Assembly (NCBI RefSeq): GCF_001006045.1
Contig: NZ_CP011267.1
Span: 496,001 to 560,000, forward strand
Direction: 5' to 3'
Source of the DNA: Geoglobus ahangari
Lineage (GTDB): Archaea; Halobacteriota; Archaeoglobi; Archaeoglobales; Archaeoglobaceae
DNA length: 64,000 nt
Below, piece by piece: positions 1 to 64,000 of the stretch. The notes under the pieces are model-generated. The model was not told the DNA's origin. It saw only the letters and a list, made by a program, of their open reading frames with translations, and did no database searches. A program made the position numbers and the translations under genes. Position 1 is the first letter of the stretch; every line of letters starts with the position of its first letter.

Positions 1-131
1 CAGGAATTGCCACGTATGAGGACGTTGTCGCTGCGATAGACCTCGGAGCAGATGGTGTTCTGCTGGCGAGCGGAGTTGTGAAGGCCAGCGACCAGAAGAG
101 GGCACTTGAGGAACTCGTCGGACTGAGATAG
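1..131 (+). CDS. tpiA: Triosephosphate isomerase, C-terminal end (partial)
   Basis: The gene enters from the left edge of the window; codons are read from base 3 and 42 residues are visible before the TAG stop. Triosephosphate isomerase interconverts dihydroxyacetone phosphate and glyceraldehyde 3-phosphate in the cytoplasm for gluconeogenesis or glycolysis. The visible part holds the phosphate-binding end of the TIM barrel of the short archaeal type, recognisable by [14 protein letters not shown] followed by a short C-terminal helix ending in LVGLR. Archaeal enzymes of about 220-225 residues end in this way. Only the last fifth of the protein can be seen, so the catalytic His and Glu lie outside the window. 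Confidence 0.85.
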
Positions 132-172
132 TTATTCAGAAAACTTTATATTTTATCAAACTTACTTGATTC

Positions 173-334
173 ATGGGATGCGTTGAGTGCAAGTTTTACG
201 AGTACGATGGAGTGTACAGGTGTAGGTGGTTTGAGGCGAGAATCTCGAGGGTCTTTCCGAGGTGGGTTGACGACTTCAAGAGGGGAGAGCTGAGGTTCAA
301 GAAGTGTGGGTATTACAGGAGCAAGAGAGAGTAA
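173..334 (+). CDS. Small cysteine-containing basic protein, unknown function
   Basis: An ATG opens a 53-residue reading frame 41 nt after tpiA on the same strand. The protein starts MGCVEC, so it has a CxxC pair at positions 3 and 6, a third Cys near residue 15 (YRCRW) and a fourth near residue 46 (KKCGYY). Four cysteines in 53 residues with many Arg and Lys suggest a small metal-binding (zinc) fold, possibly nucleic-acid binding. I do not recognise the family. No clear Shine-Dalgarno site is seen; an AT-rich stretch with TTTATATTTTATC just upstream (146-157) looks like a TATA box, which would make the transcript nearly leaderless. It could also be co-transcribed with tpiA. Confidence 0.55.
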   Translation: MGCVECKFYEYDGVYRCRWFEARISRVFPRWVDDFKRGELRFKKCGYYRSKRE

Positions 335-502
335 ATAAGGACACATAACAACTTTTTGCAATTTAAAATTGCCCCTTGCAGGAATCGGCTCATGGCCAGT
401 TTCGGAGCATTATTTAAAATCATGGGGTTAACTGCTCACAGGAAAGGTCAGGATCAAATAACTTTTTAAAATTTCATAAAAAATAAAATTGAGGATAGAG
501 CC
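335..502. other. Intergenic region with promoter of mntA-hepT
   Basis: This stretch of 168 nt has no gene that I can support. Near its end an AT-rich run (about 456-490) with CTTTTTAAAA could serve as the TATA element of the mntA-hepT unit, and GAGGAT six bases before the ATG at 503 is a Shine-Dalgarno site. Confidence 0.4.
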
Positions 503-805
503 ATGCTCTCCAGAACTGAAATCATGGAAATGATAATCAAACACTGGAACGAAATCGAGAGATTTGGAGTTAAAAGACTCTGGCTTTTCGGCTCCTATGC
601 AAAAGGAGAACAGAGCGAGAAGAGCGATATCGACATTCTCGTGGAATTCGAGAAAGGAAAGAAAACTTTCGACAATTACATGGACCTTAAATTCTTCCTT
701 GAAGACCTGCTTGGAGTAGAAGTTGATCTTATCACAGTTGAGGCTCTGAAGCCAGGAATTAAAGACGCAGTCTGGAAGGAGGCTGTCCCGATTGAGGGAT
801 TATAG
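503..805 (+). CDS. mntA: MntA-type nucleotidyltransferase (antitoxin of HepT)
   Basis: This 100-residue protein is a minimal nucleotidyltransferase of the DNA polymerase beta superfamily. The motif GSYAKGEQSEKSDIDILVEF around residues 31-50 matches the family pattern GSxARG-x(5)-SDIDLxV, where the two Asp residues bind metal; a third acidic site is in VEVDLIT near residue 78. In characterised MNT-HEPN systems the enzyme adds AMP to a Tyr of the HEPN toxin and so silences it. The ATG is preceded by GAGGAT at good spacing. The next gene starts inside the end of this one (14-nt overlap), as expected for co-translated toxin and antitoxin. Function is from family knowledge; the pairing is seen. 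Confidence 0.88.
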   Translation: MLSRTEIMEMIIKHWNEIERFGVKRLWLFGSYAKGEQSEKSDIDILVEFEKGKKTFDNYMDLKFFLEDLLGVEVDLITVEALKPGIKDAVWKEAVPIEGL

Positions 806-1142
806 ACTGTATATCGACGACATACTTGAAGCAATACAGAGAATAGAAGAATACACTGCAGGTATGGATTTTGAAGATTTTGCAGAAAACAGGCTTGTGG
901 TTGATGCCGTGGTCAGGAATCTCGAAATAATAGGTGAGTCATGCAGAGCATTGCCACGAGAGATCAGGGAAAAGTATCCGGATATCGAATGGCGTAAAAT
1001 TGTAGGACTCAGGAACATTCTGATCCATCAGTATTTTGGAGTAGATCTGGAACTTGTGTGGGATATCGTGAAAAACAAACTCCCAGAACTTGAAATAAAG
1101 ATTAAAGAGATAAAGAGGGATTTGAATGCCTCTTCAGCCTGA
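792..1142 (+). CDS. hepT: HepT-like HEPN ribonuclease toxin (DUF86)
   Basis: A 116-residue all-helical protein of the HEPN/DUF86 family. It holds the toxin signature R-x4-H-x-Y as RNILIHQY near residues 76-83; the Arg and His form the RNase active site and the Tyr is the residue AMPylated by the partner nucleotidyltransferase. The gene begins with TTG at 792 (MRDYRLYIDD), since no ATG lies near and the family start aligns here, and overlaps mntA by 14 nt. The pair is probably a self-contained toxin-antitoxin or defence module. Nothing is broken in the motif, so the toxin should be active unless modified. Confidence 0.87.
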   Translation: MRDYRLYIDDILEAIQRIEEYTAGMDFEDFAENRLVVDAVVRNLEIIGESCRALPREIREKYPDIEWRKIVGLRNILIHQYFGVDLELVWDIVKNKLPELEIKIKEIKRDLNASSA

Positions 1143-1244
1143 GGATCAGGTTCACCGGAACAACATTAAAATTAAAAAATTAAAAACCAAAAATACAAAT
1201 TATGCTGCTCCAATAACCTAGCTAATGGAAGAAATCAAAGCTAA

Positions 1245-1328
1245 GAAATCTCTTGGAGAATCATCTGGATTGCGATTGACGCGGATGAAAAAGGAGTTTA
1301 CCTTATATGGGCTACTGAAAGAAGGTAA
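1245..1328 (+). pseudogene. Possible transposase remnant (very short)
   Basis: Between stop codons one frame reads ISWRIIWIAIDADEKGVYLI followed by WATERR. The phrase W-I-A-I-D-x-D-E-K resembles the first catalytic block of DDE transposases, in which an Asp is followed by a short beta strand. It is only about 27 codons long, has no start, and no terminal inverted repeats were found. The rest of the gap 1143-1336 is AT-rich and shows no gene. It could be chance. Confidence 0.2.
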
Positions 1329-1336
1329 AAAGAGAT

Positions 1337-2110
1337 TCAGACCGAATCCAACACAAATTTTTTCATGTGCTCGGGAACAAAGCTCTCAGCATCAACCCCA
1401 CACGCCTTGCTGAACTGGTAGACCATGACGTAGCCCGCGAGGTGGAATGGAGCCTCCCTGATCTCAGCGTCCCTCTCCATGCTCGCAAGACACGGATAGG
1501 CGCACTGGTGCTGGTGTATGTCCTTCCAGAACTCGCCAACGTCTAGGATTTCGTAGCCCCTCATCCTCCTTGCCACGTAGTAGGCGTTGCCGCAGGGGTC
1601 GCTCCTCACAACCTCGACCTGCTCAACAACGTTCCCGTCCATCTTCACCCTGAACTCGGGTTTTCCAAACCCCAGATCCGCCAGAGGAGTATTTGACGCG
1701 CAAAACGGTTTAGGAGCGTAGAATTCAATCCCTACTTCCTCACATTTTCTCCTCACCTGCTCTCTCAGGCCGACAGAGAGCCATGCCGGATGCTCCACGG
1801 GCACTATCAGGCATTTCACGCCCGCAAATTCGGGAAGCTCGGCGATTATGTCAGGATGGAGGTTTATCGCCACGAGCACCTCGCACTCCACCTCTCCAAC
1901 TATCCTCTCGGGCTCCTCTATGTAAACCCCGTACGTCGAGGGCTCCTCGAGCTCCCTCGCAAAGACGATGGAGGAAGAGAGGTCGTAGCTCTTGCAGTGA
2001 TCGCACTCATCAATCCCGCAAGCCCCGAAGTGAGGGCAGCTGTCCGGATATGTGAGGTTTGAGACGAATCGCCTTCCGAACTCGCCTGAGTAAATGATCC
2101 CGATTTCCAT
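1337..2110 (-). CDS. DUF166 family protein
   Basis: This gene of 257 residues (from ATG at 2110, MEIGIIYSGEFGRRF) matches the archaeal DUF166 family, which is found mainly in methanogens and Archaeoglobales and has no settled function. It is rich in cysteine: a cluster with CPHFGACGIDECDHC near residues 25-39, and later CASNT, SDPCGNAYYVARR and CAYPCLASM, the last two being the family hallmark. The pattern suggests a metal or iron-sulfur site. An upstream in-frame codon at 2146 would add 12 residues (MTDKPVSRTRTV) that do not look like part of the fold, so the internal ATG is preferred. It stands alone between the toxin pair and the symporter. Confidence 0.7.
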   Translation of the reverse strand: MEIGIIYSGEFGRRFVSNLTYPDSCPHFGACGIDECDHCKSYDLSSSIVFARELEEPSTYGVYIEEPERIVGEVECEVLVAINLHPDIIAELPEFAGVKCLIVPVEHPAWLSVGLREQVRRKCEEVGIEFYAPKPFCASNTPLADLGFGKPEFRVKMDGNVVEQVEVVRSDPCGNAYYVARRMRGYEILDVGEFWKDIHQHQCAYPCLASMERDAEIREAPFHLAGYVMVYQFSKACGVDAESFVPEHMKKFVLDSV

Positions 2111-2217
2111 GACTGTCCGCGTTCTACTTACAGGTTTATCTGTCATTCGTTTTTGGTCGAGTGTTGTTCAAAATCCCATTTTCCACCCGAAACCCTTAAA
2201 AAACCACCTTTCCAAAC

Positions 2218-2379
2218 ATGTGTTCGATGAGGAGTGTGGAGTTTGTAGCCGTGCTCACGGCGATGCTCGTACCGTTTGTGGCGCTGAAGACGAGCGACCT
2301 GTCCACATACCTGTACTGGACTGCCGTGGTGTCCGCTTACTTAGCACACATAGCCTACAGGAGGTGGGAGGTTGAATAG
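2218..2379 (+). CDS. Small membrane protein, symporter partner (DUF3311-like)
   Basis: A 53-residue protein with two hydrophobic segments (about residues 8-21 and 29-45) ends 8 nt inside the start of the following sodium:solute symporter gene. Small two-helix proteins upstream of SSS-family symporters are a known pattern (YhdT with PanF, DUF3311 or DUF4212 types), and are thought to form part of the transporter. The start is ATG at 2218 (MCSMRSVEFV); an ATG at residue 4 is also possible. The overlap of TTG start and TAG stop argues for translational coupling. Assignment to an exact family is not certain. Confidence 0.6.
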   Translation: MCSMRSVEFVAVLTAMLVPFVALKTSDLSTYLYWTAVVSAYLAHIAYRRWEVE

Positions 2380-3721
2380 CTTCACGATCGCCATATTGCT
2401 CTACGCAGTGGCAGGAACCGCAATAGCGATCTACGCGAGGAGGTACGGGCTGAGGGGGGACAAGGACTACTACATAGCCGGCAGGAACGTTGGCGGGCTC
2501 GTTTCGGCATTGACCTATGCAGCGACAACATACTCGGCCTTCATGATGGTGGGGCTCGTGGGCCTGAGCTACGCAACAGGCGTTGGGGCTTACGGCTTCG
2601 AGATGTTCTACCTCCTCGGCACGCTGATGCTCCTCTCCTACTACGGCCCGAAGATATGGAGGATGTCGAGGGAGAGTGGCGCGATATCTCCGGCAGAGCT
2701 CATCGGGAAGAGGTTCGGGACGGGCACGGCGATGGCTGTTGCCCTGATCTCTCTGGTCGCTCTAATCCCCTACACGTCCAGCCAGCTCATCGGAGTCTCG
2801 CTTGTCGTGGAGAAGCTCTCCGGAATTGACTTCAGCGTAGCAATAGCCATCTCAGCTCTGCTCATCGCGCTCTGGGCGTTCATAGGAGGACTGAGGGGCG
2901 TCGCGTGGACAGATGCCGTGCAGGGCGTGATAATGCTGTCCGCAGCGGTTCTGGCCGTTGCCTACGTCTACAGCATGAACCCGGACTTTGCGGCAGAGAC
3001 GTCGAAGCTTGGAGAGCTCATGCACGTGCCCAACAGGATATGGACTCCACAGCTTTTCATAAAGCTCACCGTGCCCTGGTTCTTCTTCGCCCTGACAAAT
3101 CCTCAGGTATTCCAGAGGCTGTTCATCCCTAAAGACGAGAGAGCCTTGAAGAGGATGGTCGTGTACTTCGGCCTGTTCGGGCTGGTATACACGGTGATGG
3201 TAACGCTGATCGGCCTGATGCTCAGGGTAATGGCAGAGAACGGGCAGTTCCCGATGATCAATGATAGGGATCTCGTGACTCCAACCCTCCTCTCCCTGCT
3301 GCCGTCATGGCTCTCCCTGCTCATCGGAATCAGCATCCTCTCTGCTGCGATAACCACGGCCAACTCCATAATACTGAGCCTCTCCTCGATGGTGTCGAGG
3401 GATATAGCAAGGAGCCAGCTCGCCGGCAGGGCTGCGATAGTCGTGCTCACCATAGCGGTTGCCATCTTCGCCTCAACAAGGCCTGCGTACATTGTGGAGC
3501 TTGCGGTGATGTCCTCCACGCTTCTGCTCTCCACGCTGCCCCTCGTTCTGGCCATGATCCACACAAAATTCAGCAGAGGTCTGGAGGCTGTGATCGCGGG
3601 CTTTGTAACAGCACTGGTGCTGAGCTACATGAAGTACCCGTTCACAGGAGTGGCTGTGCTCGCAGTGGGATTTGCAGTTCTCCTCGCAACGAACCTGATA
3701 AAAAGAGAAGAGAAGGCTTAA
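2372..3721 (+). CDS. Sodium:solute symporter (SSS family)
   Basis: A 449-residue integral membrane protein with about 13 hydrophobic segments. The N-terminal signature D-K-D-Y-Y-I-A-G-R-N-V-G-G near residues 30-42, followed by AATTYSAFMMVGLVGL and GAYGF, is diagnostic of the SSS family (PanF, PutP, SGLT). These proteins move an organic solute inward with Na+. The substrate cannot be told from the sequence; no enzyme gene adjoins it on the same strand. The start is TTG at 2372, with GGAGGTGGGAGG directly upstream and overlapping the small membrane protein. It ends 12 nt from the stop of the convergent CoA-transferase gene. Confidence 0.88.
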   Translation: MNSFTIAILLYAVAGTAIAIYARRYGLRGDKDYYIAGRNVGGLVSALTYAATTYSAFMMVGLVGLSYATGVGAYGFEMFYLLGTLMLLSYYGPKIWRMSRESGAISPAELIGKRFGTGTAMAVALISLVALIPYTSSQLIGVSLVVEKLSGIDFSVAIAISALLIALWAFIGGLRGVAWTDAVQGVIMLSAAVLAVAYVYSMNPDFAAETSKLGELMHVPNRIWTPQLFIKLTVPWFFFALTNPQVFQRLFIPKDERALKRMVVYFGLFGLVYTVMVTLIGLMLRVMAENGQFPMINDRDLVTPTLLSLLPSWLSLLIGISILSAAITTANSIILSLSSMVSRDIARSQLAGRAAIVVLTIAVAIFASTRPAYIVELAVMSSTLLLSTLPLVLAMIHTKFSRGLEAVIAGFVTALVLSYMKYPFTGVAVLAVGFAVLLATNLIKREEKA

Positions 3722-3738
3722 TTTTTTAAATTTTAAAT
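3719..3738. terminator. Likely bidirectional T/A-rich terminator
   Basis: The 11 nt between the convergent symporter and CoA-transferase genes form a run TTTTTTAAATTTTAAA, giving U-tracts on either strand, which is what archaeal intrinsic termination needs. No strong hairpin is seen. Confidence 0.5.
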
Positions 3739-5031
3739 CACGCCGTTCTTCTTGAGCTCCTCGAGCCTCGACTTTCCGTAGCCGAGGTACTTCTTGTAGA
3801 TGAACTCGTTGTCCTCTCCAACAGGCTTGCAGAGCCACTTTATCCTGCCCGGCGTCTTCTCGTGCTTCGGAGCTATTCCCTGCACGGCGAGCTCTCCATA
3901 ATAGGGATCCTTGACCTTCATCAGCGCTCCTCTGAGCCACCAGTTCTCGACCTCGAAGCTCTCCTTCGGCGTGAGTAATTCGCCCGCAACAGCTGTACCC
4001 TCTCCCTTGTACTCGAGGGTCGCCTGAATCAGCTCCTCGGTCGTCATGTTAACCGTAACCTTCTCAAGCTCCTTCAAAGCTTTGGGCCAGTTCTCGGGCG
4101 TGAGCCTCTCCTTTATCGTCGGGTACTTGTCTATCAGATCCTCCCTGCCAAGTATCGTACAGAGAGCCTTCCAGTTGGGGTCGCTGAAACCAGCTATGAA
4201 CGCCATGCCGTCCTTCACCTTGATGAGTGTGTACGGGAACACCGCCGGATCGAAGTTCGCAACCCTGTTGATGGTGTCCCTGAAGGTGTGATAGTACTGC
4301 ACGTAGTAGTTCTGCACCTTCGCCATAGCCTCGGCCTCTGAGACGTCAATGAACTGTCCCTTTCCTGAGATCGTCCTCCAGAAGAGGGCGACCATTATTC
4401 CGAAGGCCGCGAAACCTCCACCGACGTACCATCCCATCCACGGGCCCATCTTAGTGGGAACCCTCGTGTGCTCTGGATACTCCTCGTATTCCTCGGGAAT
4501 TCCTGTCGTCCAAGTTATCCCTCCCATCGCCTGATTGATCACGTCGTAGTCCGGCAGGCCCTTCCCCGCCTTGCTGCCGAAGTGGCCGTAAGAGTAGATG
4601 GCGGTGTAAATCAACCCCGGATTTATCTTGCTGAGCTGCCTGTAGCCTATGCCGAGGGAGTCCATGTAGCCGGGCTTGAACGTCTCAATGACCACATCAG
4701 CCTTCTCGGCCAGCTCCTTGAATATCTCCCTGCCCTCCTCGCTCTCGAGGTTGAGGGTGATGTGGAACTTGTTCCTTCCCTCGACGATGTACGCAAGCCC
4801 CGTGTCCTTGATCTTCAAGCCGTAAGGTGTCATCTTCCTCGCTATGTCGCCGCCGGGTGGCTCGATCCTTATGACCTCAGCTCCAAACTCCGCGAGCAGT
4901 GATGAGGCGAAAAGACCCGCGAAATTGCCATAGCTCAAATCGAGCACGAGGACGTCGTCAAGCGCCTCGGGCTTATCCTTCGCATTGAGAACGTTGCAGT
5001 TCTCCTTTGCCCACTCAACCCAGTCACTCAT
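3733..5031 (-). CDS. CaiB/BaiF family III CoA-transferase, smaller subunit
   Basis: A 432-residue family III CoA-transferase. These enzymes move CoA between two carboxylic acids by way of a mixed anhydride on an Asp. The N-terminal Rossmann part is seen as VLDLSYGNFAGLFASSLLAEFGAEVIRIEPP, and the Asp in the family position is in LPDYDVINQAMGG near residue 160. It starts at ATG 5031 with GGAGGTGAGGG upstream, overlapping the stop of the preceding subunit gene by 8 nt, so the two products probably form a heteromer, as in succinyl-CoA:benzylsuccinate CoA-transferase (BbsEF) or succinyl-CoA:malate CoA-transferase. The carboxylate substrate is unknown. A second, similar pair lies at 46-49 kb; this protein corresponds to the second gene of that pair. 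Confidence 0.85.
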   Translation of the reverse strand: MSDWVEWAKENCNVLNAKDKPEALDDVLVLDLSYGNFAGLFASSLLAEFGAEVIRIEPPGGDIARKMTPYGLKIKDTGLAYIVEGRNKFHITLNLESEEGREIFKELAEKADVVIETFKPGYMDSLGIGYRQLSKINPGLIYTAIYSYGHFGSKAGKGLPDYDVINQAMGGITWTTGIPEEYEEYPEHTRVPTKMGPWMGWYVGGGFAAFGIMVALFWRTISGKGQFIDVSEAEAMAKVQNYYVQYYHTFRDTINRVANFDPAVFPYTLIKVKDGMAFIAGFSDPNWKALCTILGREDLIDKYPTIKERLTPENWPKALKELEKVTVNMTTEELIQATLEYKGEGTAVAGELLTPKESFEVENWWLRGALMKVKDPYYGELAVQGIAPKHEKTPGRIKWLCKPVGEDNEFIYKKYLGYGKSRLEELKKNGVI

Positions 5032-6403
5032 CAGCCCTCACCTCCGGGAAGAAGAGGCCGGACTTTCCGTCCCAGTCGTCTGGCGGGCAGGTTCTCGGAA
5101 TCTCCCTGCTGTACTTTCCTATGACCCCCTTCTTGTAGAGCTCCTTGAGCTCGTCTATGCTCAGCCCCAGCAGCCTTACGAACACGTACTCGTTGTCGAA
5201 GCCCAGCGGCCTTGCGGTCCACTTTATCCTCCCCGGGCTCTCGCTGAGCTTTGGAACTGGCGCAACCTCAGCCAGCTCGCCCCACAGCGGGTCTTCATAC
5301 TTCCACACGGCCTTCCTCTCATTCCAGTGCTCGTCCTCATACTGATCCTTGGCGCTCATGACCTTCGCCGCCGCAAACCCGTGCTTCTCTGCAAGCTCCT
5401 CGAGCTCCTTGACGGTCTTGTCCTTCGCCCACTCGTGTATGGCTTTGTAGATGACCTCCTGATTCTCCGGCTTCTGCCTCTCCTCTATGTCGGCGAACTT
5501 CTCAAAGAGGTCGTAGCGGTGCATCGCCTCGCAGAGCCCTCTGAACTCCTCCTCCTTGAAGGCTGCAATGGCAACGTATCCATCCTTGACCTTGACTATG
5601 TCTGAGGGAACAACAGCAACGTCCCTGTTGCCCGTCCTCTCTCTGTTCTTCCCCGTGAGGAAGACGTAAAGCCAGGTCCAGTCCATGTTCCTCACGAGGT
5701 TCTCAGCCTGCGAGAGGTCTATGTACTGGCCCTTGCCTGTTTTCTGCCTGTAGTAGAGGCCGACCATCACCGCAAAAGCGCCGATTAGAGCGCCGTAATA
5801 GTCACCGATCCAGTCACCCACCTTGAGTGGCATCGCCTCCTTGAAGCCTGTCGTCTCCATCAGCCCAGAGGTGGCCTGCGCAACTGCATCGTAGCTCGGC
5901 CTTACAGTGAACGGACCCCACTGGCCGAAGCCGGACATGCTGATGTAAACCAGCCCCGGATTGATCTCGCTCAGCTGCCTGTAGCCGAGGCCCCACCTGT
6001 CCGTTGTCCCGGGCCTGAAGTTCTCAACAAGCACGTCAGCCTTCTTTACGAGCTTGTACATCAGCTCCTTGCCCTCGGGTGTTCTGAGGTCTATGGACAC
6101 GTGGTACTTGCTGTTGTTCGCGGCCTCAAATCCGAGGGCGAGGTTCTTGTAGAACTTCGCGAACGGTGTGAGTGCCCTCATCGTGTCTCCAATACCCGGA
6201 AGCTCCACCTTTATGACCTCCGCTCCGAACTCGGCCAGATACGTTGGAAGCATTGGCCCGAGAACAAGAGTTCCGATCTCGATAACTCTGATCCCCTTCA
6301 GAGGCTCGGGCTTCTCGAAAGTTTTCTCTGGATTCAGAATTTCCCTGACGTATTCCGTATACGGCAGATCCTCAATATCTCTAACCTCCCTGCTATCAGA
6401 CAT
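5024..6403 (-). CDS. CaiB/BaiF family III CoA-transferase, larger subunit
   Basis: A 459-residue family III CoA-transferase and the first gene of a two-gene unit. It has the N-terminal CoA-binding stretch IRVIEIGTLVLGPMLPTYLAEFGAEVIKVELPG and the catalytic Asp within RPSYDAVAQATSG. The C-terminal part (TPGRIKWTARPLGFDNEYV type sequence) matches the typical end of the fold. The start chosen is ATG 6403 (MSDSREVRDIEDL), 7 nt after GGGGTGA; an in-frame codon at 6418 is less likely. A TATA box upstream (6452-6461) gives this pair its own promoter, 70 nt downstream of the nitrilase gene. Both subunits keep the Asp, unlike the second pair in this window. Confidence 0.85.
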   Translation of the reverse strand: MSDSREVRDIEDLPYTEYVREILNPEKTFEKPEPLKGIRVIEIGTLVLGPMLPTYLAEFGAEVIKVELPGIGDTMRALTPFAKFYKNLALGFEAANNSKYHVSIDLRTPEGKELMYKLVKKADVLVENFRPGTTDRWGLGYRQLSEINPGLVYISMSGFGQWGPFTVRPSYDAVAQATSGLMETTGFKEAMPLKVGDWIGDYYGALIGAFAVMVGLYYRQKTGKGQYIDLSQAENLVRNMDWTWLYVFLTGKNRERTGNRDVAVVPSDIVKVKDGYVAIAAFKEEEFRGLCEAMHRYDLFEKFADIEERQKPENQEVIYKAIHEWAKDKTVKELEELAEKHGFAAAKVMSAKDQYEDEHWNERKAVWKYEDPLWGELAEVAPVPKLSESPGRIKWTARPLGFDNEYVFVRLLGLSIDELKELYKKGVIGKYSREIPRTCPPDDWDGKSGLFFPEVRADE

Positions 6404-6448
6404 AAAATCACCCCTCAAAGACCTATTTTTCCGTATTTAACATGACAA

Positions 6449-6463
6449 ATGGGTGATATAAAA
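6449..6463 (-). promoter_or_regulatory. TATA-box promoter of the CoA-transferase pair
   Basis: Read on the minus strand the sequence is GTTTTTTATATCACC, a good archaeal TATA element. It lies about 50 nt before the ATG at 6403 and separates the CoA-transferase pair from the mutase operon upstream. Confidence 0.55.
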
Positions 6464-6473
6464 AACTTACTAT

Positions 6474-7277
6474 TTACGGTAACTTCAACCCGTTATTGCT
6501 CTGTTCAGAAAGGATTTTATCAATGGTGCTCAGATCTTCAAGAAAAGGATATTTTCTCCTGCACTCCTCCACTTCACCCAGATCTATCCTCGCAAAGATG
6601 AGCTCCTGCAGCTCCCCGGCCTCGTTGAGGACTCTGCCATAGGGATCTATTATCGCAGACTGGCCGTTGTACTTCCCCTCCGGATCAACGCAGTTTGCCG
6701 CGAGAACGAAGACCTGATTCTCTATCGCCCTCGCCCTTATGAGCGTCTTCCAGTGCTCTATCCTGCTGGCAGGAAACTCGGCTGGAATGGCGAGTATCTC
6801 CGCCCCCTCTTTTACGAGCCTTCTCGCCATCTCGGGAAACCTGACCTCATAGCAGACCAGCACTCCAACCTTCCCGTGGGGGGTGTCAAACACCCTCAGC
6901 TCGCTCCCGGGAGTGAAGTGCTTCCTCTCGTCGGTTAGAGGGAAGGGAAGGATCTTCCTGTACTTTCCAATTATCTCTCCCCTGTGCAGCAGGCAGACGC
7001 TGTTGTAGAGCTTTCCACCTTCCCTCTCAACCACTCCCGCAATCACGAGGATGTCCTTCCTCTCCGACAGCTTCAGAATCGTGTCGAGCTCCTCCTCAGC
7101 ACTTCCCACGGACGAGTAGTTTTCCGGGAAGAGACCGGTGTTAGAGGCCTCTGGAAGAACAACGATCTTCGCGTCAACCTGAATTGCCCTCTTGACGAGG
7201 CTCAGCGCTTTTGACTTGTTGGTCTCCACGTCCTTCACTACCCTCTGCTGCCCGCAGGCAACAACCATTTCAGTCAA
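6474..7277 (-). CDS. Carbon-nitrogen hydrolase (nitrilase superfamily, omega-amidase-like)
   Basis: A 267-residue protein of the nitrilase superfamily with the complete Glu-Lys-Cys triad: Glu in VVLPEASNTG, Lys in GKYRKILPFPLTDERK, and Cys in VGVLVCYEVRFPEMAR. The length and the VCYEVRFPE block fit the branch of omega-amidases and related deaminating amidases, which act on small omega-amides such as alpha-ketoglutaramate. The start may be TTG at 7277, which has GGTGGTGG six bases before it and overlaps the preceding stop by 8 nt, or ATG at 7268 (MVVACGQQ). It is the last gene of the acyl-CoA mutase operon, but the metabolic link is not obvious. Confidence 0.8.
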   Translation of the reverse strand: MTEMVVACGQQRVVKDVETNKSKALSLVKRAIQVDAKIVVLPEASNTGLFPENYSSVGSAEEELDTILKLSERKDILVIAGVVEREGGKLYNSVCLLHRGEIIGKYRKILPFPLTDERKHFTPGSELRVFDTPHGKVGVLVCYEVRFPEMARRLVKEGAEILAIPAEFPASRIEHWKTLIRARAIENQVFVLAANCVDPEGKYNGQSAIIDPYGRVLNEAGELQELIFARIDLGEVEECRRKYPFLEDLSTIDKILSEQSNNGLKLP

Positions 7278-7545
7278 GATAGTCCACCACCAGCCCTTCT
7301 TTCGTTATCTCCAGCCTCCCCTCGCTCCTGTCTATGCAGTAGCCCCACTCGAGGATCTTGAGGTGGTATTCTAACTGTTTCTCGTCGAGGCCGAGAATCT
7401 CCCCGATCTCCCTCTCGCTTTTCCCCTCCTTGATGAGCCTTAGTATTCTCCTCCTCAGCGGACTGCTCACGGCTATCTGGTACCTCTTGTGATACTCCCT
7501 GCTCTTCTCCAAGGTGTCGCTGTGCTTGCTCCAGCTCTCCTTCAT
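7270..7545 (-). CDS. Winged-helix DNA-binding protein
   Basis: A 91-residue protein with an ArsR-like winged helix: SPLRRRILRLIKEGKSERE followed by IGEILGLDEKQLEYHLKIL is the helix-turn-helix, and the C-terminal GRLEITKEGLVVDYL is the wing. It begins at ATG 7545 with a 4-nt ATGA overlap with the cobalamin adenosyltransferase gene; an open frame upstream is not used because it lies inside that gene. No ligand-binding domain is attached. Its place inside the mutase operon suggests it is a local regulator of the operon, which is an inference. Confidence 0.75.
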   Translation of the reverse strand: MKESWSKHSDTLEKSREYHKRYQIAVSSPLRRRILRLIKEGKSEREIGEILGLDEKQLEYHLKILEWGYCIDRSEGRLEITKEGLVVDYLD

Positions 7546-8042
7546 AGCTCCACCGGCTCGTACTCCCCCTTCTGAACCGCAAGGATCATGAGGTAGAGCA
7601 GGTAGCTCAGCTTGTTGAGCCACTCGACGAGGGTGTAGTCCACAAGCCCGTTCCTGTAAAGGGAGACAACCCTCCTCTCTGCCCTTCTGACAACGCTCCT
7701 CGCAACGCTCAGAACGGCAGAAACCTCATCCCTCTCGAGGATTATGAAGCTCCTCGGAAACTCAACCTCGCCCTCCATCCTCCTGACGATCTCGAGCAGC
7801 TCTTCGAGGTCTGCCTTCGTTATTTTCTCATCCCCACCAACGACCTGCGAGCCTGCCCGGAACATGTTCACCTGCACGTCGTGCAGGATCTTTCTCAGCC
7901 TTTCATCATCAATTTTGGTCTTCGCGAGCCCTATATACGCGTTTGCCTCGTCTATGCTCCCAACAGCCTCTATCCTCAAATCATCTTTGCTGACGAGCTC
8001 CAGATTAAAAAGGTGGGTTTTATCGGAGGTCTTCAAGAGCAC
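7542..8042 (-). CDS. ATP:cob(I)alamin adenosyltransferase, PduO type
   Basis: This 166-residue protein makes adenosylcobalamin, the cofactor of the adjacent mutase. Family blocks seen are [23 protein letters not shown] at the N-terminus, the Arg-rich [16 protein letters not shown] in the middle (ATP-binding and trimer-interface residues), and [13 protein letters not shown] near the end. The usual first motif TxTGDxGxTxLF(G)GxR is shortened to [10 protein letters not shown], and the usual Asp in LNRLSDxLF is replaced by Tyr, so the enzyme diverges from the standard. It overlaps meaB by 10 nt and the winged-helix gene by 4 nt. Confidence 0.85.
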
Positions 8043-9085
8043 CCCACCCTGAGAAGCCTCTCCACAATCTCCTCAGCGGATGTGTGCGGGTCCTTCTCAC
8101 CCTTGACGACCCTCTCCACGTAGTCCCTGAAGTCTATCCTCTCGTTTCTGCTGAGGATCTGCTTTATCTCGTCCATTATGAGGTCGAACAGCTCTCTGCT
8201 GAGCCTCCTGACCCTCCTCTCGGTCAGCTTGCCGGACTTCTTCAGGTACTCGAAGTGGTCCTCTATTGCCTTCACCAGCTCATCTATACCCTCCCCCTTG
8301 TCGGCCACGGTGGTGATTATGGGGGGCACCCAGTCTTTGGACTTCTTCATCCTCTCGAAGATCTCCCCGCTCTGTACAGCGAGCTCATCGGCATGAGTGG
8401 TCTTGCTCAGTATGTCCACCGCCTCCTGATCCATCATGATCATGGACTTCAGCCACTTCACAGTCTTCTCCGCCCCGCCAAGATCTGCCTTGTTCACCAC
8501 ATAGATGTCTCCGATTTCGAGGATACCGGCCTTGTTTATCTGAATCTCATCTCCCATCTCGGGCATCATGACGACTATGCTCGTGTCGGCAACCTCGACA
8601 ATGTCCACCTCGCTCTGACCCGCCCCAACAGTCTCAACGAGAATCACGTCGAAGCCGAATGCATCGAGGAGCCTTATCACATCCCCCGTCTTGGCCGCAA
8701 GCCCTCCGGCCTTTCCACGAGAGCTCATGCTCCTGAAGAACACTCCCGGGTCGAGCCAGAGGTTCCTGTTCACATCCAGCCCTTCCATCCTGAGCCTGTC
8801 ACCCAGCAGGGCACCGCCTGTGAACGGAGAGCCGGGATCAACGGCAACCACACCAACAGTCTTCCCGACCTCCCTGAACTTCTGGACGAGCTTGCTCACG
8901 GTCGTTGACTTCCCCACACCGGGAAAACCGGTTATGCCGACAACGTGCGCCTTTCCTGTTCTGCTGAAGATTCTCTTCATTATCTCCTTGCCCTCAGGGT
9001 ACTCGTTCTCAACGTACGTTATCGCCCTTGCCAGAGCTCTCCTGTTGCCCTCCTCGATGCCCCTTACTATATCGTCCACGTTCAT
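8033..9085 (-). CDS. meaB: MeaB/ArgK-type GTPase, mutase chaperone
   Basis: A 350-residue G3E-family GTPase that loads and protects the cofactor of adenosylcobalamin-dependent acyl-CoA mutases. Visible motifs are the Walker A box [10 protein letters not shown] near residues 53-62, the switch-region Asp in [22 protein letters not shown], the ETVGAGQSE block (G3) and NKAD (G4). A C-terminal helical dimerisation arm follows. It starts at ATG 9085, overlapping the end of the B12-binding subunit gene by 4 nt, and ends 10 nt inside the adenosyltransferase gene. In isobutyryl-CoA mutases this domain can be fused to the mutase; here it is separate. Confidence 0.92.
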
Positions 9086-9513
9086 GCTTCCGCCTTCTCC
9101 TTAAGCCCCTTCTTCTCCGGAACCTTCTCCCTTATGAAGTCCACGATCTTCTCTATGGGGGTTCCGGGGATGAACACCTCGTCCACGCCCATCTCCTTGA
9201 GCTTCTGGATGTCGTCCTCAGGCACGATTCCGCCCACGATGATGACCATCTCGCTCAGGTCTCCGCCGTACTCCTCGATGTACTTCATGACCTTCGGCAC
9301 GAGCGTCATGTGGGCCCCGCTGTGCAGGGAAATTCCGACAACATCAACATCCTCCTGCACAGCAGCCATAGCAACTTCCTGCGGGGTGCGGTGAAGGCCG
9401 GTGTAGATGACCTCAAAGCCGGCGTCCCTCAAGAACCTCGCAACAACCTTTGCACCCCTGTCGTGACCGTCCAGCCCGACCTTTGCGACGAGAACCCTGA
9501 TCTTCCTATCCAC
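9082..9513 (-). CDS. Acyl-CoA mutase small subunit (B12-binding)
   Basis: A 143-residue cobalamin-binding subunit. It has the signature DGHDRG near residues 14-19 (DxHxxG; the His is the lower axial ligand of cobalt), then SLHSGAH and VGGIVPEDD, the other two blocks that cradle the nucleotide tail. The start is placed at GTG 9513 because GGAGGTGG lies five bases before it and the fold begins directly ([16 protein letters not shown]); a longer frame from 9564 would run back into the large-subunit gene. It works with the catalytic subunit encoded just upstream. Confidence 0.92.
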
Positions 9514-9532
9514 CTCTACCACCTCCAAAAAA

Positions 9533-11230
9533 TTAGATGATGATTGGCTTCCTGTACGTGCCATAAACCTCCTTCAGGGTGCCCATAATCTCTCCGACCG
9601 TGGCGTATGACTTGACGGCCTGAAGGATGGCCGGCATGACGTTCTCGTTGTTCTCTGCTGCACTCCTGAGCCACTCGAGAGCTTCCTTCACTGCATCGTT
9701 GTCCCTCTCGGCCTTTATCCTCTTGAGCCTCTCTATCTGCCTCCTCTGCACCTCCTCGTCAACCTTCAGTATCGGGATGTTGAGCTCCTCGTCTATGGTG
9801 AACCTGTTAACTCCGACTATGACCCTTCTGCCCTCCTCCACATCCCTCTGGTATTCCGCTGCAGCCCTGCTGATCTCCTTGACGAAGAATCCGTCCTCTA
9901 TGCCCTTCAGCACTCCCCTGAGCATGCTGCCCTCACCCATCTTCCTGATCTGCTCGATGTACTTCCACGCGAGCTTCTCCATCTTGTCAGTTAGCCATTC
10001 AACGTAGTACGATCCCGCAAGCGGGTCAATTGTGTCAGGTATCCCGCTCTCGTAGGCTATAATCTGCTGCGTCCTCAGAGCAACCCTCACAGCCTCCTCG
10101 CTCGGTAGAGCCCACGCCTCATCGAAGCTGTTGGTGTGAAGGCTCTGCGTTCCTCCAAGCACAGCCGCCATGGCCTGTATCGTCGTTCTGACTATGTTGT
10201 TAAGGGGCTGCTGGGCAGTTAGGGAGCAGCCTGCTGTCTGCGTGTGGAACTTGAGCCACCACGAGCGGGGGTTCTTTGCACCATACTCCTCCCTCATGAT
10301 CTTGGCCCACATCCTCCTTGCCGCCCTGAACTTCGCTATCTCCTCGAAGAAGTTGTTGTGGGAGTTAAAGAAGAAGCTGAGCTGCGGGGCGAGGCGGTCT
10401 ATGTCTATTCCCCTCTCGATTGCCGCCTCAACGTATGCCATTCCGTCCGCTATAGTGAAGGCAAGCTCCTGAACCGCGGTTGAGCCAGCCTCTCTGATGT
10501 GGTAGCCTGAAATGCTGATCAGGTTGAACTTCGGCACGTTCTCCACACCCCACTCGAAGATGTCGGTGATGATCTTGACGGACGGCTCGGGAGGAAGGAC
10601 GAGGGTGTTCTGGGCGTGGAATTCCTTGAGCATGTCGTTCTGGATCGTGCCTCTTAGCTGCTCCCTCGGCACACCCTGCAGATCACCGATGGCAGTGTAC
10701 ATGGCCAGAATTATCGCGGCAGGCGGGTTGATCGTGAAAGATGTGGAGACCTTGTCGAGCGGGATTCCGTCGAAGAGGATTTCGAAGTCCTTGAGCGTAT
10801 CAACGGCAACACCGACCTTCCCCACCTCACCATCTGCAAGAGGATCGTCGCTGTCAATTCCCATGAGCGTCGGGAAGTCGAAGGCCGTGCTCAGCCCTGT
10901 CTGCCCCTCCTTCAGGAGCATCTTCCACCTTGCGTTCGTGTCTTCAGCAGTGCCGAATCCCGAGAACTGCCTCATCGTCCAGAGCCTTCCGCGGTACATT
11001 GTGGGATAAACTCCCCTCGTGTACGGGTATTCTCCGGGATAGCCGATGTCCCTCACGTAGTCCAGATGAGCGATGTCAGTTGGATCGTAAACCCTCTTGA
11101 CCTTGATTCCGGAGAGGGTTTCGAACATCTCGTCTCTCTCGCCGAACCTCTCAAGGTACGGGTTGAGGCACGTCCTCTCCCATTCCTCCCTCTTCTTCTT
11201 TATCTCCTCAATCTTCTTCTCATCCTCCAT
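9533..11230 (-). CDS. B12-dependent acyl-CoA mutase large subunit (annotatable as methylmalonyl-CoA mutase; isobutyryl-CoA mutase residues)
   Basis: A 565-residue TIM-barrel subunit of the methylmalonyl-CoA mutase family. Its numbering falls in register with the Propionibacterium enzyme: the CoA-binding block is YPTMYRGRLWTMRQF, Gln197 is in GTIQND and His244 in SGYHIREAG. The two residues that select the substrate are Phe89 (end of WTMRQF) and Gln207 (in KEFHAQNT). Methylmalonyl-CoA mutase has Tyr89 and Arg207, which holds the free carboxylate; isobutyryl-CoA mutase has Phe and Gln. So the predicted reaction is isobutyryl-CoA to n-butyryl-CoA. The neighbouring acyl-CoA dehydrogenase fits this. 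ATG at 11230; a lysine- and glutamate-rich N-terminal helix precedes the barrel. Confidence 0.92.
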   Translation of the reverse strand: MEDEKKIEEIKKKREEWERTCLNPYLERFGERDEMFETLSGIKVKRVYDPTDIAHLDYVRDIGYPGEYPYTRGVYPTMYRGRLWTMRQFSGFGTAEDTNARWKMLLKEGQTGLSTAFDFPTLMGIDSDDPLADGEVGKVGVAVDTLKDFEILFDGIPLDKVSTSFTINPPAAIILAMYTAIGDLQGVPREQLRGTIQNDMLKEFHAQNTLVLPPEPSVKIITDIFEWGVENVPKFNLISISGYHIREAGSTAVQELAFTIADGMAYVEAAIERGIDIDRLAPQLSFFFNSHNNFFEEIAKFRAARRMWAKIMREEYGAKNPRSWWLKFHTQTAGCSLTAQQPLNNIVRTTIQAMAAVLGGTQSLHTNSFDEAWALPSEEAVRVALRTQQIIAYESGIPDTIDPLAGSYYVEWLTDKMEKLAWKYIEQIRKMGEGSMLRGVLKGIEDGFFVKEISRAAAEYQRDVEEGRRVIVGVNRFTIDEELNIPILKVDEEVQRRQIERLKRIKAERDNDAVKEALEWLRSAAENNENVMPAILQAVKSYATVGEIMGTLKEVYGTYRKPIII

Positions 11231-11260
11231 AATACCACCCCAGTTATCGTGAAAAAGAAA

Positions 11261-12412
11261 TCAGAACTTGCCTAGAAGGCCTTTAGCTATCGTGTTGAGC
11301 TGGATCTCCTTAGTTCCCTCGTATATCTCCGTGATCTTCGCATCCCTGTAGAACCTCTCCACGTCGTTTTCGGCAACGTACCCATACCCGCCGTGCATCT
11401 GTATCGCCTCATCACACACGTGAACGGCGAGCTTTCCTGCGAGATACTTGGCCATGCTCGTCAGGGTTGGGTCAATTCCGTGCTTGTCGTAGTTCCATGC
11501 GGCCTTGTAAATCAGTAGCCTCGTAGCCTCGATCATGGTGCCAAGGTGAGCTATTCTGTGCTGGAGCGCCTGAAACGCGCCGATTGGCTGCCCGAACTGC
11601 TTCCTCTGCTTCACGTAGTCGAGGGTTCTGTCAAACGCGCCCTGAGCAATGCCGAGAGCCTGAGCGGCGATCTCGATCCTGCTCTCGTCGAAGAATTCAA
11701 GAACCTGATAGAACCCGCGGTTGAGCTGGCCGATTATGTCGTCCTCGCTCACCCTCACGTTCTTGAACACGACCTCGGCAGTTGGGGATGACCTTATGCC
11801 GAACTTCCCGTCTATCTTGTTGGTCTCAAGCCCCTCCGCATCCTTTCTGACGAGGAAGGTCGTGAAGCCGCGGTACCTCGGCTGGGCGTTGGGGTCTGTG
11901 ACGGCGAGGACGACGTAGTAGTCCGCGATCGTTCCGTTGGTTATGAATGTCTTCGAGCCGTTTATCACCCACTCGTCCCCATCCTTCTCCGCCTTCGTCT
12001 TTATGGCCGTGAGATCACTCCCAGCCTCTGGCTCGGTGTAGCAGCCGGCCGTTATGGCCTTTCCGCCAGCAACCTTCGGAAGAACCTCCTCCTTCTGCTC
12101 CTCACTGCCGAACCTCATTATTACCTCAGATGAGAAGTCTGAAAGGATTATCGCGCTGCCAATCGTGCTGTCAGCCCTGCAGAACTCCTCAACTATGAGT
12201 ATGTTCTCCAGAATTCCCATTCCCGCTCCGCCGTACTCCTCGGGGAAGTGCACACCGATGAAGCCGAGCTCGCATGCCTTCTTCCAGAGGTCAAACGGGA
12301 ACTCCTCATTCTGATCGTAGTACCTGCCCCTCTCAGCCGTGAACTCGTTCTGCGCAAACTCCCTCGCGGCCTTCTGAATGTCTTTCTGATCCTGAGTGAG
12401 CTCAAATTCCAT
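11261..12412 (-). CDS. Acyl-CoA dehydrogenase
   Basis: A 383-residue flavoprotein of full family length, first gene of the mutase operon. It introduces the alpha,beta double bond into an acyl-CoA and passes electrons to ETF. Seen are the N-terminal helical domain, FPEEYGGAGMG, the middle beta domain with TEPEAGSDL, the FAD/adenine-binding QMHGGYGY, and the catalytic Glu365 in IYEGTKEIQ, which is the position used by short-chain, medium-chain and butyryl-CoA dehydrogenases. ATG 12412 is preceded by GGAGGTG and a TATA-like AATTTAAAC. Beside an isobutyryl-CoA mutase-like enzyme, butyryl-CoA or isobutyryl-CoA is a reasonable substrate; that is inference. Confidence 0.9.
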   Translation of the reverse strand: MEFELTQDQKDIQKAAREFAQNEFTAERGRYYDQNEEFPFDLWKKACELGFIGVHFPEEYGGAGMGILENILIVEEFCRADSTIGSAIILSDFSSEVIMRFGSEEQKEEVLPKVAGGKAITAGCYTEPEAGSDLTAIKTKAEKDGDEWVINGSKTFITNGTIADYYVVLAVTDPNAQPRYRGFTTFLVRKDAEGLETNKIDGKFGIRSSPTAEVVFKNVRVSEDDIIGQLNRGFYQVLEFFDESRIEIAAQALGIAQGAFDRTLDYVKQRKQFGQPIGAFQALQHRIAHLGTMIEATRLLIYKAAWNYDKHGIDPTLTSMAKYLAGKLAVHVCDEAIQMHGGYGYVAENDVERFYRDAKITEIYEGTKEIQLNTIAKGLLGKF

Positions 12413-12556
12413 TCACAACACCTCCAGTTAATGTCAAGTTTTGCCCGCAATAAGTTTAAATTGTTTTCGTAATTTATCAGAATTAATACTAACCGGAAGA
12501 TAAAAGCGCGAAAAAGGGAAAAGAATTTTATTTTAGCGGACGAAAAATAAAGTCGC

Positions 12557-13882
12557 ATGAAAGTATTCATCCTCTCCGGCGGCAAGGGTACGAGGCTTTT
12601 TCCCATCAGCAGGGAGAAGTACCCGAAGCAGTACCTGAAGATATTCGACTCGAAGTCCCTTTTCCAGATGGCCGTGGAAAGGGCGATGAGGATAGGAGAT
12701 GAAGTCGCGATCATCACCAACGACGAGCAGAAGTTCATAGTCCGTGATCAGCTGGACGAGATTAGTGCTGAGGCTGAGATACTCGTTGAGCCCGCATCGA
12801 AGAACACGTTTCCGGCCATAATCTACGCCTCGCTTCACGCTGATGACACGTTCCTCATCACACCCTCAGACCACTTCATAAAAGGCGATCTGGCCAGATA
12901 CATCAGGAGAGCTGAGAAACACGCTGGAGAGTTCATAATAACGTTCGGAATAAAACCAACAAAGCCCCACACGGGCTACGGGTACATCAAGCCCGGGGAA
13001 AGGGCAGGGGAGGTGTTCAGGGTCGAGAGGTTTACGGAGAAGCCTGACATGGAGACCGCGAAGAGGTTCGTCTCCGAAGGGTACCTCTGGAACAGCGGGA
13101 TGTTCCTGACGAGCAGAGAGGTGTTGAGAGAGGAGGTCAGGCGCCACTATCCCGGCCTTTACGAGGCTTTCGAGAAAGATGTCGGGGAGGGGTACAGGAG
13201 ATGCCCGGAGACGAGCTTTGATTACGCGATCATGGAGAGGACGGAGAGGGCAGCGGTGATGGAGCTCGACATCTTCTGGAGCGACCTCGGAAGCTTCGAC
13301 TCGCTCTACGAGGTGATGGAAAAGGATGAGAATGGAAACGCAGTAAGAGGGGAGCTCATCTCCCTTGACTCAAGGAACAACCTCGTGATGTCGGACAGGC
13401 TCGTCTCAGCCATTGGAGTGGAGGATCTGCTGATAGTTGACACGAGGGACGCGCTCCTCATCTCCAAGAAGGGCGTTGCGGAGAGGGTCAGAGAGGTCGT
13501 GAGGATTCTGAAGGAGAGGGGAGATGAGAGGGCTGAGGTGCACACGGTCGTCCACAGGCCTTGGGGGAGCTACGTTCTGCTCGAGAGGGGAGAGAACTAC
13601 TGGATAAAGAGGATCGTCGTGAAGCCGGGTGAGAGGCTGAGCCTCCAGAGGCACATGCACAGGAGCGAGCACTGGATAGTTGTTAGGGGGATGGCCAAGG
13701 TCATCAGCGAGGGGAAGGAATACTTTTTAAGGCCCGGCGAGAGCACGTTTGTTCCGTCTGGAGTTAAGCACAGGCTCGTGAATCCCGGCAGGATACCGCT
13801 CGAGATGATCGAGGTGGCGATTGGGGACTACCTGAGTGAGGACGACATAGAGAGGTTTGACGATGAGTACGGAAGAGGTTGA
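12557..13882 (+). CDS. manC: Bifunctional mannose-1-phosphate guanylyltransferase / mannose-6-phosphate isomerase
   Basis: A 441-residue two-domain enzyme of nucleotide-sugar synthesis. The N-terminal nucleotidyltransferase starts MKVFILSGGKGTRLFPISR, the GTP-binding loop of GDP-mannose pyrophosphorylases, and continues with FTEKPD and GYLWNSGMF. The C-terminal part from about residue 330 is a cupin-type phosphomannose isomerase, with RPWGSY, QRHMHRSEHW and VPSGVKHRLVN holding the metal-binding His residues. It makes GDP-mannose for protein glycosylation and cell-envelope glycans. ATG 12557 stands alone after a divergent promoter region (12413-12556); the stop overlaps the start of the next small gene by 20 nt. 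Confidence 0.93.
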   Translation: MKVFILSGGKGTRLFPISREKYPKQYLKIFDSKSLFQMAVERAMRIGDEVAIITNDEQKFIVRDQLDEISAEAEILVEPASKNTFPAIIYASLHADDTFLITPSDHFIKGDLARYIRRAEKHAGEFIITFGIKPTKPHTGYGYIKPGERAGEVFRVERFTEKPDMETAKRFVSEGYLWNSGMFLTSREVLREEVRRHYPGLYEAFEKDVGEGYRRCPETSFDYAIMERTERAAVMELDIFWSDLGSFDSLYEVMEKDENGNAVRGELISLDSRNNLVMSDRLVSAIGVEDLLIVDTRDALLISKKGVAERVREVVRILKERGDERAEVHTVVHRPWGSYVLLERGENYWIKRIVVKPGERLSLQRHMHRSEHWIVVRGMAKVISEGKEYFLRPGESTFVPSGVKHRLVNPGRIPLEMIEVAIGDYLSEDDIERFDDEYGRG

Positions 13883-14069
13883 GGTTGAGTGTCCGGTCTG
13901 CGGGAAGACCCACAGGCTGGAGAGGAAGGTGGATGTTTTTTACTGCAAGAAGAAGCCACTCGTGCTGCTGAACGACCGGCACGGGTGGAGATTGATGGTG
14001 GTGAAGGAGATAAGCGAGAGGCAGGACAGGGAGCTTGACAGGTTGTGGGGTAGTGAGGATGAAGGGTGA
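13863..14069 (+). CDS. Small zinc-ribbon-like protein
   Basis: A 68-residue protein with CPVCGKTHRLERK at residues 10-22 and a third Cys in VFYCKKK near residue 30, so it could be half of a zinc ribbon or a metal-binding loop. The rest is basic and acidic helix. I do not recognise a family. It begins at ATG 13863 inside the end of manC and overlaps herA by 11 nt, so it is very likely co-translated with both. Confidence 0.6.
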   Translation: MSTEEVEVECPVCGKTHRLERKVDVFYCKKKPLVLLNDRHGWRLMVVKEISERQDRELDRLWGSEDEG

Positions 14070-15585
14070 GGTAGGCAGGATTTTTGGAGAGACCTCTGCC
14101 TTCGAGTTTGAGTTTGTGGTTTTCAATCCGAGGGATGTGAGGAGAGGAGACTACGTAAAGGTGTGGAACGACGTGGAGGGCTGGATTGTAGCCTACGTGA
14201 CGGACGTGATAGCGAAATCTGACGTGAGTGGAGAGGATGTTCTGAAGGGGAGGAACGTTGAGGCTGAGGTCTACATAGCAAAGGCGAGCGTGATTGGGAA
14301 GAGGGAGAACGGAGTTTTGAAGGCTCCAAGAACTCCCTTCGTCCCGGGTGAGAAAGTCTTTCTCGCCGAGGAGAGCTTGGTGGCTGAAGTCCTCGGGATG
14401 AGCGACGATGGGGTCTACCTCGGCCTGCTGGGCGACACGTCGATAAAGGTGAAGCTTGACGTGAACAGCCTCGTTCAGAAGCACGTCTGCATTCTGGCAA
14501 AAACAGGGGGAGGGAAGAGCTACACTGCAGGGGTAATAATAGAGGAACTCATCGAGAAGGGGGTTCCTCTGCTGATCATCGACCCCCACGGAGAGTACGC
14601 ATCGCTCAAGCAGCCCAACGACGTGAAAGAAGAGATGGAGAGGATGGAGGAGTTCGGAATCAGGCCGAAGGGTTACTCCAACATAAGGGTCTACGTTCCT
14701 CCCGGCTCACCATTTGTTGATAGAGCGGATAGTGTGATATATCTGGACGGCAGAAACCTCGATGCAGAGGAGATAATAGAGCTGGGGAACATAACCAGCC
14801 CCTCGGCGCAGGCCCTCCTCTATCAGGTGATAAGGGAGCTTGATGACTACACCCTCGAGGACATAATGGACAGGGTTGAAGAGATAAAGAACAGCAGCAA
14901 GTCGGTCTTGCTTGGTGCTCTGACCAAGATACAGAAGTCCGGCCTCTTCTCCGACAACCCGACACCCATAGACATCCTCCTGCAGAAGGGGAGAGCCGTG
15001 ATACTCGACATGCGGGGAGTTGATCCAGCATATCAGGATCTGATCGTCGCAAGGATATGCGGAAAGCTCTTCGAGATGAGGAAGAGAGAGGAGATCCCGC
15101 CGGGAATGATCGTGATAGAGGAGGCACACAACTTCATCCCGGAGAGGGGGTTCGGAAAGGCTGTCTCCACCCAGATTTTGAGGACGATTGCAAGCGAGGG
15201 CAGGAAGTTCGGTCTGGGTTTGATGGTCATCAGCCAGAGGCCGGCGAGGGTTGACAAGAACGTCATAAGCCAGTGCAACACCCAGATAATTCTCCGCCTG
15301 ACCAACCCCAACGACATAAACGCGGTCAGGAAGGGTGTTGAGGGTCTGACAGCGGAGATGGTCGAGGACATAAAGCGCCTCCCACCCGGCAATGCGGTGA
15401 TAGTCAGCCCCGAACTCGAGCGTCCTGTTATAGTCAGGATCAGGGTCAGGAAGAGCAGGCACGGACATGCGGTCGAGATTTTTGGTGAGAAGAGGGGGGG
15501 AAGGAAGAAGAGCAAGAGCGGAGGGAAGGTTGAGAGGAAGGAGAAGAAGGACGGTGGTTTTCTGAAGAAGATATTCGGTGGTTAA
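14059..15585 (+). CDS. herA: HerA-family bipolar DNA helicase/ATPase
   Basis: A 508-residue HerA/FtsK-superfamily ATPase. An N-terminal HAS-barrel (MKGEVGRIFGETSAFEF onwards) is followed by the Walker A box LAKTGGGKSYTAG near residue 155, Walker B with GMIVIEEAHNFIPE, and the arginine-finger region ISQRPARVDKN. A Lys-rich tail ends the protein. HerA pumps DNA for the NurA nuclease and Mre11-Rad50 in end resection, but none of those genes is adjacent here, so it may be a paralogue with another partner. The start is ATG 14059 (GTG 14053 is also in frame). It is followed with no gap by a UPF0212 gene. Confidence 0.85.
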   Translation: MKGEVGRIFGETSAFEFEFVVFNPRDVRRGDYVKVWNDVEGWIVAYVTDVIAKSDVSGEDVLKGRNVEAEVYIAKASVIGKRENGVLKAPRTPFVPGEKVFLAEESLVAEVLGMSDDGVYLGLLGDTSIKVKLDVNSLVQKHVCILAKTGGGKSYTAGVIIEELIEKGVPLLIIDPHGEYASLKQPNDVKEEMERMEEFGIRPKGYSNIRVYVPPGSPFVDRADSVIYLDGRNLDAEEIIELGNITSPSAQALLYQVIRELDDYTLEDIMDRVEEIKNSSKSVLLGALTKIQKSGLFSDNPTPIDILLQKGRAVILDMRGVDPAYQDLIVARICGKLFEMRKREEIPPGMIVIEEAHNFIPERGFGKAVSTQILRTIASEGRKFGLGLMVISQRPARVDKNVISQCNTQIILRLTNPNDINAVRKGVEGLTAEMVEDIKRLPPGNAVIVSPELERPVIVRIRVRKSRHGHAVEIFGEKRGGRKKSKSGGKVERKEKKDGGFLKKIFGG

Positions 15586-15586
15586 C

Positions 15587-15925
15587 ATGCCGGACTATCT
15601 TGTCGTCCTTCAGGGGGCGTGGGTTGTTAGGAAGGCAAGGAGCGTTAGCGATGCGATGAACATAGCTGTTGCCGAGGCTGGAAAGAGGCTGAGCCCCGAT
15701 CTAGACTTCGTGGACATTGATGTTGGGGACACGGAGTGCCCCAAGTGCCACACACCCCTCAAAAGCGTGTTCATGGTCGCCGGGATGGCGCTGGTTGGCC
15801 TCATCTTCGAGATGAAGGTCTTCAACGCGCAGAATGAGGAGCATGCGGCGAAGATAGCGAAGTACGAGATTGGAAAGAGGCTGCAGAGGGTTCCGCTGGA
15901 GGTGATCGAGGTCAGAAGGATTTAG
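15587..15925 (+). CDS. UPF0212 (DUF555) family protein
   Basis: A 112-residue protein of the archaeal UPF0212/DUF555 family, conserved in euryarchaea but of unknown function. A CPKCHTPLKSVF motif near residues 47-58 suggests a metal site, and the C-terminal half has the conserved stretch ALVGLIFEMKVFNAQNEEHA. The start is ATG 15587 (MPDYLVVLQG), one base after the herA stop. It probably forms one transcript with herA. Confidence 0.82.
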   Translation: MPDYLVVLQGAWVVRKARSVSDAMNIAVAEAGKRLSPDLDFVDIDVGDTECPKCHTPLKSVFMVAGMALVGLIFEMKVFNAQNEEHAAKIAKYEIGKRLQRVPLEVIEVRRI

Positions 15926-15934
15926 CATTAGGGG

Positions 15935-16042
15935 CTACGGCAGGGCTTTGAGGTCAAAATCTGCACAGCCCTTTTTCAGCTTTTCTGCCACTTCCTCTCC
16001 AATACTTCTCTCTATCGCTGCCTCGATCTCCTCTACGGTCAA
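15935..16042 (-). CDS. Candidate 35-residue protein
   Basis: A TTG at 16042 with a very good Shine-Dalgarno site (GGAGGTGA, 4 nt before) opens 35 codons: MTVEEIEAAIERSIGEEVA then a short basic stretch, one Cys, and the end DFDLKALP. The peptide is predicted to be a charged helix. The frame stays open upstream as far as the 3' end of the tRNA-Ala gene, so it might also be the tail of a longer gene cut by rearrangement. No family is recognised. It lies in the 200-nt gap between UPF0212 and the tRNA, reading towards UPF0212. Confidence 0.35.
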   Translation of the reverse strand: MTVEEIEAAIERSIGEEVAEKLKKGCADFDLKALP

Positions 16043-16131
16043 TCCCTCACCTCCCTTCAGGATCGGGAGGGCAGTTTCACGGCTCTTCGAAGCGATTTTA
16101 TCACCACCGAACGTTTCAAAAAGAATAAAAG

Positions 16132-16203
16132 TGGACTCGCCGGGATTTGAACCCGGGGCCTCCGCATTGCGAATGCGGCGCTCTGCCTCTGAGCTACGAG
16201 CCC
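16132..16203 (-). tRNA. tRNA-Ala (anticodon CGC)
   Basis: On the minus strand the sequence folds into a full cloverleaf of 72 nt. The acceptor arm is GGGCTCG paired with CGAGTCC and contains the G3-U70 pair that identifies alanine tRNAs; the anticodon stem CCGCA/TGCGG closes the loop TTCGCAA, giving anticodon CGC; the T arm carries GGTTCAAATCC. The discriminator is A. The CCA end is not encoded. No intron is present. Confidence 0.95.
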
Positions 16204-16228
16204 CCAGATAATCAGGTATGGTTTGAGA

Positions 16229-16236
16229 TTATATAA
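16229..16236 (-). promoter_or_regulatory. TATA box of the tRNA-Ala gene
   Basis: TTATATAA lies 26-33 nt upstream of the 5' end of the mature tRNA on the minus strand, the usual distance for archaeal promoters. It begins immediately beyond the tatC stop codon. Confidence 0.6.
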
Positions 16237-16237
16237 C

Positions 16238-16963
16238 TTACGTAAGCACCCTCACCACTATCAGGCTTATCTCGTAAAACAGAACCATGGGCACACCGAC
16301 CATCAGCTGGGTGAAGACGTCTGGAGGAGTTACTATCGCGGCTACGGTGAAGAAGGCCACGTAAAAGTGCCTCCTGTAGTACTTGAACGTCTCGAGGCTC
16401 GTTATTCCGTTCTTCACAAGGATGTACATGAAAAGGGGCATCTGGAAGATCACGCCGAAAACCGCGAGCATCATCACCACGAAGTTGATGAACTCTGCGA
16501 GAGAGTAGAAGGCAAGAACGCCCTGACTCTTCGCAGACTCGTACAGAAACTGCAGGAAGAGGGGGAGCATGAGGGTGTAGCCGTAGGCCACGCCGGCAGC
16601 GAAGAGGATCACCGAGACGATGCCGTAGATGATGGCCTGACTCCTCGATATCTCGAAGTTGGAGAAAAACTCCGTTCTGTCCCTCAGAGTTCTATAGGCG
16701 AGGACGACTATGTAGGGCAGCGCAACGATGAAGCCGAGGATCAGAGAGATCTTGAGCTTGAGAATCATTCCCTCGAGTGGGGCCTGATAGATCAGGTTCG
16801 CTCCCTCGGGCAGCAGATCCTCCTTGATCTTCTGGATTATGAAGTCGGAGATGTAGAGGAAAGAGATGGCCCAGACAACGGCAACTATGGCGAGGATTCT
16901 GATAAGCCTTACACGTATGGCCACGAGGACTTCGGCAAGCTCCTTTGCCGTGAATTCGGACAT
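16238..16963 (-). CDS. tatC: Sec-independent protein translocase TatC
   Basis: A 241-residue membrane protein with six predicted transmembrane helices, the receptor core of the Tat pathway that exports folded proteins. The N-terminal cytoplasmic part ends with IRVRLIRIL before the first helix; APLEGMILKLKISLILG holds the conserved Glu and the second helix entry; NFVVMMLAVFGVIFQMPLF and AIVTPPDVFTQ are typical later blocks. No tatA gene adjoins. It is transcribed towards the tRNA gene. Confidence 0.9.
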   Translation of the reverse strand: MSEFTAKELAEVLVAIRVRLIRILAIVAVVWAISFLYISDFIIQKIKEDLLPEGANLIYQAPLEGMILKLKISLILGFIVALPYIVVLAYRTLRDRTEFFSNFEISRSQAIIYGIVSVILFAAGVAYGYTLMLPLFLQFLYESAKSQGVLAFYSLAEFINFVVMMLAVFGVIFQMPLFMYILVKNGITSLETFKYYRRHFYVAFFTVAAIVTPPDVFTQLMVGVPMVLFYEISLIVVRVLT

Positions 16964-17016
16964 TGATGAAAGAAGGCCGAAAACAGTTTAAATATTTGCC
17001 TGAAAATTTGAGGAGG

Positions 17017-17370
17017 TCAGCTCCTGTAGACTTCGCCGAAATCGAAGTCCAACTCCTGACTTATCAGGTCTCCAACCTCTCCGAGAAGGTTGACGAGCTT
17101 TGTGTAAGCTTCCATGAAGTTCTTAACGCTATCGAGCTCGTTCAGCCTGTTCTGCAGGCTTGTGAGGCTGTCGAGCAGCGCCTCGTCCATCTCACCCATG
17201 AGCTGCTTGGAGATGAACTCCTGCTGCTTCTCCTGAAACTCTATGAGAAGGCTCTGGGCGAGCTCATCCTGCTTCAAAACCTCTTCCGTGCTCACAAACT
17301 CCTTATACTCCTCACTCTCGGCTATAGATTTCGCAAGGTCTACAGCCTTCTGCCTGATTACGTCATTCAT
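17017..17370 (-). CDS. YlbF-family helical protein
   Basis: A 117-residue, Glu-rich, all-helical protein of the YlbF/YmcA (DUF964) family. The pattern DLAKSIAESEEYKEFVSTEE near the N-terminus, followed by long helices rich in Gln and Leu, is typical. In Bacillus, relatives form the Y-complex that guides RNase Y; the archaeal role is unknown. Start at ATG 17370, which follows GGTGAAGTGG; an upstream GTG at 17379 is possible. Confidence 0.65.
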   Translation of the reverse strand: MNDVIRQKAVDLAKSIAESEEYKEFVSTEEVLKQDELAQSLLIEFQEKQQEFISKQLMGEMDEALLDSLTSLQNRLNELDSVKNFMEAYTKLVNLLGEVGDLISQELDFDFGEVYRS

Positions 17371-17456
17371 CCACTTCACCTACCTTTCTCCCCGCCTCTT
17401 GCCCGTAACTATTTTAATCTTTCGGTGAGGAGTATTGCAGAGAGGAGAGAGGGACG

Positions 17457-17467
17457 ATATATTTATT
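17457..17467 (+). promoter_or_regulatory. TATA box of the L15e/exosome superoperon
   Basis: ATATATTTATT lies about 50 nt before the L15e start, and GGAGGG precedes the ATG at good distance. It is the only strong promoter-like sequence seen before the eleven-gene run that follows. Confidence 0.55.
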
Positions 17468-17514
17468 AAGCGAATTGAGATAGGCGGTGCAATCACGCTA
17501 ACGGAGGGTTAAGA

Positions 17515-18096
17515 ATGAAATCCGCTTACGCGTATATTAGAGAGGCATGGAAGAACCCGTGGGAGGGTTACGTCGGACAGCTGATGTGGGAGAGACTGCA
17601 GAAGTGGAGGAGAGAGCCAGCGGTGGTAAGGATAGAGAGGCCAACGAGGCTCGACAGGGCAAGGGCTCTCGGCTACAAGGCCAAGAAGGGAGTGATAGTG
17701 GTCAGGGTCAGGATCAGGAGAGGGGGCAGAAGGGCAAGCAGGCCCAACAAGGGAAGGAAGACGAAGAACATGATGATCAGCAGGCTCACGCCCAAGAAGA
17801 ACCTGCAGTGGATCGCCGAGGAGAGAGCTGCGAGGAAGTACCCCAACATGGAGGTGCTGAACTCCTACTGGGTTGGTGAGGACGGAAGGTACAAGTGGTT
17901 CGAAGTGATTCTGGTTGACAGATCTCACCCCGCAATCCTGAGCGACCCGCAGCTTTCCGGAATAGCCAAGCAGAGGGGCAGGGTGTTCAGGGGCCTGACC
18001 TCTGCTGGCAGGAAGGCGAGGGGGCTGAGAAGGAAGGGCAGAGGAGCAGAGAAGGTCAGACCGAGCTACAGGGCCAACTTCAGGAGGAAGAATTAA
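17515..18096 (+). CDS. rpl15e: Ribosomal protein eL15 (L15e)
   Basis: A 193-residue, very basic protein that matches archaeal and eukaryotic eL15 over its whole length: [14 protein letters not shown] at the start, [18 protein letters not shown], and the C-terminal [18 protein letters not shown]. It is part of the large ribosomal subunit. ATG 17515 follows GGAGGG. It opens the exosome/proteasome gene string, as in many archaea. Confidence 0.96.
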
Positions 18097-18110
18097 CTCC
18101 ACTCCTTTTT

Positions 18111-18548
18111 ATGAAAATTGAGAACGTCACGGTTTCTGCCATAGTTTACTCGACTGAAGACCCCGAGAAGGTAGCTCAGGCTCTCTCGACCCTTTTTCCG
18201 TTTGAGTTCGAGATTCTCGCGAGCAACGCCACCGGCCACTACGGAAACCCCATGAAGTTTCTCGAGGTGGAGCTGAAGAGGAAGAGGGAGATCAGGGAGT
18301 TCTGGAACCACCTAATGGAGAGGCTCGGGGACCAGAGGGAGGTGCTCCTCGAGTTCGTTGAGGACATAGTGGATGAGGATGGGGTAATGCACATAAGGGT
18401 GGACAAGCAGGCTGCATACCTCGGAGATGTTGAGCTCTCCTTCGGCGGGGACTCGATAGTGGTCAGGGCTAAGCTCGTGACGTTTCCTGCGAAGAGGGAG
18501 AAGATTTTAGAGTTTGCCCGGAAGATTCTGGCTGAAGGGTATGATTGA
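18111..18548 (+). CDS. COG1325 RNA-binding protein (exosome-associated)
   Basis: A 145-residue protein of COG1325, a predicted RNA-binding family that lies beside Rnp3, Rnp2 and exosome genes throughout archaea. Blocks such as VTVSAIVYSTEDPEKV at the start and DIVDEDGVMHIRVDKQAAYLG in the middle are typical. The ATG follows directly after a T-rich stretch (CCTTTTT), with no strong Shine-Dalgarno site. The stop overlaps the Rnp3 start by 8 nt. Function in RNA processing is inferred from context. Confidence 0.8.
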   Translation: MKIENVTVSAIVYSTEDPEKVAQALSTLFPFEFEILASNATGHYGNPMKFLEVELKRKREIREFWNHLMERLGDQREVLLEFVEDIVDEDGVMHIRVDKQAAYLGDVELSFGGDSIVVRAKLVTFPAKREKILEFARKILAEGYD

Positions 18549-19119
18549 CTTCATAAGGTTCGACTACAGCGGTGATGAGGACTTCGGCTTCAAGAGCTAC
18601 GTCGTTTTTGGAGAGGAGACGGAGAGCAACATTCAGGGGTGCGCCATTCACGCTGAATCTAATAAGGAGCTGAGAGAGAAGCTGAGGAGGGCGAGGGGAT
18701 TTGTTGGAGTCGCGAGTGAAAAGCCGGAGGTCAACAGGTACGCGGTGATGAGGAAGAAGGTTGACGTGCTGCTCGACTTCCCGGGAAGGAGACTGGACTA
18801 CCCGACATTCAAGCTCGCAAGGGAGAAGGACGTCCTGATCGAGGTGTCGCTCGCGACGCTAATGAAGCTGAGCAGGTCGAGGAGAGTGAAGCACGCGGAA
18901 GAGCTCAGGGTGATGTTCAGGGTGATAAACAAGTTCGACACCCCTTTCATACTTACGAGCGGTGCCGCCGATATCTACGGGATGAGGAGGGCGAGCCAGA
19001 TAAAGGACGTCTTCTCCTACTTCGGCGCCAATACCGAGAGGGCGAGGTACTGGTCTGAGAGGCTCTACAGGAGGTTCTTCGACGATAGCTACATAATGGA
19101 CGGGCTGGAGGTAATATGA
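18541..19119 (+). CDS. rnp3: Ribonuclease P protein component 3 (Rpp30)
   Basis: A 192-residue protein with the TIM-barrel fold of Rpp30. VDVLLDFPGRRLDYPTFKLA and the C-terminal LTSGAADIYGMRRASQI are family hallmarks. It is one of the proteins that support the RNase P RNA in 5' maturation of tRNAs. ATG 18541 is chosen because it overlaps the previous stop and begins the family N-terminus (MIDFIRFDY). It overlaps rnp2 by 4 nt. Confidence 0.92.
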   Translation: MIDFIRFDYSGDEDFGFKSYVVFGEETESNIQGCAIHAESNKELREKLRRARGFVGVASEKPEVNRYAVMRKKVDVLLDFPGRRLDYPTFKLAREKDVLIEVSLATLMKLSRSRRVKHAEELRVMFRVINKFDTPFILTSGAADIYGMRRASQIKDVFSYFGANTERARYWSERLYRRFFDDSYIMDGLEVI

Positions 19120-19499
19120 GGTCACTTCCCCCTTCAATGAGGAGGAAAAAAAGATATATCGCGTTCAGAATCATATCGGAAGGAGAGGTCGAGAGAGAAG
19201 AGCTCGTCTCCGCGCTGTGGGAGGCTGTGATGAACCTGTTCGGTGAGTTCAGCGGTGTGACCTTCAGGCTCATCGAGTTCGAAGGTGGAAGGGGAATAGT
19301 TGTGTGCGGGCGGGAGGATGTGAATAAATTAAAAATAGCATTAACTATGATTGATAAAGCAGGAGAGAAAAAGGTGCTCCCGATAATTCTGGGAGTCGCT
19401 GGCACGATAAAAAGCTGCAAGAGGAAGTATCTGGAGGTGTTGAAGAATGCAAATTCCGCAGATGGGATACGACAGGGCGATAACGATATTCAGCCCTGA
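19116..19499 (+). CDS. rnp2: Ribonuclease P protein component 2 (Pop5)
   Basis: A 127-residue Pop5-like protein, partner of Rnp3 in RNase P. The core is seen as RRKKRYIAFRIISEG at the N-terminus and KSCKRKYLEVL near residue 100. ATG 19116 overlaps the Rnp3 stop. The last 18 codons ([17 protein letters not shown]) overlap the start of psmA by 53 nt, a long overlap; the tail has no fold signature and may simply be the run-on to the first stop. Confidence 0.9.
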   Translation: MRSLPPSMRRKKRYIAFRIISEGEVEREELVSALWEAVMNLFGEFSGVTFRLIEFEGGRGIVVCGREDVNKLKIALTMIDKAGEKKVLPIILGVAGTIKSCKRKYLEVLKNANSADGIRQGDNDIQP

Positions 19500-20187
19500 C
19501 GGAAGACTTTATCAGGTTGAATACGCGAGAGAGGCCGTAAAAAGAGGTGCAACAGCCATAGGAATAAAGACCAAGGAAGGAGTGGTCGTCCTAGCGGACA
19601 GGAGGGTGGGAAGCAAGCTGCTTGAGGCTGACACGATCGAGAAAATTTACAAGATAGATGAGCACATATGCGCCGCAACCTCAGGTCTCGTCGCGGATGC
19701 GAGGGTGCTCGTGAGCAGGGCGAGGCTTGAGGCCCAGATAAACAGGCTCACCTACGACGAGCCGATTGGTGTGAAGGAGCTTGCGAGGAAGATCTGCGAC
19801 TTCAAGCAGCAGTACACCCAGTATGGCGGTGTTAGGCCATTCGGAGTTTCCCTGCTCATAGCGGGTGTTGACAAGGTTCCCAAGCTGTTCGAAACTGATC
19901 CGAGTGGAGCGCTTCTCGAGTACAAGGCCACAGCCATCGGCTCTGGAAGGCAGGAGGTAATGGAGTACTTCGAGAAAGAGTACCGCGAGGATCTGAGTCT
20001 GGATGACGCGATAGTGATGGGGCTCATTGCAATGGGCAAGGCGATAAACAGCGAGATCTCCATTGAAGGAATAGAGGTTGGCGTTGTCAGGGTTGATGAC
20101 AGGAAGTTCAGGCTGCTCGACAGCGAGACGCTCAAGCCATACATAGACAGGGCCAACGAGATCATCAGGGAGGAGCTCTCCAAGTGA
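19447..20187 (+). CDS. psmA: Proteasome subunit alpha
   Basis: A 246-residue alpha subunit of the 20S proteasome. The N-terminal gate and alpha signature are clear: [22 protein letters not shown], followed by [17 protein letters not shown]. The N-terminal stretch carries the YDR motif that controls the gate. The alpha rings recruit PAN. ATG 19447 follows GGAGGTG; ATG at residue 6 is also used in some species. It lies inside the end of rnp2. Confidence 0.96.
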
Positions 20188-20200
20188 GGAGGGGAGCTCC

Positions 20201-20902
20201 ATGGTCTCCCTTGACAAGGCAGTGATCGCAAGGCTCAGGAAGGGCGGAGAGACGTTTGAGGTTCTCGTGGATCCATACCTCGCGAGAGACCTCAAGGAGG
20301 GCAAGGACGTGAACTTCGAGGACCTCGTGGCCGTGGAGGAGGTGTTCCACGACGCGAAAAAGGGCGACAGGGCGTCAATCGAGGACATAGAGAAGGCGTT
20401 CCAGACCAGAGACATAAGGGAAGTTATAAAGAGAATAATTCTGGAAGGAGAGGTTCAGATTACCGCCGAGCAGAGGAAAGAGATGCTCGAGCAGAAGAAG
20501 AGGCAGATAATTGAGTACATAAGGAGAAACGCGATTGACCCGAGGACAAATGCCCCCCACACCTACGCGAGGATTGAGGCGGCCATGGAGGAGGCGAGGG
20601 TCAACGTGGACATCTTCAGGCCTGTGGAGGCTCAGGCAAAGGAGATAGTCAAGGCGCTGAAGGCCATCCTGCCCCTGAAGTTCGAGGAGATCGAGATTGC
20701 AATAAAGATCCCGCCAGAGCACACGGGCAAGGCGATAGGCGCGCTCTACAATTTCGGCACGGTGATAAACGAGGAGTGGCAGAGAGACGGGAGCTGGATA
20801 TGCGTGATGAGGATACCGGCGGGAATGCAGGGAGACCTGATGGATCTGCTCGGAAAGGTGGCGAAGGGTGAGGCCATGACAAAAATACTCAGGAGGAGGT
20901 GA
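20201..20902 (+). CDS. sdo1: Ribosome maturation protein SBDS
   Basis: A 233-residue SBDS/Sdo1 homologue with three domains: the FYSH domain ([24 protein letters not shown]), the central helical domain with [20 protein letters not shown], and a ferredoxin-like C-terminal domain. In eukaryotes it helps release eIF6 from the large subunit; the archaeal protein is also found with the exosome and RNase P. ATG 20201 follows GGAGGGGA. Confidence 0.95.
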
Positions 20903-20905
20903 AGC

Positions 20906-21580
20906 ATGGCAAGGGCTATCGTTCTTCCCGGTGAACTTCTCGCAACAAACCCGAAGGTTGCTGGAAGCGGGACGTACGTGGAGAAGGGTAAGGTTTACGC
21001 GAAGTTTCTCGGCCTCCTCGACAGGACGGACACGACTGTCAGGGTAATCCCCCTCAAGGGGAGGTACATTCCGTCCGTCGGGGACGTGGTGATCGGGATA
21101 GTGAGAGAGGTAACGGCCAACGGCTGGATAGTCGACATAAACTCCCCTTACCAGGGGTTCCTTCCTGTGGCTGAAAACCCGGAGATGAGGCCGAACAAGA
21201 AGCCCAACGACGTTCTCGACATAGACGATGTCGTGATAGCCAAGGTGATAAACATAGATCCGAAGATGAAGGTCACGCTCACGATGAAGGACAAGATGTG
21301 CAGGGCTGTCAGGTTCGGGAGGATAGTGGCGATAAACCCAGCGAGGGTTCCGAGAGTAATAGGGAAGAAGGGGAGCATGATAAAGCTCTTCAAGACCGAG
21401 CTGGGCGTTCAGATAGTCGTCGGCAAGAATGGCCTGATATGGGTTAGCGGCGACAGGAGGAAGGCCAACATAGTTGAGGAGGCCATTTACATTATCGAGT
21501 CCGAAGCCCACACAGAGGGGCTCACGGACAGGATAACCGAGTTTGTTAAGAAGAGGAAGGGTGAATTGAATGGTCAGTGA
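20906..21580 (+). CDS. rrp4: Exosome subunit Rrp4
   Basis: A 224-residue RNA-binding cap subunit of the archaeal exosome. It has an N-terminal domain, an S1 domain ([20 protein letters not shown]) and a KH domain with [12 protein letters not shown], the GxxG loop. It binds RNA and feeds it to the Rrp41-Rrp42 ring. GGAGGTGA lies before ATG 20906, three bases after the SBDS stop. It overlaps rrp41 by 11 nt. Confidence 0.95.
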
Positions 21581-22343
21581 GGATGTTAATAGAGTTGAGA
21601 GCGAGATGCAGCTCATAGTTGATGGGAAGAGACTGGACGGCAGGGCCTTTGACGAGCTAAGGCCGATAAAGATAAAGGTGGGAGTTCTCAAGAGGGCTGA
21701 CGGTTCATGCTACCTTGAGATGGGGAGGAACAAGGTCGTGGCTGCAGTTTACGGGCCGAGGGAGGTGCACCCGAGGCACCTTCAGGACCCGGTGCAGGCT
21801 GTGGTGAGGTACAGGTACAACATGGCCCCGTTCAGCGTTGAGGAGAGGAAGAGGCCGGGCCCGGACAGGAGGAGCGTGGAGATCTCCAAGGTGAGCAGAG
21901 AAGCCATAGAGGCGGTCGTGATGAAGGAGCTTTTCCCGAGGAGCGGGATAGACGTTTTCGTGGAGGTTCTTCAGGCTGATGCGGGAAGCAGGACTGCCTG
22001 TCTAAACGCTGCAAGCGTTGCGCTGGTTGATGCTGGCGTGCCGATGAGGGGCATGATCTCGAGCGTTGCCGTTGCGAAGGTTGACGATGTGCTCGTCCTC
22101 GACCCCATGAAGGAGGAGGACAACTACGGGCAGGCAGACATACCGTTCGCGTTCTTCATAAGGAACGACAAGATCGAGTCCATCGCCCTGCTGCAGATGG
22201 ACGGCAGAGTCTCGACGGATGAGTTCAAACAAGCTCTGGAAATGGCGAAGAAGGGGGCGATGGAGATTTACAAAATGCAGAAGGAGGCCATAAAGGCCAA
22301 GTACGTTGTTGAGCAGGAAGAGGAGGTAGATGAAAGTGGATGA
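21570..22343 (+). CDS. rrp41: Exosome catalytic subunit Rrp41
   Basis: A 257-residue RNase PH-fold protein, the catalytic subunit of the archaeal exosome. Basic residues of the phosphate and RNA site are in [11 protein letters not shown] and [15 protein letters not shown]; the catalytic Asp is in [14 protein letters not shown]. It degrades RNA 3' to 5' with phosphate, and can run in reverse to add A-rich tails. The C-terminal tail is acidic. It overlaps both neighbours. Confidence 0.96.
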
Positions 22344-23115
22344 AGACATTCTTCTCGACATTCGCAGAGATTACGTTCTCAGCAAGCTGAGAGATGGAGA
22401 GAGGGTTGACGGCAGGGCCTTTGATGAGTACAGGCCCATAGAGATAGAGGTAGGGCTGATAGAGAAAGCTGAAGGATCCGCGCTCGTCAGGATCGGGAAC
22501 ACACAGGTTGTTGTTGGAATAAAGATGCAGCCGGGGGAGCCGTTCCCCGACACACCGGACAAGGGCATCATAATAACCAACGCAGAGCTCGTGCCCCTCG
22601 CATCCCCAACGTTCGAGCCCGGTCCGCCTGACGAGCACTCAGTAGAGCTCGCAAGGGTCGTTGACAGGGGAATCAGGGAGAGCGAGGCGGTGGATCTGAA
22701 CAAGCTCTGCATAGAGGAGGGAGAGAAGGTCTGGCTCGTATTCATAGACATACACGCCCTCGATGACGACGGAAACCTCATGGACGCCTCAGCGTTAGCG
22801 GCAATAGCGGCGCTCCTCAACACGACGGTTCCTGCAGAGAGGTACGAGGTCGGTGACGACTTCCCGCTGCCCGTAAGAGACTTGCCGGTCGCCGTGACGT
22901 CGCAGGTTATCGGAGACTACGTCGTTGTGGATCCGAGCAAGGACGAGGAGAACGCGTCGAAAAACTTTATAACCGTGACCACCGACAGCGAGGACAACAT
23001 AGTGGCGATGCAGAAGAGCGGCAGTTACCTGCTCGATGAGGACAGGCTCTTCGAGATAATAGAAACGAGCGTTAGGAAGGCGAGGGAGAATAGAAAACTG
23101 CTGAAAGAGGTGTGA
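22330..23115 (+). CDS. rrp42: Exosome subunit Rrp42
   Basis: A 261-residue RNase PH-fold protein, the non-catalytic partner that alternates with Rrp41 in the hexameric ring. Typical blocks are [40 protein letters not shown] and [19 protein letters not shown]. The site that carries the catalytic Asp in Rrp41 lacks it here. ATG 22330 overlaps the rrp41 end by 14 nt with GGAGGTAGATG just upstream. Confidence 0.95.
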
Positions 23116-23118
23116 GGA

Positions 23119-23385
23119 ATGCCCAGAACGAAGAAGGTTAAGATGGCCGGAAGGTTCGGCCCGAGATACGGCATCAGGGTTAGGAGGAGCATTGTAGAGA
23201 TCGAGAGCCAGCAGAGGAAGAAGTACGTCTGCAAGAAGTGCGGAAAGAAGGCAGTGAAGAGGGTTGGCACCGCCATCTGGGAGTGCAGGAGCTGTGGATA
23301 CAAGTTCGCAGGTGGCGCGTACATACCCGTCTCACCAGCCGCGAAGATAGTTGAGCAGGCCGTGAGCAAGGGTAAGAGCCTATGA
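23119..23385 (+). CDS. rpl37ae: Ribosomal protein eL43 (L37Ae)
   Basis: An 88-residue basic zinc-ribbon protein of the large ribosomal subunit. The ribbon CKKCGKKAVKRVGTAIWEC followed by RSCGYKFAGGAY gives the four Cys ligands, and the N-terminus with RFGPRYGIRVRR is typical. It starts three bases after rrp42 and ends overlapping rpoP by 4 nt (ATGA). Confidence 0.95.
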   Translation: MPRTKKVKMAGRFGPRYGIRVRRSIVEIESQQRKKYVCKKCGKKAVKRVGTAIWECRSCGYKFAGGAYIPVSPAAKIVEQAVSKGKSL

Positions 23386-23525
23386 GCGTCTTCATCTGCG
23401 TTTTTTGTGGTGCCGAAGTGGATGTTGACCTCGAGAGAAACCTGATCCAGTGCGCAAAGTGCGGCAGCAGGGTTGTGATGAAGCCAAAGCCTCCGGCCCT
23501 CAAAAAGAGGGTCAAGGCAATCTGA
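23382..23525 (+). CDS. rpoP: RNA polymerase subunit Rpo12 (RpoP)
   Basis: A 47-residue zinc-binding subunit of RNA polymerase. The Cys ligands are in ICVFCGAEVD and IQCAKCGSRVVMK, followed by the basic tail KPPALKKRVKAI that is typical of the archaeal and eukaryotic RPB12 family. It starts with an ATGA overlap with L37Ae. The gene string ends here: the next gene is convergent, and the usual archaeal followers (Pcc1, Brix-domain, prefoldin beta) are not present. Confidence 0.93.
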   Translation: MSVFICVFCGAEVDVDLERNLIQCAKCGSRVVMKPKPPALKKRVKAI

Positions 23526-23540
23526 GAAATTTTTATTTTG
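23526..23540. terminator. T-rich terminator after rpoP
   Basis: The 7-nt gap and surrounding bases read GAAATTTTTATTTTG, a U-rich stretch right after the last gene of the superoperon and at the end of the convergent membrane protein gene. Confidence 0.45.
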
Positions 23541-23961
23541 CCCTGTACTTTCTAACGAGGGCCGAATTCACCGCCCCGTGGACGAGCCTGCCTCCGTACT
23601 CTCCGGTTATCGCGAAGAACAGCAGGGCGAGTGCGAGGGCAATTATGCTCTCGGTGGTGAGATAAGCAATTACGAAGGCGTATCCCACAACCGCCGTGAC
23701 TATCTTCCTGTCCATTAGCTGGAACCTCTTGAAGTCGTACCTGTACTTCCAGTCCACCACGCCTGCGAGCATCGTGAAGGGAGTTATCAGCCCGACGACG
23801 AGCATCATGTAGTAGCTCGCCTCTTTCAGACATGCAATGTCCAGCAGCTGGCTGACAGCGGAGAAGAAGAATGCAGCAGGAGTTAGGCCGTTGCTCATGT
23901 GGGTAAGAATTGGGTGTACGTTTCTCAGGGTCACAAGCCGCGCGAGGAGAGGAACCTCCAT
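23533..23961 (-). CDS. DUF2231-type membrane protein
   Basis: A 142-residue membrane protein with four hydrophobic segments. HPILTHMSNGLTPAAFFFSAVSQL near the N-terminus is the DUF2231 pattern (a His-containing first helix followed by GL-P). The family is uncharacterised; the conserved His could bind a haem or a metal. It lies directly after rubrerythrin on the same strand (19-nt gap) and may share its transcript. Confidence 0.65.
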   Translation of the reverse strand: MEVPLLARLVTLRNVHPILTHMSNGLTPAAFFFSAVSQLLDIACLKEASYYMMLVVGLITPFTMLAGVVDWKYRYDFKRFQLMDRKIVTAVVGYAFVIAYLTTESIIALALALLFFAITGEYGGRLVHGAVNSALVRKYRAK

Positions 23962-23979
23962 CGGGGCTCACCAAAAAAG

Positions 23980-24555
23980 TTAGAGGGAGAGGAAGTCCCT
24001 CGCGACGTAGTAAGCTCTCGAATGCCCGCAGCTCGGGCACTCCTCGGGTGGCTCATTGCCCACATGCACGTACCCGCACTCCAGACAGATCCACTCAACC
24101 TCCTGATCCCTCCTGAAGAACGTTCCGTTCTCTATCGCCTCAAGCAGCGCTCTGTACCTCCTCTCGTGGTGCTCCTCAGCCTTGGCTATCGCCCTGAGCC
24201 TCTCGGCAATGTGCGGATAGCCTTCTTTCTCCGCAACGTCCGCAAACTCCGGGTACATCTTCGTGTGCTCGTAGTTCTCTCCAGAAATTGCCGCCCGGAG
24301 GTTGTCCCCGGTTGAGGCCCAGACCAGCGGCGCCTCTGCCTCCTCAACAACTATGCTCTCAGAATCTCCCCTCAGCTCCTGAATGAACTTGAGAAGGTTC
24401 TCAGCATGCTCTTTCTCGTTTTCAGCCGTCTCGAGAAAAACCTTCTGGACGAAAACATATCCTTCCTCCTTCGCCACCTTTGCGTAGAAGGTGTAGCGGT
24501 TTCTGGCCATGCTCTCCCCCATAAAGGCCTTCACAAGGTTTTTCAAGGTCTCCAC
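23980..24555 (-). CDS. rbr: Rubrerythrin
   Basis: A 191-residue peroxide-scavenging protein with an N-terminal four-helix diiron domain and a C-terminal rubredoxin domain. Diiron ligands are in [19 protein letters not shown] and AEEHHERR; the rubredoxin Cys ligands are in [12 protein letters not shown] and [11 protein letters not shown]. It reduces hydrogen peroxide to water with electrons from NAD(P)H via rubredoxin-type carriers in the cytoplasm. GTG 24555 is preferred, as GGAGGTGA lies five bases before it; an earlier GTG at 24564 is inside that site. Its upstream region holds two inverted repeats, described separately. Confidence 0.93.
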
Positions 24556-24568
24556 AATCTTCACCTCC

Positions 24569-24590
24569 TGCGAGAGCTAAAACTCTCACA
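24569..24590 (-). promoter_or_regulatory. Hairpin in the rubrerythrin leader
   Basis: On the minus strand TGTGAGAG, six bases, then CTCTCGCA can form an 8-bp stem with one G-U pair, ending just before the Shine-Dalgarno site of rubrerythrin. It could be a second operator or an RNA stem. Confidence 0.4.
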
Positions 24591-24610
24591 ATAAATCAGG
24601 TTCTCCGAAA

Positions 24611-24631
24611 GGACATATTTAATCGTTGTCC
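24611..24631. promoter_or_regulatory. Inverted repeat around the rubrerythrin TATA box
   Basis: GGACA and TGTCC arms, 11 bases apart, enclose the likely TATA element (TTAAATATG on the minus strand) of the rubrerythrin gene. A protein bound here would block TBP, so it looks like a repressor operator. Confidence 0.45.
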
Positions 24632-24723
24632 CTAACACCTGCGTTATACCTTGCTTGAGCTGCCATCATACTTGTTGTTAAAAATGAAAAGAAATTTATT
24701 ACCAGATCTCGGGTTTGGGTTGG

Positions 24724-25482
24724 ATGGACGCATACAGAGATGCCACGCTGAAGGAATACCTGAGAGCATACTGGAACAGCCTCTCCTCAAGCTACGAGAA
24801 GATGAGGTGCGCGAGGAGCGATGAGGAGAGGAGGGCATGGGCGTCTCTCATGACCAACATCCTCGGAGAGGATAGGAAGAGGGTTCTGGACGTTGGGACT
24901 GGAACCGGGTTTCTGGCAAGGGTTCTCGCGGAGATCGGGCATGAGGTAACCGGTGTGGACATCTCGGAGAGGATGATAGAGGTTGCGAGGGAAATTTCCG
25001 CGAAAGAAGGGCTGGACATTGAGTTCGAGGTTGGGGATGCCGAGAGACTAAGCTTTGAGGACGAGAGATTCGACGCTGTGGTCTGCAGGTACGTCCTCTG
25101 GACACTCCCCAATCCTTGGAGGGCTGTGAGGGAGTGGGTGAGGGTCACAAGGCCAGGAGGGAGAGTTGTTGTGGTGGACGGGGTGTGGTGCGACAGCTCT
25201 CTATCATCAAGGCTCAGATCTGCACTGGGGAGGCTCGGAATGCTCGTCCACGAGAGGTGCAACCCGTTCCGCGGGTATGAGGAGAGGGTCTCCATGAGCA
25301 TACCGTTCATAAATGGAGTTGAGCCGGAGATCGTTGTGGAGATCATGCGGGAGTGCGGGCTTAGAGATGTGAGATTCCAGTGGCTCGATGGTGTCAGGAG
25401 GCTGTGGCTCGCGAACCTCCCGCCCCTCTTCAAAATCGCGTGGAACAGGCCGATATACGTTGTTTACGGGGTCAAGCCCTGA
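24724..25482 (+). CDS. SAM-dependent methyltransferase (class I, UbiE-like)
   Basis: A 252-residue Rossmann-fold methyltransferase. Motif I is VLDVGTGTGFLARVLAEIG, motif II ends in VTGVDISERMIEVARE, and post-motifs RFDAVVCRYVLWTLPNP and RPGGRVVVVDG follow. The substrate is unknown; the family includes quinone and small-molecule C-methyltransferases. Start at ATG 24724 (MDAYRDATLKEYLRAYWN); an in-frame TTG at 24715 is possible. It is a single gene, with dnaG convergent downstream. Confidence 0.8.
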   Translation: MDAYRDATLKEYLRAYWNSLSSSYEKMRCARSDEERRAWASLMTNILGEDRKRVLDVGTGTGFLARVLAEIGHEVTGVDISERMIEVAREISAKEGLDIEFEVGDAERLSFEDERFDAVVCRYVLWTLPNPWRAVREWVRVTRPGGRVVVVDGVWCDSSLSSRLRSALGRLGMLVHERCNPFRGYEERVSMSIPFINGVEPEIVVEIMRECGLRDVRFQWLDGVRRLWLANLPPLFKIAWNRPIYVVYGVKP

Positions 25483-25520
25483 AGTTCCTGAAGCTATGGC
25501 AATAAAAAATAGAAAAGAGG

Positions 25521-26747
25521 TCAGATCTGGTCAAATGTCATGATACTGACGTTTGAGGGCACCTTAACAACGCTACCCATCCTCACTCCAACGAGCAGGC
25601 TTATGTTCCTCTTAGCGGCCAGATCCACTACCCTCTGGGTTATCACACCGTCGAACACAATTCCCTGGGCCTTAACGTTGTTGGACTTCAGCAGCTTAAC
25701 CAGATCTCTGACAGGAACCTCCTTGACGACCTCGAAGTTGGCGTCGAGCAGCCTTGCCTTCAGATTGCCCTCGACCTCCTCCTTGTGCTTCTTCAGGAGC
25801 GCGGTTATGTTCTTCCTGTCAACGGCCTTGCTCTCCTCCTCCTTCTCCTCAGCCTTGACCTTCTCAGCCTTCTCCTTGGTCTCCTCTACCTTCTCCTTGG
25901 CCTCCTTCTTCTCATCCTTGTGCTTGAGCACGTGAACCTGCTCGATCGGGATCTTGTTCCTGAGGGACTTCACGATCTCCTTCTGGGTCAGATCCTCGAC
26001 TCCCTTGCCCTCCGGTGCCCTCGCAACGTAGTCTATGTCGGCAACCTGCAGGAGCTCCTTGAGGATGAGGTCTCCACCCCTGTCTCCGTCGAGGAAAGCT
26101 GTGACGGTCTTCCTCTTGCTGAGCTCAACGATCGTCTTCGGAATGTTTGTGCCCTCCACCGCGATCACGTTCTTGATTCCGTGCTTGAGGAGGTTCAGCA
26201 CATCAGCCCTGCCCTCGACAACGATTATCGCGTCGCTCTCGTCAATCGCTGGGCCAGCTGGCAGCCTGTCCTCACCGTACTCGATAATCTCCTCAGTCCT
26301 TATCGCCTGCCTCACGAGGTCAGCTATCTTCTCGCTCTCGATCTCCGGCTCCTCGAAGAGCTCCCTGAGTATGTCCTTGGCCCTCTCGACGATCTTCTTC
26401 CTCTTGCTCGCCCTGACGTCCTCAATCTTGATGACCTTGATCTTCGCAGCGCATGGTCCGACCCTCTCGATCGTCTCGAGCGCTGCAGCGAGTATCGCCG
26501 TCTCTATCTTGTCGAGGCTGCTGGGCACCTTTATCTCACCAAAGCTCTTTCCACTCTTGCTCTCTATCTTGACCTCTATCCTGCCAATCCTTCCGGTCTT
26601 CTGGAGCTCTCTGAGATCGAGGTCGTCTCCGAGAAGCCCCTCGGTCTGGCCGAAGATTGCTCCAACAACGTCTGGCCGTTCTACAACACCTTCTGCCACT
26701 ATCTCGGCGTGTATGAGATACTTTGTGGTATCACTCGGTGCTTTCAT
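25521..26747 (-). CDS. dnaG: Archaeal DnaG primase-like protein
   Basis: A 408-residue Toprim protein of the archaeal DnaG family. The Toprim core is visible with [18 protein letters not shown] (the Glu), [10 protein letters not shown] and the [10 protein letters not shown] metal site. An N-terminal domain with [30 protein letters not shown] is conserved in archaea. A Lys/Glu-rich linker (about residues 285-330) separates the C-terminal domain. Archaeal DnaG binds the exosome and acts in RNA degradation, and may also prime DNA synthesis. ATG 26747 follows GAGGTGATG; a TATATATA box lies about 55 nt upstream. Confidence 0.94.
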
Positions 26748-26801
26748 TGTCATCACCTCTTGTCCACTGCCACCTTTTGGCAAGTTATTTTGATGGAAAC
26801 C

Positions 26802-26810
26802 TTATATATA
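26802..26810. promoter_or_regulatory. Symmetric TATA box shared by dnaG and the MFS gene
   Basis: TTATATATA sits between the divergent genes. For the MFS gene it lies about 28 nt before the GTG start, so that transcript would be nearly leaderless; for dnaG it would give a leader of about 33 nt. No other TATA-like site is seen in the gap. Confidence 0.5.
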
Positions 26811-26833
26811 CTTTGTTGATACCCGGATATCTG

Positions 26834-28018
26834 GTGACGATTGAGGGAGAAAAGAGGGGCGGTCTGCTTTTCACGGCCTCTTTGGTGCTCTTCACGCTCA
26901 CGATAGGCGTTGGAATAATTTCTCCGATCCTTCCAGTCATAGCAGAGAACATGGGTGCAGCCGGAGTTACGATCGGGCTGATATTCTCCGCTTTTTCACT
27001 GTCAAGGCTCGCCTTCCTGCCCCTCTTCGGCCACCTGTCTGACAGGTACGGCAGGAGGCCCATGATCGTAACCGGCCTCAGTCTTTATGCCATCCTCGCC
27101 CTGCTATACGGAGCGGCCAGAACCCCTGAGCAGCTGATAGCAGTCAGGCTGTTCCATGGCATGTCGTCTGCGATGGTCATGCCGGTGATACTCGCGATGG
27201 TCGCTTCTGCATCCCCGCAGGGGCAGGAGGGCAGGTACATGGGCATCGCAAACAGATCGATATTCCTCGGCATGTCGTTTGGCCCGCTAATTGGAGGGGC
27301 ACTTTCGGATGCGTTCAGCTTCAGGCTCGCCTTCGCCTCCATGAGCCTGATGAGCCTTGTAAGCCTCATCCTCGTCATCCTGAACCTTCCGGAGGTTGGA
27401 AGTCCGGAGAGGAGGGAGAGAAGGAGAGGGACGTTCAACAGGAACGTGATCTTCGCCATAATCTACCGGGTGCTGAACTCAACTGGGAGGGGTAGCGTCA
27501 TGACCTTCCTGCCCGTCTACGGGTACCTCATAGGCCTGAGCTACACCCAGATAGGCCTGCTGATCTTCACGAACCTCCTCGTCTCCGGGATACTCCAGCC
27601 GTATGCAGGGGTGTTCTCTGACAGGAGGGGCTTCGTCCTCCCCGTCGTTGCATCCACCGTGATGTCCGCCCTGATTCTCTACGCCATTCCAATGACGGAC
27701 AAATTCGTCCTGCTCGCCATTCTGACGACGCTGCTGGGGTTCACCTCGGCCTTGGCACTACCAGCGGTGAGCGGGCTGATAGCCGTTGAGGGAAAGGAGT
27801 CCGGAAACCTCGGGGGGCTGATGGGCTACTTCTCAGCGTCAAAGAGCCTCGGAAGGGCTGTGGGCCCGCTCATCGCAGGGGCGCTTTACGATCTGGGCGG
27901 TGGGGGGCATGAGGGAATATACCTCGCCTTCAGCGTCTCGGCAATCCTTACGGTGCTTGCCGGGCTGCTGTTCTGGGCAGGTGTGAGGGACTCACACCAG
28001 ATTATCGAGATGGAGTGA
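26834..28018 (+). CDS. Major facilitator superfamily transporter
   Basis: A 394-residue membrane protein with 12 predicted helices and the MFS motif A, GHLSDRYGRRPMIVTG, between helices 2 and 3; a second loop GVFSDRRGFVLPV follows helix 8. Motif C-like glycine and proline residues (GPLIGGALSDAFSFR) suggest a drug:H+ antiporter branch. The substrate is not known. GTG 26834 (MTIEGEKRGG after formyl-less Met) is preferred on the basis of the TATA box distance; the frame is open further upstream but inside the promoter. It overlaps the convergent radical SAM gene by 27 nt. Confidence 0.85.
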   Translation: MTIEGEKRGGLLFTASLVLFTLTIGVGIISPILPVIAENMGAAGVTIGLIFSAFSLSRLAFLPLFGHLSDRYGRRPMIVTGLSLYAILALLYGAARTPEQLIAVRLFHGMSSAMVMPVILAMVASASPQGQEGRYMGIANRSIFLGMSFGPLIGGALSDAFSFRLAFASMSLMSLVSLILVILNLPEVGSPERRERRRGTFNRNVIFAIIYRVLNSTGRGSVMTFLPVYGYLIGLSYTQIGLLIFTNLLVSGILQPYAGVFSDRRGFVLPVVASTVMSALILYAIPMTDKFVLLAILTTLLGFTSALALPAVSGLIAVEGKESGNLGGLMGYFSASKSLGRAVGPLIAGALYDLGGGGHEGIYLAFSVSAILTVLAGLLFWAGVRDSHQIIEME

Positions 28019-28993
28019 AGCTATCTCCAGCGCCCTCCTCATCTCCTCCCTGTTCAGCCTCCTCGCAATCTCCGGGTACTCCTTGGCCCTGAACGCGGGC
28101 CAGTACTGGAACATCAGGTTGAACCTCGTATCCCTTCCCAGATTTCGGGAGACCCACCTCACTATCTTTTCGGTGCAGCACTCAACATGGGACGGCATCA
28201 CGAGGTGCCTTATCAGAAGCTCTCCGTGCTCCTTGGCTCTGAGGAAGTTCCTCGTGACCGTTGCGAAGTAGTTCTTGGCCTTCGAGTACCTCTCGGCACA
28301 CTCATCGCTGCCGTACTTGAAGTCCCCGAGCCACACGTCAACGACGTCCTCTATAACCTCTGCTAGCAATTCGGAGTGGTACATGTTGGAGTTCCACACA
28401 ACGGGAACGTTCGACTCAACGTGGAGCAGCGTCTCGAGTATGGTGTGCGCGTGCTGATCGGGATTTCCGCCCACAAAGTTGACGTTTCTGCTGCCCTGTC
28501 TCCTGCGTATGTCGATCAGCATGGCCAGCTCCTTTGGATTTGCCAGTCGGTCGTCCTCGTAGACAATGTCGAAGTTCTGGCAGAAGACGCACGCGAAGGT
28601 GCAGCGATTGAAGAATATGGTGTGGGAGGGCACAAGCTCCGGCTCCTCTCCGAAGTGCAGGAACTCGCTGCTGTAGTAGCTTTTAACCCCGCACCTGCAG
28701 AAGCCCACGGTCTCGTACCTGTTCACCCTGCACTTCCTCTCGCAGAACACGCACTCCCTGAGAATCTCCTTCAGGTAGTCCACCTTCAGGTGAAGGAAAG
28801 AGTACTCCGCCGGCTTTTCCTCCAGAATGGAAGCATCGTAGCTCCTCCAGACCTTCAGAAACTCCTTCTTGACCTGCCTGTGGTCGTCCTCGATGCTGTC
28901 CCTCCTCTCAGCCTCGATTCTTCTGGCTATCTGGAACTTTGCCGGGGCAAGTCCGGAGTTTATCAGCCCGTACCTCTCAAGGCCCGTGACCAC
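27992..28993 (-). CDS. Radical SAM protein (PflX/COG1313-like)
   Basis: A 333-residue radical SAM protein. The cluster-binding motif is CTFACVFCQNFDI (CxxxCxxC) near residue 135. An N-terminal region has two more Cys pairs, ECVFCERKCRVNR and GFCRCGVKSYY, that could hold a second iron-sulfur cluster or a zinc. The family resembles pyruvate formate-lyase activating enzymes but has no known substrate, and no glycyl radical enzyme gene is near. It starts at GTG 28993. It lies 41 nt after tldE on the same strand. Confidence 0.82.
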   Translation of the reverse strand: MVTGLERYGLINSGLAPAKFQIARRIEAERRDSIEDDHRQVKKEFLKVWRSYDASILEEKPAEYSFLHLKVDYLKEILRECVFCERKCRVNRYETVGFCRCGVKSYYSSEFLHFGEEPELVPSHTIFFNRCTFACVFCQNFDIVYEDDRLANPKELAMLIDIRRRQGSRNVNFVGGNPDQHAHTILETLLHVESNVPVVWNSNMYHSELLAEVIEDVVDVWLGDFKYGSDECAERYSKAKNYFATVTRNFLRAKEHGELLIRHLVMPSHVECCTEKIVRWVSRNLGRDTRFNLMFQYWPAFRAKEYPEIARRLNREEMRRALEIASLHLDNLV

Positions 28994-29034
28994 GGAAAAT
29001 GTTTGAGAGAGGAGGTATTAAAGGTAACCTCCGG

Positions 29035-30231
29035 TCAGACCTTAATCTCCACGCCCTCCAGCACGATCTCCGGCGTCACCGTGCTGCCAACCTGCCTCAC
29101 CTTATTTCCAAAGTGGCTGATTCTGTTCAGAAGATCGTAGACGTTGCCGTATATCATCGCCCCCTTGATGCCCTTCCCGTCGATGCTCGCGTTCATGAGC
29201 TCGAGGCTGAAGTCCCCGCTGACGAAGTTTGAGGTGTGGGCGCCGATGAACGCGTGAACGTAAACTCCCTCGGCCTCACCCCTTTCGGGGAAGTCGAGGA
29301 CGACGTTGGTTGGAGATGTTGACGGGTACGAGCTGTAGTCCTCCCTGAAGCCGTTTCCTGTCGGGCTCTCAGGGAGGTGCTTGAAGTCCGAGATGTATCC
29401 CCTGACAACCCCTCCATCAACGAGCACCTTTCTCCTGCTCGCAACCCCCTCGTCATCGAACGAGCACGAGTTAACACCCCAGTCGAGGAGCGGGTCGTCT
29501 GTGATGCTCAGCCCGCCAAATACCTCCTTCCCCATGAGCTCTCCGATCCTGCTCCTCCCCCTCCTTATGTTCTCGTAGTAGAATGCAGGGTAAAGGGCGT
29601 AGCTCAGAAGCTGGTCAACCGCCACGGGGGAGAGGGTTACGGTGTACCTTCCGGGGTCTATCTTCTCGGCCCTGTCGTCAATTCTCGCGAGCTCTAAAGC
29701 CCTCTCCGCATAAGATTCCGGCTCGAAGTCCAGCCTCCTCGACTCGTGGTACTCGTAGGCACTGCCGCTGCCAAAGACAGCCTCAACAACCACGCCTGCC
29801 AGACTCTCCTCCTCCGCGACCTCAACCCCGTTTGAGTTCACGATCTCCCTTCTGATGTACTCAACCGAGAAGTGGGCTGAGGAGATGTTCCCAACCGACG
29901 CTATCGCCTCGCCGTAGTCCTTCAGCTCTTCGGGAGTCGTTTTCATGACCGATGGATCGAACACCTCCACTCTCTCCACCCTGCTCCTCTCAGGAAACTC
30001 GCTGAGCCTGTCCTGAGACGTTCTCGCGAGCTTTACCGCCATATCTGCGATCTCGTCGCTCAGCCTCCTGCCTGAGACCATTGCAACCTTTCCGTCCACT
30101 ATCACCCTCAGCGCCTCTCCATACTCCACCTTCTCCGCGATCATCTTGACCCTGCTGTCCTCAACAACAACGTACCTCGTAACCACCTTCTCCCTGTAGA
30201 TCTCCCACTCATCTGCGTTTATCCTCATCAC
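29035..30231 (-). CDS. tldE: TldE/PmbA family protein
   Basis: A 398-residue protein of the TldD/TldE (PmbA) family. TldE lacks the metal-binding HExxxH motif and forms a heterodimeric protease with TldD. Seen are the typical RVIVDGKVAMVSGRRLS near residue 40 and, towards the C-terminus, ASRRKVLVDGGVVRGYISD with the conserved Gly residues. In bacteria the pair trims peptides such as microcin B17 precursors. The start ATG at 30231 overlaps the tldD stop by 4 nt. Confidence 0.87.
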   Translation of the reverse strand: MMRINADEWEIYREKVVTRYVVVEDSRVKMIAEKVEYGEALRVIVDGKVAMVSGRRLSDEIADMAVKLARTSQDRLSEFPERSRVERVEVFDPSVMKTTPEELKDYGEAIASVGNISSAHFSVEYIRREIVNSNGVEVAEEESLAGVVVEAVFGSGSAYEYHESRRLDFEPESYAERALELARIDDRAEKIDPGRYTVTLSPVAVDQLLSYALYPAFYYENIRRGRSRIGELMGKEVFGGLSITDDPLLDWGVNSCSFDDEGVASRRKVLVDGGVVRGYISDFKHLPESPTGNGFREDYSSYPSTSPTNVVLDFPERGEAEGVYVHAFIGAHTSNFVSGDFSLELMNASIDGKGIKGAMIYGNVYDLLNRISHFGNKVRQVGSTVTPEIVLEGVEIKV

Positions 30232-31511
30232 TCTCCCCCCACGAACGCCCTGACAAGCGCAAAGGGCCCGCCATCCGAGACAGGGACGAGCTGTCCAGCT
30301 TTCCCGCAGAACCCGGGGTCAAAGCTGATCTCCCTGCCGAGCCTGATCTCCCTCAGTATCCGGAGCGTGTGGCCGCTCAGCGAGACGTCCCTCACCATCT
30401 CGCCAATCTCCCCGTTCTCAATCCTGAACCCGTACTGGGCGTTGAAGTGGAAGTAGCCGGTGGCGGGGTTTGTTTCCCCGCCCCTCGAGCCGTACAGGAT
30501 TACTCCCTCGCCCGCCATCTCGAGCAGCTCGTCGAGGCTGTGGTCTCCGGGAGCGATGTATGTGTTGCTCATCCTGACTATGGGCACCTCCAGCCCGTCA
30601 GACCTCGCGTTCCCGGCTCTGCCCCCCAGCTTTTTGGCAGTCTCCCTCGAGTTGAGGAAGCCCTTCAGAACTCCATTCTCAATTATGGTCTTCTTCTCGG
30701 CCCTGTAACCCTCATCGTCGAACGGGAAGAAGCCGAACTCCTCAAGCGTCGGGTCGTCGTAAACGTTCACGTCCTCAGCGGCCACCACCTCTCCAACCCT
30801 GTCCTTCAGGATCGTGGCGTTCTGAAGCACGTGGTCTCCTTCAACAGCATGCCCGAAAGCTTCGTGAATGAAGACGCCTGTTAGAGAGGAGTTCATTATC
30901 ACGTTCATCTCGCCTGAAGGTGGTGAGGAGGCGTTTGATAGCTCCACGGCGATCTTCGCCACCTCCTCTGCCCTGTCCGCAATGCCCTCCACAACCTCGA
31001 ACCCACCTACCCTCATCACCCTGTCGGAGTAGAACTGGAGCGTCTTTCCCTTCGCAAACGCCTGCATCACCACGCCGCACCTCGGCACCTCGTAGTAGAC
31101 CTCCCCGCCCTCTGAGTTGGATACTCTAACCCTCCTGACGGACTCGACGTAAACGACCCTTCTGCTGACCACACCCTCTCTCCTCAGCCTCTCGTCAATG
31201 TCCCTCAGCAGCTTTACCTTCTCCTCGATGTCCACGTCCTCAAGTGGCCTCTTGGCCCTGTAAACGTACTTTCCTGTGAAGGGGGCCGGATCCACTTCAC
31301 TCCCTCCCCTGTGGACAGCGAGCTCCTCAGCCCTCTTCAGCCCCATTCTCTCATCAGCATCTCCCACGTAGTATCCCCAGAACCCGTTCCTGAGCACCCT
31401 GAATGACTTTCCCGTGAAGCTTGACAGCTTCGGCTTCTCGAGCCTGCCGTCCTCGAGGCTCACCTGCATTGAGTACGAGTTCAGTTCCCTAATCTCGTAA
31501 TACAACCTCAA
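30228..31511 (-). CDS. tldD: TldD family metalloprotease
   Basis: A 427-residue metalloprotease subunit. The zinc motif HEAFGH (HExxxH) is in TGVFIHEAFGHAVEGDHVL near residues 212-230; a third Cys ligand is expected near the C-terminus, where DPGFCGKAGQLVPVSDGGPF is found. It acts with TldE on unfolded peptides. It overlaps arcS by 4 nt and tldE by 4 nt, so the four genes tgtA-arcS-tldD-tldE form a tightly packed operon. Confidence 0.92.
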   Translation of the reverse strand: MRLYYEIRELNSYSMQVSLEDGRLEKPKLSSFTGKSFRVLRNGFWGYYVGDADERMGLKRAEELAVHRGGSEVDPAPFTGKYVYRAKRPLEDVDIEEKVKLLRDIDERLRREGVVSRRVVYVESVRRVRVSNSEGGEVYYEVPRCGVVMQAFAKGKTLQFYSDRVMRVGGFEVVEGIADRAEEVAKIAVELSNASSPPSGEMNVIMNSSLTGVFIHEAFGHAVEGDHVLQNATILKDRVGEVVAAEDVNVYDDPTLEEFGFFPFDDEGYRAEKKTIIENGVLKGFLNSRETAKKLGGRAGNARSDGLEVPIVRMSNTYIAPGDHSLDELLEMAGEGVILYGSRGGETNPATGYFHFNAQYGFRIENGEIGEMVRDVSLSGHTLRILREIRLGREISFDPGFCGKAGQLVPVSDGGPFALVRAFVGGE

Positions 31512-33064
31512 ACACCTCCCCTGTACTTCCTCCTCGAAACAACGGCCTTCCCGTCCACCTCGCCCATAAGGCTCCCCGGGATGACCGCCTGACCCACTCC
31601 AAAGATTGAGGAGCTGTAATAAACCACCACGTCGTTTGGCCTTATCTTCTCATCGGCCTCGATAACTCCCCTGGAGAAGATCATACCTTTAACGTCGAAC
31701 TCGTCGATCCTGACCGCGTAGATACCCTGCTCCACCAGAAACTCCGCAAGCTTGCCGTATATGTCGAGGTTGCCGTACCTCACGTCCACCCTCGCCACCC
31801 TTTCTCCTCGCGAGAAATACTCGAGGTTGGGGTACCTGCCCCTCACGCCGTCGACCTCAAACTCAACGCCGAACTGGTATGAGAGCATGTGCCTGAAGAT
31901 CTCGTGATACAGGTCGAACTCCACCTTCCCAGACCTCTCGAGAACCCTCCTGAGCTCCCCGTAATCTTCAACAAACACTATATCCTTGCCAGCAATTTCT
32001 CCGGCCTTCTCAGCCACCCTCCTGTACCCCCCGTGCAGAAACGCCACAACGCTCTCAAACCTCGTGAGCATTTCCGCCAGCCTCTCGGCAACGAACTGCA
32101 CCTCCCATTCGCTCCACATCCCTGTGGTAGGGGTGTCGTAGGAGAGGATTGGATAAGTCAGCTCCAGCTCCCTTGGAGCAACGAAGGGGGAGGAGATTAT
32201 TATCTCGTTCACGCCCCTTATCGCTCTCCCGAGCCTGCTCCTCAGTTCCCTGTGAGTCTTGGAGAGGGAGTAGGGTTTTCTCGCTGAGCACGGGATGAGC
32301 AGGGCTGTTGGAGAGCTGGGGCTATAGATTTCGAGCATCCTTTCGAAGTAGTACGCAATCTCGGGCCTTGCAAACGAGTCCTCGGATGTAGGGTAAACCT
32401 TGGATCTCCTGAACCTCGCAAAGGGAAGATCTCTGCCTGACGAGTCAACTATCCTCAGCATGGCCGTCGTCTCCGGGTTCGCTTTTGCCCTCACCTCCAC
32501 CAGCTCCCTCAGCCTTTCAGCCTTCAGCATCGCCCTCGCAAGCCTCACCTCCCTCTCTATGGCGATGGTGTTGTGGTCTGTGAGGAAGTGGAAGTCCGAG
32601 TCGTAGTCATCCCTGCTTTCACATGCCCTGCATCTGCACGGCAGCTCGTTTAGCGAGCTCAGGTTAAAAGACCCTGATTCGGTCAGGTAAACACCCTCCG
32701 CAGCGCTCCTCAGCGCTATGGCGTTGTCAACGATGTCCGCGCCGAGGTAGATTAGCAGGGAAGCGTTCTGCGGTGTCGCGAGTGAGGGCAGGTAGAGGGG
32801 CGAGGGATCGGACTTTCTGAATGAAACGATCCTCTCCACCAGACTCCTCGGAAGCTGGGAGGTCAGAACAAGCTTCCTCACCTCTCCCTCCCTCACAAGC
32901 GCCTCATATGCTTCGGGCATCAGCTCCCTCGCGACCTCTGGAGGGCGTCTTTCAACGAGGTCTGCAAGCTCCCCGGGGCTTCTGAGGTCGATCATGTGGG
33001 GCGTTATTGCTCCATTCAGCTCTCCGAGCCTCGCAAGCCCGTCCTGCTTCTCAATCCTGAACAT
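31508..33064 (-). CDS. arcS: Archaeosine synthase ArcS
   Basis: A 518-residue protein that turns preQ0 at position 15 of tRNA into the archaeosine precursor with lysine or ammonia as nitrogen source, depending on the subtype. It is a TGT-like fold: an N-terminal part with a Cys pair region LPCRCRACESRDD, the ArcS-specific block LIPCSARKPYSLSKTHRELR near residues 260-280, and a C-terminal PUA domain (KGMIFSRGVIEADEKIRPNDVVVYYS). It overlaps tgtA by 14 nt, the usual pairing for this pathway. Confidence 0.9.
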   Translation of the reverse strand: MFRIEKQDGLARLGELNGAITPHMIDLRSPGELADLVERRPPEVARELMPEAYEALVREGEVRKLVLTSQLPRSLVERIVSFRKSDPSPLYLPSLATPQNASLLIYLGADIVDNAIALRSAAEGVYLTESGSFNLSSLNELPCRCRACESRDDYDSDFHFLTDHNTIAIEREVRLARAMLKAERLRELVEVRAKANPETTAMLRIVDSSGRDLPFARFRRSKVYPTSEDSFARPEIAYYFERMLEIYSPSSPTALLIPCSARKPYSLSKTHRELRSRLGRAIRGVNEIIISSPFVAPRELELTYPILSYDTPTTGMWSEWEVQFVAERLAEMLTRFESVVAFLHGGYRRVAEKAGEIAGKDIVFVEDYGELRRVLERSGKVEFDLYHEIFRHMLSYQFGVEFEVDGVRGRYPNLEYFSRGERVARVDVRYGNLDIYGKLAEFLVEQGIYAVRIDEFDVKGMIFSRGVIEADEKIRPNDVVVYYSSSIFGVGQAVIPGSLMGEVDGKAVVSRRKYRGGV

Positions 33065-34478
33065 TAACGAACCTCCTCCACCTGTCGTCCAGCACCAGCC
33101 TTATCCTCTTGTCCCTGTGCTTCTCCATGAACCTCCTCAGCCCCTCTGCCGCAACCTCATACGCCTCGTCCTCTACATCATCATACATCTCCGCGTGTCC
33201 GGCTGGATAGCTCTCCATGAGCTCGGCTGGAACAACACCAAACGCCGGGCGGAGGTAGAAGTCCGCTTTAACGCCGGGATCTGAGGAGATGACTATCTCG
33301 TCCTTATCCACCTTAACGTTCAGAACCCTCTCGTGGTGTCTTCTGATCGCTGGCCTGTAGAGGCTCTCCCTCCCGAGGTAGAAGAAGACGCGCTTCATTG
33401 AGGGGTCGTGCCTCTCCATGACGTCTATGAAGTTTCTGATCTCCCTCCAAGCCTGAACGAGGTAGGGGTGAGCCCTTATCCTGTTCTCCACGAGCTCGAA
33501 AAGCTCGTTGCTCTTTATCGCCTGCTTGACCCTCCTGATCTCCTCGAAGCTCACGTAGAGGTTGTGCTCGGCTATGAGCCTCGCCCTCTCCCCCTTCTCC
33601 ATCCTCCTGAGCTCCTCGGGTGTGTGCGACAGGCAGACCGGGCATGAGCAGGGGAAGTACTGCAGCTCCTCGAGCTTTAGCGTGCCGCGAGGCGTGAGGT
33701 ACCTGTCGTCCTTGGCGAACAGTGCGTAGGCAGCGGAGTCGAAAAGATCCACGCCCATCGCCGCGTAGAGGGCGAAGATCATCGGATGCCCCGCGCCGAA
33801 AAGGTGCACGGGCCTTGCGGGCGTGAGGACAGACTTGGCAGTCAGGACGATTTTTGCCACATCAGAAAAGCGGTAGGTGTCGAGGAGTGGCACGACAGCC
33901 CCAACAGCGAAAACGTCCCCGTTTATGCTGTTCGCAGCCTCCGCAGACCTCTTCCTCAGGTCGAGGTGCGTGGAGCCCTGAATGGGTATAGACAGGAGGT
34001 TCTCATGCCCGTAGCTCTCATGAATCTCCTCAGCCTCCCTCTCCCTCCTGATGGTCTCCTCAAGATCCTTTCTCGCCGTCTCATGCTCGGCATCAGGCGG
34101 GGTTGGGATGTCGAGAGGGGTGACTATGTCGCTGCCTATCTCGTTCTGGAACCTCACGATCTCCTCGTTTGTCACCTCAACGTCGCCGTAGACCATCAGC
34201 TGAAAGCTCCCGCTGTCGGTCATCACTGGCATGTCCACACCAAGCAGGCCGTGCAACCCTTTTTTCAGCGCCCTCTCTCTGAGGTTCCTGCTCCGGTAGA
34301 TGATGTAGGAGTTCGTGATCATCATCTCCGCCCCGTACTTCCTGAGCTCGTGAGCGGGAATGAAATCGATGTTCGGATTTATGACGGGAAGAAGAGCGGG
34401 AGTCTCAACAGTCCCGTGGGGAGTTTGAAGCCTGCCAATTCTCCCCATCGCGTCTTTCGCCACTATCTCAAAGCGCAT
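33051..34478 (-). CDS. tgtA: Archaeosine tRNA-guanine transglycosylase TgtA
   Basis: A 475-residue enzyme that exchanges guanine 15 of the tRNA D-loop for preQ0. The nucleophile Asp is in PVMTDSGSFQLMVYG; GSDIVTPLDIPTPPD holds the second Asp; the zinc site is in YFPCSCPVCLSHTPEEL. A C-terminal extension of about 130 residues follows the barrel; it is shorter than in Pyrococcus TgtA, and a PUA domain is not clear here (the adjacent ArcS carries one). ATG 34478 has no strong Shine-Dalgarno site. First gene of the operon. Confidence 0.93.
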   Translation of the reverse strand: MRFEIVAKDAMGRIGRLQTPHGTVETPALLPVINPNIDFIPAHELRKYGAEMMITNSYIIYRSRNLRERALKKGLHGLLGVDMPVMTDSGSFQLMVYGDVEVTNEEIVRFQNEIGSDIVTPLDIPTPPDAEHETARKDLEETIRREREAEEIHESYGHENLLSIPIQGSTHLDLRKRSAEAANSINGDVFAVGAVVPLLDTYRFSDVAKIVLTAKSVLTPARPVHLFGAGHPMIFALYAAMGVDLFDSAAYALFAKDDRYLTPRGTLKLEELQYFPCSCPVCLSHTPEELRRMEKGERARLIAEHNLYVSFEEIRRVKQAIKSNELFELVENRIRAHPYLVQAWREIRNFIDVMERHDPSMKRVFFYLGRESLYRPAIRRHHERVLNVKVDKDEIVISSDPGVKADFYLRPAFGVVPAELMESYPAGHAEMYDDVEDEAYEVAAEGLRRFMEKHRDKRIRLVLDDRWRRFVNVQD

Positions 34479-34506
34479 GGAAAAAATAGCTCAGGGAGTT
34501 TAAAAA

Positions 34507-34620
34507 TTATTTGAGGAGCTTCTCGATGTCCATGGCCTTCTTCAGCGTGAGCAGAAACATGGCCAGAACTATCAGCATTACAAGGCTCGACGCGAGAAAT
34601 ACCGCGGTGTAGTCACTCAC
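34507..34620 (-). CDS. ccmD: CcmD-like small membrane protein
   Basis: A GTG at 34620, 8 nt inside the end of ccmC, opens a 37-residue protein with one hydrophobic segment (AVFLASSLVMLIVLAMFLLTL) and a charged C-terminal tail (KKAMDIEKLLK). Position, size and topology match CcmD, the small partner that helps release haem-loaded CcmE from CcmC. The sequence itself is too short for a firm family match. Confidence 0.6.
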   Translation of the reverse strand: MSDYTAVFLASSLVMLIVLAMFLLTLKKAMDIEKLLK

Positions 34621-35251
34621 CCATAACCACCTCCTCAAGCTTGTCCAACCTGTAGTTGACCATGAGGTAAGCGATGAAGAGCAGGATGAAGGATGTTATC
34701 GCAATCCCGAGGGGCATGCCTATCTTAACATCAAGCGCCTCGACCTTGGGGTGCAGGGAGAAGAAGATCTGGGAGGAGAGGTAGCTGAGGGGCACGGTGA
34801 TGTAGGCGAAGATTGAGTAGATGGCAGAGGTTCTGGCCCTGTCTGAGGGAGAGTCTATGCTCTCCCTGAGGGCGAAGTATGCGGCGTAGACGAACCACAG
34901 GATGAGGACGGTGGTCTCCCTCGGATCCCAGTTCCAGAACGTGCCCCATGCAACGTTTGCCCACACGCTTCCGCTCACGAGGGCGGCAGTTATCAGAAAG
35001 AACCCGCCCTTCGCGGAGTTTTTAGCGATGATGTCGAAGCGGTGGTCGTTCTTCAAAAGGTAGAGGATGGACGATATGAGAGTTACCGTGAAGGCGAAGA
35101 AAGATGTGATCGCCGCTGGGAGGTGGAAGAAGATTATGCGGTAGTTGTCCCTAAGAATCGGTGACGGTGAGGACGGGAGCGACATTGCGTTGTATATCGC
35201 GAAGACGAACATGGCGACAGCAATAACCGCGAGCACCGCCTCCTTTTGCAT
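34613..35251 (-). CDS. ccmC: Haem exporter / cytochrome c maturation protein CcmC
   Basis: A 212-residue membrane protein with six predicted helices. The Trp-rich haem-binding WWD motif is seen as WGTFWNWDPRETTVLILW, flanked by the conserved His in IIFFHLPAAI and FSLHPKVEA. CcmC loads haem on CcmE for cytochrome c maturation outside the membrane. The other genes (ccmE, ccmF, ccmB) are not in this window. It starts at ATG 35251. Confidence 0.88.
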   Translation of the reverse strand: MQKEAVLAVIAVAMFVFAIYNAMSLPSSPSPILRDNYRIIFFHLPAAITSFFAFTVTLISSILYLLKNDHRFDIIAKNSAKGGFFLITAALVSGSVWANVAWGTFWNWDPRETTVLILWFVYAAYFALRESIDSPSDRARTSAIYSIFAYITVPLSYLSSQIFFSLHPKVEALDVKIGMPLGIAITSFILLFIAYLMVNYRLDKLEEVVMGE

Positions 35252-35315
35252 GATCTGTGTAGCTCAATCAGGTTTAAAAAACTAACCCGGCAGTTCTTTG
35301 CAGGTACTGAAAAAT

Positions 35316-36524
35316 TCACATTCGCTCAAAGGTGTAGCCCCTGCCCCTCAGCTCCTCGAGGATTCTGTCCAGAGTCTCTGAGGATTCGACCTCCACGACT
35401 ATCTGAAGGGCGGTATGCCACGCAGGTGCTCTGAGGTCCTCCCTGTGGTGGATCACGTCGATTATGTTGCCCCTGTGAGCCGCAATTATTCCTGTTATCT
35501 CGCTGAGCTTTCCGGGGGAGTCGGGAACGTAGCCCCTTATAACCGCCAGCCTTCCGGAGTTCGCCAGACCCCTGATTATAAGGCGGTAGATGGCTGTCAG
35601 GTCGATGTTGCCGCCCGAGACCACCACAGCCACCCTGCCGTCCACATCCAGCCTGTCGCTCAGAAGAGCCGCAACTCCGGCCGCACCCGCACCCTCAGCG
35701 AGAACCTTCTCCCTCTCGAGCAGGAAGTGAATTGCCCCGGCAATCTCGTCCTCGCTAACCGCGATCACAGAGTCAACAAGCCTTCTGACGATCTGAAACG
35801 TCGTCTTGCCGGGTCTTTTTGTGACGAGACCGTCGGCAATCGTTGGCCTTATCTCAACCCTCTCGATTCTGCCCGCCTTCAGAGACGTTCTGAACTTTGG
35901 GGCATTTTCGGGCTCAACACCGACAATCCTGACGTCAGGGTTGATTTTTTTCAGCACCGCCGAAATTCCGGAGATCAGCCCTCCACCGCCAACAGGCACG
36001 ACTACAACGTCCACATCTCCAAGCTGCTCGGCAATCTCCAGCCCAACTGTTCCCTGGCCCGCTATGATGTCCGGGTCGTCGAAGGGGTGAACGAACGCGA
36101 AGCCCCTCTCCTCGGCTATCTCCCTCGCCCTCCTCTCCGCATCGTCGTAAATTGCCCCGTGGAGCACCACCTCAGCTCCAAGCCTCCTCGCAGCCTCTAC
36201 TTTAGCTATCGTCGCGAACTCGGGCATGACCACAACGCACTCGAGCCCGAACACCCTCGAAGCGTACGCAACACCGAGCGCGTGGTTTCCGGCAGACGCT
36301 GCCACAACCCCCTGCACGTCATTCCTGATCTTGTAGACCTTGTACAGCGCACCCCTTATCTTGAAGCTCCCAGTCTTCTGCAGGTTCTCGAGCTTCAGGA
36401 AGACGTCAGCCCCAAGGGCCTCGCTCAGGGCGTCGCTGTAGTCAACTGGAGTCAGATAAACGTGCTCGGAGATTACCCTCCTCGCCTCCTCGGCGCGTGC
36501 CGCTATCTCCTCCACCAGATCCAT
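35316..36524 (-). CDS. ilvA: Threonine ammonia-lyase (threonine dehydratase)
   Basis: A 402-residue fold-type II PLP enzyme that turns threonine to 2-oxobutanoate and ammonia. The PLP Lys is in KTGSFKIRGAL near residue 55, the phosphate loop is VPVGGGGLISG, and SAGNHALGVAYA is the Asn-containing loop. A C-terminal ACT domain (LAVIRGYVPDSPGKLSEITGI) of about 80 residues points to allosteric control. ATG 36524 follows GAGGTG at six bases and starts 10 nt after the elp3 stop. Confidence 0.93.
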   Translation of the reverse strand: MDLVEEIAARAEEARRVISEHVYLTPVDYSDALSEALGADVFLKLENLQKTGSFKIRGALYKVYKIRNDVQGVVAASAGNHALGVAYASRVFGLECVVVMPEFATIAKVEAARRLGAEVVLHGAIYDDAERRAREIAEERGFAFVHPFDDPDIIAGQGTVGLEIAEQLGDVDVVVVPVGGGGLISGISAVLKKINPDVRIVGVEPENAPKFRTSLKAGRIERVEIRPTIADGLVTKRPGKTTFQIVRRLVDSVIAVSEDEIAGAIHFLLEREKVLAEGAGAAGVAALLSDRLDVDGRVAVVVSGGNIDLTAIYRLIIRGLANSGRLAVIRGYVPDSPGKLSEITGIIAAHRGNIIDVIHHREDLRAPAWHTALQIVVEVESSETLDRILEELRGRGYTFERM

Positions 36525-36534
36525 ACCCAACACC

Positions 36535-38106
36535 TCACAGCCTCTTCACCATGTACTCGAACTCCCTTGCGTATCCGTGCCTCCTGTAGTACTCCCTCAC
36601 CCCCACACCGCTTATGACCGCAATCCTGTCGTACCTCTCCCTCGCAATCTCCTCTGCCAGGCTCAGCAGTCTCTCTCCAAATCCGCGATGCTGAAATGCC
36701 CTTTCATCCTTCAGGCCAATTCCAACCGCCTTCCCGTAAACGTGAAGCTCCCTTATCAGTGCCGCATCTTCAAGCACGTCTATGAACGGCCTGTCAGGGA
36801 ACCTCAGCCTTATGAACCCCACAAGCACCTCCCGGGACGGATCCTCGAAAGATATGAAGAACTCCTTCCCGTCACTGGCCTCATACTCCCTTACGACCTC
36901 CTCAAAGTCCTCTTCCACATAACCTCCGAGTTTGTGACCAGCTTCCCTGCACCTTATGCATCTGCACGAGTATCCCATTTCCCTAAGCCTTTCATGCACG
37001 AGCTGCCTGATGTTCCCCTTGTCGAGCCCTATGGCCCTGTCAACCGGAATGTCGCGCTGTATTCGCTGAATCCTGACGTACTCGGGTATGTACCTCTTCG
37101 CCCTCGCTATAAGCTCCACAACCTCATCAGTTGTGTATGGCCTGTACTCGCCCCTCTCATACATCTCGTAGAGCTTCGTGCCCCTAACGACGAGTGTGGG
37201 GTAGATCTTCAGGTAGTCCGGCCTGAAGTCCGGGTTTTCGAAGAGCGTCCTGAACATTTTCAGGTCTCTCCTGAAGTCTGAGCCCGGCAGCCCGGGCATT
37301 ATGTGGTACCCAACCTTGAACGCAGAGTCCCTCAGCCTCTTCGTCGCATCAACGACGTCCTGAACTCCGTGCCCCCTCTGGATCCCCTCGAGAACGTCGT
37401 CGTATATACTCTGAACTCCGAGCTCGACCTTCGTCCCTCCAAACCTGAGCATCTCGATTATGTGCTCCTCTCTTGCATAATCCGGCCTTGTCTCGAACGT
37501 CATGCCCACGCATCTCGCCCTTGCCCTCTCGTTGTCCCTCTTCGCCTCCTCGAGGTCGCCATACCTCCTGACCTCGCTTTCAAAGCTGTTCAGGGCCGAG
37601 TAGATTCCGAGGATGAAGCGCTCCTTGTACTCCCTCTCCCTCGCCGGAAACGTTCCCCCCATCACGATTATCTCAACCTTGTCCACCTCGTGTCCAATCT
37701 CCCTGAGCTCTCTAAGCCTCGCCATGACCTGATCGAAGGCATCGTAGTTGTGCTGCCTCCCTCTCTGAGCGGCAGGCTCAAAGCCGATGTAGCTCTGCGG
37801 GGTGTTGAACTCCACGCCTCCCGGGCAGGGAATGCACCTGCCGTGTGGGCATGGGGCTGGAGAGGTCATGACGCTCACAACAGCGACGCCGCTTATCGTT
37901 CTGACAGGCTTGATCCTGAGAATATCTCTGAGAAGATCGTAGAGAGGCTCCCCTTTGACCGCTTTTAACACGTCTGCGTCTGATGGGATGCTTCTTAGCC
38001 CGTACCTCTTGGCCACACTCTTCTTTATCCTTGCCACCTCACGCTTGTCAGCTCTTCCGAGTTTCGCGATCTCCACCGCCATCTCTCTGAGGGCTTCAGC
38101 GGTCAT
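36535..38106 (-). CDS. elp3: Elp3 tRNA uridine-34 acetyltransferase
   Basis: A 523-residue two-domain enzyme that starts the 5-carboxymethyl modification of wobble uridine. The radical SAM cluster motif is CPHGRCIPCPGG near residue 85, preceded by VVSVMTSPAP. A zinc-type set of Cys is in YSCRCIRCREAGHK. The C-terminal GNAT domain is seen with FQHRGFGERLLSLAEEIAR. Archaeal Elp3 acts without the other Elongator subunits. It is upstream of ilvA with a 10-nt gap. Confidence 0.95.
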   Translation of the reverse strand: MTAEALREMAVEIAKLGRADKREVARIKKSVAKRYGLRSIPSDADVLKAVKGEPLYDLLRDILRIKPVRTISGVAVVSVMTSPAPCPHGRCIPCPGGVEFNTPQSYIGFEPAAQRGRQHNYDAFDQVMARLRELREIGHEVDKVEIIVMGGTFPAREREYKERFILGIYSALNSFESEVRRYGDLEEAKRDNERARARCVGMTFETRPDYAREEHIIEMLRFGGTKVELGVQSIYDDVLEGIQRGHGVQDVVDATKRLRDSAFKVGYHIMPGLPGSDFRRDLKMFRTLFENPDFRPDYLKIYPTLVVRGTKLYEMYERGEYRPYTTDEVVELIARAKRYIPEYVRIQRIQRDIPVDRAIGLDKGNIRQLVHERLREMGYSCRCIRCREAGHKLGGYVEEDFEEVVREYEASDGKEFFISFEDPSREVLVGFIRLRFPDRPFIDVLEDAALIRELHVYGKAVGIGLKDERAFQHRGFGERLLSLAEEIARERYDRIAVISGVGVREYYRRHGYAREFEYMVKRL

Positions 38107-38175
38107 TCCCGGTAAATTGGGTCGGAAGGGTTAAAAATGTGACGGGGGGTTTCAGGATTTCGTGAAATAAAGGGT

Positions 38176-39810
38176 TCACCTCGCCCCGAACCTCTGCCTC
38201 CAGTCCGGTATCTCCCTGTCCCTGTCCCATCCATGATCCTCTCTCCCCCTCTCCTCTTCCTTGAGCTGCCACTTCTTTATCCTGCCGGTGGGAGTGTAGG
38301 GGAAAGTCTCCACGAACTCTATGTAGCGGGGGATCTTGAAGTACGCCACCTTTCCCGCCATGTACTCCACAATCTCCTCCGGCTTTATCTCCACACCCTC
38401 CTTTGGCCTGATGAACGCCTTGATCTCCTCCCCCCTGAGCTCGTCCAAGACTGGAATGACTGCCACGTCCTGAACCTTTGGATGGCTCTTTATGACATCC
38501 TCAATCTCCCAGCTGGCTATATTCTCCCCGCTCCTCCTGACTATGAACTTCTTGCGGTCGACGAAGTACAGGTAGCCGTCCTCGTCCATCGTGACGAAGT
38601 CCCCGCTGTAGAGCCACCCGTTTCTGATCGTCTCTGCCGTCCTCTCCTCATCTTTCCAGTACCCCAGCATCTGGGCAGGGCTCTTCCTTATCAGCTCCCC
38701 AACCCTTCCCCTCTCCACCTCTTTTCCGGTCTCGTCAACCACCTTCACCTCATGCCCCAGATCCGGGAACACGGGCACTCCAAAGCTCCCTATCTTCTTG
38801 TAGGGGTGTGGAGGGTTCAGGCATGGCAGGGGCTCTTCGGTCTGGCTGTACCCCTCGAGCACCTCAACCCCAAACCTCTCCTCGAACTTCAGCCAGATCT
38901 CCTTGGGCATCCCGCCTATTATCACGTACTTTGCCGGATTGTCCCTCTCGAACTCTGTAGGAGGTAAAGCGTAGAGTATGTTCGCCATCGACCCAAGAAG
39001 GTTGAAGGCGGTTGCTCCATAATTCGACACATCCTCCCAGAACTTTGAAGCTGAAAAAATGCTTCTCAGGGTTATTTTTCCACCCGCAAACATCATGCCG
39101 AGGCTTGAGTAGATCTGGGCGTTGATGTGGAAGAGAGGTAAGCCGGTGTAGTCGTTATCCTCCTCGCCAATCATCCACAGGGTGATCGCCTTTGCTGAGA
39201 GGGTATATGAGTAGTTGGACAGCACGGCACCCTTTGGCAGCCCCGTTGTGCCCGAGGTGTAGATTATCGCCATCGGGTCATCTTTTGAGACGCTAACTTC
39301 AGGATTCCTCGATGAGCCGTCAAGCTGGTCGAGAGTCGTGTACTCCGATGAGTCCCCCCTAACGATTATTCTCTCGAGGTGAGGAAGCTTGTCCTTTATG
39401 CTCTCCACGATGGGGAGCAGGTCTTCCTCGACGATGATTGTCGAGGACTCGCTGTTGCCGATTACGTGTCTGGCGTCAAGCTCCCTGTAGAACCAGTTCA
39501 CCGGGACTTCAATGGCCCCAATTTTGGCACATGCATAAATGCAGCGGAGGTAGTCCAGAGAGTTTCTGAGGTATAGAGCGACCCTGTCCCCCTTTTTAAC
39601 GCCCAGATCCATCAGCGCGTTCCCGATTCTGCTGGCATCCCTGTTAAGCTCCCCGTAGCTCATCCTCTCTCCGGTATCCGCAAAAATTGCGTAGGTGTCG
39701 CTGCCCTTACGCCTCGCCGCAGCCTCAACCGCCTCCTTTACCGTATCTGCTTTTGCCATCTCCTCAGGAAGGTTTCTGACCGCGTAGCTGTATGTCGGCC
39801 ATCCGGCCAA
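38176..39810 (-). CDS. Acyl-CoA synthetase (AMP-forming)
   Basis: A 544-residue adenylate-forming ligase of the fatty acid/aryl acid-CoA ligase type. The P-loop motif is AIIYTSGTTGLPKGAVLS; A5 is seen as EGYSQTEEPLP, A7/A8 as GWLYSGDFVTMDEDGYLYFVDR, and the catalytic Lys in PTGRIKKWQL. The A5 motif of most members has YGxTE; here it is YSQTEE. TTG 39810 is the start, as GGGAGGG lies four bases before it. It would activate the substrate of the pathway encoded divergently (40.7-48.8 kb), since both promoters carry the same 29-nt element. Confidence 0.88.
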   Translation of the reverse strand: MAGWPTYSYAVRNLPEEMAKADTVKEAVEAAARRKGSDTYAIFADTGERMSYGELNRDASRIGNALMDLGVKKGDRVALYLRNSLDYLRCIYACAKIGAIEVPVNWFYRELDARHVIGNSESSTIIVEEDLLPIVESIKDKLPHLERIIVRGDSSEYTTLDQLDGSSRNPEVSVSKDDPMAIIYTSGTTGLPKGAVLSNYSYTLSAKAITLWMIGEEDNDYTGLPLFHINAQIYSSLGMMFAGGKITLRSIFSASKFWEDVSNYGATAFNLLGSMANILYALPPTEFERDNPAKYVIIGGMPKEIWLKFEERFGVEVLEGYSQTEEPLPCLNPPHPYKKIGSFGVPVFPDLGHEVKVVDETGKEVERGRVGELIRKSPAQMLGYWKDEERTAETIRNGWLYSGDFVTMDEDGYLYFVDRKKFIVRRSGENIASWEIEDVIKSHPKVQDVAVIPVLDELRGEEIKAFIRPKEGVEIKPEEIVEYMAGKVAYFKIPRYIEFVETFPYTPTGRIKKWQLKEEERGREDHGWDRDREIPDWRQRFGAR

Positions 39811-39860
39811 TTTTCCCTCCCCAACGACAAAAGAGATGATACCACCTCCGGTTCAGCTAA

Positions 39861-39889
39861 TGTAACGATTATTTATGAGCAAATACAAA
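39861..39889 (-). promoter_or_regulatory. Shared 29-nt promoter/operator element, copy A
   Basis: On the minus strand these 29 bases are identical to 40707-40735 on the plus strand. The core reads TTTGCTCATAAATAATCG and contains both a TATA-like ATAAATAAT and a TGCTCA hexamer. It lies about 50 nt before the acyl-CoA synthetase start. Confidence 0.75.
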
Positions 39890-39907
39890 TCCTTTGAGCC
39901 GGCAATT

Positions 39908-39924
39908 TGAGCATGCCTTGCTCA
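39908..39924. promoter_or_regulatory. Inverted repeat TGAGCA-N5-TGCTCA
   Basis: A perfect 6-bp inverted repeat (arms 39908-39913 and 39919-39924) lies upstream of element A, between the synthetase gene and the divergent regulator. The arms recur as single half-sites beside the other promoters of this cluster. Confidence 0.6.
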
Positions 39925-40046
39925 TGCCTCAAAAACGATTTGTCAGGGCTTCTGGAAAAGGCTGACGGCCAAAAAGCCCCTTCAGTGGTGAAACAAGATG
40001 CTTGAGACTCCGAAAATCTTTTGAAGTAAATTGTAAATTAATAATC

Positions 40047-40604
40047 ATGCCAAAAAGACGGCTGCAGACAACTCTCAGTGATAACGCATTCAGGATCATC
40101 GAGAAGTACCGCTCGAAGTACGGCGGGATGAATGAGGTGATTGAGGAGGCGCTCAAGCAGATGGACAGCGGTTCCAACAGGCTGAGCGAGGACGACAGGC
40201 TTCTGATGGATCTGATAAGGAGCCTCGACTTCACCGCATGCGGGAAAAACCAGTACATGTACCTTGTTCTCGGGGACAGGAAAAGGGCGGTCGAGGAGAG
40301 CATGATGGAGACCGCTGTTGAGTGGTACCTGAAAAAGCCACTGAAGGAGGCGACCCTCGAGGAGTTTCTGAGGACCGTGGAGAGGGGCTGGAAGGCGCTT
40401 AACCGGGTGGACTACATCGAGATCACGAGGGGCGAGGACTGGATTCAGTGGCTCTGCTACCACACGATGAGGCACAGGGAGGTGAGCGAGTTCCTTGCGA
40501 GACACATCACCCTCATCTACGAGAAGTACTTCGCCGACGAGTGGGAGATTGTGGAGAACATAACTCCCAACGGTTTTCTGCTGAAGTTTTACCGGAGGAG
40601 CTAA
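40047..40604 (+). CDS. Putative ribbon-helix-helix transcriptional regulator
   Basis: A 185-residue protein. The first 45 residues (MPKRRLQTTLSDNAFRIIEK and on through YGGMNEVIEEAL) have the strand-helix-turn-helix look of a CopG/Arc-type ribbon-helix-helix domain. The remainder (about 60-185) is a soluble domain rich in Trp and Tyr (WYLKKPLKEATLEEFLRTVE, WIQWLCYHTMRHREVSEFL) that could bind a ligand such as an acyl-CoA. I do not recognise a named family. It sits between the two copies of the 29-nt element, so it is the first candidate for the regulator that binds there. ATG 40047 follows an AT-rich stretch without a Shine-Dalgarno site, which suggests a leaderless or short-leader transcript. 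Confidence 0.6.
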   Translation: MPKRRLQTTLSDNAFRIIEKYRSKYGGMNEVIEEALKQMDSGSNRLSEDDRLLMDLIRSLDFTACGKNQYMYLVLGDRKRAVEESMMETAVEWYLKKPLKEATLEEFLRTVERGWKALNRVDYIEITRGEDWIQWLCYHTMRHREVSEFLARHITLIYEKYFADEWEIVENITPNGFLLKFYRRS

Positions 40605-40681
40605 TTCGGGCTGTAGGTTCTCGAGTGTTGTTGAATAAATTTAAAGCTCTCCATCACCGCTGCCCATACCATACTCACAAA

Positions 40682-40735
40682 TGCTCACACGTTTTTGACA
40701 AACCGTTTTGTATTTGCTCATAAATAATCGTTACA
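40682..40735 (+). promoter_or_regulatory. Shared promoter/operator element, copy B
   Basis: The 29-nt element occurs at 40707-40735, 18 nt before the TTG of the first thiolase-like gene. A TGCTCA half-site (ATGCTCACACGT) at 40682-40687 lies upstream, at almost the same distance as the ATGCTCA box beside copy A (18 and 19 nt). Confidence 0.75.
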
Positions 40736-40752
40736 GTAGAGAGGTGTTACCT

Positions 40753-41835
40753 TTGAGGGTCGGCATTGTTGGCATCGGCATGACCAGTTTTGGCACTCAT
40801 GAAGAGCCCTTCTACAACGTCGCCTACGAGGCTGCCAGAAAGGCTCTGGAAGATGCTGAGATGGAGAGGCACGAGATAGACAACGTCGTTCTTGGAGGGT
40901 ATGACGTCTCGGTGGGCAGAACGATCTCAAACATGTACACCGCACCGGCAGCAGGTGGCTACCTGAAGGACGAGATAAGGGTGAGCGACGATGCAGCATA
41001 CGCTTTGGCCTTAGCGTACATGCGCATAAGATCCGGCATCTTCGACGTTGCGATGGTTCTGGGCTACGGCCACTGCTCTGAGACGCCGATGGAGCTGGTC
41101 GAGCTGCTCACTCTCGACCCCTTCTTCCATCGCGACCTCGGCCTTTCGTACCAGATGAGCTACGCAATGCAGAGCTACACCTACAAGGTGAGGTATGACG
41201 TTGAGGACGAGGTTTCGGCAGAGGTGGTGGCTGAAGCGAGGAAGAGGGCGTTGAAGTATGAGTACGCACACCTGAAGGAAGAGGTGACGGTCGATGAGGT
41301 TCTCAGCTCTGAAATGGCCGTGTTCCCGCTCAGAAAGCTTGAGCTACCACCATGGAGCGATGGATGCATTGCCCTGATTCTGGCCGAGGAGACGGTTGCG
41401 AGGAGGATAAACCCCGAGCCCATCTGGATCGAGGGACTGGGCTGGAACACTGGAAACTACTATCTGGGAAGCAGGGATCTGGCAGAGCTCACGTCAACCA
41501 GAAGGGCCGCTCAGATGGCATACAGAATGGTCGGGTGTGATGCCAGAGGTGTCGATGCTGCCGAGGTCATGGATCTCACCCCCTACCACCACCTGATGTC
41601 CCTCGAGGCACTGGGATTTGCTGAAGACGGCGAGGGAAAGGAGGTTGTGAAGACGGGCATCCCCGTTAACAGATCGGGAGGGGCGCTGTGCACCAACGCC
41701 CACGGCACCACAGGCTTATTCCTGACCGCAAGCTTGGCCCTGCAGATCAGGGAGGGAGCTGACAGGGGTGTCACCAGCGCCGTAAGCGGGTACGCTGCCC
41801 AGAACTCGATCGTGACTGTTCTCGGAGCGAGGTGA
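40753..41835 (+). CDS. Thiolase-fold protein without the nucleophilic Cys (Ltp-like)
   Basis: A 360-residue member of the thiolase/SCP-x-type lipid-transfer family. The N-terminus RVGIVGIGMTSFG and ALEDAEMERHEIDNVVLGG are typical. Where thiolases have the reactive Cys (pattern NNxCSTG) this protein reads RVSDDAAYALALAY at 76-89, so no Cys is available. The later GHPxGxTG His loop is TNAHGTTGL, with Asn in the His position. It can hardly work as a normal thiolase; relatives without Cys include the steroid retro-aldolase Ltp2. TTG 40753 has GAGGTG six bases before it. It lies 4 nt before the second thiolase-like gene, and the two probably form a complex with the DUF35 protein. Confidence 0.8.
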   Translation: MRVGIVGIGMTSFGTHEEPFYNVAYEAARKALEDAEMERHEIDNVVLGGYDVSVGRTISNMYTAPAAGGYLKDEIRVSDDAAYALALAYMRIRSGIFDVAMVLGYGHCSETPMELVELLTLDPFFHRDLGLSYQMSYAMQSYTYKVRYDVEDEVSAEVVAEARKRALKYEYAHLKEEVTVDEVLSSEMAVFPLRKLELPPWSDGCIALILAEETVARRINPEPIWIEGLGWNTGNYYLGSRDLAELTSTRRAAQMAYRMVGCDARGVDAAEVMDLTPYHHLMSLEALGFAEDGEGKEVVKTGIPVNRSGGALCTNAHGTTGLFLTASLALQIREGADRGVTSAVSGYAAQNSIVTVLGAR

Positions 41836-41839
41836 GAGG

Positions 41840-42967
41840 ATGAAGAGGGTAGCTGTCGTGGGAGTTGGACAGACGAGGTTCAGAACCAGAAGGGACGACA
41901 AAACCCACCCGGAACTAACGCGAGAGGCGGTCTCAAGGGCATTGGACCACGCGGGCATCTCAATGGAAGACGTTGACGCCTTCGTCTTCGGAACGATGGA
42001 TCCATTCGACGGGATAAACTGCCCAGATCGGTGGAGCTCCACAGCTGCAGGATTCGGAAAGCCATTCATGAAGATAAGTACAGGCGGAACCACAGGCCTG
42101 ACGACCGGAATCGCTGCCTACCAGCACGTGGCAAGCGGAATGTTTGATGTTGTCGTTGCGGTTTGCACCCAGCGCGTGGGGGAGAATGTCGATGCCCAGC
42201 CTGTCCTGAACACTGCCGTAGACCCGATCTACGAGGGGCACTCCGGGGTTGGGGCCATAAGCGTCGCTGCAATACAGGCCACGGCCCACATGCAGAGGTT
42301 CGGCACAACCGAGGAGCAGATGGCGTGGGTTTCCGTGAAGGATCACGAGAGTGCCCTGAAAAACCCTTACGCCCACATCAGGAAGAGGTTGAGCGTCGAG
42401 GACGTGCTCTCCAGCCCCGTCATCTCCTCTCCCCTGAAGCTCTACGAGTGCTGTCCGAGGAGCGACGGCAGCGTGGCGATCGTCTTCGCATCCGAGGAGA
42501 GGGCGAAGGAGATCAGGGACAACCCGGCGTGGATTCTCGCCGAGTCTTCAATAAGCGACTCCTACTTCGTTGGCGACCGCCCGGATCTTGCGGTCTGGGA
42601 TTCGCTGAGCATAGCTGGAAGGAGACTGTACAGGCTTGCAGGCGTGGACGATCCAAAGAGGGACATAGACGTTGCCGAGCTCTACTCCCCATTCACGATT
42701 CAGGAGATTCTCGAACTCGAGGCTCTGGGCTTCGCTGAAAAAGGAGAGGGTGCGAGGCTCGCTGAGGAGGGGGTTACCTTCGCTGACGGAGACATGCCCA
42801 CAAATCCTTCAGGCGGGGTGCTCTGCACCAACCCCATAGGGGCCACCGGACTGGTGAGGCTCGGCGAGGCTTCACTTCAGGTTATGGGCGAGGCGAGCAA
42901 TCAGGTCGACGGGGCTGAGGTTGCCTTAGCCCACGCATGGGGGGAACGCTGCAGTTCCACGCCCTAA
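41840..42967 (+). CDS. Second thiolase-fold protein without Cys and His (Ltp2-like)
   Basis: A 375-residue thiolase-family protein that starts VAVVGVGQTRFRTRR. The nucleophile block reads MKISTGGTTGLTTGIAAYQH at 77-96: the Cys is replaced by Thr or Gly, and the K-I-x-x-G-G pattern recalls Ltp2. The segment ELYSPFTIQEILELEALGF keeps the Tyr that in Ltp2-type aldolases lines the active site. The terminal loop is CTNPIGATGLV, so the catalytic His is Asn. It follows four bases after the first thiolase-like gene. Role: probably C-C bond cleavage or formation on a CoA ester with the DUF35 partner; alternatively one of the two is only structural. Confidence 0.8.
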   Translation: MKRVAVVGVGQTRFRTRRDDKTHPELTREAVSRALDHAGISMEDVDAFVFGTMDPFDGINCPDRWSSTAAGFGKPFMKISTGGTTGLTTGIAAYQHVASGMFDVVVAVCTQRVGENVDAQPVLNTAVDPIYEGHSGVGAISVAAIQATAHMQRFGTTEEQMAWVSVKDHESALKNPYAHIRKRLSVEDVLSSPVISSPLKLYECCPRSDGSVAIVFASEERAKEIRDNPAWILAESSISDSYFVGDRPDLAVWDSLSIAGRRLYRLAGVDDPKRDIDVAELYSPFTIQEILELEALGFAEKGEGARLAEEGVTFADGDMPTNPSGGVLCTNPIGATGLVRLGEASLQVMGEASNQVDGAEVALAHAWGERCSSTP

Positions 42968-42982
42968 TGCTCGTTTCGAGCA
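42968..42982 (+). promoter_or_regulatory. Intercistronic inverted repeat
   Basis: TGCTCG-TTT-CGAGCA forms a 6-bp perfect stem with a 3-nt loop right after the stop of the second thiolase-like gene and about 25 nt before the DUF35 start. It could be an mRNA hairpin that sets transcript ends, or an operator related to the TGCTCA half-sites. Confidence 0.4.
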
Positions 42983-43006
42983 ATAAGAAGCTCGGGAGGT
43001 GATGTT

Positions 43007-43462
43007 ATGGTTTTGAAGATCGAGGCGAAGTGGGAGATTCCCTACGTGCATTCCGCTGGTGAGCACGCGACGAGGTTCTTCGAGGCGCTCAAGGAGAAGA
43101 GGATTCTGGGGGTGAGGTGCCCCAGATGCGGAAGGGTGCTCGTGCCGCCAAGGGCCTTCTGCGAGCGCTGCTATGTCGATACAGACGAGTGGGTGGAGGT
43201 CAAGGACGAGGGGGTGATCGAAACCCTCACCATCAACTACGCCCGCTTTACAGGGCTGCCAGAACCCCCATATGCTGTGGGCATAGTGAAGCTCGACGGA
43301 GCGGACACGGGAATGCTGGCCTACCTCGGGGGCGTTGACCTCTCAGACTGGAAGAAGGCCCATGAGAGGCTTAAGATCGGGACGAGGGTCAGGGCGGTCT
43401 GGAAGGACGAACCAGAGGGCAGGATCACGGACATCCTCTACTTCAAACCTGTGGAGGAATGA
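43007..43462 (+). CDS. DUF35 OB-fold zinc protein (thiolase partner)
   Basis: A 151-residue protein with the rubredoxin-like zinc ribbon GVRCPRCGRVLVPPRAFCERC near residues 35-55 and a C-terminal OB fold (VGIVKLDGADTGMLAYLGGVD). DUF35 proteins bind to thiolase-fold enzymes: acetoacetyl-CoA thiolase/HMG-CoA synthase in archaea, BbsA with BbsB, and ChsH2 with Ltp2. It shuttles or holds the CoA ester. GGAGGTGATGTT precedes ATG 43007. It overlaps the MaoC gene by 4 nt. Confidence 0.9.
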   Translation: MVLKIEAKWEIPYVHSAGEHATRFFEALKEKRILGVRCPRCGRVLVPPRAFCERCYVDTDEWVEVKDEGVIETLTINYARFTGLPEPPYAVGIVKLDGADTGMLAYLGGVDLSDWKKAHERLKIGTRVRAVWKDEPEGRITDILYFKPVEE

Positions 43463-43923
43463 CGGGGATGATGGGGGAGGGCTGGTACTTCGAGGACTAC
43501 GAGGTTGGAAGGGAGATCAAAAGCAGCTCGAGAACCGTAACCGAGGCAGACATCGTCAATTTTGCGGGGATAACCGGGGACTGGAACCCCATCCACACCG
43601 ACGAGGAGTTCGCCAAGAAAAGCGTTTTCGGGAGGAGGGTGGCCCACGGAACGCTCACCTTCGCGATAATGACCGGACTGTTCGCCAGACTCGGGATCAT
43701 CGAGAGGACGATCGTCGCATTCTACGGCGTTGACAGGCTTCGCTTTGTGAAGCCGGTCTTCATCGGGGACACGCTCACGGCTGTGGCGAGGATCGTGGAC
43801 AAGGAAGATAGGGGAAATGCGGGCATGATCGTGATGGAGGCCAGCGTCGTTAACCAGCGCGGTGAGGTTGTCCTCACAGGCACCGTCAGGTTTCTTGTAA
43901 AGAAGCGTGGAGAGGTGGGCTGA
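43459..43923 (+). CDS. MaoC-like enoyl-CoA hydratase
   Basis: A 154-residue hot-dog-fold hydratase. The catalytic motif is DWNPIHTDEEFAKKSVFGRR then VAHGTLTF, which holds the Asp and His of (R)-specific enoyl-CoA hydratases. It adds water to an alpha,beta-unsaturated acyl-CoA made by the adjacent dehydrogenase. Start codons are ATG 43459 (4-nt overlap with the DUF35 gene) or ATG 43468 or 43471, the latter with better spacing from GGAGG. In the steroid pathway the hydratase is a MaoC-DUF35 pair; here the two genes are adjacent and separate. Confidence 0.9.
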   Translation: MTGMMGEGWYFEDYEVGREIKSSSRTVTEADIVNFAGITGDWNPIHTDEEFAKKSVFGRRVAHGTLTFAIMTGLFARLGIIERTIVAFYGVDRLRFVKPVFIGDTLTAVARIVDKEDRGNAGMIVMEASVVNQRGEVVLTGTVRFLVKKRGEVG

Positions 43924-43925
43924 GC

Positions 43926-45110
43926 ATGGACTTCAGGCTTACGGAAGAGCAGAGGATGATTGCAGACGCGGCGAAGGACATAGCGAGGGACTTTCCTCCA
44001 GAGTACTGGAGGGAGAAGGACGAGAAGGGTGAGTTCGCGGAGGAGTTCTGGAAGGCCATAAGCAGGGCTGGTTTTGTCGGCATAGTGATCCCCGAGGAGT
44101 ACGGCGGAGCAGGAATGGGGATGACTGAACTGCTAATAGCGATGGAGGAGCTCTGCGCAAATGGCTGTGGAGCGGGGGGTGTGTGGTACCTCGTTCTGAC
44201 AGAGGTCTTCGGTGCCCTGCCCATTGTTAGGTACGGAAACGAGGAGCAGAAGGAGAGGTACCTGCCGGAGATTGCGAAGGGCAGGATGGAGTTCTGCATG
44301 GCTCTGACCGAGCCGAACGCCGGCACGAACACGCTCAGGATAGAGACCCACGCAAGGAAGGAGGGGGATGAGTATGTGATCAACGGCACGAAGATGTTCA
44401 TCAGCGGTGTTGACAGGGCAAAGGGTATGCTCCTCGTGGCAAGGACGATCCCCTACTCTCAGGCTCCGAAGAAGACGCTGGGAATAACTCTCTTTCTCGT
44501 CGATCTGCCCAACAAAGCCGTTAAGTGGAACCCCATACCCAAGCACGGAATAAACTTCTCGAAAACCTGCGAGGTCAGTATCTCCGACCTGAGAGTTGGA
44601 GAGGACGCGATACTGGGCGAGAAGGACAGGGGATGGTATCAGGTTCTCGACGTCCTCAACCCCGAGAGGATGAGTGCTGCAGCGGGAGCAATTGGCATAT
44701 CCAGACTCGCCATAGGAAAAGCCGTGGAGTACTCGAGGCAGAGGAGGGTGTTTGAGGATCCCATCGGCAGCTATCAGGGACTGCAGTTTCCCCTCGCCGA
44801 GAGCTTCGCCACCATAAAGGCTGCGGAGCTGATGATGTTCAGGGCCGCGTGGCTGTACGACAACAGCGCCAGCTACAAGGAAATCGGAGATGCGGCGAAC
44901 ATGGCAAAGCTCGTTGCAATCGAGAACGCAATAAAAGCAGTCTACTGGGCGATGCAGACCTTCGGCGGTTATGGCTACACGAGGGAGTACGACGTTGAGA
45001 GGTGGTGGAGGGAGGTGAACCTGCTCCGTCTCGCCCCAATAACCCAGCAGATGGCTCTGAACTACGTGGCCGAGCACATTCTCGGAATGCCCAGAAGCTA
45101 CAGGGGCTAA
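43926..45110 (+). CDS. Acyl-CoA dehydrogenase with Glu in the isovaleryl-type position
   Basis: A 394-residue acyl-CoA dehydrogenase. FAD and substrate blocks include IPEEYGGAGMG, ALTEPNAGTN, and MQTFGGYGYTREYDVERW. The usual catalytic Glu of the C-terminal YEGT motif is absent: the sequence there is RLAPITQQ (369-376). Instead Glu247 in LNPERMSAAAG aligns with Glu254 of isovaleryl-CoA dehydrogenase, which also serves long-chain and branched substrates. So the enzyme should be active on a branched or bulky acyl-CoA. ATG 43926 follows GAGGTGGGCTGAGC, three bases after the MaoC stop. Confidence 0.88.
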   Translation: MDFRLTEEQRMIADAAKDIARDFPPEYWREKDEKGEFAEEFWKAISRAGFVGIVIPEEYGGAGMGMTELLIAMEELCANGCGAGGVWYLVLTEVFGALPIVRYGNEEQKERYLPEIAKGRMEFCMALTEPNAGTNTLRIETHARKEGDEYVINGTKMFISGVDRAKGMLLVARTIPYSQAPKKTLGITLFLVDLPNKAVKWNPIPKHGINFSKTCEVSISDLRVGEDAILGEKDRGWYQVLDVLNPERMSAAAGAIGISRLAIGKAVEYSRQRRVFEDPIGSYQGLQFPLAESFATIKAAELMMFRAAWLYDNSASYKEIGDAANMAKLVAIENAIKAVYWAMQTFGGYGYTREYDVERWWREVNLLRLAPITQQMALNYVAEHILGMPRSYRG

Positions 45111-45231
45111 AGCCCTTATTTTTAGTTTTAAAGGCCAAAAAATAAAAAACCATCATAAAAACGCATTAATAAAATACAAAATTTGGAAATATTTGGATAG
45201 CAATTTATACAACCTGAGCACAATTTCAGTC
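45111..45231. other. Gap with T-rich terminator and promoter
   Basis: After the dehydrogenase, TTATTTTTAGTTTT (45117-45130) is a probable terminator. TTTATAC (45204-45210) is a TATA-like element 25 nt before the ATG at 45232, and TGAGCA at 45215-45220 is another half-site of the cluster. The unknown gene may thus be leaderless and in the same regulon. Confidence 0.5.
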
Positions 45232-46029
45232 ATGACCAAAAGAATTCTGAATCTGGGCTACGTGAGGGATGCCTCCGTCGACAATTACGACCCGAACGAA
45301 GAGTACAGCCTGATATCCGCCAAGGACAGCAGCATCAGGCCCGATCCGGAAATGGCAGCCACTGGGGTGGACATTGGCCTGATGCGCCTCCACATCCACA
45401 ATGCCCCGGAGAGGAGGAGGTTTCTCGGCCTGCTGCCCGATAAAAGCTACGAGATAATGGTGACATTCTCCGCAGTCCACATTCACCAGCGCGATGACAG
45501 TGGCAGGGACGTGCTGAAGGTGAGGTACTCCAAGTTCTTCAACATAGACAAGGAGGACTCCGCGGGAGGGTTCACATACAAGAAGATGTTTCAGAACCTG
45601 AAGTTCAAGAGGAGCCTGAGCCTCGACGTGAAGCTGACGGAGATCGACAACAAGATTGTCGACCCCGACCCTCTTGAGAGTCTGCTCGAGGACACCGGCA
45701 TAGGTACGGTGCTCGACCTCGCCCCATACAACCCGAAGGAGTACATACTGCTGGCCTCAAACATAATCTCGAAGATTCAGGAGGTTTTCGGTGTGGATAA
45801 AGCCGGAGACGACCCGCTGTGGGACGACACATTAGTTCTCGAGCCAAAGCCAACCATCCCCGGAAGCTACAGGCTCCGCGAGGGGTTCTATGCGATTGTA
45901 GAGGAGTACCCCGGATTCGACTTTGGAGAGATCGTTTACAAGAACAACGCACTCTACCAGCGTGGAAGCGAGAGGGAGATCCCTACGAACTACCTCGTCT
46001 TCTCCATAGGAAAGAGCCTGCCCTCTTGA
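45232..46029 (+). CDS. Unrecognised 265-residue soluble protein
   Basis: This protein starts MTKRILNLGYVRDASVDNYD and has no signal peptide, membrane helix or Cys. It seems to be mostly beta strand: IGLMRLHIHNAPERRRFLGL, YEIMVTFSAVHIHQRDDSGR, then a helical middle (NPKEYILLASNIISKIQEVF) and a C-terminal strand part, PGSYRLREGFYAIVEEYPG and TNYLVFSIGK. I do not know the family. It sits within the acyl-CoA cluster with its own TATA box. It may be a scaffold, sensor, or unrelated cargo. No function is proposed. Confidence 0.6.
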   Translation: MTKRILNLGYVRDASVDNYDPNEEYSLISAKDSSIRPDPEMAATGVDIGLMRLHIHNAPERRRFLGLLPDKSYEIMVTFSAVHIHQRDDSGRDVLKVRYSKFFNIDKEDSAGGFTYKKMFQNLKFKRSLSLDVKLTEIDNKIVDPDPLESLLEDTGIGTVLDLAPYNPKEYILLASNIISKIQEVFGVDKAGDDPLWDDTLVLEPKPTIPGSYRLREGFYAIVEEYPGFDFGEIVYKNNALYQRGSEREIPTNYLVFSIGKSLPS

Positions 46030-46066
46030 TTTTTTAGACCGACGTGCTGGCATTTCTCATTTTTTA

Positions 46067-46114
46067 ATGCTCACACGTGCTCATAAACGCTGAAAAACGT
46101 TATTTATGAGCTCA
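46067..46114 (+). promoter_or_regulatory. Cluster promoter/operator, copy C
   Basis: This region carries ATGCTCACACGT, as at 40681, then TGCTCATAAACG (46078-46089) and the palindrome TGAGCTCA (46107-46114) within TTATTTATGAGCTCATCATAA. It lies some 40-90 nt before the start of the second CoA-transferase pair. The 29-nt element is not exact here, but TTAATCGTTAAAT at 46121-46133 resembles its end. Confidence 0.6.
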
Positions 46115-46155
46115 TCATAATTAATCGTTAAATTATTCGGGAGGTGGATGGAGGA

Positions 46156-47490
46156 ATGAACGAGGACTATTTTGGCTGGACTGAAAGGCTGTTCGATCCG
46201 GAGCAGACGTTTCTCAAGCCAGAAGCGCTCAGGGGAATCAGGGTTCTGGACCTCTCCCAGGTTCTGATAGGCCCCGAGACCGCGTCGCTCTTTGCAGAGT
46301 TCGGGGCAGAGGTCATCAAGATCGAGCCACCGGGGATGGGAGAATTGCTAAGGAGCGTTGACATCTGGTCCAGATTCTGGAAGGGGCACAGTCAGGGGGT
46401 GATGTGGGTTCAGAGGAACAAGTACTTCTTCGGGCTGAACCTCAAGCACCCCAAGGGAAAGGCCATCTTCTACGAGCTCGTCAAGCAGAGCGACATAGTT
46501 GTGGAGAACTACGTGCCGGGGGTTATGGACGAGCTGGGCGTTGGCTACAGGCAGCTCAGAGAGATCAATCCAGAGATCATCTACATCTCCATAAGCGGGT
46601 TCGGACAGTGGGGGGAGAGATGGAACTGGCCGAGCTGGGATGCTACGGCGCAGGCGGCGAGCGGAGCCTCTGCGGTCTCCGGCTATCAGGAGAGGGTTCC
46701 CGCAAAGCTCCCGTACTACCCCGGAGACATGCTCGGCGGGGCTGCAGCCTTCATGGTTGGGATGGCAGCACTCTACCACCGGGAGAGGACGGGCGAGGGC
46801 CAGTACATAGACGTAACCCAGGCAGAGAACCTCGCAAGGCATCTCAGCTTCATCTGGAGCTACGTGGCAAAGAAGGGAGAGGACTGGAGAAGGCTGGGGA
46901 ACAGGGACGCGAGCATCTCTCCCGCAAACGCCTTCAAGTCCGCCGATGGAAGGGTTGTCACCATAACAGCCCTGACGGACGGGCAGTTCAGGGGGCTCTG
47001 CGAGGCGATGGGTAGAGCGGAGCTTGCAGAGGACGAGCGCTTCGCCACGCTTCCTGCGAGGCTCAGGAACAGGGACGAGCTGGAGAGGATCATCGAGGAG
47101 TGGGTGTCCAGAACTAACTCCGAGGAGATCGTCAGGCTCTCAGCAGAGCACGGCTTCTCAGCAGGCGTCGCAAGGAACGGGATGGAGGTGTATCAGGACG
47201 AGCATCTCAGGGCAAGGGGAAGCGTGTGGTTCTACGACGACCCGATGTTTGGTGAGATGGTCGCTGCTGGCTCGCCCATGAAGATGAGCGAGACTCCCGG
47301 CAGAATAAAGTGGTCAACGCACCCAGTTGGCTACCACAACCGCTACGTCCTGAAGACTCTGCTGGGGTTCAGCGACGACGAGATCGAGGAGCTGGAGAGG
47401 GAAGGGGTCATCGGGTACTGGGCCGACTTCATCGGCAGGAAGCCACCCGAGGGAGTTGACCCCGAGAGAGACCCCATCTTCATGTGGTGA
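46156..47490 (+). CDS. CaiB/BaiF family III CoA-transferase, larger subunit (second pair)
   Basis: A 444-residue family III CoA-transferase related to the larger subunit at 5-6.4 kb. The CoA-binding N-terminus reads IRVLDLSQVLIGPETASLF and FGAEVIKIEPPG; the catalytic Asp is in NWPSWDATAQAASG. ATG 46156 lies after GGAGGTGGATGGAGG. Its stop overlaps the next gene by one base (TGATG). The substrate is probably the acid or ester handled by this cluster, moved onto or off CoA. Confidence 0.86.
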   Translation: MNEDYFGWTERLFDPEQTFLKPEALRGIRVLDLSQVLIGPETASLFAEFGAEVIKIEPPGMGELLRSVDIWSRFWKGHSQGVMWVQRNKYFFGLNLKHPKGKAIFYELVKQSDIVVENYVPGVMDELGVGYRQLREINPEIIYISISGFGQWGERWNWPSWDATAQAASGASAVSGYQERVPAKLPYYPGDMLGGAAAFMVGMAALYHRERTGEGQYIDVTQAENLARHLSFIWSYVAKKGEDWRRLGNRDASISPANAFKSADGRVVTITALTDGQFRGLCEAMGRAELAEDERFATLPARLRNRDELERIIEEWVSRTNSEEIVRLSAEHGFSAGVARNGMEVYQDEHLRARGSVWFYDDPMFGEMVAAGSPMKMSETPGRIKWSTHPVGYHNRYVLKTLLGFSDDEIEELEREGVIGYWADFIGRKPPEGVDPERDPIFMW

Positions 47491-48801
47491 TGCCTATGGA
47501 GTGGCATGAGGTTTCGAAGCAGTATTTCGAGGTTGAGAGGGCCAGATTCAAGAAGGGGCCCCTCGAGGGAGTGGTGGTGTTTGACATAAGCCTTGCGAGC
47601 CCCGCTGCCACCTTCGCATCATCCGTGCTGGCGGAGATGGGGGCGGAGGTCATAAAGGTGGAGCCTCCTGATGGCGATCCCCTGAGGAAGCTCACGCCCT
47701 TCGGGGAGTACTACTTCGACGGAACCGGACTGCCCTTCGCTGTGGAGGGGAGAAACAAGAAGTACATGACCCTCGATCTGGAGAAAGAGGAGGGAAGGGA
47801 GCTTTTCAAACAGCTCGTCCTGCATGCTGACGTCGTCATCGAGTCCTTCCCGCCCGGTTATGCGGATGAGCTCGGCATAGGCTACAGGCAGCTGAGAGAG
47901 ATAAGGCCGGAAATAGTGTTACCTCGCCTTCTCAGCCTACGGCCATTTCGGGCCAAAGGCAAAGGAGTTCGCCAGCGTGCCGGACTCGAACCTTCTCGGC
48001 GTGGCGATGTCGGGCTACATGATGGCCAACCGCGAGCTGCCGGAGGCCGGGGAACCCTACAACCTCCCCACAGCCCCGGGATTCTGGATGGCGACGAACC
48101 TTGCAGGCATATACGGCGCTGCGGGAGTCGTTCTCGCCCTGTACCACAGACTGAGGTCCGGAAGGGGGCAGATGATCGACGTGACATCCATAGAGGCCAT
48201 GAACAAGATATCTCTCCAGCTCATCTGGAGCCACGCGTTCAACGAGCCCCTTAACGTCGGGGTTCTCCCCTTGGACTATGCCGTCTTCCCCTACGCATAC
48301 TGGAGAACCAAGGACGGTTACGTCTTCGCCGCAGGCTTCACAGACCCCAACTTCACCGCCCTCGTGACCCAGCTTGGAAGGGAGGACTTGCTCGAGAAGT
48401 ACCCCAACGTGTTCGCCAGAATCAAGCTTGAAAACCAGAAGGAGCTTTACCGGGAGCTGCAGAAGGAGTTCGAGAAGTACACCTTCGAGGAGCTGGTTGA
48501 GAAGATGCTCAAGTGGAGGTACGAGGGCAGAGAGGGAGTTGCTGTGTACTCGAGGATTGCAACGCCTAAGGAGGTTCTGGAGGAGAGCTACTGGAGGGAG
48601 AGGGAGGTCTTCAGGGAGATGGTCGACAGGAGGTATGGGGAGATTACAGTGATAAACCCGGTCTGGAAGCTCAGCCAGACTCCCTTAAAGCTCAAATGGC
48701 TGGCAAAGAAGGCTGGAGAGGACAACTACCACGTATACAAGAGGTTTCTTGGTCTGGGAAGGAAAGAGCTCTCAGACTTAAAGAGCGCGGGGGTGATTTA
48801 G
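47490..48801 (+). pseudogene. CaiB/BaiF CoA-transferase, smaller subunit, frameshifted at about 47919
   Basis: Two frames together give a complete 436-residue protein like the one at 3733-5031. The first frame runs to REIRPEIV and then goes out of register; the second continues with YLAFSAYGHFGPKAKEFASV. Deleting one T at GTGTTACC (47919-47920) joins them. So there is either a true single-base insertion, a sequencing error in a TT, or recoding. In addition, the family Asp is missing: the site reads VPDSNLLGVAMSG where the paralogue has LPDYDVINQAMGG, thus Asn for Asp. A subunit without the Asp could still be structural, as proposed for one subunit of BbsEF-type enzymes. The C-terminal half looks under selection. 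Confidence 0.8.
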
Positions 48802-48858
48802 CCCACATTTTTTATCATTTTTATAACCTGTTCTCGCCCGAAAAAATAAGTGAAGGGG

Positions 48859-49752
48859 TTAGAACAGCTCGTTCAGATGGATGAGGTGCTTTCCGAGCTT
48901 TCCACCGTAGTTTCCTGCCGTTATCTTCACGACTCCCGGAATCTTTGTCGCCGCCTCAATTCCGACCCTTGTGGCCTCCTTCACGGCCTCAATGCTTATT
49001 CCGTTGATGACGATTTCGTAAATCGCCTTGACCCCCTCGGGAACCTGCGTGTCCGGAACCTGCCCCCTTATGCTCGGCGCAAACTTCTCATTTGTCGTGG
49101 CGTTGAGGAACTTGTACTTGTTCGCCCCAACCTTGGAGCCCGACGCCACGATTCCTCCCGGGAAGGGCGTTATCGCTCCCTCAACATCGGCGATGGCCTG
49201 AACCGCGGCCTTCGCAGCGGCAAGAGCCGAGGGCTGGGTCTCACCCATTATGAAGAAGTTTCCTCCCGCAATGCCGTTCACGTAGCCAATGTCGTTCTCG
49301 ATCAGGAAGTCACCCTCCATCATTGGAATTGCCCACATCTTCCTTCCGCCAACGTCCACCTGCTTCTCAAACCCGTCAGCGAAGAACCTGAGCTTGTTGC
49401 CCGTGTCGAACTTCTCCTCCGCATCGGGCAGACCGTTGAACACGGCCGTTGTTGGTGCGGTGAGGACGCACTGCCCGAGTCTCGCAAGCAGCTGCTGCTC
49501 CAGACCTTTTTTGCTCATGTGGCAGATCTGGATGTAGTAGCCCGGCCTGCCGTCCGGGGTTTCCGAGGGCAGAGCTTTCTTCTCGATTCCAGCCTCAGCC
49601 GGGCACATGATGACCGATGTTCCAAAGCCGGTTGCCTCATTTGCAGCTACATAGGCCCAGTCGTAGTCGTAGGCCGTGATCAAAACCCTCGCAATCTTTA
49701 TGTCAAAGGCCTCTGCAAAAGTCTCCTCAACCTCAACGCCGTTTACCTTCAT
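48859..49752 (-). CDS. ftr: Formylmethanofuran:tetrahydromethanopterin formyltransferase
   Basis: A 297-residue enzyme of the C1 branch of the archaeal acetyl-CoA pathway. It moves the formyl group between methanofuran and tetrahydromethanopterin. The N-terminus MKVNGVEVEETFAEAFDIKI and the blocks NEATGFGTSVIMCPAEAGIE and FPGGIVASGSKVGANKYKFL are typical of Ftr. ATG 49752 follows GGTGG; an upstream frame is ignored. In sulfate- or iron-reducing Archaeoglobales this pathway oxidises acetyl-CoA to CO2 or fixes CO2. It is a single gene here. Confidence 0.95.
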   Translation of the reverse strand: MKVNGVEVEETFAEAFDIKIARVLITAYDYDWAYVAANEATGFGTSVIMCPAEAGIEKKALPSETPDGRPGYYIQICHMSKKGLEQQLLARLGQCVLTAPTTAVFNGLPDAEEKFDTGNKLRFFADGFEKQVDVGGRKMWAIPMMEGDFLIENDIGYVNGIAGGNFFIMGETQPSALAAAKAAVQAIADVEGAITPFPGGIVASGSKVGANKYKFLNATTNEKFAPSIRGQVPDTQVPEGVKAIYEIVINGISIEAVKEATRVGIEAATKIPGVVKITAGNYGGKLGKHLIHLNELF

Positions 49753-49860
49753 TAAAACCACCCACGGGAGGTTCTGCAAAAAACAATATTAATCTTTTGG
49801 AATTTCACGGTCGCGCAGCACCTTTCATCCGTGCCACCTTGACCCGTAATGACATAAGCA

Positions 49861-49869
49861 TTTTTATAC
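49861..49869 (+). promoter_or_regulatory. TATA box of the NrpR-like gene
   Basis: TTTTTATAC lies 26 nt before the ATG at 49892, so the transcript appears leaderless; no Shine-Dalgarno site is seen before that ATG. Confidence 0.5.
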
Positions 49870-49891
49870 TATCCCATGGCTTTTAACCTCA

Positions 49892-50875
49892 ATGAGACCC
49901 GTCACAGAGAACCCAGTTCTATACAACATCCTCAAGATTCTCGCCAACTCCGACATGCCGCTCGGGGCAAAGAGCATATCGGAGAAGCTTCAAGAGAGGG
50001 GTTTCAGCGTAAAAAAGGAGACCGTCCAGTACTACCTCAGAATGCTCGACGAGCTCGGCCTGACGTACAAGAGGGGTCTCGCCGGGAGAGTGATATCAGA
50101 GAAGGGGCTCGAAGAGCTGAAGAGGGGGATGATTCGCGAGAGGATCGGCTCGTTCATAGAGACGAGAGAGGAGTATGCCTACCGGGCAAACTTCGACCCT
50201 GCAAGGGGAAGGGGTCTCGTCAGCCTCAACGTGGGGGTTGTGGAGGAAAAAGACCTCAACATATCCCTCGAGCTCATAAAGAGGTGCGTTGAGGTAAAGA
50301 TGGCGATGAGCCCTCTGGTGAAGATATACGAGAACGGGAATGGGAAGCTGAACGTTCCCGACGGGAAGGTTGGGATAGGGCTGGTAAGCACCTCCGTGAT
50401 AGACGCAGCACTCATAGGGAGCAGGATAAGCGCCACGCCAACCTTCGCGGGGGTTCTGCAGTACCTCGACTGGAGGCCCATGAGGTTCGTGCACGCGATC
50501 TCATACTACGGCTCCACCCTCGATCCGGTAGATCTGTTCATAAAGAGCGGGCTCTGCAGCGTCAGGGATGCGGTCGAAAAGGGGTACGGCACGATTCCCG
50601 CGGATGTGAGGGAGATACCGATGATACTCAGGAGAAGGGCGATGGACGTTCTGAAGATGCTCGAGAAGGCCGGGATAAACGGCGCAGTTTACGTGAGCGG
50701 TGCTGAGAGCGACGCCCTTGGCATTCCGGTGAGCAACTACCGATCGGGCGTTGTCGTCATCGCAGGATCCACTCCGCTCGCGTACCTGATGGAGAAGGGT
50801 ATCGAGGTGGACATACGAATCCTCGCCTCATACGAGAGGTTTGAGAGGCTGGAGAGAATTGATGAGCTCGTTTAG
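49892..50875 (+). CDS. nrpR: NrpR-family transcriptional regulator
   Basis: A 327-residue regulator with an N-terminal winged helix (ILKILANSDMPLGAKSISEK then YYLRMLDELGLTYKR) and one NrpR (DUF128) effector domain from about residue 85 (GLVSLNVGVVEEKDLNISLE onwards). NrpR represses nitrogen genes in methanogens and is relieved by 2-oxoglutarate. Methanogen proteins have one or two effector domains; this has one, so it may need a second protein. No nif or gln gene is next to it here, so the targets are unknown. Confidence 0.85.
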   Translation: MRPVTENPVLYNILKILANSDMPLGAKSISEKLQERGFSVKKETVQYYLRMLDELGLTYKRGLAGRVISEKGLEELKRGMIRERIGSFIETREEYAYRANFDPARGRGLVSLNVGVVEEKDLNISLELIKRCVEVKMAMSPLVKIYENGNGKLNVPDGKVGIGLVSTSVIDAALIGSRISATPTFAGVLQYLDWRPMRFVHAISYYGSTLDPVDLFIKSGLCSVRDAVEKGYGTIPADVREIPMILRRRAMDVLKMLEKAGINGAVYVSGAESDALGIPVSNYRSGVVVIAGSTPLAYLMEKGIEVDIRILASYERFERLERIDELV

Positions 50876-50905
50876 GACAGATCCCTCGTGATTTATCATC
50901 GCAAA

Positions 50906-50953
50906 TTTTATATACCTTTAACCGACTCAGTATTTTTAAACCCCATCATGGGG
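50906..50953 (+). promoter_or_regulatory. TRAP operon promoter with palindrome
   Basis: TTTTATATA (50906-50914) is a TATA box. A perfect inverted repeat CCCCAT-C-ATGGGG lies at 50941-50953, just downstream of the expected transcription start. GAGGTGATT precedes the ATG at 50989. Confidence 0.6.
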
Positions 50954-50988
50954 GGCGTGTTTTTGCTTGGTAAGGCAGAGGTGATTGG

Positions 50989-52044
50989 ATGAGGTCAAAG
51001 GCATATCTGGCCCTGATGTTGGTTCTCGCAGTTGGTGTGGCGCTTGCCGGTTGCGCACAGCAGCAGGAGAAGCCTGCTGCAACGCCCACGCCAACACCGC
51101 AGAAGGCCGAGGGAGTAAAGATACCCAAAACCGAGGATGGAAAGTACATCATAACCATATACACCGGCTCAGGCCCCGGAAGCGTTTACTTCGCCGTTGG
51201 CTCGATGTACGCAAAGGTTCTGAACAAGAAGAGCGACATGATCGAGGCGAAGGGAGTTACGAGCGGTGCGAGTGTCGCAAACGCCAAGGCAATTGGCAAG
51301 GGTGAGGCTCTCGCAGCCATAATCCAGAACGACGTCACCTACTACGCGTGGAACGGAAAGTTCCAGTTCGAAGGAAAGCCGGTGAAGGAGCTGAGGGGAA
51401 TTGGCACGCTCTATCCAGAGCCCGTGCAGATAGTGGTGAGGGCTGACAGCGACATCTACAGCCTCGAAGACCTGAGGGGCAAGAAGGTTGTGGTTGGTGC
51501 TGCAGGCAGCGGTGTCGCGGCAACGGCCGAGAGGGTTCTGAAGGCTGCTGGAATCTGGGACGACATCGAGCCCGTGTATCAGACCTTCAGCGAAGCGGCT
51601 CAGAGCCTCGTTCTCGGACAGGTGGATGCCGAGTTCACGGTCATAGCCTATCCAGCTCCGGCCATAGACCAGATCGCTGTTAAGGTTCCCGTAAGACTGC
51701 TCCCGATTCCGGATGAGGTCGTTCAGAAGCTCCACGACGAGGGATACCCGTTCTACGTGAAGGTTACAGTCCCTGCAGGCACGTACAACGGGCAGGATGA
51801 GGACGTGCAGACGATTGCCGTGAAGGCGACGCTTGCAGTCCACAAGGACGTGCCCGACGAGGTTGTCTACGAGATGACAAAGATCCTGTACGAGAACATA
51901 GACGAGCTCGCCAAGGCTCATCAGGTCGCGAAGCAGATAGATATGCACAAGGCGTTCGAGGGGCTCATGATCCCGCTGCACCCCGGAGCGATAAAGTACT
52001 ACGAGGAGCAGGGGATTACGGTACCAGCGGAGCTCAAGCCGTGA
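50989..52044 (+). CDS. TRAP transporter substrate-binding protein, TAXI family
   Basis: A 351-residue lipoprotein. The signal peptide ends with the lipobox VALAGC at residues 18-23, followed by a Thr/Pro linker (TPTPTPQ). The mature domain shows YTGSGPGSVYFAVGSMYAKV and SGASVANAKAIGKGEAL, the TAXI-TRAP receptor pattern. Such receptors bind amino acids or other carboxylates outside the membrane and deliver them to the membrane subunit. The two next genes belong to the same operon. Confidence 0.9.
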   Translation: MRSKAYLALMLVLAVGVALAGCAQQQEKPAATPTPTPQKAEGVKIPKTEDGKYIITIYTGSGPGSVYFAVGSMYAKVLNKKSDMIEAKGVTSGASVANAKAIGKGEALAAIIQNDVTYYAWNGKFQFEGKPVKELRGIGTLYPEPVQIVVRADSDIYSLEDLRGKKVVVGAAGSGVAATAERVLKAAGIWDDIEPVYQTFSEAAQSLVLGQVDAEFTVIAYPAPAIDQIAVKVPVRLLPIPDEVVQKLHDEGYPFYVKVTVPAGTYNGQDEDVQTIAVKATLAVHKDVPDEVVYEMTKILYENIDELAKAHQVAKQIDMHKAFEGLMIPLHPGAIKYYEEQGITVPAELKP

Positions 52045-52055
52045 GGTGTCTCTGA

Positions 52056-52514
52056 TTGAATAAACGCCATCCATTTTTATTTTTGTTTTTGGCCCCCTTG
52101 GCGGCGGTTCTTGCATTCCGTCCCGTTCACGTTCTCGAAATCACGTTTAACGATTTCAATCTCCTCGTTCCCCTTTCGGGAACATCCACGCTGTCAGTTG
52201 AGTACACCCACAGCGTGTCCCTCACCAAGGTTGTTGACGTTTACAGAATCAATGAAAGCGGAATTTACGCGTATGAGGAGAAGTGGCAGGAGTTCCTCGC
52301 GGGTCAGCCCCTGAACGGAAGCCCCGAGGGAGAGTTCTTTGTGAAGAGGCTTGACAAAAGCCTCGGAAAGGAGTGGATGTACTGGTTCATAGAGGTTAAC
52401 CACTTCAGGCTCGTGCTGGACGGAAGGCCCGTCTTCGAGCAACCTGCCGAGGACGGACTTCTGGTGATTAGGGTTAAGGAGGTTTCTGCATTCAAGGCGC
52501 ATGCGGGGTGGTAG
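52056..52514 (+). CDS. DUF1850 protein of the TRAP operon
   Basis: A 152-residue protein with one N-terminal hydrophobic anchor (FLFLFLAPLAAVLAF) and an outside domain with the family block LSVEYTHSVSLTKVVDVYRI. DUF1850 genes are often found between TAXI receptors and fused TRAP permeases. Role unknown, perhaps an accessory subunit. It begins with TTG at 52056 (MNKRHPF), 11 nt after the receptor gene. Confidence 0.78.
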   Translation: MNKRHPFLFLFLAPLAAVLAFRPVHVLEITFNDFNLLVPLSGTSTLSVEYTHSVSLTKVVDVYRINESGIYAYEEKWQEFLAGQPLNGSPEGEFFVKRLDKSLGKEWMYWFIEVNHFRLVLDGRPVFEQPAEDGLLVIRVKEVSAFKAHAGW

Positions 52515-52515
52515 A

Positions 52516-54828
52516 GTGACGGACGTAATGGACGAGGTTGAGAAGTACGTTGCTCTGGAGAGGACGAGAACCCTCTCGGAGAAGCTGGAGCTTGCTGTGA
52601 AGATAGCGGCCGTGCTCATAGGGATTTACGAGATCCTGTTCATCTTCAACTTCACGTACTCGATCTACGACGTAGTTGCAAGGCTCGGGTACAAGATCTC
52701 GCTGCTCAGGCTGGACTTTCAGGACAAGCAGGGAGAGGCCTTTGTACTGGCCATGATTTTAGTGATAGCGTTCCTGAGGTACCCGATAAGGGACAAGGAG
52801 AAGTACCTGAAGAGCGTGCAGTTCTACGACTGGATACTCATCGCCTTAAGCCTTGCGAGCATGTTCTACATGTTCTACCGCTTTCCGACGTACATGGTCT
52901 TCTACGACGTCAACACCTACGACGTGATCTTCGGGCTCATCGCAATTGCTGTTGTGCTCGAGGCGACGAGGAGAACAGTGGGCTGGATTCTTCCGGCAAT
53001 TGTCCTCGTTTTTCTGGCGTACGGCATAAGGGACACGATGTTCAACTGGAACAGATTCGTCCAGTACCTCTACCTCGATCAGGGAATCTTCGGAATCCCG
53101 TTCTACGTCATGACAATCTACGTCTTCGCGTTCGTCTTCTTCGGAGCCTTCCTGCTGAGGATTGGAGTAAGTGATTACATAACCCGATTCATGATCTCCC
53201 TCTTCGGACCGAGGCAGGGGGGTCCTGCGAAGGCTGCTGTGGTTTCAAGCGGTTTAATGGGGACTGTCAGCGGGAGTTCTGTTGCAAACGTCCTCACGAC
53301 TGGAACATTCACGATTCCGCTGATGAAGAAGGCAGGATATCCATCAGAGACCGCCGGAGCCGTTGAGCCTGTCGCGTCAACGGGCGGACAGCTCATGCCG
53401 CCGATAATGGGTGCGGCTGCGTTCATCATGGCCCAGTTCCTCGGTGTGCCGTACAACAAGCTGATAATTGCCGCAATTCTGCCAGCGCTCATCTACTATG
53501 CGGGAGTTTACATCTTCATAGACCTCGAGACCAAGAGGCTCGGCCTGAAGGGGCTGTCGAGAGATTCGTTCACACAGCTCAGCTACTTCATCAGGAAGCT
53601 GTACATCCTTTTGCCGATAGCGGTCATAACCATCGCCCTTGTCTGGGGAATAGCCCCGCACATTGCCGCGATATCCTCTCTCGGAATAGCCATATGGGTC
53701 GCATGGATCTCAAAGGACGAGATTCCGGGTGACGAGAAGATATACGTCCCGTTCGTCGTCATGGCGATCCTGCTGATGTTCTCCGGCAGAGAACTATCCC
53801 ACATCACCGCCCCACTACTTCTGCTGCTCGCGCTCGCCCTAATAGCTCTCGCGTTCACCAAGAGGATAGAGTTCAACGAGAAGCTCTACATCAGCCTTCT
53901 GTTCATAGCCTTCGCAGCATTCTGCAAGTTTCTGGGGCTCAGAAAGGAGGCCATACTCCTGATGAGCGGTGTCTTCGGGATAGTGTTCTCAATCCTCATC
54001 GGCAGAGTCTCCAAGACGGAAGTGGGGAAGAAGATGTCCTTCGCGACCTACGAGTCCATGATTGATGCCGGCATAACGAGCACGAGCGTCATGCTTGCAG
54101 CAGCGAGTGCCGGACTGATACAGGGAGTTCTGACGATGACCGGCCTTGTCACAAGCCTCGGTTACAAGCTCATTGACCTGACAGGCGGCTACCTCATGCT
54201 CCTGCTGATCATGGCCATGATATTCAGCCTGATCCTCGGCATGGGTGTGCCCACGACGGCAAACTACGTCATAACCTCCCTCGTCGCAGCCCCGGCAGTA
54301 TTCAACGCCGTTGCAGGAAATGCTGTTTATGATGCGCTCGTTCCCGGCACGGCAACAGCCACAGCCCTTCTTGCAGCCCACTTCTTCGTCTTCTACTTCG
54401 GAATCCTCGCCGACCTGACACCACCTGTCGCCCTCGCGGCCTACGCAGGCTCGGCTTTAGCGGGAAGCGACTTCTGGAAGACGGCAAAGAACTCCGTCAA
54501 GTACGCGTTAGCGGGCTACATAGGGCCGTACATCTACTTCACCCACCCGGAGATGTTCCTGATAACCGTGCAGAACTGGGACCTGTTCATGATTCTGAAG
54601 GTGCTTTACTACTTCCTCGCAAGCTTGCTGGTGATGTACATGCTTGCCGTTGCGATAACGGGCCACTTTGGAAGACCGCTCAGAAAGGAGTTCAAGGCCA
54701 TTATCGGCCTTCTTGGGGTTAGCGGGGCCACGCTGCATGTCATCCCAATTGCCCTCGGCGCTGGGGCGCTGCTGGGCCTCAGAATATACAACAGCAGGTT
54801 GAGAGGTGAGACGGTTGAGGAGTACTGA
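52516..54828 (+). CDS. TRAP transporter fused permease (4TM/12TM, DctQM-like)
   Basis: A 770-residue membrane protein with about 17-19 helices in which the small and large TRAP membrane subunits are fused, as in most TAXI systems. The DctM-like part is seen as KAAVVSSGLMGTVSGSSVANVLTTG and PVASTGGQLMPPIMGAAAFIMAQ, and LILGMGVPTTANYVI near the end. It uses the Na+ or H+ gradient. The start is GTG 52516 after GGTGG, or ATG 52528 or 52501. It ends 14 nt inside the aminotransferase gene. Confidence 0.92.
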   Translation: MTDVMDEVEKYVALERTRTLSEKLELAVKIAAVLIGIYEILFIFNFTYSIYDVVARLGYKISLLRLDFQDKQGEAFVLAMILVIAFLRYPIRDKEKYLKSVQFYDWILIALSLASMFYMFYRFPTYMVFYDVNTYDVIFGLIAIAVVLEATRRTVGWILPAIVLVFLAYGIRDTMFNWNRFVQYLYLDQGIFGIPFYVMTIYVFAFVFFGAFLLRIGVSDYITRFMISLFGPRQGGPAKAAVVSSGLMGTVSGSSVANVLTTGTFTIPLMKKAGYPSETAGAVEPVASTGGQLMPPIMGAAAFIMAQFLGVPYNKLIIAAILPALIYYAGVYIFIDLETKRLGLKGLSRDSFTQLSYFIRKLYILLPIAVITIALVWGIAPHIAAISSLGIAIWVAWISKDEIPGDEKIYVPFVVMAILLMFSGRELSHITAPLLLLLALALIALAFTKRIEFNEKLYISLLFIAFAAFCKFLGLRKEAILLMSGVFGIVFSILIGRVSKTEVGKKMSFATYESMIDAGITSTSVMLAAASAGLIQGVLTMTGLVTSLGYKLIDLTGGYLMLLLIMAMIFSLILGMGVPTTANYVITSLVAAPAVFNAVAGNAVYDALVPGTATATALLAAHFFVFYFGILADLTPPVALAAYAGSALAGSDFWKTAKNSVKYALAGYIGPYIYFTHPEMFLITVQNWDLFMILKVLYYFLASLLVMYMLAVAITGHFGRPLRKEFKAIIGLLGVSGATLHVIPIALGAGALLGLRIYNSRLRGETVEEY

Positions 54829-56092
54829 AATATACGAGAGGGCGAGCAGAATAATTCCGAAGGCCGCTCAAACAGGTTTGAGGGCTGAAACGCACTACCC
54901 CTACCCGTTCGTTCCGGAAAAAGCATATGGATGCAAGATGGTGGATGCTGACGGCAGAGAGTACACGGACTACCACCTGGCCTTCGGCCCCATACTGCTG
55001 GGCCACAACCACCCCGAAGTGAATGATGCAGTGAAGGAGCAGATAGTCGAGGGCGTGCTTTACGGCGCAGGAGTTTGCGAGCTTGAGGTTGAGGTGGCTG
55101 AGAAGCTTGTAGATCTCATCCCATCGGCAGAGATGGTCAACTTCGTCAACTCGGGAACTGAGGCGACATATCACGCAATAAGGCTGTCGAGGGCTTACAC
55201 GGAGAGAGAGGTTGTGGTGAAGTTCGAGGGCTGCTACCACGGCTGGCACGACTACGTTGCATTCAACGTCTCCCCGCCCGAGGACATGATGGGCAAGATC
55301 TACCCCCAGTCCAAGGGAATACTTAAGGCCGCATACGAGACCACGAAGGTACTGCCGTTCAACGACAGCGAAGCCTTCAAAGAGTTCATGGCGGAGCATG
55401 GAGAGGAGGTGGCGGGAGTCATCCTCGAGCCGATTCCCCACAGCGTCGGAGCGATTGTGCCCGAGAAGAAGTTCCTCAAGACCCTAAGAGAGGAGACCAA
55501 GAGCTACGGGAGCGTGCTGATATTCGATGAGATAATCACGGCGTTCAGGCACAACATCCACGGGGTTCAGGAGGAGTTTGGGGTCACGCCGGACATAACA
55601 ACCATCGGAAAGTCCATGGGCAACGGCTTCCCTGTTGCAGCAATAGTCGGGAGGAGAGAGATAATGTCCATGATCCACAACGGAGTCCTCGTCTCTGGCA
55701 CGTACAGCGGGCACCCTGCCGCTCTCGCTGCAGTAAAGAAGACGATTGAGGTTCTGGAGAGGGACAGCGTGGTGGAGTACATCTCCGATCTGGGAGAGGA
55801 GTACAGAAAGGCCCTGAACGACATTATCGAAGATTTGGACATCGAGGCGAGGGTGGTGGGGTACAAGTCCATCTTCGCACTTCAGTTCGCGAGAGGAGAG
55901 GTGAGGAGCTACGCGGACATAGTCGGCATAGACAGGGAGAGGTTCAGGAGGTTTGCGGCTGAGATGAGGAAGAGGGGCATATTCTTCACCCCCAACCCGC
56001 TGAAGAGGTGCCACCTCTCGGCGAAGCACACCGAAAAGGAGATGGAGGAGTTCGTCCACTCCGCAAGGGAGGTTCTGAAGAGCCTCGCATGA
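54815..56092 (+). CDS. Class III aminotransferase (glutamate-1-semialdehyde aminomutase-like)
   Basis: A 425-residue fold-type I PLP enzyme. The N-terminal block is YTDYHLAFGPILLGHNHPEV; NSGTEATYHAIRLSRAYT, KFEGCYHGWHD and LIFDEIITAFR are class III motifs; the PLP Lys is in TTIGKSMGNGFPVAA. It is close to glutamate-1-semialdehyde aminotransferases but diverges, and being last in the TRAP operon it may act on the imported amino or keto acid. TTG 54815 has GAGGTGA five bases before it; GTG 54806 is in frame as an alternative. It overlaps the permease end. Confidence 0.85.
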   Translation: MRSTEIYERASRIIPKAAQTGLRAETHYPYPFVPEKAYGCKMVDADGREYTDYHLAFGPILLGHNHPEVNDAVKEQIVEGVLYGAGVCELEVEVAEKLVDLIPSAEMVNFVNSGTEATYHAIRLSRAYTEREVVVKFEGCYHGWHDYVAFNVSPPEDMMGKIYPQSKGILKAAYETTKVLPFNDSEAFKEFMAEHGEEVAGVILEPIPHSVGAIVPEKKFLKTLREETKSYGSVLIFDEIITAFRHNIHGVQEEFGVTPDITTIGKSMGNGFPVAAIVGRREIMSMIHNGVLVSGTYSGHPAALAAVKKTIEVLERDSVVEYISDLGEEYRKALNDIIEDLDIEARVVGYKSIFALQFARGEVRSYADIVGIDRERFRRFAAEMRKRGIFFTPNPLKRCHLSAKHTEKEMEEFVHSAREVLKSLA

Positions 56093-56130
56093 TCAAAACC
56101 TTTTTGTTTTTCACAATCATTTTTTGCTGA

Positions 56131-56706
56131 ATGGAGTCTGACAGGGTCTTTGACAGGCTCGCGGAGAGATACGACTCGTGGTACGACAGAAACCCGGATC
56201 TCTTCGAGGCTGAGGTAAAAACCGTGCCCCCTCCATCCTCCCCTTCCCTCGAGATAGGGTGCGGCACTGGCAGGTTCATGCAGAGGCTCAGGATTGACGT
56301 TGGCGTGGACGTCTCGGCCAGAATGCTTGAGATCGCGAGAATGAGGGGGTGTGAGGTCGCTCTTGCAGACGGCAGCTCACTCCCTTTCCGCAGCGAGGCA
56401 TTCTCATCCGTCTACCTCATCTTCACCCTCTGCTTTCTGGATGAGCCCGGAAAGGTTATGAAGGAGGCGTGGAGGGTGCTCAGACCGGGTGGCTCTCTGG
56501 TAACCTGCATTGTACCGCTCGACTCAGGGCTTGGAAAGGAGTATTCCTCCAGAAACAGTCCGTTCTACAGGATTGCGAGGTTCTACAGAGAGCAGGAAGT
56601 GAGGAAGATGCTCGAAAGCTCGGGGTTTGAGGTCACCGAAGTCAGAAGAGCAATGCTCAGGCACTCCGAAAACGACTTCGTGTGCTTTAGGGCGAGAAAG
56701 AGTTAG
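56131..56706 (+). CDS. SAM-dependent methyltransferase
   Basis: A 191-residue class I methyltransferase. Motif I reads LEIGCGTGRFMQRL, motif II is VGVDVSARMLEIARMRG, and RVLRPGGSLVTCIVPLD is the post-motif. The first 20 residues DRLAERYDSWYDRNPDLFE match a common family of small archaeal and bacterial methyltransferases of unknown substrate. It has no clear Shine-Dalgarno site, and follows a T-rich stretch (CCTTTTTGTTTTT, about 56100). Confidence 0.78.
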   Translation: MESDRVFDRLAERYDSWYDRNPDLFEAEVKTVPPPSSPSLEIGCGTGRFMQRLRIDVGVDVSARMLEIARMRGCEVALADGSSLPFRSEAFSSVYLIFTLCFLDEPGKVMKEAWRVLRPGGSLVTCIVPLDSGLGKEYSSRNSPFYRIARFYREQEVRKMLESSGFEVTEVRRAMLRHSENDFVCFRARKS

Positions 56707-57416
56707 TAGTATGCGATCTCCTCTACAAACCTTCTCGTCCTCTCATCCTCGGGGTTTTCGAACAGCCTTTTAGTTTCAGCAATCTCCACAATTTCTCCCT
56801 TCTCAATGTACGCGACCCTGTCGGCCAGCCGCTTGGCCTGAAACAGGTTGTGGGTGGCGAGTATGATCGTCTTACCTTCCCCGCGCATCTCTCTTATCGC
56901 ATCCTCAATCACCCTCGCGTTCTCTGCATCAAGGTTTGCCGTGGGTTCGTCGAAAGCGTAGACGTCAGCGTCCAGAACCAATGCCCTCGCAATCGCGACC
57001 CTCTGCTTCTGCCCTCCGCTCAGCTTCCTCGCGTTCTTGCCGGCAAGCTCTTGAATCCCAAGCTTTTCAAGTGTTCGCTCCACCCTCTCCCTGAGCTCTT
57101 TCCCGTTTACACCCCTTACCTTCAACCCGTATGCGACGTTGTCGAAAACGTTCGCCCTGAACATCACCGGTGTCTGGAAGACCATGGTCACCCTCCTCCT
57201 GATGGTCTCAAGATTCTCCCTGACATCCACGCCGTCGAACGTGTACTCTCCACCAAAGTCGGTCTCGAGGCACGAGATGACCCTGAGGAGCGTCGTCTTC
57301 CCAGCACCGCTGCTGCCGATAACGGCAAAGACCTCTCCCCTCCTCACCTCAAGGCTCACGTTTTTCAGGGCCTGAACGTCCCCGTACCTCTTGCTCACAC
57401 CCCTCAGCTCAATCAT
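56703..57416 (-). CDS. tupC: Tungstate ABC transporter ATP-binding protein
   Basis: A 237-residue ABC ATPase: Walker A GSSGAGKTTLLR, signature LSGGQKQRVAIARAL, Walker B VYAFDEPTANLD. It ends the tupA-tupB-tupC operon and overlaps tupB by 8 nt. It powers tungstate uptake, needed for tungstopterin enzymes such as aldehyde:ferredoxin oxidoreductases. It overlaps the convergent methyltransferase stop by 4 nt. Confidence 0.88.
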   Translation of the reverse strand: MIELRGVSKRYGDVQALKNVSLEVRRGEVFAVIGSSGAGKTTLLRVISCLETDFGGEYTFDGVDVRENLETIRRRVTMVFQTPVMFRANVFDNVAYGLKVRGVNGKELRERVERTLEKLGIQELAGKNARKLSGGQKQRVAIARALVLDADVYAFDEPTANLDAENARVIEDAIREMRGEGKTIILATHNLFQAKRLADRVAYIEKGEIVEIAETKRLFENPEDERTRRFVEEIAYY

Positions 57417-58128
57417 GGGCCCATCTCCTCTGCAGGTAGTTGGACAGCGCCGTTACAAGGAAGACTATGGCAAGGAGTACCGTGCCGAGGGCTATCGCAA
57501 ACTCGATCTCCCCCCTCGCCACGTACATCTGGATGGACGTGGTCAGGACTCTCGTGTTGAGCTCTCCTCCCCTTACAAATATGTTTCCACCGACCATCAG
57601 CGCGATCCCGAGCTCGGCTATAGCCCTGTTGAACGCGGCTATGACTGAGAGAGCTATCCCCGACACTGCTTCCTCTATAACCTTGATCATCCCCTGAACC
57701 CTGCTCGCCCCGAGCGTCATCACCAGATCCCTTATCTCCCCCTCCACACTCTCTATCGCATTTGCGGTGAAGCTCACGACTATTGGCAGGACGAGGAGCA
57801 TCTGGCCGAGACTTATCCCCATTTCCGTGTAGAGGAGGCCGAGCATTCCGAGGGGGCCAGCGGGAGCGAGAAAGAGGTAGAGGATGAGCCCCATCACCAC
57901 CGTTGGAATGCCGAGCATCGCGTTGAAGATCGATTTCAGCAGGCCCTTCCCCCTGAAGCTCGCGAGACCCATCGCAACGCCCACCGGGATGCCTATGAGG
58001 GCGGAGAGCATCGCAGCTATGCCCGAAACCTTAACGCTCCTGAAGGCGATGTCCAGCAGCTCAGCATTTCCGCTGAGCACAAGCCTGAACGCGCCTGAGA
58101 TTCCCTCGATTATGTACTCCCAAGCCAT
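57409..58128 (-). CDS. tupB: Tungstate ABC transporter permease
   Basis: A 239-residue permease with five or six predicted helices. The ABC loop is in VMTLGASRVQGMIKVIEEAV (EAA motif), and LIGIPVGVAMGL and AFNRAIAELGIALMVGGNI match TupB-type permeases. It overlaps tupC by 8 nt and starts 6 nt after tupA ends. Confidence 0.9.
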   Translation of the reverse strand: MAWEYIIEGISGAFRLVLSGNAELLDIAFRSVKVSGIAAMLSALIGIPVGVAMGLASFRGKGLLKSIFNAMLGIPTVVMGLILYLFLAPAGPLGMLGLLYTEMGISLGQMLLVLPIVVSFTANAIESVEGEIRDLVMTLGASRVQGMIKVIEEAVSGIALSVIAAFNRAIAELGIALMVGGNIFVRGGELNTRVLTTSIQMYVARGEIEFAIALGTVLLAIVFLVTALSNYLQRRWAHD

Positions 58129-58134
58129 GATCCC

Positions 58135-59127
58135 TCACTGCTCTGCAAACTCGAAGAAGCTCATCCCCTCCCCGTACCTGAACTTCTTGGGACACTCGGT
58201 GATCATGCCATCATCCTCCATCAGCCCGTACTTGACAATCCAGCTGAAGTAAGGCTCCTTCCTCTCCTTCAGCACCTCGACGATGGGGTAGAACAGGGGC
58301 TTCCCGAACTTCTCCTTTCCAAACTCACCGATTATCCTCTGCCCCTCCTCGCTCGTGAGCCAGTTCGCGAGTGTCTTTGCACCCTCGAAGTCCTTGTCGA
58401 ACTTCTCCGGGTTTATCAGAATTATGGCGTAGACGTTTATCAGCTCCTCACCCTTATCCACCAGCGCCTCAAGATCAATGAGCCCTTCCTTCCTGTACTT
58501 CAGGAATGTGCCTGTATCTGAGAGCGTGTAGGCCTTCTTCGTATTTGCATAGTTCAGCGTTGCCCCCATTCCCGTGCCGGTGGCAACGAACCAGCTCTCG
58601 TTCTTTATCTGCCTATAATCGAATCCCGCCATCCTCCAAAGGGATATCTCCTTCGTGTTCGTTCCCGAGCCATCATCCCTTGAAACCCATATCGCCTTCC
58701 CCTCCCTTCCAGCCTGAGCGATCTTCTTTAGTGCTTCCACAGGGCTGAGTCCCCTTATCCCTGCAGGATCGTCCTCTGGCCCGACTATGACGAAGAAGTT
58801 GTAGGCGAAGACCTTCCTGTTCACCCCATAACCCTCCTCCATGAACTTCAGCTCCTTGCTCCTCGCGTGAACCATTATCGCATCGCTAACACCGTTCTTC
58901 GCATCCTGAATCGCCGCTCCCGTGCCCTTTGGAATGAAGTGCAGCTCTATGCCGTACTTCTCCTTGAAGGCAGGAGCTATGGCCTCCTCAAGCAGACCGG
59001 TGTCGTAAAGGCTCGTTGTGGTGGAGATCGTCAGCACCCTGACCTGTGACTGGGCCTGATGCTGGAGAACGAATGCCACCGCGATTATGAGCACGAGAAT
59101 GCCAACAGCAGCCACAACCCTGTTCAT
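58135..59127 (-). CDS. tupA: Tungstate-binding protein TupA
   Basis: A 330-residue exported binding protein. The N-terminal hydrophobic segment VVAAVGILVLIIAVAFVL serves as signal peptide or anchor; the mature part has TISTTTSLYDTGLLEEAIAP, the TupA hallmark that binds the oxyanion, and VSRDDGSGTNTKEISLW. ATG 59127 follows GGTGATCTC. The TupABC type, and not WtpABC, is indicated by the STTTSLYDTGLL block. Confidence 0.9.
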   Translation of the reverse strand: MNRVVAAVGILVLIIAVAFVLQHQAQSQVRVLTISTTTSLYDTGLLEEAIAPAFKEKYGIELHFIPKGTGAAIQDAKNGVSDAIMVHARSKELKFMEEGYGVNRKVFAYNFFVIVGPEDDPAGIRGLSPVEALKKIAQAGREGKAIWVSRDDGSGTNTKEISLWRMAGFDYRQIKNESWFVATGTGMGATLNYANTKKAYTLSDTGTFLKYRKEGLIDLEALVDKGEELINVYAIILINPEKFDKDFEGAKTLANWLTSEEGQRIIGEFGKEKFGKPLFYPIVEVLKERKEPYFSWIVKYGLMEDDGMITECPKKFRYGEGMSFFEFAEQ

Positions 59128-59233
59128 GAGATCACCCCGATATGCACGACAATACATAACGATTTTAAAAAGGTTGTGATGTTGTTCACCAAAAATTCAA
59201 AAAGTTTTTAACGCTGACAAACACCTCCGCATT
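59128..59233. other. Divergent promoter region of tupA and a membrane protein gene
   Basis: The gap between tupA and the plus-strand membrane protein gene is AT-rich. CCTTTTTAAAATCG (minus strand, 59158-59171) may be the TATA region of tupA, and AAAAAGTTTTTAACG (59199-59213) that of the plus-strand gene. No gene was found. Confidence 0.35.
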
Positions 59234-59947
59234 GTGCTTGCAACCGTGCTGACAATCAGCGTCTTCGCACTCTCGATGATGTTCACGATGCTGCTGCTGA
59301 ACCACTCAAGACCACGCGTCAGTGACGGTTCCCTCTGGTCTTTTGTCACAACCTACCTTCTCCTGAGCTCACTCGTGTTTCTTATCATCTCGATCGTCGA
59401 GCTGTTCGAGTTCCTCTCCGACTTCAGGATCCTGACGTTCGAGGTTCCAAATCTCGAGGCGTACCTCTACGTCGTCATGCCCCTGTCATTCGCCATCCAC
59501 GTCTACGCGATATACCGGCTCTCAACGCTCGTGGAGTTTAGAGTTGAGAACGTCGACCCAAACAGGATTGGCCTTCCCGTGGTCTACGTGTCGATTTTCT
59601 GGCTGCTGTCCATAGAACTCCCCGAGTTCGGGAGGGTTGCCTACGACATCGTTCTCCTTTCTGAGTTCGTCTACATCCTCTCCCTGCCAGTCGTCGCGGC
59701 CATAATCTACCTGACCCTGAGGGAAAAGAGGATAGAGCACGCGATAATCCAGCTCCCCATGGAGTCCATCGACAGGCTCTCCGGAATCTCGCTCTCCATA
59801 GCCCTGTTCTCCCTCGCGGTATTCATGAACGTTCACAGCTACCATCTGGTCTACGACCAGCTTGAGGCGTTCTCGCTGATAGTATTCATAGTGTCCGGGG
59901 AGCTCTACAGAAGGAACCTGTTCAGGATGATGAAGATAATAGGCTAA
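59234..59947 (+). CDS. Hypothetical membrane protein, seven hydrophobic segments
   Basis: A 237-residue protein with seven hydrophobic stretches, starting LATVLTISVFALSMMFTMLL and continuing YLLLSSLVFLIISIVELFEF. It resembles in shape the histidine-kinase-like 7TM sensors or unassigned archaeal membrane proteins, but no signature is seen. GTG 59234 is the start. It overlaps the convergent small membrane protein gene by 4 nt. Confidence 0.6.
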   Translation: MLATVLTISVFALSMMFTMLLLNHSRPRVSDGSLWSFVTTYLLLSSLVFLIISIVELFEFLSDFRILTFEVPNLEAYLYVVMPLSFAIHVYAIYRLSTLVEFRVENVDPNRIGLPVVYVSIFWLLSIELPEFGRVAYDIVLLSEFVYILSLPVVAAIIYLTLREKRIEHAIIQLPMESIDRLSGISLSIALFSLAVFMNVHSYHLVYDQLEAFSLIVFIVSGELYRRNLFRMMKIIG

Positions 59948-60354
59948 AAGGAGAGCGGGCAGGTCGTCAGGAATGCCATCATCGACACCCCGGTCAAGAG
60001 TGCGAGGGCCACGAACAGGACAACCTGAATCACGAAGACGAGTATGAGGGACAGGAACGCCCTCTCCCAGCTCGTGTCGAACATCTCCTTCACGACCCAC
60101 GCAAACGCGACGAAGTAGCCGAACGGTGCCAGAAGAATTCCGACAACCGGGATTAGCACGAGGAGCTTCGCAACGAAGAATGCTATGACTGTTCCGGCAA
60201 GCACGGCAAGCATGGCCTTGAAGAGCGTGGCCCTAATTCCCGCCCACCTCAGGGCGAGGTAAAACACCGCCCCGCCCAGAACCCCCGCGAGCAGGAAGGT
60301 GACGAGCATGCCGGAGAGAAAAACACCCGCAAAAACTGGCTCGCCGTGGGGCAT
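59944..60354 (-). CDS. Hypothetical membrane protein, four helices
   Basis: A 136-residue membrane protein with four hydrophobic segments (FAGVFLSGMLVTFLLAGVLG, LFKAMLAVLAGTVIAFFVA, PVVGILLAPFGYFVAFAWVV, AFLSLILVFVIQVVLFVALA). No family is recognised and no charged motif suggests a function. It starts at ATG 60354 and is transcribed convergently with the previous gene. Confidence 0.6.
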   Translation of the reverse strand: MPHGEPVFAGVFLSGMLVTFLLAGVLGGAVFYLALRWAGIRATLFKAMLAVLAGTVIAFFVAKLLVLIPVVGILLAPFGYFVAFAWVVKEMFDTSWERAFLSLILVFVIQVVLFVALALLTGVSMMAFLTTCPLSF

Positions 60355-60406
60355 GAATAAAAGTGGGCCAGCAAGCTATAAAAAACTTGCCGGGTAAGGA
60401 TTCTCG

Positions 60407-61453
60407 ATGATTTTCGTCAAAACCCAGAGAGGAATGGAGTACATCGCCATGCAGAACATCAAGGAGCTCATGGGAGACGTTAAGATAGAAGTTAGGCCTG
60501 CTGGCTACCTCGGAGTGCTCATAGTCCACTCGGACGACATCGAGAAGGTCAAGGAGGTTCCGGAGGTCGAGAAGGCCATCCCCATTCTGTTCGAGCTGAG
60601 AAGCGACCTCGACGAGATTCTCGGAAAGGCCGAGGAGATCGTGGAGGCCATGGGAGACTTCGAGACTTTCGCTGTAAGGACAACGAGGAGGGGGCTCAGG
60701 CACGACTTCAACAGCATGGACGTTAACATAAGGCTCGGGAGGAGAATTCAGGAGATCAGCGGAAAGGAGGTCGACCTGAACCAGCCGGACAAGGCCGTTT
60801 ACGTTGAGATCGTCAACGAGAGGACGTTCATAGGAATTCTGGATGGAGAGGAGGAGAGGAGGAAGTACATGCCAGAAAAGGTCGACAGCCTGAAGTTTTT
60901 CGGCAAGGTCTCCTTCGTCCAGATGCCCTACCTCGAGAACCCGAAAGGGGCGAGGGAGATTGGAGAGAGGATTGGCAGGAGCGCCCAGTCGTTCGAGATA
61001 AAGGAGCTCATCATCGCTCCCTACGGATACGTGGATGCCGACGAGCTCTACGAGTTCCTGAGGGGGCTCAGGAGGGGGAAGGAGTCCAGGCTCAAGATAC
61101 AGAGGAGGAGCTACGCCAGAGACGTGAGGGAGGTGAGGGTGCTCGTCCACGACCTGTACCAGACGTTCAGGGACAAGAGGAGAAAGAGGAGCGTCCTGAT
61201 CTCCACAGATCCGACGGGAAAGCAGCTCTCGGAGATAAGGGAGGAGCTCAAGAGGGCGTTTGAGAGAGCGGATGAGATAGTCATCTTTGCGGGCAGCAGA
61301 ACCGGGCTGCCCAAGGGAATCCTGAGGCTGTCAGACTTCGTGATAGACCTCACACCATACATAACCTTCCCCACCGAAATAGCGATCCCCGCATCCCTCA
61401 TAGCCCTGCTCGATGTTTACGAGGAGATGGTTCAGGAAAGGGAGCAGAAGTAG
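60407..61453 (+). CDS. THUMP-SPOUT RNA methylase (COG1818)
   Basis: A 348-residue protein with an N-terminal THUMP-type RNA-binding domain (residues 1-150; ETFAVRTTRRGLRHDFNSMD and PDKAVYVEIVNERTFIG) and a C-terminal SPOUT-like domain with IVIFAGSRTGLPKGI, the trefoil-knot SAM site. COG1818 proteins are predicted tRNA or rRNA methylases. It starts at ATG 60407, with no strong Shine-Dalgarno site. The substrate nucleotide is unknown. Confidence 0.82.
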   Translation: MIFVKTQRGMEYIAMQNIKELMGDVKIEVRPAGYLGVLIVHSDDIEKVKEVPEVEKAIPILFELRSDLDEILGKAEEIVEAMGDFETFAVRTTRRGLRHDFNSMDVNIRLGRRIQEISGKEVDLNQPDKAVYVEIVNERTFIGILDGEEERRKYMPEKVDSLKFFGKVSFVQMPYLENPKGAREIGERIGRSAQSFEIKELIIAPYGYVDADELYEFLRGLRRGKESRLKIQRRSYARDVREVRVLVHDLYQTFRDKRRKRSVLISTDPTGKQLSEIREELKRAFERADEIVIFAGSRTGLPKGILRLSDFVIDLTPYITFPTEIAIPASLIALLDVYEEMVQEREQK

Positions 61454-61510
61454 ATTGTTAGATTTCCAGCATTTTGGACGATTGTTTTACACAAACTCCA
61501 TCTCAGCTCC

Positions 61511-61921
61511 TCAGAAGAGCCTCCTTAAGCCTTCAACCACATCGAAATCCGTATCGTTGCTAATTATTGTTCCATCACAGTATCTCAATGCAAGAGCAGC
61601 ATGAACCGCATCTCTCGGCAAAAGCTTGTACTTCTCAGCAAATTTCTGGGCATCTTCACAAATCGCGTAATCAACATTCAGAAACTCAAGAAACGGCATT
61701 TTGAGCAGGATTTTACCGATTTTAATGCTCTCTTCAACTCCAGAAACTTTCCTCACGACATACACAACTTCATCCCATGTCAGTACTGAGGTAAAAGCAT
61801 TGAACTCACCATCAGATGCCTTTCTTAGCCACTCCTTTGATTTTTCGGCAACATCTCCAGAATAGAGAGCCGCATAAATGAAAATATTGGAGTCAATATA
61901 GACGTTCTTCAATTTGTCCAT
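61511..61921 (-). CDS. vapC: VapC-type PIN-domain ribonuclease toxin
   Basis: A 136-residue PIN-domain protein. Acidic metal ligands are Asp in VYIDSNIFIYAAL near residue 10, Glu in LTWDEVVYVV, Asp in LPRDAVHAALAL and Asp in ISNDTDFDVVEGL. VapC toxins cut tRNA or rRNA. It overlaps the antitoxin gene by 29 nt and is transcribed after it. Confidence 0.9.
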   Translation of the reverse strand: MDKLKNVYIDSNIFIYAALYSGDVAEKSKEWLRKASDGEFNAFTSVLTWDEVVYVVRKVSGVEESIKIGKILLKMPFLEFLNVDYAICEDAQKFAEKYKLLPRDAVHAALALRYCDGTIISNDTDFDVVEGLRRLF

Positions 61922-62147
61922 AATACAACCTCTTCAATTCGACAGCATTCGGTGCCTCAAGCTTTTTCTTAATGACTGAGGTGAACTCTTCCACGTAGTC
62001 TTTACCAGCCTTTTCCGGCCTCAGGATAATCTCATCACCTTTAACCTCAAAGATGACTTTTTTACCCTCTTTCAAACCAAATCTGTCTCGTATTTCTTTT
62101 GGGATTGTGACCTGCCCCTTTTTACCAACAGTTCTTGTTCTTACCAT
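61893..62147 (-). CDS. vapB: AbrB-type antitoxin (VapB)
   Basis: An 84-residue antitoxin. The N-terminal swapped-hairpin DNA-binding domain reads VGKKGQVTIPKEIRDRFGLK followed by EGKKVIFEV; the C-terminal tail from about residue 45 would bind the PIN-domain toxin. Start ATG 62147. It likely represses its own operon. Confidence 0.88.
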   Translation of the reverse strand: MVRTRTVGKKGQVTIPKEIRDRFGLKEGKKVIFEVKGDEIILRPEKAGKDYVEEFTSVIKKKLEAPNAVELKRLYYGQIEERLY

Positions 62148-62388
62148 CAGGTATGAATTTTGATTTTGGGGTTAAAAAATTTGTCCACCTTCCACGAGGA
62201 ACAGGAATCTCTCCCACCTCTGGTTTTGTCATAAAATCTCCCAATTCTGGAGATATGTTCAAGAGATTTCCTGTTGAGACCCGATAACACCTGCTCTTTT
62301 TGTGGTATGGTGCTGTGAGATAATAGATAGTCTTCTTAGAGTACGACGATCCCAAAGTTTTACATTAAACCTGTGTATTGGATTGATT
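62148..62388. other. Intergenic region between vapB and the MazG-like gene
   Basis: No gene can be supported in these 241 nt. A minus-strand frame reads RCYRVSTGNLLNISPELGDF and further, but it has no start with ribosome binding site and looks like chance or decay. TACATTAAAC (62361-62370) may belong to the promoter of the next gene. Confidence 0.3.
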
Positions 62389-62703
62389 ATGGAATTGAAC
62401 GAAATAACCAGAATTCTGATTGATTTCAGGGATAGAAGAGACTGGAAAAAATACCACACCCCGAAGAACCTCGTGATTTCCGTGGCAGTTGAGATTGGCG
62501 AGCTGCTTGAAATTTTCCAGTGGAAGAGCGATGAGGAGATTGCGAGACTTCTGGAAAGTGAGGAGTACAGGGAGAGGATTGGAGAGGAGATCAGCGACGT
62601 GATGATCTACCTGCTCACCCTCGCCCACGAGTGCGGGATAGACTTGGAGAAGGCGGTTCTCTCGAAGATCGAGAAGAACGAGAGGAAGTACCCGGTTAAA
62701 TGA
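62389..62703 (+). CDS. MazG-like nucleotide pyrophosphohydrolase
   Basis: A 104-residue all-helical NTP pyrophosphohydrolase of the small MazG/RS21-C6 (DCTPP) type. WKKYHTPKNLVISVAVEIGE followed by LLEIFQWKSDEE is diagnostic, with the EExxE-type Mg2+ ligands in VEIGELLE and EEISDVMIYLL. It probably hydrolyses dCTP or modified nucleotides to monophosphates. ATG 62389 is about 20 nt after a TATA-like stretch, so the leader may be absent. Confidence 0.88.
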   Translation: MELNEITRILIDFRDRRDWKKYHTPKNLVISVAVEIGELLEIFQWKSDEEIARLLESEEYRERIGEEISDVMIYLLTLAHECGIDLEKAVLSKIEKNERKYPVK

Positions 62704-62737
62704 AAGGCTTTTTATTTTTGGGTGAGAACAGCAAGAC

Positions 62738-63808
62738 ATGCGCGACGAGATCCTCAGGATACTCTCCTCCTACGACCAGGAAGAGGTCAGGATAGGCACC
62801 ATAGGCAGCCACTCGGCCCTCAACATTCTGAAGGGGGCGAAGGAGGAAGGGTTCGAGACCGTCTGCATATGCAGGGAGAAGGAGAGGTTCGTTTACGAGA
62901 GCTTCGGGGTTGCGGATCACATAATTCAGGTTGACGATTACCGGGAACTGCTGGACGAGGTGATTCAGAGGAGGCTCATAGAGCTCAACACCGTGCTCAT
63001 CCCCCACGGCAGCTACAACGCGTACATAGGCAGCCTCTACAACCTGAAGGTTCCCGTCTTTGGCAACAGGGTTCTTATGGAGTGGGAAACTGTTAGAGAG
63101 AAGCAGAGGGAGTGGCTGGAGAGGGCAGGGCTGAAACTCCCCAGAACGTACTCCTCCCCAGAGGAGATAGACGGGCTCGTCATAGTGAAGTACCCCGGGG
63201 CGAGGGGAGGCAAGGGATACTTCATAGCCCGCGACAGGGACGACTTCTACAGGAAAGCAGGAGAGCTCGTCAGGAGAGGAGTAATCTCGGAGAGGGACGT
63301 TGACAGCGCCCACATCCAGCAGTACGTTCTCGGTGTGCCGGTCTACTTCTCCTTCTTTTATTCAGTTGTGAACGGCAGGATAGAGCTCATAGCCATAGAC
63401 AGGCGCTACGAGTCGAACGTGGACGGGATAGGCAGGATTCCGGCCGAGGAGCAGCTGGAGGCTGGAATCATCCCCACATACACGGTTGTGGGCAACATAC
63501 CGCTTGTAGTCAGGGAGAGCCTGCTCTCCAGAATACTCAGGGACGGGCAGAGGGTCTACGAGTACTCGAAGAGGATAGCGGAGCCGGGAATGGTTGGCCC
63601 GTTCTGTCTGGAGAGCATAATAGACGAGAACGGAGAAATCTACTACTTCGAGATCTCAGCGAGGATTGTGGCCGGCTCGACTGTGGGCATACCGGCCTCG
63701 CCATACTCCTACGTGCTCTTTGGAGAGAACATGTACATGGGCAGGAGGATAGCGAGGGAGATAAGAATAGGGATTGAAAAGGACATGCTGGGTGAGATGA
63801 TCTTCTAA
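62738..63808 (+). CDS. purP: FAICAR synthetase PurP
   Basis: A 356-residue ATP-grasp enzyme that formylates AICAR with free formate and ATP, the archaeal way of purine synthesis. Blocks are IGSHSALNILKGAKEEGF at the N-terminus, VFGNRVLMEWETVREKQ, VKYPGARGGKGYFIARD and YYFEISARIVAGSTVG near the C-terminus. ATG 62738. The stop overlaps that of the convergent partial gene by 4 nt. Confidence 0.95.
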   Translation: MRDEILRILSSYDQEEVRIGTIGSHSALNILKGAKEEGFETVCICREKERFVYESFGVADHIIQVDDYRELLDEVIQRRLIELNTVLIPHGSYNAYIGSLYNLKVPVFGNRVLMEWETVREKQREWLERAGLKLPRTYSSPEEIDGLVIVKYPGARGGKGYFIARDRDDFYRKAGELVRRGVISERDVDSAHIQQYVLGVPVYFSFFYSVVNGRIELIAIDRRYESNVDGIGRIPAEEQLEAGIIPTYTVVGNIPLVVRESLLSRILRDGQRVYEYSKRIAEPGMVGPFCLESIIDENGEIYYFEISARIVAGSTVGIPASPYSYVLFGENMYMGRRIAREIRIGIEKDMLGEMIF

Positions 63809-64000
63809 CTCCTCTTCAGCATGGGATCTTTCTCGGAGAAGTCCACGTAGAAGCCAAGCCCCTCAAGGTACTCGTAGCTCCTCTTCCCCTTCCCGTGTAT
63901 CATCAGCTCAAGCAGGTCGCTCTCGTCGTCAATGTCCACGCTCGCGTAGAACGAGTCGAAGATCTTATACTTAAGCCCGAGCGACTCGCATATCTGAACG
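63805..64000 (-). CDS. cofC: Probable 2-phospho-L-lactate guanylyltransferase CofC, C-terminal part (partial)
   Basis: The gene runs off the right edge; about 64 C-terminal residues can be read. The sequence FDSFYASVDIDDESDLLELM followed by IHGKGKRSYEYLEGLGF matches the end of a nucleotidyltransferase of the CofC type, where D-I-D-x-x-x-D-L and the HGxG stretch are typical. CofC makes the activated phospholactate for coenzyme F420. The identification rests on a short segment, and another GT-A fold nucleotidyltransferase is possible. Confidence 0.5.
   Translation of the reverse strand, partial: VQICESLGLKYKIFDSFYASVDIDDESDLLELMIHGKGKRSYEYLEGLGFYVDFSEKDPMLKRS

Follow-up and report, generated by a model that had tools for sequence, protein, structure and literature searches.

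An Ltp3/Ltp4-like pair of thiolase-fold proteins in a Geoglobus ahangari gene cluster suggests oxygen-independent breakdown of branched acids

Gene content of the cluster

The window analyzed here is a 64,000-nt stretch of the genome of Geoglobus ahangari, a heat-loving iron-reducing archaeon (NZ_CP011267.1, positions 496,001 to 560,000). As shown in Table 1, it contains a gene for an acyl-CoA synthetase (ACS) and a compact operon encoding two thiolase-fold proteins (labeled ThA and ThB), a DUF35 protein, a MaoC-type hydratase, an acyl-CoA dehydrogenase (ACAD) and a pair of class III CoA-transferases; all genes named in the original prediction, made from the sequence alone, were found in place. 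From ThA to ACAD the gaps are short or the genes overlap (by 4 nt for DUF35/MaoC), and the two CoA-transferase genes share 7 nt. ACS is divergent in G. ahangari and has the same direction as ThA in other Archaeoglobi; in several genomes its ortholog (76–93% identity) adjoins ThA. No significant Pfam or NCBIfam match was obtained for REG, which is possibly, as a guess, a small DNA-binding regulator. The protein encoded downstream of ACAD gave no Pfam match and is kept only in Geoglobus; its membership in the operon is uncertain. Two adjacent CoA_transf_3 genes were confirmed, as in the BbsEF-like class III CoA-transferase pair, and four other pairs of such paralogs occur in the G. ahangari genome. 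Comparison with close relatives revealed two frameshifts: one base is missing near 42945, affecting the C-terminus of ThB, and one extra T lies near 47918 in the second CoA-transferase (frame compared with Geoglobus sp. UBA235). Both are possibly sequencing errors. The ThA, ThB and DUF35 orthologs of Archaeoglobus fulgidus and Geoglobus sp. UBA235 are intact.

Table 1. Features of the cluster; positions are those of the window.
Feature	Position	Strand	Support
Acyl-CoA synthetase (AMP-binding), ACS	38176-39810	-	Pfam PF00501/PF13193
REG, conserved protein	40002-40604	+	ortholog adjoins cluster in Geoglobus as well as in some Archaeoglobus genomes
ThA, degenerate thiolase-fold subunit, Ltp4-like	40750-41835	+	motifs, tree, AF2 model
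ThB, thiolase-fold subunit, Ltp3-like, proposed catalytic chain	41840-42967	+	motifs, tree, AF2 model of ortholog
DUF35/ChsH2-type zinc ribbon + OB-fold	43007-43462	+	PF12172, PF01796
MaoC-type (R)-enoyl-CoA hydratase	43459-43923	+	PF01575, intact motif
Acyl-CoA dehydrogenase, ACAD	43926-45110	+	PF02771/PF02770/PF00441
Protein without known family	45193-46029	+	in line with operon; partial match in Geoglobus sp. UBA235
Class III CoA-transferase, first of pair	46144-47490	+	PF02515, 358 bits
Class III CoA-transferase, second of pair	47484-48801	+	PF02515 in 3′ part

The DUF35 protein carries the zinc pattern C-x2-C-x10-C-x2-C and matches 6ok1_B (ChsH2 DUF35) and 9myr_B, while the MaoC protein has an intact GDWNPIHTD motif, with 1q6w as the closest solved structure. 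ACAD is unusual, as had been predicted: Pro replaces the MCAD-type catalytic Glu and a Glu is found in NPERM, these residues being conserved in orthologs. The NPERM Glu may occupy the position used by isovaleryl-CoA dehydrogenase (IVD/LCAD type).

Active-site residues and relationships of ThA and ThB

Neither thiolase-fold protein has the nucleophilic Cys, in agreement with the original prediction. ThA has lost most catalytic residues, with MDLT replacing HDCF and TNA replacing GHP. In ThB, Gly83 stands at the nucleophile position, Y282-S-P-F at the HDCF motif and N331 at GHP, as in Ltp3. At these active-site positions there is almost no variation among archaea and bacteria: Gly was found at 80 of 80 loci (a count that partly follows from one of the patterns used in the locus scan), Tyr at the HDCF His at 78 of 79, and Asn at the GHP His at all 79. 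The Tyr corresponds to the catalytic Tyr of TcLtp2 and CtSal; for CtSal, a Gly in place of the Cys was stated to exclude thiolysis (PMC12329534). No clear equivalent of the second catalytic residue, Tyr344 in Ltp2 or Cys304 in Sal, is seen in ThB, where Pro of YSPF is found. A Cys in ‘CTNP’ was considered for this role and dropped, as relatives carry Ser, Ala or Thr there.

In a tree of 59 sequences, ThB grouped with Ltp3 (support 99/95) and ThA with Ltp4 (98/99), although Ltp4 sits on a long branch and scores modestly against the ThA profile. Both proteins lay apart from Ltp2/Sal and from the thiolases, among them BbsB and the mevalonate-pathway enzyme; a grouping with the latter would have counted against the original prediction. 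The ThB profile scored Ltp3 at 386–392 bits, the thiolases tested at no more than 298 and Ltp2/Sal at 136–196. AF2 models gave a thiolase fold for ThA (pLDDT 92) and, for an intact ThB ortholog (pLDDT 88.6), an archaeal HMG-complex thiolase as the best fold match; since SCP2-type thiolases all match the two models to a similar degree, fold comparison does not tell the classes apart and indicates a ‘thiolase fold’ only. Retro-aldol cleavage in place of thiolysis, as first proposed, fits as a predicted mechanism, but Ltp2 had been named as the relative in error. The parallel drawn with ChsE, ChsH1-ChsH2 and Ltp2 is likewise not supported: the pair is of the Ltp3/Ltp4 type, MaoC stands alone with its motif intact, DUF35 is unfused, and a single full-length ACAD is present instead of a ChsE1-ChsE2 pair.

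Distribution and neighborhood

The cluster core is kept in 13 of 55 Archaeoglobaceae genomes and is syntenic across Archaeoglobi at protein identities of 55–94%, which indicates that the gene grouping is more than chance. In a set of 80 loci from archaea and bacteria, the ThA-ThB-DUF35 trio was present almost throughout; bacteria account for most of the loci found, so the system had been called archaeal too narrowly. Within the cluster, the CoA-transferase pair is confined to Geoglobus, the remaining genes being more widespread, and in the majority of Archaeoglobi clusters an acyl-CoA synthetase is present and a CoA-transferase absent. The G. ahangari genome has another Ltp3/4-type module outside this cluster, likewise accompanied by a CoA-transferase pair of its own. 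In an unbiased count of neighbor families the only standouts were a beta-keto acid cleavage enzyme, at 7 loci, and an acyl-CoA carboxylase, at 5, neither of them at Archaeoglobi loci. Among plasmids there was one close case, pLP1 of Rhodococcus qingshengii, whose locus comprises ACADs, MaoCs, a degenerate ThA, ThB, DUF35, a CoA-transferase and a ligase and has no known substrate. The Archaeoglobi clusters showed no gene for a 3-hydroxyacyl-CoA dehydrogenase; this is weak evidence, because such enzymes exist elsewhere in the G. ahangari genome (PMC4600277).

Proposed pathway, rival readings and known systems

We infer complex formation and aldol-lyase activity of ThA/ThB/DUF35, together with its direction, substrate and product, from what the sequences show: which genes are present and in what conserved order, the loss of thiolase residues, the conserved residues and the kinship with Ltp3/Ltp4. 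We assign a probability of roughly 55% to the cluster being a catabolic module for beta-branched acyl-CoA esters that employs such retro-aldol cleavage. Activation of the acid would fall to the acyl-CoA synthetase, with the CoA-transferase pair as an alternative in Geoglobus; ACAD would put a 2,3-double bond into the beta-branched acyl-CoA, and MaoC would hydrate the product to a tertiary 3-hydroxyacyl-CoA that is not oxidizable to a 3-ketone. The ThA/ThB heteromer, held by DUF35, would then split the C2–C3 bond, releasing a ketone together with a short acyl-CoA (acetyl-CoA where C2 carries no branch), with ThB as the putative catalytic chain, Tyr282 as the proposed base and ThA as a structural or regulatory partner. 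Of the two kinds of substrate first suggested, a branched acid is the most economical guess. An aromatic-derived acid is unlikely and was rejected, as the genome paper reports neither benzoate degradation genes nor growth on aromatics (PMC4600277).

The enzyme kinds also equal those of the bbs operon (CoA-transferase pair, dehydrogenase, hydratase, DUF35 with a thiolase fold), and BbsB is among the PDB matches, so that a BbsAB-like enzyme might split a substituted succinyl-CoA by ordinary thiolysis, as in benzylsuccinate beta-oxidation. We regard this as very unlikely: BbsB has Cys, HDAF and GHP and belongs to the thiolase clade, whereas ThB has none of these and groups with Ltp3; a BbsCD-type dehydrogenase is absent from the cluster, which outside Geoglobus also lacks the CoA-transferases. 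About equally improbable is an alkylsuccinate route, in which the CoA-transferase pair would use succinyl-CoA to form (1-methylalkyl)succinyl-CoA, and dehydrogenation, hydration and aldolase action would yield a 2-alkanone and succinyl-CoA, regenerating the co-substrate. The beta carbon of that intermediate is tertiary, CoA-transferase pairs adjoin both Ltp3/4-type modules of the genome, and a pyruvate-formate-lyase-like gene (alkylsuccinate synthase family) occurs in 9 of 13 ThB genomes vs. 7 of 42 others (Fisher p = 0.0007, ignoring kinship). Yet the typical Archaeoglobi cluster has the synthetase instead of a CoA-transferase, ThB occurs without the glycyl-radical enzyme in G027, G011 and G013 and the reverse holds in G025, G026 and G014, and alkylsuccinates could equally well be handled by a mutase-based route (CoA-transferase pair, MeaB and mutase at 3736–11230 of the window). 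A tight link of ThB to the glycyl-radical family was accordingly dropped in favor of an association, not one to one and uncorrected for kinship.

The complex might also work in the synthetic direction or serve as a non-catalytic acyl-CoA-binding scaffold, given that aldol reactions are reversible, that ThA is depleted of catalytic residues and that a second catalytic residue was not identified in ThB. The near-invariance of the ThB active site across archaea and bacteria and the ACS, ACAD and MaoC neighbors, which suggest breakdown, make this improbable as well, if somewhat less so.

Beta-branched acids are blocked in ordinary beta-oxidation, and the well-known bypasses need oxygen or a carboxylase. 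If the retro-aldol reading is true, a heteromeric retro-aldolase with a dehydrogenase and a hydratase would give strict anaerobes a third, simple bypass, with a bearing on how isoprenoid lipids and hydrocarbons are degraded in hot sediments; the annotation of many genes as thiolases would be corrected. More speculatively, and in our view possible but unlikely, the cluster may allow archaea to degrade 3-methyl-branched isoprenoid acids (e.g., phytanate from archaeal lipids) independently of oxygen, by a route spread over many anaerobic archaea and bacteria. In this route the beta-methyl block would be overcome by adding water and then splitting the product into a methyl ketone and acetyl-CoA in a retro-aldol step, which would replace alpha-oxidation or carboxylation. 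The literature searched held no record of growth on a branched acid, and nothing direct was found on archaeal DUF35 aldolases, anaerobic phytanate pathways or alkylsuccinate retro-aldol reactions, nor under presumed A. fulgidus locus tags.

By sequence, the central enzyme most resembles the paired non-thiolase ‘thiolases’ of actinobacterial branched sterol side-chain cleavage. Ltp3-Ltp4 (Rv3521-Rv3523 type) has been assigned the role of a heteromeric aldol-lyase acting on C24-branched sterol side chains (PMC6678751). The evidence for this activity comes from gene disruptions cited in reviews; the literature searched yielded no biochemistry of the pair, and the Geoglobus proteins could offer a heat-stable model for a system found described on genetic grounds only. 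Actinobacterial loci have the same three genes, two adjacent thiolase-fold genes plus DUF35, in the order DUF35-Ltp4-Ltp3, and Ltp3 shares with ThB the Gly/Tyr-x-Pro-Phe/Asn-Pro active-site pattern. However, the host here is a hyperthermophilic anaerobic archaeon, DUF35 is single and not a tandem of ~300 residues, the Tyr kept by Ltp4 is lost in ThA, and the cluster is linked to a stand-alone MaoC, ACAD and CoA-transferases with no pointer to sterols. Ltp2 with ChsH1-ChsH2 (cholesterol C3 side chain) shares Cys-to-Gly replacement, Tyr in the HDCF motif, a C4 zinc DUF35 and the retro-aldol chemistry proposed here, but forms a separate clade (100/99), has one thiolase-fold subunit instead of two, YDHF in place of YSPF and a Tyr344 that is replaced in ThB, and MaoC is fused to DUF35 in ChsH2, whereas the genes here are separate and overlapping. 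The bile-acid aldolase CtSal-Shy, with the same Gly and Tyr as ThB, differs in YDCY with an essential Cys304, in a C3H1 zinc site in DUF35 and in clade. The benzoylsuccinyl-CoA thiolase BbsAB resembles the Geoglobus system in enzyme kinds, but BbsB retains all the thiolase residues lost from ThB, and the bbs operon has a crotonase-type hydratase and an SDR pair. The archaeal acetoacetyl-CoA thiolase/DUF35/HMG-CoA synthase complex (6esq) has the fold and the DUF35 partner in common with ThA/ThB; yet its thiolase is a true Cys enzyme of another clade, and HMG-CoA synthase is absent from the Geoglobus cluster.

Gene organization and conservation of the cluster

Every gene named in the original prediction was found in the window of the host genome (one contig, 1,770,093 bases). 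Genes for the thiolase-fold proteins ThA and ThB, DUF35, MaoC and the acyl-CoA dehydrogenase (ACAD) form a same-strand run with short gaps or overlaps, the acyl-CoA synthetase gene being divergent from it and an unknown-family gene separating ACAD from the CoA-transferase pair. A ThB ortholog (73–94% identity) was recovered from 13 of the 55 Archaeoglobaceae genomes, a count that includes the host. In the Archaeoglobaceae loci read, ThA and DUF35 adjoin ThB, and MaoC and ACAD lie beside these three wherever enough contig is available; the order in one 2,178,400-base genome is MaoC-ACAD-ligase-ThA-ThB-DUF35. The ThA-to-ACAD cluster is a real, conserved operon. Among the same loci, the clustered CoA-transferase pair and the unknown-family gene were seen in Geoglobus only; a large middle part of the latter is missing from its Geoglobus sp. 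UBA235 homolog.

Features of the cluster and related loci
Feature	Position	Strand	Remark
CoA-transferase pair, carbon-nitrogen hydrolase, MeaB, methylmalonyl-CoA mutase large subunit, ordinary ACAD	3736-12412	-	one run
Acyl-CoA synthetase	38176-39810	-	
ThA	40750-41835	+	
ThB	41840-42967	+	indel near 42945
Unknown-family gene	45193-46029		
CoA-transferase pair	46144-48801	+	indel near 47918
TRAP transporter (NMT1/TAXI-like binding protein, DUF1850, DctM permease)	50989-54825		downstream
Second module	G000:C1:1122275-1130366		own genome, outside window (L163, L183)
Rhodococcus qingshengii VT6 pLP1 counterpart	L054 6518-17336		

Compared with Geoglobus sp. UBA235 and other close relatives, ThB is one base short, which alters its C-terminal end, and an additional T is present in the gene for the second CoA-transferase. 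Because both genes are otherwise conserved and each differs by a single gained or missing base, sequencing errors are suggested; the indels may also represent mutation.

A wider scan for ThB with two short patterns against genome_contigs (84,980 species) gave 467 relatives, 80 of which were kept. These loci span Archaeoglobi, Asgard-related and Thermoprotei archaea, Ca. Methanolliviera and bacteria (Chloroflexota, Deltaproteobacteria, Actinomycetota, Acidobacteriota, others). ThA was located upstream of ThB in 72/80 and by profile search in 2 further; five of the six loci without detected ThA end at a contig edge. Neighbors included DUF35 (at least 75/80), ACAD (at least 39), ligase (at least 31), MaoC (at least 30) and CoA-transferase (at least 6), all minima because many of the 80 contigs are short. 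Beta-keto acid cleavage enzyme (PF05853) recurred near ThB (L082, L086, L097, L099, L110, L115, L122), as did acyl-CoA carboxylase in five loci. The pLP1 counterpart, which sits among genes for mycofactocin-coupled and flavin oxidoreductases, contains ACADs, MaoCs, a degenerate 304-aa ThA, ThB (45% identical), DUF35, CoA-transferase, SDR and ligase; a close relative of this cluster is present in Frankia sp. AiPs1 (L112). The window has a TRAP transporter downstream of its cluster, and on a Pseudosulfitobacter plasmid (L056) a TAXI TRAP system also adjoins clustered thiolase, DUF35 and ACAD genes.

Active-site residues and kinship with Ltp3/Ltp4

By alignment, ThB has Gly83 for the thiolase nucleophile, Y282-S-P-F for the HDCF motif and Asn331 for the GHP His. 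Across the 80 loci Tyr (78/79) and Asn (79/79) lie outside the scan patterns, and the Gly count (80/80) is partly built in, TGG being part of one pattern; ThA varies at all three positions. Gly at the nucleophile position of the aldolase CtSal was read by its authors as excluding thiolysis, the motif Tyr is its base, and TcLtp2 likewise relies on this Tyr (PMC12329534). No clear ThB counterpart of the second catalytic residue (Ltp2 Tyr344/Sal Cys304) was found.

A tree of 59 sequences grouped ThB with Ltp3 (99/95), ThA with Ltp4 (98/99), thiolases including BbsB and 6esq (97/90), and Ltp2 with Sal (100/99), each group being one side of a branch. The ThA-Ltp4 assignment is less firm than that of ThB to Ltp3, because the Ltp4 branch is long and Ltp4 scored no higher than thiolases against the ThA profile. 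In actinobacteria, the gene order around Ltp4 orthologs (above cut-off for NCBIfam NF005924) is DUF35-Ltp4-Ltp3, and in one such genome (G351) this trio lies ~23 kb from an Ltp2 (598 bits vs. solved TcLtp2). This layout matches the cholesterol cluster (Rv3521, ltp4 Rv3522, ltp3 Rv3523, ltp2 Rv3540c; PMC6429209), and the reference sequences were therefore named Ltp3 and Ltp4. The Ltp2-like family originally proposed is thus to be corrected to Ltp3/Ltp4.

Elsewhere in this genome, the second module is likewise of Ltp3/4 type: it comprises ThA', ThB' (Gly, YDPF, GNP), two DUF35 genes and an ACAD 79% identical to that of the window cluster, plus a class III CoA-transferase pair in convergent orientation.

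Accessory proteins and putative reaction

The DUF35 protein has a canonical zinc site (C-x2-C-x10-C-x2-C) and MaoC retains the hydratase motif. Where MCAD has its Glu, the ACAD carries Pro; a Glu lies within its NPERM sequence, probably at the isovaleryl-CoA dehydrogenase position. These residues are conserved among orthologs and in the 79% identical paralog. Structures predicted with high confidence (pLDDT 92 for ThA, 88.6 for an intact ThB ortholog) showed a thiolase fold and nothing further. The ordinary ACAD of the 3736-12412 run has Glu at the MCAD position, and that run is possibly a mutase-based route for substituted succinate.

The cluster parts suit a beta-branched acyl-CoA, candidates being isoprenoid acids, isovalerate and, for loci that also carry CoA-transferases, alkylsuccinates. 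The hydrated intermediate would be a tertiary alcohol, which is not oxidizable to a ketone, so that its cleavage would have to be aldolytic. The retro-aldol chemistry of the original prediction is plausible for the putative activity; the family naming behind it did not hold. C24-branched sterol side chains, for which Ltp3-Ltp4 is reviewed as a heteromeric aldol-lyase (PMC6678751), pose the same tertiary-alcohol problem, and an analogous cleavage by an HMG-CoA-synthase-superfamily enzyme has been proposed for anaerobic limonene breakdown (PMC12583861).
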